DNA of 13,113 nucleotides from an uncultured Bordetella sp. (lineage in GTDB: Bacteria > Pseudomonadota > Gammaproteobacteria > Burkholderiales > Burkholderiaceae_B). The DNA lies in assembly GCA_937881145.1 (NCBI GenBank), contig CALGFL010000020.1, positions 1 through 13,113 of the forward strand, given 5' to 3'. Under the pieces are notes generated by a model. It was not told the origin of the DNA. It saw only the letters and a list, made by a program, of their open reading frames with translations, and made no database searches. Below are positions 1 to 13,113 of the stretch, in pieces; position 1 is the first letter of the stretch, and the number at the start of each line of letters is the position of its first letter. The translations under genes were made by a program, and so were the position numbers.

Positions 1-205
1 AAAACGTGGGGAACAACAGCGGGTTGCCCAGCCAGCGCGCGTAGATTTCCCAGATCAGCACGAGCACGAGAAACAGGACCAGCTTGCGCAGCCAGCCGAT
101 GCGATAGACGTTCTCCAAAGCCGATAGCGGCCGCTGGACCTCGGCAAGTTCGCAGCGGACCGGATCCAGGACGATCTCGGGGCGGTTCATGGCCTGCGCA
201 TTCAT
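1..205 (-). CDS. ABC transporter permease, NitT/TauT (SsuC/TauC-like) type, N-terminal part only
   Basis: This is the first 68 codons of an inner-membrane permease; the rest lies beyond the left edge. The ATG at 205-203 overlaps the TGA of the ATPase gene as ATGA, so the two are translationally coupled and belong to one operon. The visible protein has a polar, cytoplasmic leader of about 38 residues, then a hydrophobic segment (LVLFLVLVLIWEIYARW) that looks like the first membrane helix. It ends in GNPLLFPTF, close to the 'LLPsP' segment that commonly follows TM1 in BPD_transp_1 permeases of the nitrate/sulfonate/taurine importers. The partner ATPase is of the same class, which supports the call. 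The substrate cannot be told from this fragment. Confidence 0.72.
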   Translation of the reverse strand, partial: MNAQAMNRPEIVLDPVRCELAEVQRPLSALENVYRIGWLRKLVLFLVLVLIWEIYARWLGNPLLFPTF

Positions 206-1020
206 GCCCAGGCCTCTTCAAAAGCAAACAGCATTTCGTTGATGCGGGCTTCGAGCCGCGCCTGGCTGGCCGCGCCCATTTCGCCGGCGGGGATGCCGTT
301 CAGTTCGGCCTTGACCTGGCCCGGATGCGGCGACAGGAGCAAAATCCGCGTTCCGATCTTGACGGCCTCTTCGATGGAGTGCGTGACGAACATCACGGTG
401 ACGCGCGTATCGTCCCAAAGGCGCAGCAACTCGTCCTGCATCTTGCGGCGGGTCAACGCATCGAGCGCGGCAAAAGGCTCATCCATGAGCAGTACGTCGG
501 GCTCCATGGCCATGCCGCGAGCGATCGACACCCGTTGTTTCATTCCGCCCGACAGCATGTGGGGGTAACTGTCGCGGAAGACGCGCAAGCCCACCTTGTC
601 GATGTAATAAGCCGCCCTGTCGGCGGCCTGCGGCCCTTTCATGCGGCCACTGGCCTCGAGCGCGAACTCGACGTTCTGGCGCACCGTCTTCCAGGGCAGA
701 AGCTGGTCGAACTCCTGGAACACCATCATCCGGTCGGGGCCCGGCTCCAGGATCTCGCGCCCTTTCAAGCGGATGGCGCCTTGAGCGGGCCGGATGTAGC
801 CGCCCACCGCCTTGAGCAGCGAGGACTTTCCACACCCCGAAGGACCAAGCAGGATGTAGCGATCCGACGGATAAACCTTGAAGCTCACCTGCTGTGCCGC
901 AGTGATCAGGGACTGATCGGTCTTGTATTGCACCGTGACATCGTCGATTTCGAGCAGCGCAGCAGCCGGCGCGGACGTATCGGCCCGCGCACGGCGCGCA
1001 ACGGCGGCTGCGTCGTTCAT
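202..1020 (-). CDS. ABC transporter ATP-binding protein, NitT/TauT family
   Basis: A 272-residue ATPase that would drive import through the permease encoded just downstream. All nucleotide-binding motifs are intact: Walker A GPSGCGKS (59-66), Q-loop FQEFDQLLPWKTV with Gln102, signature LSGGMKQR (156-163), Walker B VLLMDE (176-181) and switch His214 in FVTHSIEEAV. The Q-loop with LLPW and the PHPG segment near 231-234 are typical of SsuB/TauB/NrtD-like ATPases for sulfonates, taurine, nitrate or aromatic acids. I chose the ATG at 1020 because a good Shine-Dalgarno AGGAGA lies on the minus strand at 1030-1025; the frame stays open further upstream, but into the divergent regulator region. A 20-residue Ala/Arg-rich tail precedes the first strand. 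Substrate is unknown; the solute-binding protein is not in the window. Confidence 0.9.
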   Translation of the reverse strand: MNDAAAVARRARADTSAPAAALLEIDDVTVQYKTDQSLITAAQQVSFKVYPSDRYILLGPSGCGKSSLLKAVGGYIRPAQGAIRLKGREILEPGPDRMMVFQEFDQLLPWKTVRQNVEFALEASGRMKGPQAADRAAYYIDKVGLRVFRDSYPHMLSGGMKQRVSIARGMAMEPDVLLMDEPFAALDALTRRKMQDELLRLWDDTRVTVMFVTHSIEEAVKIGTRILLLSPHPGQVKAELNGIPAGEMGAASQARLEARINEMLFAFEEAWA

Positions 1021-1104
1021 GTCGTCTCCTGCGTTTTTATAATCGTCAGCCGGTACTCTATTGACCGAACCTGTGCTGAATCTGACGAAGCGGTGATCGA
1101 CCCT
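1021..1104. promoter_or_regulatory. Divergent intergenic region between ABC transporter and two-component genes
   Basis: This 84-bp gap must hold the start signals of both the minus-strand transporter operon and the plus-strand regulator/kinase operon. A perfect TATAAT lies at 1038-1043 on the plus strand, 62 bp before the regulator ATG. The hexamer at the expected -35 distance (1015-1020, GTTCAT) is poor, so it would need an activator or is chance. The transporter Shine-Dalgarno AGGAGA is at 1030-1025 on the minus strand. No clear palindromic operator was seen. The close divergent arrangement is compatible with the response regulator binding here. Confidence 0.35.
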
Positions 1105-1770
1105 ATGCGCATACTCCTGGTGGAAGACGTGGCCGATGTGGCCGAAGCCATTGTTGCCTGCACGCAGCGCATGGGCCACGACACCGACTGGGAGCCGAAC
1201 GGCAAATGCGCGGCCGACCGCGTCACGGCCGACTTCTACGACCTGCTGATCCTGGACATCATGCTGCCGGACCTGGACGGCCTGTCGCTGCTCAGGCGCG
1301 TGCGCGACAGAAAGATCAGCACCCCGGTCCTCATGCTGACCGCGCTGGGGGAAATCGAGGAACGCGTCCAGGCGCTGGACATGGGGGCCAACGACTACCT
1401 GGTCAAGCCGTTCGATTTCCGCGAACTGGAAGCGCGCATCCGCGCACTGCTGCGGCAAGCCATAGGCCGCCCCACCAATGTGCTGGCCTGCGCGAATCTT
1501 ACGATCGACCTCAAGAGCCATACCGCCCAGCTGGACGGCAACGCCCTCGACCTGACGCGACGCGAGGTGATGCTGCTGGAGATCCTGGTCACCCGGCCGG
1601 GGCGCATCTTCAGCAAAAACGAACTGATCGACCGCCTGTTCAGCATCGACGAGAACCCCAATGCCAATACCGTGGAGCAGCACGTCGCGCGTCTGCGGAA
1701 AAAATTGACGGGCGCCCATTTCTCCATCCGCACGCTGCGCGGGCTGGGCTACCAGGTCATCGCGTCATGA
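1105..1770 (+). CDS. OmpR/PhoB-family response regulator (TctD-like)
   Basis: A 221-residue transcriptional regulator. The receiver domain (about 1-118) has the acidic pair Glu7-Asp8, phospho-acceptor Asp51 in LLILDIMLPDLDG, switch Thr79 and the conserved Lys101-Pro in YLVKPFDFREL. The DNA-binding part (about 126-221) is a winged helix of the OmpR/PhoB type, with LTRREVMLLEIL, the VEQHVARLRKKL recognition-helix region and the terminal TLRGLGYQV. ATG 1105 was chosen because the receiver begins there (MRILLVEDV). A GTG four codons upstream (1093) is an in-frame alternative; neither start has a strong Shine-Dalgarno. The stop overlaps the kinase start (ATGA at 1767-1770), so the pair is co-translated. 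The TctD label follows from the kinase type; the target genes are unknown, with the divergent ABC operon an obvious candidate. Confidence 0.92.
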   Translation: MRILLVEDVADVAEAIVACTQRMGHDTDWEPNGKCAADRVTADFYDLLILDIMLPDLDGLSLLRRVRDRKISTPVLMLTALGEIEERVQALDMGANDYLVKPFDFRELEARIRALLRQAIGRPTNVLACANLTIDLKSHTAQLDGNALDLTRREVMLLEILVTRPGRIFSKNELIDRLFSIDENPNANTVEQHVARLRKKLTGAHFSIRTLRGLGYQVIAS

Positions 1771-3137
1771 AGGTAGCGAAAAATTCGCTCTATACGCGCC
1801 TGGTGACCCGCACCGGAGCGATCCTCGCCATCAGCGCCGCCGTTTCGCTGGTGGCCATCTGGCTGGCCACCAACTACGCCGCCAGCCAGGCCTACGACAG
1901 GATTCTGACGAGCAAGGTCCTGCAGATCGCGGGAAGCATCTGGTATCAGAACAACGCAGTGAACGTCGATGTTCCCATCGCAGCCATTTCGGAACTTTCG
2001 CCGGATGACAAGACCTTCTACGCCGTGCTGGACACCAATGGCCGCACCATCGCCGGCGACATCAACTTCCGGCCGGATATTCCCTGGAACGCGCTCAAGA
2101 ACGGGCCCGTGCTGATCAGCGGCGCGTACGAGGGCCACCCGGTCAGGATCGCCATCGTCGGGCGGCGCATGCCTGTGGCGGGTCCGCGTCCTTGGGCGGT
2201 CGCCATGCTGGCCCAGACCACGAACGCCCGGCTTTCGTTCGCCCGGGATCTGACGGCCGACACGTTCATCGTCATCCTGGTCATGGGGATCCTGACCATC
2301 ATCGCAGCCATGTTCACCCTTTTTCAGGCGCTCTCGCCACTCAAGCGCATCGAGCAATCCTTGCGCAAGAGAGATCCGCTGGAGCTTTCTCCGCTGTCTC
2401 TGGAGGTGCCCGCCGAAATCCGCACACTGGTCGATACGCTCAACGGATTCATGCGGCGCCTGGCCGCCCACCAGGCCACCTCCCGACGGGTCATCGCCGA
2501 CGCGGCCCATCAGCTGCGCACGCCCGTGACGGCGCTGCTGTCGCAAATGGAGCTGCTGTCGACCCAGGCCGACGAGAACAGGAAACGGGCGCATCTTGCC
2601 CGGCTCCAGGTCTTGACCCGCGAGTTGGGAGCGCTGGTCAATCAGCTTATCCATCACGCCATGGTGCAGCAGCGGGCCCAGACCGCGCCGCATCGGCCCG
2701 TCGACCTCGCCGAGCTGGTCAAGGTCCAGATGACCGAGGCGCTGTCGGGTGGACCTGCCCGGGAAATCGACGTTTCCGTCGGTGTTCCCGACACCCCCTG
2801 CATTGTGGACGCGGACCCCACCACCCTGCGCGAGGCGATCAGGAATATTCTGCACAACGCCCTGCAATACGGGGCGCCGTCCTTGCTGCGCGTCGAGCTC
2901 GTGCGCCGCTCGCGCTACTGGGAGCTGCGGTTTATCGACGACGGGCCGGGTATCCCGCCCGAATTCTGGCGCCAGGTGCGAAAGCCGTTTTCCACGCGCA
3001 GCGGCGGTCGCGGCGGCGCCAGCCTGGGGCTCGCCATCGCTCAGGAAGTGATGACCGGCCACAGGGGGCGGCTGCAGTTCGCATTCAACGAGGACGGCCT
3101 GTTCATGGTGGTGCTGATTTTCCGGGCGAGCCGCTGA
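1767..3137 (+). CDS. Sensor histidine kinase, TctE-like (2CSK_N type)
   Basis: A 456-residue inner-membrane kinase, the cognate partner of the preceding regulator. A short cytoplasmic tail is followed by TM1 (about 17-37), a periplasmic domain (about 38-163) and TM2 (about 165-187). The stretch after TM1 (AYDRILTSKVLQIAGSI, then DVPIAAISEL and GRTIAGDINF) matches the 2CSK_N sensor domain of TctE-type kinases, whose known members sense tricarboxylates. The catalytic part is complete: phospho-acceptor His248 in ADAAHQLRTPVTAL, N-box NILHNALQYG with Asn360, G1 box DDGPGIP (391-397) and a G2 box GGASLGLAIAQ (416-426). The signal is not determinable. Only 41 bp separate its stop from the convergent regulator gene; a 4-bp GCGC hairpin at 3159-3170 is too weak to call a terminator. 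Confidence 0.92.
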   Translation: MKVAKNSLYTRLVTRTGAILAISAAVSLVAIWLATNYAASQAYDRILTSKVLQIAGSIWYQNNAVNVDVPIAAISELSPDDKTFYAVLDTNGRTIAGDINFRPDIPWNALKNGPVLISGAYEGHPVRIAIVGRRMPVAGPRPWAVAMLAQTTNARLSFARDLTADTFIVILVMGILTIIAAMFTLFQALSPLKRIEQSLRKRDPLELSPLSLEVPAEIRTLVDTLNGFMRRLAAHQATSRRVIADAAHQLRTPVTALLSQMELLSTQADENRKRAHLARLQVLTRELGALVNQLIHHAMVQQRAQTAPHRPVDLAELVKVQMTEALSGGPAREIDVSVGVPDTPCIVDADPTTLREAIRNILHNALQYGAPSLLRVELVRRSRYWELRFIDDGPGIPPEFWRQVRKPFSTRSGGRGGASLGLAIAQEVMTGHRGRLQFAFNEDGLFMVVLIFRASR

Positions 3138-3178
3138 CGGGCCGCGAATAGACGCATCGCGCTCAGGCGCCGCAGCCT

Positions 3179-3820
3179 TCAGGACGACTTGAAGCCGATC
3201 CGCTCCATGGTCCCGATGTGCAGACTCAACAGCTGCAGCGCGCGATCGGTCTTCTTCTCTTTCAATGCGCCGATGATCAGCATGTGGTCGTGGTCGGATC
3301 GCGGCTGCCAGCCGCGCTTCATGCCGGTCGAAAACAGATAGCGCGAGTTGGTCAGCTGCAATTGCCGCAGCACGGCGAGCAGGCGTGGCATGCCGCATTC
3401 GCCGGAAAGAACATCATGGAACAGATTGTTTGCCGCGTCCCACTCGGCCAGCGAGGCCGCTTGCGAGCAGGCCTCGTGCGCCTGCTCCAGGCGATCGATG
3501 TGCAGTGCGGTGATTCTCGGCGCGCTGTGGCGCAGCGCCAGGGTTTCCAGCGCCGCGCGCATCGCCACGTTTTCCTTGATGACCGCCGGATCGAGCAGGG
3601 TCACCCTCACGCCCCGGCGCGGCAAGGCGACCGCGAGTCCCTGCGCTTCCAGCTGCCGGAACGCCTCGCGCACCGGGACATGACTGGACTGGAATTCCTC
3701 CGCGACATGGTCCTGGCGCAACGCGGCGCCGCCGGCGATTTCGCCGCGCACGATGCGCGCGCGCAAGGTGTCGGCGATGCGCCCGACGATGGTCGGCGAG
3801 GCTGTTTTTATGCCGCTCAT
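3179..3820 (-). CDS. bioR: GntR-family (FCD/FadR-VanR) regulator, probable biotin repressor BioR
   Basis: A 213-residue GntR regulator. The N-terminal winged helix (about 10-75) contains ALRQDHVAEEFQSSHVPVRE and LEAQGLAVALPRRGVRV, the normal GntR pattern. The rest (about 80-205) is a helical FCD ligand domain; His135 (NNLFHDVL), His179 and His201 sit where FCD proteins usually bind a metal. The BioR assignment rests on context: it is divergent from P450-bioF-bioA-bioD, and the gap has an exact copy of the BioR operator consensus TTATMKATAA one base from its own start. BioR is known as a repressor of biotin genes in alphaproteobacteria. The start is ATG 3820; an in-frame TAG lies five codons upstream, and there is no Shine-Dalgarno, so the message may be leaderless. 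Autoregulation is inferred. If not BioR, it is still a GntR/FCD regulator with certainty. Confidence 0.82.
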   Translation of the reverse strand: MSGIKTASPTIVGRIADTLRARIVRGEIAGGAALRQDHVAEEFQSSHVPVREAFRQLEAQGLAVALPRRGVRVTLLDPAVIKENVAMRAALETLALRHSAPRITALHIDRLEQAHEACSQAASLAEWDAANNLFHDVLSGECGMPRLLAVLRQLQLTNSRYLFSTGMKRGWQPRSDHDHMLIIGALKEKKTDRALQLLSLHIGTMERIGFKSS

Positions 3821-3821
3821 T

Positions 3822-3838
3822 TTATAGATAATCTATGA
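3822..3838. promoter_or_regulatory. BioR operator, box 1 (with overlapping second half-site)
   Basis: TTATAGATAA at 3822-3831 matches the known BioR consensus TTATMKATAA at all ten positions. It is embedded in a perfect odd-length inverted repeat, ATAGAT-A-ATCTAT (3824-3836). A second, two-mismatch decamer (TAATCTATGA, 3829-3838) overlaps it by three bases. The box starts one base upstream of the bioR ATG, in the place where its promoter or ribosome site should be, which suggests tight autorepression. That functional reading is inference. Confidence 0.75.
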
Positions 3839-3909
3839 AAAAACTTATTGTTTGATGAAAAAACGCGAAGATAGAATCCGCCCAAGCAAAATTCTAGGCC
3901 TTTTAAATC

Positions 3910-3939
3910 TTGCTTTGGATTTTATCTATGAATCAGAAT
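3910..3939 (+). promoter_or_regulatory. Candidate promoter of the biotin operon with BioR box 2 in its spacer
   Basis: TTATCTATGA at 3922-3931 differs from the BioR consensus at one position (G instead of A at position 9). It lies in the 18-bp spacer between a TTGCTT (3910-3915) and a CAGAAT (3934-3939), a weak -35/-10 pair that would start transcription near 3946, about 30 bases before the preferred P450 start. A repressor bound there would block polymerase. An alternative weak pair, TTGTTT (3848-3853) and TAGAAT (3872-3877), lies between the two boxes. The operator box is the firmer part of this call; the promoter hexamers are poor. Box 1 and box 2 start exactly 100 bp apart. Confidence 0.5.
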
Positions 3940-3978
3940 GCCCTTGTCTTGGCCGGCCCCGGTGTGGCCGAACCGTGA
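3928..3978 (+). other. Possible 16-codon leader ORF overlapping the P450 start
   Basis: An ATG inside BioR box 2 opens a 16-codon frame (MNQNALVLAGPGVAEP) whose TGA overlaps the preferred P450 ATG as TGATG (3976-3980). Its third positions are mostly G or C, unlike the frame that the P450 reading would need upstream of 3978. It may be a leader peptide that couples translation, the true N-terminus of the P450 displaced by a frameshift, or chance. It has no Shine-Dalgarno. Confidence 0.25.
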
Positions 3979-5174
3979 TGCCGGACGGTTCTACAGCCGT
4001 GCGCGGCGGCATCTGCGGGCCGCAATGGAGCGAGGCTTATTGCGGCGGCGCATGGGTGCTGACCGGCTATGACGAGGTCATGGCGGCCCTGCGCGATCCG
4101 CGCTTCTCGGTCAGGCGCGCGGCGCGCTGGATCAACAGCGGCCTGAGCGGCGCGCAAGCATCGCCGTGCGCACAGCTGAAGTTCAAGCGCGTGTTTGCGC
4201 GTTCGCTGCTGTTTCTCGACGGCCGCGCGCACCGCCGTTTGCGCGGCGTGGTCCAGGTCGGTTTCAAACCGACCGATCTGCAGGGGCAGGCGCCTGCCAT
4301 CGCTGCCATCGCGGATCGATTGATCGCGCGAATCGACGCGCACGCCGGAGAATTCGATTTCGTGCAGGCATTTGCCCGCCCCTTGCCGGCCTTGGTAATC
4401 GCCAATCTGCTGGGGCTGGCGGAACGCGTGCCGGCCGAGTTCATCGATTGGTCGGCCGACATCGCCGCCTTTATCGGCAGCCCCACCCCGGACGCGCGGC
4501 AGACGCTCGCGGCGCAGCAGGCCCTGGCCGATATGTGCGATTTCTTCGCGCAAGCGATGGCCTGCAATGACGGCGCGGCCGCGCAGGGGCTGCTGGCGCG
4601 GATCGCCCTGGCGCGCGAGGCGCAGCGGATCAGCGGCGTCGAAGCGTTGGCGCAGTGCTGCACCCTGCTCTTCGCCGGCTACGAAACTACCCGCAATCTG
4701 CTGGGCAACGGCCTGTTGGCGCTGCTGCGGCATCCCGGCCAATGGGCTGCCTTGAAGGCCGCTCCCCAAGGCCTGCGCGGCGCCGTGCGCGAGATGCTGC
4801 GCTACGACAGTCCTGTGCAATACACGGGCAGGCGCCTGCTGGCCGATGTCCAGATCGGCGCAAAGCGTCTTCGCCGCGGCGACTTGGCGATCCTGCATAT
4901 CGGCGCGGCAAACCATGACCCGCGGCGCTTTTCGGATCCGGACCGTTTCGACATCGCGCGCGACGAAGGCAGCCATCTGTCTTTCGGACATGGTCCGCAC
5001 GTATGCCTGGGCGCGGCGCTGACGCAGTTGGAGGCCGAGATCGCCTTCGCCGCATTGATGCGCGCCATGCCCGGCGCGGCGCTCGCTTCCGCCCCTGCAG
5101 TCTGGCAGCGAAATGGCGCTTATCGCGCGCTGGAGCACCTTATTGTCCAGCCAGGGAGCAACCCCCATGCATGA
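3978..5174 (+). CDS. Cytochrome P450, BioI (CYP107H)-like, first gene of the biotin operon
   Basis: From ATG 3978 the protein has 398 residues, the normal size of a soluble bacterial P450 (Bacillus subtilis BioI is about 395). Family hallmarks: WVLTGYDEVMAALRDPRF (26-43), HRRLR (85-89), the I-helix oxygen-activation motif AGYETT (233-238), ExxR as EMLR (272-275) and the heme loop FGHGPHVCLG (336-345) with heme ligand Cys343. The segments around VIANLLGL, AANHDP and LSFGHG resemble BioI, which oxidatively cleaves long-chain acyl-ACP to pimeloyl-ACP. Position settles the likely role: its last 8 bases overlap bioF, whose substrate is the pimeloyl thioester. The frame is open upstream to ATG 3855, but that would add 41 basic and Cys-rich residues running through BioR box 2, so I prefer 3978. 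No Shine-Dalgarno precedes any start. The usual 'NPYxxYxxLR' N-terminal motif is missing in frame. A redox partner is not encoded here. P450 identity is certain; the biotin role is inferred. Confidence 0.88.
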   Translation: MPDGSTAVRGGICGPQWSEAYCGGAWVLTGYDEVMAALRDPRFSVRRAARWINSGLSGAQASPCAQLKFKRVFARSLLFLDGRAHRRLRGVVQVGFKPTDLQGQAPAIAAIADRLIARIDAHAGEFDFVQAFARPLPALVIANLLGLAERVPAEFIDWSADIAAFIGSPTPDARQTLAAQQALADMCDFFAQAMACNDGAAAQGLLARIALAREAQRISGVEALAQCCTLLFAGYETTRNLLGNGLLALLRHPGQWAALKAAPQGLRGAVREMLRYDSPVQYTGRRLLADVQIGAKRLRRGDLAILHIGAANHDPRRFSDPDRFDIARDEGSHLSFGHGPHVCLGAALTQLEAEIAFAALMRAMPGAALASAPAVWQRNGAYRALEHLIVQPGSNPHA

Positions 5175-6348
5175 TTTCGAGCAGGATCTGGCCGATCTCG
5201 CGGCACAAAGCCTGGCGCGCACGCGGCGCGTGGTGGCCGGCGCCCAGGGGCCGGTTCTGCAGGCCGACGGGCGGCAGTACCTGTCCTTCTGCAGCAACGA
5301 CTATCTCGGACTGGCGAATCATCCGCAGATCGTTGCCGCCTGCATGGCTGGCGCCCGGGCGTACGGCGTCGGGGCCGCAGCCTGCGCGCTGATCTGCGGC
5401 CACGGCACGGCGCACGAAACGCTGGAACACGAACTGGCGGCCTTCACCGGGTTGCCGCGCGCGCTTCATTTTTCCAACGGCTATATGGCCAATATCGGTA
5501 TCGTCGGCGCCTTGGTTGGCGCGGGCGATACGGTTTTCCTCGATCGCTTGAGCCATGCATCGCTGATCGACGGCGCGCGGCTCTCGGGAGCCGAACTGCG
5601 CGTCTTCCCGCATAACGACGTGGCGCGCCTGGAGCAGGTGCTGGCCCGCAGCAAGCGCGCGCGCAAGCTGGTCGTAACCGACGCGGTCTTCAGCATGGAC
5701 GGCGATCTGGCGCCGCTGCCCGAGCTGGCCGCGCTGTGCGAGCGTCACGGCGCCTGGTTGCTGGTGGACGACGCCCACGGCTTCGGCGTACTCGGGCCCG
5801 AGGGTCGTGGCAGTCTGGCGCATTTCGGCTTGCGCGCGCCGCACGTGGCGTACATGGGCACGCTGGGCAAGGCGGCCGGCGTGGCGGGCGCGTTCGTGGC
5901 GGGCGAAGCGAACCTCGTCGAATGGATCATGCAGCGCGCCAGAACCTATATGTTCACGACCGCCCATCCACCGCTGCTCGCGGCAGCCGCTTCGGCCAGC
6001 CTCGCCGTCATCGCGCGCGACCAGTGGCGGCGCGAACGGCTGCGCGACCTGGCCGCCCGGCTCCGCCAGGGACTGGAGGGGCTGCCGTGGCGACTGCTGC
6101 CGTCGGCCACCGCCATCCAGCCGCTCATCATCGGTGGCAACGCCGCCGCGCGCGCACTGATGCAGACCTTGCGCGACGAGGGAATCTGGGTGCCGGCGAT
6201 CTGTCCGCCGACCGTGCCCAAGGGAACGGCGCGCCTGCGCATCAGCCTGTCCGCACTGCATACGCGGGAGCACGTGGAACGCCTGATCCAGGTGCTGCGG
6301 CAGGTGGCCAGGGCATGGGCGGATCATCCAGAGGGCGCGATGCAATGA
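5167..6348 (+). CDS. bioF: 8-amino-7-oxononanoate synthase BioF
   Basis: A 393-residue PLP enzyme of the alpha-oxoamine synthase family. It condenses pimeloyl-ACP (or -CoA) with L-alanine to 8-amino-7-oxononanoate, the first ring-building step of biotin synthesis, in the cytoplasm. Visible motifs are SFCSNDYLGLANHP (40-53), the Gly-rich GVGAAACALICGHGTAH (67-83), HFSNGYMAN (101-109), LDRLSHASLIDGARLSGA (125-142), the PLP-ring Asp/His in LVDDAHGFGVLG (199-210) and the Schiff-base Lys235 in GTLGKAAGVAGAF. The ATG at 5167 follows a good Shine-Dalgarno AGGGAG (5153-5158) within the P450 3' end; an in-frame ATG at 5113 lies inside the P450 and is unlikely. It overlaps P450 by 8 bp and bioA by 4 bp (ATGA). 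Related KBL (glycine C-acetyltransferase) is the alternative by sequence alone, but the operon decides for BioF. Confidence 0.95.
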   Translation: MHDFEQDLADLAAQSLARTRRVVAGAQGPVLQADGRQYLSFCSNDYLGLANHPQIVAACMAGARAYGVGAAACALICGHGTAHETLEHELAAFTGLPRALHFSNGYMANIGIVGALVGAGDTVFLDRLSHASLIDGARLSGAELRVFPHNDVARLEQVLARSKRARKLVVTDAVFSMDGDLAPLPELAALCERHGAWLLVDDAHGFGVLGPEGRGSLAHFGLRAPHVAYMGTLGKAAGVAGAFVAGEANLVEWIMQRARTYMFTTAHPPLLAAAASASLAVIARDQWRRERLRDLAARLRQGLEGLPWRLLPSATAIQPLIIGGNAAARALMQTLRDEGIWVPAICPPTVPKGTARLRISLSALHTREHVERLIQVLRQVARAWADHPEGAMQ

Positions 6349-7688
6349 CCGCGCCGCACTCGCAAGACCTCGCGGCGCGCAGCCTGCGCAGCGTCTGGCA
6401 TCCCTGCACCCAGATGCGCCGGCATGAAAGCGTGCCGCCGATTGCCGTCGCCCGAGGCCACGGACCCTGGCTTTACGACGCCGACGGGCGCCGCTATCTG
6501 GATGCGATCAGCTCATGGTGGGTCAACCTTTTCGGGCATACCAATGCGCGCATCAACCGCGCGCTGATCGATCAGCTGGAACGGCTGGAGCACGCCATGT
6601 TGGCGGGCTTCACGCACGAGCCCGTGGTCGCGTTGTCGGAAAAACTTTCCGCGCTCACCGGTCACGCGCTGGGCCGCTGCTTCTATGCCTCGGACGGTGC
6701 TTCGGCGGTGGAAATCGCGCTCAAGATGAGCGTGCATGCCTGGCGCAACGCCGGCCATGCACGCAAGAACGAGTTCATCTGCCTGGCCGGCGGCTACCAC
6801 GGCGAAACGCTAGGCGCGCTGGGCGTCACCGATACCGCGCTGTTTCGCGCGCCCTATGAAGCCATGCTCAGGCCGGCGCATATCGCCGCCTCGCCCGATG
6901 CCCGCTACACCCTGCCGGGCGAAGGCCCGGGCGCCGCCGCCGCGCGGGCGCTGGCGGATATGGAACAGCTGCTGCAGCGCCGCCACGGCCGCATCGCTGC
7001 CGTCATCGTCGAGCCGCTGGTGCAGTGCGCGAACGGCATGGCCATGCATGATGCCGACTATATGGCGGGCCTGCGTGCCCTGTGCGACACCTATGGCGCG
7101 CACCTGATCGCCGACGAGATCGCAGTCGGCTGCGGTCGCACCGGCACCTTCTTCGCCAGCGAACAGTCCGGCGTCTGGCCGGATCTGCTGTGCCTGTCCA
7201 AAGGCATTACCGGCGGATACCTGCCGCTTTCGCTGGTGATGGCGCAAGAGCATATCTACCAGGCGTTCTACGACGACGACCTGCACAGGGGGTTCCTGCA
7301 TTCGCATTCCTATACCGGTAATCCGCTGGCTTGCCGCGCCGCGCTGGAGACGCTGGCGATCTTCGAGGACGAGCAGGTGCTGGAACGCAACCGGGGCTTC
7401 GCACAGACGCTGAGCGCGGCGCTGCAGCCCTTGGCGCAAGACCCGCGCGTCGCCCACTTCCGTCGTACCGGTACCATCTGGGCCTGCGACGTCGTCTTTG
7501 ACGATGACGCGGCCGCGGCCGGCTTTTCGCGCCGTTTCGCGCTCGAGGCGGCGCGCCGCGAATTGCTGCTGCGCCCCATCGGCAACACGCTCTATCTGAT
7601 GCCGCCTTATATCCTGGACGCGCAAGAGGCGGATTGGCTGGCCCGGCGCGTCCACGACGTCTTCACCGCCGTAATGGAGGGAGCATGA
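6345..7688 (+). CDS. bioA: Adenosylmethionine-8-amino-7-oxononanoate aminotransferase BioA
   Basis: A 447-residue class III PLP aminotransferase that converts 8-amino-7-oxononanoate to 7,8-diaminopelargonate. Motifs: WHPCTQM (18-24), SSWWVNLFGH (57-66), YASDGASAVEIALKM (114-128), GGYHGETLGALGV (149-161), ADEIAVGCGRTG (256-267) with Asp257 for the PLP nitrogen, Schiff-base Lys286 in CLSKGITGGYLP, and HSHSYTGNPLAC (319-330). The C-terminal LRPIG...LYLMPPY matches the substrate Arg region of E. coli BioA. The overall pattern (WVNxFGH, HSxxYTGN, FYDD) is that of Pseudomonas-type BioA, and parts also resemble the lysine-using B. subtilis enzyme, so the amino donor is probably but not certainly S-adenosylmethionine. 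The E. coli Tyr17 position is Cys21. The start overlaps the bioF stop by ATGA, and the stop overlaps bioD the same way. Confidence 0.95.
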   Translation: MTAPHSQDLAARSLRSVWHPCTQMRRHESVPPIAVARGHGPWLYDADGRRYLDAISSWWVNLFGHTNARINRALIDQLERLEHAMLAGFTHEPVVALSEKLSALTGHALGRCFYASDGASAVEIALKMSVHAWRNAGHARKNEFICLAGGYHGETLGALGVTDTALFRAPYEAMLRPAHIAASPDARYTLPGEGPGAAAARALADMEQLLQRRHGRIAAVIVEPLVQCANGMAMHDADYMAGLRALCDTYGAHLIADEIAVGCGRTGTFFASEQSGVWPDLLCLSKGITGGYLPLSLVMAQEHIYQAFYDDDLHRGFLHSHSYTGNPLACRAALETLAIFEDEQVLERNRGFAQTLSAALQPLAQDPRVAHFRRTGTIWACDVVFDDDAAAAGFSRRFALEAARRELLLRPIGNTLYLMPPYILDAQEADWLARRVHDVFTAVMEGA

Positions 7689-8401
7689 ACGAGGCCGCGC
7701 GGCCATCCGGCCTGTTCGTGACCGGAACCGATACCGGCGTAGGCAAGACGCTGGTGGCTGCGGCGTTGATACGCCTGCATGCCGAAAGAGGCTGGCGCAC
7801 GGCCGGCATGAAACCGGTGGCTTCGGGGGCTTTCCATGACGGCACGATTTGGCGCAATGAAGATGCCGATGCCTTGCGTTCGGCCGCCAACGTCGCGCTG
7901 CCCGAACCGCTCCTGAACCCCTATCTGTTCAAGAGCGCAACGGCCCCGCACATTGCCGCCGCGCAGGAAGGCATCGCCATCGATGCGGACCATCTGGAGC
8001 GTTGCTATCGCGACATCGGCAAGCTCGCCGATGTCGTGGTGGTCGAGGGGGCAGGAGGCTTCATCGTGCCGCTGGATGCCGCCGGCAACAGCGACGACTT
8101 CGTCGCGCGGCTGGGCTTGCCGGTCGTCCTGGTCGTGGGAATCCGGCTGGGCTGCATCAATCATGCCCTGCTGACGCAGCAGGCCATTCTGGCCAAGCCG
8201 CTGCGGCTGGCGGGCTGGGTCGCCAACCGGATCGATCCGGACGAGCCTTATGCCCAGGCCATGATCGACAGCCTGCGCCAGCGCATCCATGCTCCCCTGC
8301 TGGGGCAGCTTCCCTGGTCGCCGGTTATGGACGCCCGTCAGGCGGCGCGTCTGCTCGATCCCCTTGCACTGGGACTTTCTCGGGCGGTCGCCGTCCCTTG
8401 A
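7685..8401 (+). CDS. bioD: Dethiobiotin synthetase BioD
   Basis: A 238-residue ATP-dependent carboxylase that closes the ureido ring of dethiobiotin from 7,8-diaminopelargonate, CO2 and ATP. The P-loop is FVTGTDTGVGKT (11-22) with Lys21. MKPVASG (42-48) supplies the second conserved lysine (Lys43). The VEGAGGFIVPL segment (120-130) holds Glu121 and the Gly-rich loop of the family. Length is typical (E. coli BioD about 225). A strong Shine-Dalgarno GGAGGGA precedes the ATG inside the bioA 3' end, and the start overlaps the bioA TGA by 4 bp. It is the last gene of the operon: bioB does not follow. No convincing terminator was found after it; a GAAACC/GGTTTC inverted repeat at 8403-8416 has a two-base loop and no T run. 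Confidence 0.95.
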   Translation: MNEAARPSGLFVTGTDTGVGKTLVAAALIRLHAERGWRTAGMKPVASGAFHDGTIWRNEDADALRSAANVALPEPLLNPYLFKSATAPHIAAAQEGIAIDADHLERCYRDIGKLADVVVVEGAGGFIVPLDAAGNSDDFVARLGLPVVLVVGIRLGCINHALLTQQAILAKPLRLAGWVANRIDPDEPYAQAMIDSLRQRIHAPLLGQLPWSPVMDARQAARLLDPLALGLSRAVAVP

Positions 8402-8554
8402 TGAAACCACGGTTTCCCGCTTGTCCGCGCGCGCCGCCACAGCGTCGTTCGGCGGGTTGCCGGGCGGATTGCTCCAGGTCGTAGTCGAGCTCAATTCGAG
8501 CAGCGCGTCGGTGTCCATGTCCGGCACGCCGGTTTGACCTCTTGCGATTTTCAT
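8402..8554 (-). pseudogene. Possible remnant of a minus-strand gene between bioD and the LysE gene
   Basis: The gap between bioD and the exporter gene has no plus-strand gene. On the minus strand a frame from ATG 8554 (or the internal ATG 8518, reading MDTDALLELSSTTTW) is open with third positions strongly G/C-biased, as in real genes here. It has no stop before it runs antisense into bioD, so there is no credible 3' end. I do not recognise the product. 'MDTDALL' recalls the first residues of many LysR regulators, which often sit divergent from LysE-type exporters, but nothing after it fits a LysR helix-turn-helix. It may be a truncated 5' end, or chance coding bias. Confidence 0.2.
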
Positions 8555-8593
8555 GGATAACTTGCCGGGTATGCCTTCTTTGAGGAATCCGGA

Positions 8594-9226
8594 ATGTCTC
8601 TGCATGCCTGGCTCGCCTTTGTCGGCGCGAGCATCATCCTTCTGCTGATCCCCGGACCGACCATTCTGCTGGTCATCGGCGATACGCTGGCCAACCGCGG
8701 CCGATCCGCCTGGAGCACGATCGCGGGCGTTGCCGCGGGCGACACAACGTCGATGTCGATTTCGCTTGCCGGCGCGGGCGCCCTGCTCGCGGCGTCGGCC
8801 GCGGCCTTCACCGTGCTCAAACTCATCGGCGGCACGTATCTGGTCTATCTGGGCGCGAAGTCCATTCTGGGCGCGCGGCGCCTGCGCGATGAGACGGCGC
8901 AGACCGCGTTGCCGATGCCGGGAAAGTACGCAAGCCGGCGCTTCGTGTCGGCCTGGACCGTGACCGCGCTCAATCCCAAGAGCATCGTTTTCTTCGTCGC
9001 ATTCGCGCCCCAGTTCATTGCGGCAGACCACAGTTTCGTATCGCAGTGCGCCATTCTGCTGCCGACTTTCGTCCTGCTCGCGTCCGCCAACGCGGCCATG
9101 TATGCCCTGGCGGCCAGGCGGCTTTCGACCCGCCTGACCAGCGCGGCCGCGCAGCGGCGCTTCGGCTACGCCGGCGGTGCGGTGCTGCTCGGCGCGGGCG
9201 CGATCACGCTCGGCATGCGGGCTTGA
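8594..9226 (+). CDS. LysE/RhtB-family amino-acid exporter
   Basis: A 210-residue, very hydrophobic inner-membrane protein with about six predicted helices. Family marks are the early LLIPGPTILLVIG (18-29), the Gly-rich TIAGVAAGD (42-50), LKLIGGTYLVYLGAKSI (75-91) and the LNPKS motif (126-130) followed by IVFFVAFAPQFI, the usual LysE/RhtB/CadD pattern. Known relatives export lysine/arginine, homoserine/threonine or other small amino acids; the substrate here is not readable. The ATG at 8594 has a Shine-Dalgarno GAGGA at 8582-8586. The stop is 4 bp before the beta-lactamase start, so the two are probably co-transcribed. No divergent regulator survives upstream, only the dubious remnant at 8402-8554. 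Confidence 0.9.
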   Translation: MSLHAWLAFVGASIILLLIPGPTILLVIGDTLANRGRSAWSTIAGVAAGDTTSMSISLAGAGALLAASAAAFTVLKLIGGTYLVYLGAKSILGARRLRDETAQTALPMPGKYASRRFVSAWTVTALNPKSIVFFVAFAPQFIAADHSFVSQCAILLPTFVLLASANAAMYALAARRLSTRLTSAAAQRRFGYAGGAVLLGAGAITLGMRA

Positions 9227-9230
9227 CGGC

Positions 9231-10040
9231 ATGGCCGCACGCACCCTTTTTCTTGTCCTTGCGGCAAGCTTGATCGGCTTTGCTCAACCGGTGCAGGCCA
9301 GGACGATCTGCACCCTCGTCGTCGACGCAAAAACAGGCAAGACCGTGGCCGAACAAGGCGATTGCGCGACGCGCGTAACGCCGGCTTCGACCGCCAAGAT
9401 CGCGTTCGCCGTAATGGGCTACGACGCCGGTTTTCTCAAGACCGAGCACGATCCGACGCTGCCGTACAAGCCCGGCTACGTGGACTGGGGCGGCGCGGCC
9501 TGGCGCCAGCCGACCGATCCGGTGCGCTGGCTCAAGTACTCGGTCGTCTGGTTCTCGCAGCAGGTCACGCATGCGCTGGGCGAAATGGCGCTGCACGACT
9601 ACGCGGCGAAATTGGGCTACGGCAACGCCGATTTTTCCGGCGATCCGGGCAAGAAGAACGGCCTGGAGCGCGCGTGGATCGCCTCTTCGCTGAAGATCTC
9701 GCCGCGAGAGCAAATCGCTTTTCTGACCAAGCTCGTGAACCGGCAACTCCCGGTCAGCACGCATGCCATCGACATGACGCTGAACATCGTGGAAAAGCAT
9801 CCGGTACAGGACGGCTGGACCGTGCACGGCAAGACCGGCATGGCCTATCCGCGCAAGCCCGACTACACCTTCGACGAGGATCACCCCTGGGGCTGGTTCG
9901 TCGGTTGGGCCGAAAAAGACGGCCGCGTCGCGGTCTTTGCCCGGCTGGTCCAGGACGAAAAGAAAATGCCCGGCACCGCCGGCAACCGCACCCGCGATGC
10001 CATGTATGCTGAATTGCCCACGCTATTGCGCGGCATGTGA
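9231..10040 (+). CDS. Class D (OXA-type) beta-lactamase
   Basis: A 269-residue periplasmic serine beta-lactamase or close relative. The N-terminal signal peptide (hydrophobic 5-18, predicted cut after AQPVQA near residue 24) is followed by the class D motifs: active-site PASTAK with Ser53 and Lys56, WLKYSVVWFSQ with the S-x-V triad at 104-106, YGN (130-132), a Trp at 149 (AWIASSLKIS) corresponding to the one that protects the carbamylated lysine, and HGKTG (199-203). DWGGAAWRQPTDPVRW and PGKKNGLERAWI closely resemble the layout of Achromobacter OXA-114. Odd point: the first motif reads S-T-A-K where OXA enzymes nearly always have S-T-F-K. No strong Shine-Dalgarno; the start 4 bp after the lysE stop suggests translational coupling. 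Whether it hydrolyses beta-lactams is not shown by sequence alone. Confidence 0.88.
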   Translation: MAARTLFLVLAASLIGFAQPVQARTICTLVVDAKTGKTVAEQGDCATRVTPASTAKIAFAVMGYDAGFLKTEHDPTLPYKPGYVDWGGAAWRQPTDPVRWLKYSVVWFSQQVTHALGEMALHDYAAKLGYGNADFSGDPGKKNGLERAWIASSLKISPREQIAFLTKLVNRQLPVSTHAIDMTLNIVEKHPVQDGWTVHGKTGMAYPRKPDYTFDEDHPWGWFVGWAEKDGRVAVFARLVQDEKKMPGTAGNRTRDAMYAELPTLLRGM

Positions 10041-10074
10041 CGCGCGCGCAACCCTTTATTCACGAGACCAACTC

Positions 10075-10707
10075 ATGAGCGAATTCTCCGCCGACATCTA
10101 CACCGAGCCTTCCGGACTCGATTTCGACACACTGAAAAACCTCGGCCCGCTGTCGGGCATGGCCGGCATATGGCAAGGTACGCGCGGGCTGGACGTCAAG
10201 CCCAAGGCCGAAGGCCCCAGGAAACAGGCCTTCGTCGAACGTATCGAGCTGCAGCCCATTGATCCCCAGACCAACGGGCCGCAGCTTTTCTACGGCCTGC
10301 GCTATCACACGCACATGGTCAAGCCTGATCAGGTCAAGACCTATCACGATCAGGTCGGCTACTGGCTCTGGGAGCCGGCGACCGGCGCGATCATCCACTC
10401 CTTGACCATTCCGCGCGGCCAGACCGCGATGGCGGGCGGCACGGCGTCCGCGGATGCCAAGGAATTCGAGCTCGTGGCCACGCGCGGCATCGAGACCTAC
10501 GGCATCTGTTCGAACCCTTTTCTCGAACACGCCTTCAAGACCGTCGAGTTCCGCATTCACGTAACGATCAACCCGGACGGAACCTGGTCCTACGAGCAGG
10601 ACACCGTGATGATGATTCGCGGCCAGGAGGAGCCCTTCCATCACACCGATCGCAACACGCTCAGCAAGATCGGCGAGCCCACGCCCAATCCCATGGCGGT
10701 GAAATAG
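10075..10707 (+). CDS. Heme-binding beta-barrel (nitrobindin/FABP-like) protein
   Basis: A 210-residue soluble protein without signal peptide. The N-terminal region has LGPLSGMAGIWQGTRGLD (23-40), the 'LxpLxGxWxGxG' signature of the THAP4/nitrobindin-type heme-binding domain, here with Thr-Arg-Gly after the tryptophan strand. Repeated beta-strand segments follow (FVERIELQPI, LFYGLRYHTHM, VGYWLWEPATGAIIHSL, FELVATRG, FRIHVTINPDGTWSYEQDT), and a C-terminal PFHHTDRNTLSKI (187-199) puts His189/His190 where nitrobindins carry the proximal heme histidine. It appears somewhat longer than minimal nitrobindins. Known members bind ferric heme and NO or isomerise peroxynitrite; a role here is inferred only. 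It is 34 bp after the beta-lactamase with a weak GAGA ribosome site, so it may share that transcript. A GGCCG/CGGCC inverted repeat (10707-10722) overlaps its stop without a T run. Confidence 0.7.
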   Translation: MSEFSADIYTEPSGLDFDTLKNLGPLSGMAGIWQGTRGLDVKPKAEGPRKQAFVERIELQPIDPQTNGPQLFYGLRYHTHMVKPDQVKTYHDQVGYWLWEPATGAIIHSLTIPRGQTAMAGGTASADAKEFELVATRGIETYGICSNPFLEHAFKTVEFRIHVTINPDGTWSYEQDTVMMIRGQEEPFHHTDRNTLSKIGEPTPNPMAVK

Positions 10708-10760
10708 GCCGATCTGGCGGCCTGGCGCGCCGGGTGTCCGCGGCGCAACCGGGCTTATTC

Positions 10761-10789
10761 ATGATTTCGTCGTCGGCGTTTTGTAAGAT
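10761..10789 (+). promoter_or_regulatory. Candidate promoter of the cation-efflux gene
   Basis: ATGATT (10761-10766) and TAAGAT (10784-10789) are 17 bp apart, matching the consensus at 3/6 and 4/6 positions. This is the only spaced pair I see in the 138-bp gap before the transporter; it would start transcription near 10796, just ahead of the tandem repeat. Weak on its own. Confidence 0.25.
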
Positions 10790-10801
10790 ACGGCTGGCGA
10801 A

Positions 10802-10837
10802 CAGACTTCAACGCAGACTTCAACGCAGACTTCAACG
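10802..10837 (+). repeat. Three perfect 12-bp tandem repeats in the leader of the cation-efflux gene
   Basis: CAGACTTCAACG occurs three times head to tail with no mismatch (10802-10813, 10814-10825, 10826-10837). The array ends 8 bp before the ATG at 10846, where a Shine-Dalgarno would be expected and none is visible. The frame of the downstream gene is open through the array but has no start codon in it, so the repeat is most likely untranslated leader. The unit length keeps frame. Confidence 0.9.
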
Positions 10838-10845
10838 GATTCCCC

Positions 10846-11859
10846 ATGGCCGGCCACGACCACTCCAAGCACGACGACCATGACCATCATGGGCATGCGC
10901 ACCATGACCATGGCCACTCGCACCGCGGGCACGACCATGGCCACGCCGGCCACGATCATCTGCACGGCATCACGGATCAGCGCCGCATAGGCTGGGCCTT
11001 CGTCGTCATCGCGATATTCATGGTGGTGGAGATCGTCGGCGGCATGGTCTCGGGTTCGCTGGCGCTGCTGGCCGACGCCGGCCACATGCTCAGCGACACG
11101 GCGGCCTTGGGGTTCAGCTGGACGGCGATCCAGTACGGCAAGCGCCCCGCCACGTCGCAGCTGTCCTATGGTTATAAACGGCTCGAAGTGCTGGCGGCCT
11201 TCGTCAATGGTTGCGCCCTTTTCGTCATCGCGGCCTGGATCGTGATCGAAGCATTCAGCCGTTTCGCCGCCCCGGTGCCCGTGGTGGGCAAGACCATGCT
11301 GGCGGTCGCCTTCGCCGGCCTGGCCGCCAATATCGCGGCCTTCATGCTGCTGCACGGCGGCAACCGCGAAAACCTCAACATGCGAGGCGCCTGGCTGCAC
11401 GTGATGGGCGACATGCTGGGCTCGGTAGCCGCCATCGTGGCCGCAGTCGTCATTCTTGCCACCGGCTGGATGCCCATCGATCCCATCCTGTCCATCGTGG
11501 TGGCGATCATTATTCTCAAGAGCGCCTGGGGCATCGTCAAATCGTCGGCCCACATCCTGCTCGAAGGCACGCCGGCGGGCGTCACCCTGGCCGACATCAA
11601 GGCCGATCTCGAAACCCACGTGCCCGAGATCCGCGATGCGCATCACATCCATGCCTGGTCCATCACGGGCGAGCAGCATATGGTGACTTTGCACGTGCTG
11701 CCCGCCAGCGGCGTAGCCGCGCGCGATGCGGTGAGCGCGGTACAGCGCCGCCTGGCTGTGCGCTTCGGCATCGATCACGCCACGGTGCAGGTCGAAGAAG
11801 GCGTATGCCTCGATCTGCCGGACCGCGATAGCACGAGTGCCTGCTGTGCAAACCATTGA
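10846..11859 (+). CDS. Cation diffusion facilitator, CzcD/ZitB-like Zn(II)/Cd(II)/Co(II) exporter
   Basis: A 337-residue inner-membrane metal/proton antiporter. Residues 1-40 carry 18 histidines (HDHSKHDDHDHHGHAHHDHG and onward), a cytoplasmic metal-binding tail. Six helices follow (roughly 48-66, 70-95, 115-136, 149-170, 185-207, 212-233). The transport site is seen as the H-x3-D pairs of TM2 (LADAGHMLSD, His80/Asp84) and TM5 (HVMGD, His185/Asp189), the arrangement of CzcD/ZitB-type zinc exporters. A cytoplasmic C-terminal domain (about 240-337) includes DAHHIHAWSITGEQHMVTLHV, the usual metal-binding dimer fold, and the protein ends in a Cys-Cys (SACCANH). ATG 10846 starts the His tail; there is an in-frame stop at 10762-10764 and no other start between. 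It is likely monocistronic or shares a transcript with SURF1 43 bp downstream. Metal specificity is inferred. Confidence 0.95.
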   Translation: MAGHDHSKHDDHDHHGHAHHDHGHSHRGHDHGHAGHDHLHGITDQRRIGWAFVVIAIFMVVEIVGGMVSGSLALLADAGHMLSDTAALGFSWTAIQYGKRPATSQLSYGYKRLEVLAAFVNGCALFVIAAWIVIEAFSRFAAPVPVVGKTMLAVAFAGLAANIAAFMLLHGGNRENLNMRGAWLHVMGDMLGSVAAIVAAVVILATGWMPIDPILSIVVAIIILKSAWGIVKSSAHILLEGTPAGVTLADIKADLETHVPEIRDAHHIHAWSITGEQHMVTLHVLPASGVAARDAVSAVQRRLAVRFGIDHATVQVEEGVCLDLPDRDSTSACCANH

Positions 11860-11867
11860 TTTACAGG

Positions 11868-11884
11868 CAGCCGATGGCCGGCTG
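11868..11884 (+). terminator. Weak hairpin after the cation-efflux gene
   Basis: CAGCCG-ATGGC-CGGCTG forms a 6-bp stem with a 5-base loop 9 bp after the stop, followed by TTCATT rather than a T run. It could attenuate transcription into SURF1, but as a Rho-independent terminator it is poor. Confidence 0.25.
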
Positions 11885-11902
11885 TTCATTCTGGAATAGA
11901 CC

Positions 11903-12670
11903 TTGAACGCATCTTCCGATTCTTGCGCCGGGCCCCGTCCGGTGCGCCTGGCTGTCATCGCCCTGATTTCGCTGCTGCTCTTCGCGACGTTTTGTTCCCT
12001 GGGTGTCTGGCAGGTTCATCGCCGCGCGTGGAAGCTGGACCTGATAGCCAAGGTCGATAGCCGCGTGCATCGTCCGGCCATCGAAGCGCCGCTGCGGCCG
12101 CAATGGCCGGCCGTGAACGCGGCGGACGACGAGTATCTGCACGTTCAGGCCAGCGGCACTTTTTTGTACGATAAGCAGACCCTGGTGCAGGCAGTCACCG
12201 ACTTGGGCAGCGGATTCTGGGTGCTGACGCCGCTGCGGCGCGACGACGGCGAACTGGTGATGGTCAACCGCGGCTTCGTGCTGCCCGAATGGCGCAAAGA
12301 GGCAAGCGCCGCGCCCGCCTCTTCCACCCGGGTCACGGTGGCCGGACTGCTGCGCATGGACGAGCCCAAGGGCGTCTTCCTGCGGCACAACGACGCGGCC
12401 ATCGACCTTTGGTACACCCGCGATCTGCAGGGCATCGCCGCCAAGCGCGGCCTGGGGCCGGTGGCGCCGTATTTCATCGATATGCAGGCCGGTCCGGGCG
12501 CGCAGCCCGACCCCAGGACGGCCCCGGTACCGGGGCTGACGCAGGTCCATTTTCCCAACAACCACATGAGCTACCTGGTCACCTGGTTCGCGCTGGCGGC
12601 GATGACGCTGGCGGGCGCGGGCCTGCTCTGGCGCGACGAATGGCGCCGGGGCAGCCGGCTCAAGAAATAA
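11903..12670 (+). CDS. SURF1-family cytochrome oxidase assembly protein
   Basis: A 255-residue membrane protein of the SURF1/Shy1 family, which helps insert heme into heme-copper oxidases. The topology is the family's two-helix hairpin: TM1 (about 15-34) followed directly by the CSLGVWQVHRRAWKLDLI motif (31-48), a periplasmic domain with GFWVLTPLRRDDGELVMVNRGFV (104-126) and WYTRDL, then HFPNNHMSYLVTWFALA (216-232) leading into TM2 and a short basic tail. The start is TTG 11903: an in-frame TAG at 11897-11899 rules out anything earlier, and no ATG exists before residue 120 in frame. A GGAA (11893-11896) is the only ribosome-site candidate. SURF1 genes usually sit with oxidase subunits (ctaG-ctaE or cyo operons); here it follows a metal exporter. 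Its last 11 bp overlap the convergent gene. Confidence 0.9.
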   Translation: MNASSDSCAGPRPVRLAVIALISLLLFATFCSLGVWQVHRRAWKLDLIAKVDSRVHRPAIEAPLRPQWPAVNAADDEYLHVQASGTFLYDKQTLVQAVTDLGSGFWVLTPLRRDDGELVMVNRGFVLPEWRKEASAAPASSTRVTVAGLLRMDEPKGVFLRHNDAAIDLWYTRDLQGIAAKRGLGPVAPYFIDMQAGPGAQPDPRTAPVPGLTQVHFPNNHMSYLVTWFALAAMTLAGAGLLWRDEWRRGSRLKK

Positions 12671-13113
12671 GCGTTTCTTCGCGAAAGAGCTGCGCGATGA
12701 AATGCCGCCGCGCGGCCCGGTAGACATCGCTGTGCAAGCCGTGATCGCGCGCGGCGCTAAAGAGCTGGCGCTGATGCGAGCGCGCTGCGAGAAAAGGCAG
12801 CGGGGGCCCCAGTGTCTGCGTTTGTGCGGATCCGGCGCAAACGCCGGCTGCTTTTTCCAGCATGAGATGCAACCGCTCTTCCCATAGCAGCAGGCTGGCG
12901 AGCTTGGCCAGTTTGCTGCGCGGATGATTATGCGCGGGCAGGATCAGCGCAGGCGCCTCCTTGAGCCAGTCCTTCATCTGCTCGGCCGACAACAGCGGGC
13001 AGACCGCTGCCCCCTGGACGGCATCGGCTTGGAGCACGGCGACGGCTTCGAGCATGTCAGCGCTGTCCACGCCCTCGACCAGAACTATCTTGCCCAGCGT
13101 GTGGCCCAGGCGC
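12660..13113 (-). CDS. C-terminal part of an EAL-domain (c-di-GMP phosphodiesterase-like) protein
   Basis: The gene enters from the right edge and ends with TGA at 12662-12660; 150 codons are visible. Residues just inside the edge (RLGHTLGKIVLVEGVDSADM, then LQADAVQGAAVCPLLSAEQMKDWL) match the end of an EAL domain: the 'VVAEGVE' strand with its catalytic-loop Glu, and the 'xxxVQG' Gln-Gly followed by the final helix. The EAL, NN and DDFG-type motifs lie outside the window, so activity cannot be judged. About 100 residues follow that are not EAL. They are mostly helical, with scattered His and Cys (LPAHNHPRSKLAKLASLLLW, HQRQLFSAARDHGLH, VYRAARRHF); I do not recognise this extension, though a small ligand or metal-binding helical domain is conceivable. 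The gene overlaps SURF1 tail to tail by 11 bp. Confidence 0.68.
   Translation of the reverse strand, partial: RLGHTLGKIVLVEGVDSADMLEAVAVLQADAVQGAAVCPLLSAEQMKDWLKEAPALILPAHNHPRSKLAKLASLLLWEERLHLMLEKAAGVCAGSAQTQTLGPPLPFLAARSHQRQLFSAARDHGLHSDVYRAARRHFIAQLFREETLIS

Follow-up and report, generated by a model that had tools for sequence, protein, structure and literature searches.

The cytochrome P450 BioI (CYP107H1) of Bacillus subtilis is encoded inside a biotin operon and works beside BioW. Excerpts of two sources describe it as dispensable in that species (PMC7645780, PMC12915131). The former terms it an enigma, because B. subtilis does without BioI and its BioF cannot use the BioI product; the latter, from 2025, calls it unique to B. 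subtilis and presents BioE as a diiron enzyme proposed to cut long acyl-ACP oxidatively. BioE thus resembles the P450 considered here in its proposed reaction but differs in its diiron chemistry, and the BioZ route differs in that BioZ is a condensing enzyme. The BioC-BioH route, found in the host genus as bioA, bioF and a bioC::bioD fusion, shares the later steps BioF, BioA and BioD. The regulator BioR is called unique to alphaproteobacteria in part of one source, which also describes betaproteobacterial BirA as having no DNA-binding part (PMC5343134), and in an excerpt of another is said to occur exclusively in some alphaproteobacteria (PMC4554459).

In the window (the whole 13,113-nt stretch analyzed), open frames and family matches confirmed a GntR/FCD gene facing an overlapping P450-bioF-bioA-bioD operon, as reported in the preliminary description, and the BioR-type operators placed between them were found as two boxes (Table 1). 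The four-gene operon required one correction: bioB, the operon leader in the closest relatives, is missing here. All three operon junctions overlap (P450 stop 5174, bioF ATG approximately 5167; bioF stop 6348, bioA 6345; bioA stop 7688, bioD 7685). Neither the P450 nor the GntR protein matched an NCBIfam model at its cut-off. The P450 most likely starts at ATG 3978 and not at TTG 3852, because close homologues begin at the former position; a frameshifted N-terminus, suspected from ATG 3928, was dropped for the same reason. A simple scan found no sigma-70-like promoter.

Table 1 Features of the biotin locus (positions in the window)
Feature	Position	Strand	Basis or remark
bioR, GntR/FCD regulator, 213 aa	3179..3820	-	PF00392 and PF07729
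BioR-type box 1, TTATAGATAA, exact	3822..3831	.	Adjoins bioR start codon
BioR-type box 2, TTATCTATGA, 1 mismatch	3922..3931	.	100 bp from box 1
Stretch without bioB coding sequence; Herbaspirillum relatives enter bioB here	3932..3977	+	Gap alignment, tblastn
Cytochrome P450, 398 aa, proposed BioI-like pimeloyl-ACP former	3978..5174	+	PF00067
bioF	5167..6348	+	TIGR00858, 467.7 bits (cut-off 426.45)
bioA, DAPA aminotransferase	6345..7688	+	TIGR00508, 507.5 bits (cut-off 405)
bioD, dethiobiotin synthase	7685..8401	+	TIGR00347, 149.8 bits (cut-off 83.3)
Synteny breakpoint	8402..8533	.	Genus backbone from approximately 8533, LysE-type gene onwards

The bioR protein showed 68–86% identity to named Herbaspirillum proteins and 53–55% identity to Bradyrhizobium ones, and was 52% identical to the product of a GntR gene adjoining bioB-panD-bioF-bioD-bioA in two Bradyrhizobium plasmids. 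Judged from identity and gene place relative to these Bradyrhizobium homologues, the regulator appears orthologous to alphaproteobacterial BioR. The BioR consensus is reportedly TTATMKATAA, as given by Rodionov and Gelfand in 2006. For BioR-type boxes, 0.09 matches were expected in the window, and none of 200 shuffles yielded two. The exact consensus occurred three times in the whole 3.0 Mb bin, where the reversed control pattern suggests two, so there was no excess; in most genomes searched, the raw count was likewise not above the reversed control. Among the TTATMKATAA sites of the bin, the asymmetric form (TTATAGATAA/TTATCTATAA) was confined to the bioR site. Herbaspirillum-type BioR loci carried a box pair 92–100 bp apart in 14 of 16 cases, and boxes of this type also lay in the bioR gap of the two Bradyrhizobium plasmids. 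The predicted BioR control is therefore backed by the Bradyrhizobium homologues beside bioB and by boxes conserved in Herbaspirillum-type loci. As in the alphaproteobacterial regulon, a GntR/FCD protein lies beside bio genes with boxes in the bioR gap, whereas here the locus is betaproteobacterial and the regulator faces a P450-bioFAD operon; the finding would extend BioR to betaproteobacteria. We infer that BioR represses the operon and itself via the two boxes, approximately 100 bp apart in the common gap, in response to ample biotin or a biotin-related signal.

We consider it likely that pimeloyl-ACP formation falls to a BioI-like P450 here, with neither BioC/BioH nor BioW required and with a betaproteobacterial BioR in control; the Herbaspirillum-type block was probably transferred. 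The P450, with unlinked electron-transfer partners, would oxidize long-chain acyl-ACP and cleave it at C7-C8 to give pimeloyl-ACP, standing in for BioC plus BioH and making BioW unnecessary. The operon's own BioF, accepting the ACP-bound form, would then condense pimeloyl-ACP with alanine, BioA and BioD would lead to dethiobiotin, and bioB on contig C11 would complete biotin.

The earlier proposal that the P450 supplies the pimeloyl chain in place of BioC/BioH, or in addition to it, gains comparative support from gene neighborhoods and from BioW searches. Among 80 P450 loci, 66 had a co-directional bioB, bioF, bioA or bioD at most 400 bp away, and several gene orders occurred; 12 had no bio gene in reach and 2 had one only on the other strand. 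These 14 non-linked loci did not form a group of their own in the P450 tree but were scattered through it, requiring 5 changes, a value that none of 500 shuffles matched or undercut. The P450 was present in 7 of the 150 genomes of the relatives set, host included. The 1.2 Mb genome of Candidatus Pandoraea novymonadis has kept P450-bioF-bioA-bioD plus bioB, and a passage of one source reports this organism as prototrophic for all vitamins (PMC5632650). BioI works beside BioW in B. subtilis, whereas BioW was found in none of the 40 P450 genomes by a search that does detect it in B. subtilis.

Canonical BioC was not detected in the P450-bearing genomes: 39 of 40 fell under the profile cut-off, with sub-cut-off matches inspected in part and 89 of 91 genomes of the host family also under it. 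The single match over the cut-off, in a Pandoraea bin, falls in the clade of a paralogue neighboring comF. Because BioC over the cut-off is rare family-wide (2 of 91), its frequency in P450 genomes is not distinctive alone. In 83 of 91 family genomes, neither the P450 nor BioC over the cut-off was found, so these genomes must commonly rely on BioC below the cut-off or on another route, or be auxotrophic. BioC-profile scores were 68–189 bits in the ComF clade and 159–170 bits, under the cut-off, for in-cluster BioC of the host genus. Since score alone cannot part the two, neighbor, motif and tree checks were used, and the idea that every BioC-profile match is BioC was dropped. In the host bin, which is only 77% complete so that absence of BioC from the host cannot be claimed, the matches were of the ComF-neighbor type or weaker.

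The weight of the case against BioC lies in this paralogue clade and in the SAM motif lost from its inspected Comamonadaceae-type copies. The 20 ComF-neighbor rows formed a single clade (support 100/100). An N-terminal Tyr and Gln were missing in the 13 ComF-type rows with letters at those positions and present in the 12 other BioC-type rows. SAM motif I was absent from the whole frame in all seven Comamonadaceae-type ComF-neighbor proteins inspected (11 such genomes, P450-bearing). In these genomes, which were searched for BioC and BioW, no other pimeloyl enzyme was recognized, whereas BioI is dispensable in B. subtilis. Genome G001 kept the paralogue beside comF and had no bioF over 345 bits, and the paralogue therefore does not track biotin synthesis.

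It is nevertheless conceivable that the ComF-neighbor methyltransferase is a working, diverged BioC acting with an unlinked BioH-like esterase, the P450 being a mere helper, as BioI seems in B. subtilis. In the tree, five BioC of the order that exceed the cut-off join this clade (97/97), which has one member above the cut-off itself, and in most family genomes the best BioC match is of ComF-type length and score, although only some were checked by neighbors. In addition, the copies of Herbaspirillum, Collimonas and the window organism retain SAM motif I, and in Herbaspirillum the P450 may accordingly serve only as a supplement. We regard this alternative as rather unlikely overall, because the paralogue coexists with in-cluster BioC in G002, G005, G008 and G088, is kept in G001 and has lost the motif in every inspected copy of the Comamonadaceae type.

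When the P450 was compared with solved structures, BioI was the best match both by profile (291.9 bits, followed by PksS with 280.3) and by fold, BioI-ACP complexes accounting for 12 of the top 13 Foldseek chains. A single-sequence search ranked 8W6Z level with BioI. The P450 belongs to the same broad group as BioI, with 34% identity to it over 368 residues vs. 33–37% to other P450s of that group, and in the P450 tree BioI stood on a long branch alongside the outgroup and was not seen as sister. P450s are placed in one subfamily at over 55% identity; with 34%, the window P450 lies outside CYP107H. Heme-thiolate P450 features were present, with the ExxR, I-helix Thr and FGxGxHxCxG Cys-ligand columns invariant in an alignment of 21 sequences. 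The unexceptional identity to BioI and the P450 loci without any bio neighbor leave some room for an enzyme of biotin metabolism with a substrate other than acyl-ACP, e.g., one that turns free fatty acids into pimelate or modifies a biotin precursor. We consider such an activity improbable, given that none of the 40 genomes has BioW to activate free pimelate and that the leading fold matches are of BioI bound to acyl-ACP.

The acyl-ACP reading can be widened. By a small margin of belief, we favor the view that in much of Herbaspirillum, Collimonas and Comamonadaceae biotin synthesis starts mainly through a stand-alone P450 route that needs neither BioC/BioH nor BioW nor BioZ, and that this route moves with BioR between lineages as a compact cassette through which a lineage can gain or regain biotin synthesis in a single event. 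If this is true, BioI-type chemistry would be a major pathway and there would be natural BioI systems with an essential P450. P450-only lineages would allow oxidative pimeloyl-ACP synthesis to be tested directly in a setting where it is essential, and would fill the first biotin step in P450-bearing Burkholderiales. Literature searches pairing BioR with Herbaspirillum, BioI with Comamonadaceae, and the P450 with biotin biosynthesis in Herbaspirillum found no on-topic paper, judging by title and opening of the abstract, and among the matches listed in broader searches no title concerned a P450/BioR biotin system.

Sixteen loci of Herbaspirillum-type relatives had bioR next to bioB-P450-bioF-bioA-bioD. 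By gene order, the window arrangement is the Herbaspirillum one minus bioB and is not special to the window organism. The coding region of bioB has been lost while the box region persists, the gap alignment with the Herbaspirillum relatives diverging past box 2. No bioB was found in the window by tblastn; the host bin (547 contigs) has bioB on C11, a contig with no BioR box. The Herbaspirillum-type block was probably acquired by transfer. Pieces of the right flank (8533 to 13112) matched a 19 kb stretch of the same-genus genome G013 at 82–90%, and nothing upstream did (blastn). Contamination of the contig was dropped as an explanation because its right half is syntenic with G013 (71–94% protein identity) and partly with G009. 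A chance neighborhood or a misbinned or misjoined contig, suggested by the fragmented bin and by the lack of the P450 in 14 same-genus genomes, is very improbable in view of this synteny, of another metagenome protein (P0002) that shows the same stretch without bioB ahead of the P450, of a BioR (P0121) 95% identical to that of the window and listed, like P0002, with a longest contig of 17,035 bases, and of the biotin linkage of most P450 loci.

Within the host genus, probably Bordetella in the GTDB sense, 6 of the 14 genomes had bioF, and 5 of these 6 had the bioC::bioD fusion. Such BioC-type clusters differ from the window block in carrying BioC and no P450, and their bioF, bioA and bioD are 35–41% identical to those of the window. 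In G004, bioA-bioF-bioD occurred without a P450 at E 1e-60, and the best BioC-profile match (138.7 bits) was on another contig; clusters of this kind thus need not carry their own pimeloyl enzyme. A BioH-like gene was seen by eye in G005.

Open frames and family matches confirmed the gene content of the preliminary description, a GntR/FCD gene facing overlapping P450-bioF-bioA-bioD genes. The bioF, bioA and bioD genes passed NCBIfam cut-offs, and the P450 and the regulator of the window matched no NCBIfam model at its cut-off. We consider it likely that a BioI-like P450 makes pimeloyl-ACP without BioC/BioH or BioW, under a betaproteobacterial BioR; the function proposed in that description, with the P450 supplying the pimeloyl chain under BioR, is probably right. 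The ABC ATPase left of the operon had a taurine-type model as its best NCBIfam match, below cut-off. The beta-lactamase-like gene belongs to the genus backbone, and the OXA subfamily models shown were all under their cut-offs.

Coordinates of features in the window and in two compared loci
Feature	Sequence	Position	Strand	Remark
ABC ATPase, response regulator, histidine kinase	window	202-3137		left of operon; ATPase faces the other two, both assigned by eye
bioR	window	3179-3820	minus	faces P450 operon
P450	window	3978-5174		first of four genes with overlapping ends
bioF, bioA, bioD	window	ending 8401		downstream of P450; ends overlap
Class D beta-lactamase-like gene	window	9228-10040	plus	NF000270, 351.9 bits (cut-off 280)
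bioA-bioF-bioD cluster	L169 (same-genus genome G004)	6660-9984		without P450
ComF-neighbour BioC paralogue	L095	3148-4080		

Heme-ligand and ExxR motifs were invariant across 21 P450 sequences. Among solved structures, a profile search ranked BioI first (291.9 bits), followed by PksS (280.3 bits) and TamI (272.3 bits); in a single-sequence search, BioI was level with 8W6Z. With an AlphaFold2 model of the window P450 (mean pLDDT 82.2) as Foldseek query, P450BioI-ACP chains were 12 of the top 13 matches, the remaining one being CalO2 (best match, 6.1e-24; next protein, 2.9e-22). On this evidence the P450 would work like BioI. BioI was 34% identical to the window P450, an identity that places the latter outside CYP107H. 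In a tree with five outgroup proteins, BioI stood on a long branch grouped with these proteins.

Scanning for relatives with the 21-P450 alignment gave 137 stretches, of which 111 were confirmed and the best 80 retained. A same-strand bio gene lay within 400 bp of the P450 in 66 of these best 80 of 111 loci, which are related, sometimes on short contigs, and do not give independent counts. Typed with identity thresholds fixed in the script, the most frequent arrangement was bioR / bioB-P450-bioF-bioA-bioD (16 loci: 14 Herbaspirillum, 1 Curvibacter and 1 Robbsia), followed by bioA-bioF-bioD-bioB-P450 (14), P450-bioF-bioA-bioD-bioB (12), bioA-bioF-bioD-P450 (8) and bioB-P450 (6). Other orders accounted for 12 loci, two with bio genes solely on the opposite strand, and no bio gene was within reach in 12. 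The varied orders argue for repeated re-association of P450 and bio genes, or for selection. Two Alphaproteobacteria, Devosia elaeis (L036) and Mesorhizobium norvegicum (L039), carried the betaproteobacterial P450 type, the former in the complete P450-bioF-bioA-bioD-bioB order, a hint of inter-class transfer. Nested among the biotin-linked P450s were two well-supported subclades with no bio gene within reach (L055, L063, L067, L069, L088 (Massilia); L080, L083, L084, L085, L087); their P450s have perhaps been reassigned.

The genome search for bioC proposed in the preliminary description was answered in part: in the host and 39 P450 genomes, BioC was over the cut-off in one of 40, with sub-cut-off matches in others. 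The 39 stand behind 39 of the 80 loci, were hand-picked to span the tree and include two P450s without a bio neighbour (L040 and L088). BioW was found in none of the 40. A BioH lacking a BioC partner would be of no use for the classical route. As a control, 36 of 150 relatives had an above-cut-off BioC; among the 91 genomes of the host's family just 2 did, and the in-cluster BioC of the host genus was likewise below the cut-off. The cut-off alone is therefore not decisive, and the low family background makes the figure of one in 40 less telling. This lends weight to the main rival, in which a BioC-like paralogue beside comF (ComF-type) is still functional in Herbaspirillum, a possibility that we judge unlikely. 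In the sub-cut-off matches inspected (L095, L097, L099, L102, L107, L109, L111, L135, L136 and L137), the gene adjoined comF and trmL, and mostly gpsA as well. A tree built from 32 sequences chosen by hand placed the 20 ComF-type sequences in a single clade (100/100) beside five above-cut-off BioC of the order. The other 12 (these five, five from bio clusters, and those of genomes G037 and G071) all had the N-terminal Tyr and Gln motif and QW. The 13 ComF-type rows that have residues at those columns showed neither that Tyr nor that Gln, and QW occurred in one of 20 (Robbsia). SAM motif I was missing from the whole frame in all seven Comamonadaceae-type ComF copies inspected (of eleven such genomes searched). 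Since the paralogue is recognisable yet has lost this motif there, it seems to have another role. We lean slightly towards a stand-alone P450 route as the main biotin start in much of Herbaspirillum, Collimonas and Comamonadaceae. The interest exceeds the window: a P450-only start would operate in part of Burkholderiales, in places under BioR.

The host genome is a 3.0-Mb bin (547 contigs, 77% complete). Positions 8533-13112 of the window matched the same-genus genome G013 in pieces (82-90% nucleotide identity). The left part of the contig had no nucleotide match within the 19-kb G013 stretch, on whose upstream side only a response regulator (50% protein identity) and a kinase (35%) resembled it. 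No P450 was found at E 1e-60 in any of 14 same-genus genomes. Six had bioF of at least 405 bits, and the remaining eight, among them a 73% complete genome (G009), just a relative of 337-362 bits. Five of the six carried a BioC::BioD fusion, one open frame, beside bioF and bioA (G002, L096; G003, L129; G005, L098; G007, L101; G008, L100). In G005 a BioH-like gene, recognised by eye, precedes the fusion, between it and bioF/bioA. No BioC was recognised beside the cluster of the sixth, G004. The putative P450-only start here sits in a genus whose other examined members mostly use BioC or are without strong bioF.

The BioR-consensus operators noted earlier between bioR and the operon were recovered as two predicted boxes, one exact and one with one mismatch (chance expectation, 0.09 matches). 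The window gap aligned to the Herbaspirillum bioR-bioB gap as far as the second box and diverged beyond; no bioB remnant was present in the window. The host bin has bioB on another contig, C11, where a BioR box was absent even allowing one mismatch. A similar bioB-less stretch lay upstream of the P450 of a metagenome protein, P0002, so the loss is not peculiar to the host assembly.

Exact TTATMKATAA, which we take to be the BioR box consensus, occurred at three sites in the host bin (reversed control pattern, two) and at 2-13 sites per genome vs. 2-9 for the control; the raw count is thus no evidence. The asymmetric form TTATAGATAA/TTATCTATAA had a single site in the host bin, at bioR, and in four BioR-bearing relatives searched (G151, G154, G163 and G168) lay solely at the bioR locus, judged by coordinates; G013, without the P450 biotin operon, had three sites elsewhere. 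The position of this predicted box form, unlike the raw count, is evidence. Exact boxes were found in 14 of 16 BioR loci vs. 1 of 64 other loci, that one far from the P450, and box pairs (at most one mismatch each) spaced 92-100 bp apart in 14 of 16 BioR loci.

A passage of PMC5343134 terms BioR unique to alphaproteobacteria and describes the DNA-binding domains of BirA as lost in beta- and alphaproteobacteria. The literature covered, with subscription journals mostly outside its scope, yielded no paper on Herbaspirillum BioR or Comamonadaceae BioI. Candidatus Pandoraea novymonadis is described, in a passage of PMC5632650, as prototrophic for all vitamins; the word P450 is absent from the main text of that paper and of PMC8406214. 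Among the best 120 matches listed, named BioR homologues were 68-86% (Herbaspirillum), 66% (Robbsia) and 53-55% (Bradyrhizobium) identical. In two annotated Bradyrhizobium plasmids, a 52% homologue adjoins bioB-panD-bioF-bioD-bioA, and the gap beside it contains boxes, which match exactly in one plasmid and carry a single mismatch in the second. Herbaspirillum sp. alder98 has a split BioR regulon: bioR / bioB with two exact boxes (L131) and P450-bioFAD with a one-mismatch box of its own (L009) lie on different contigs.
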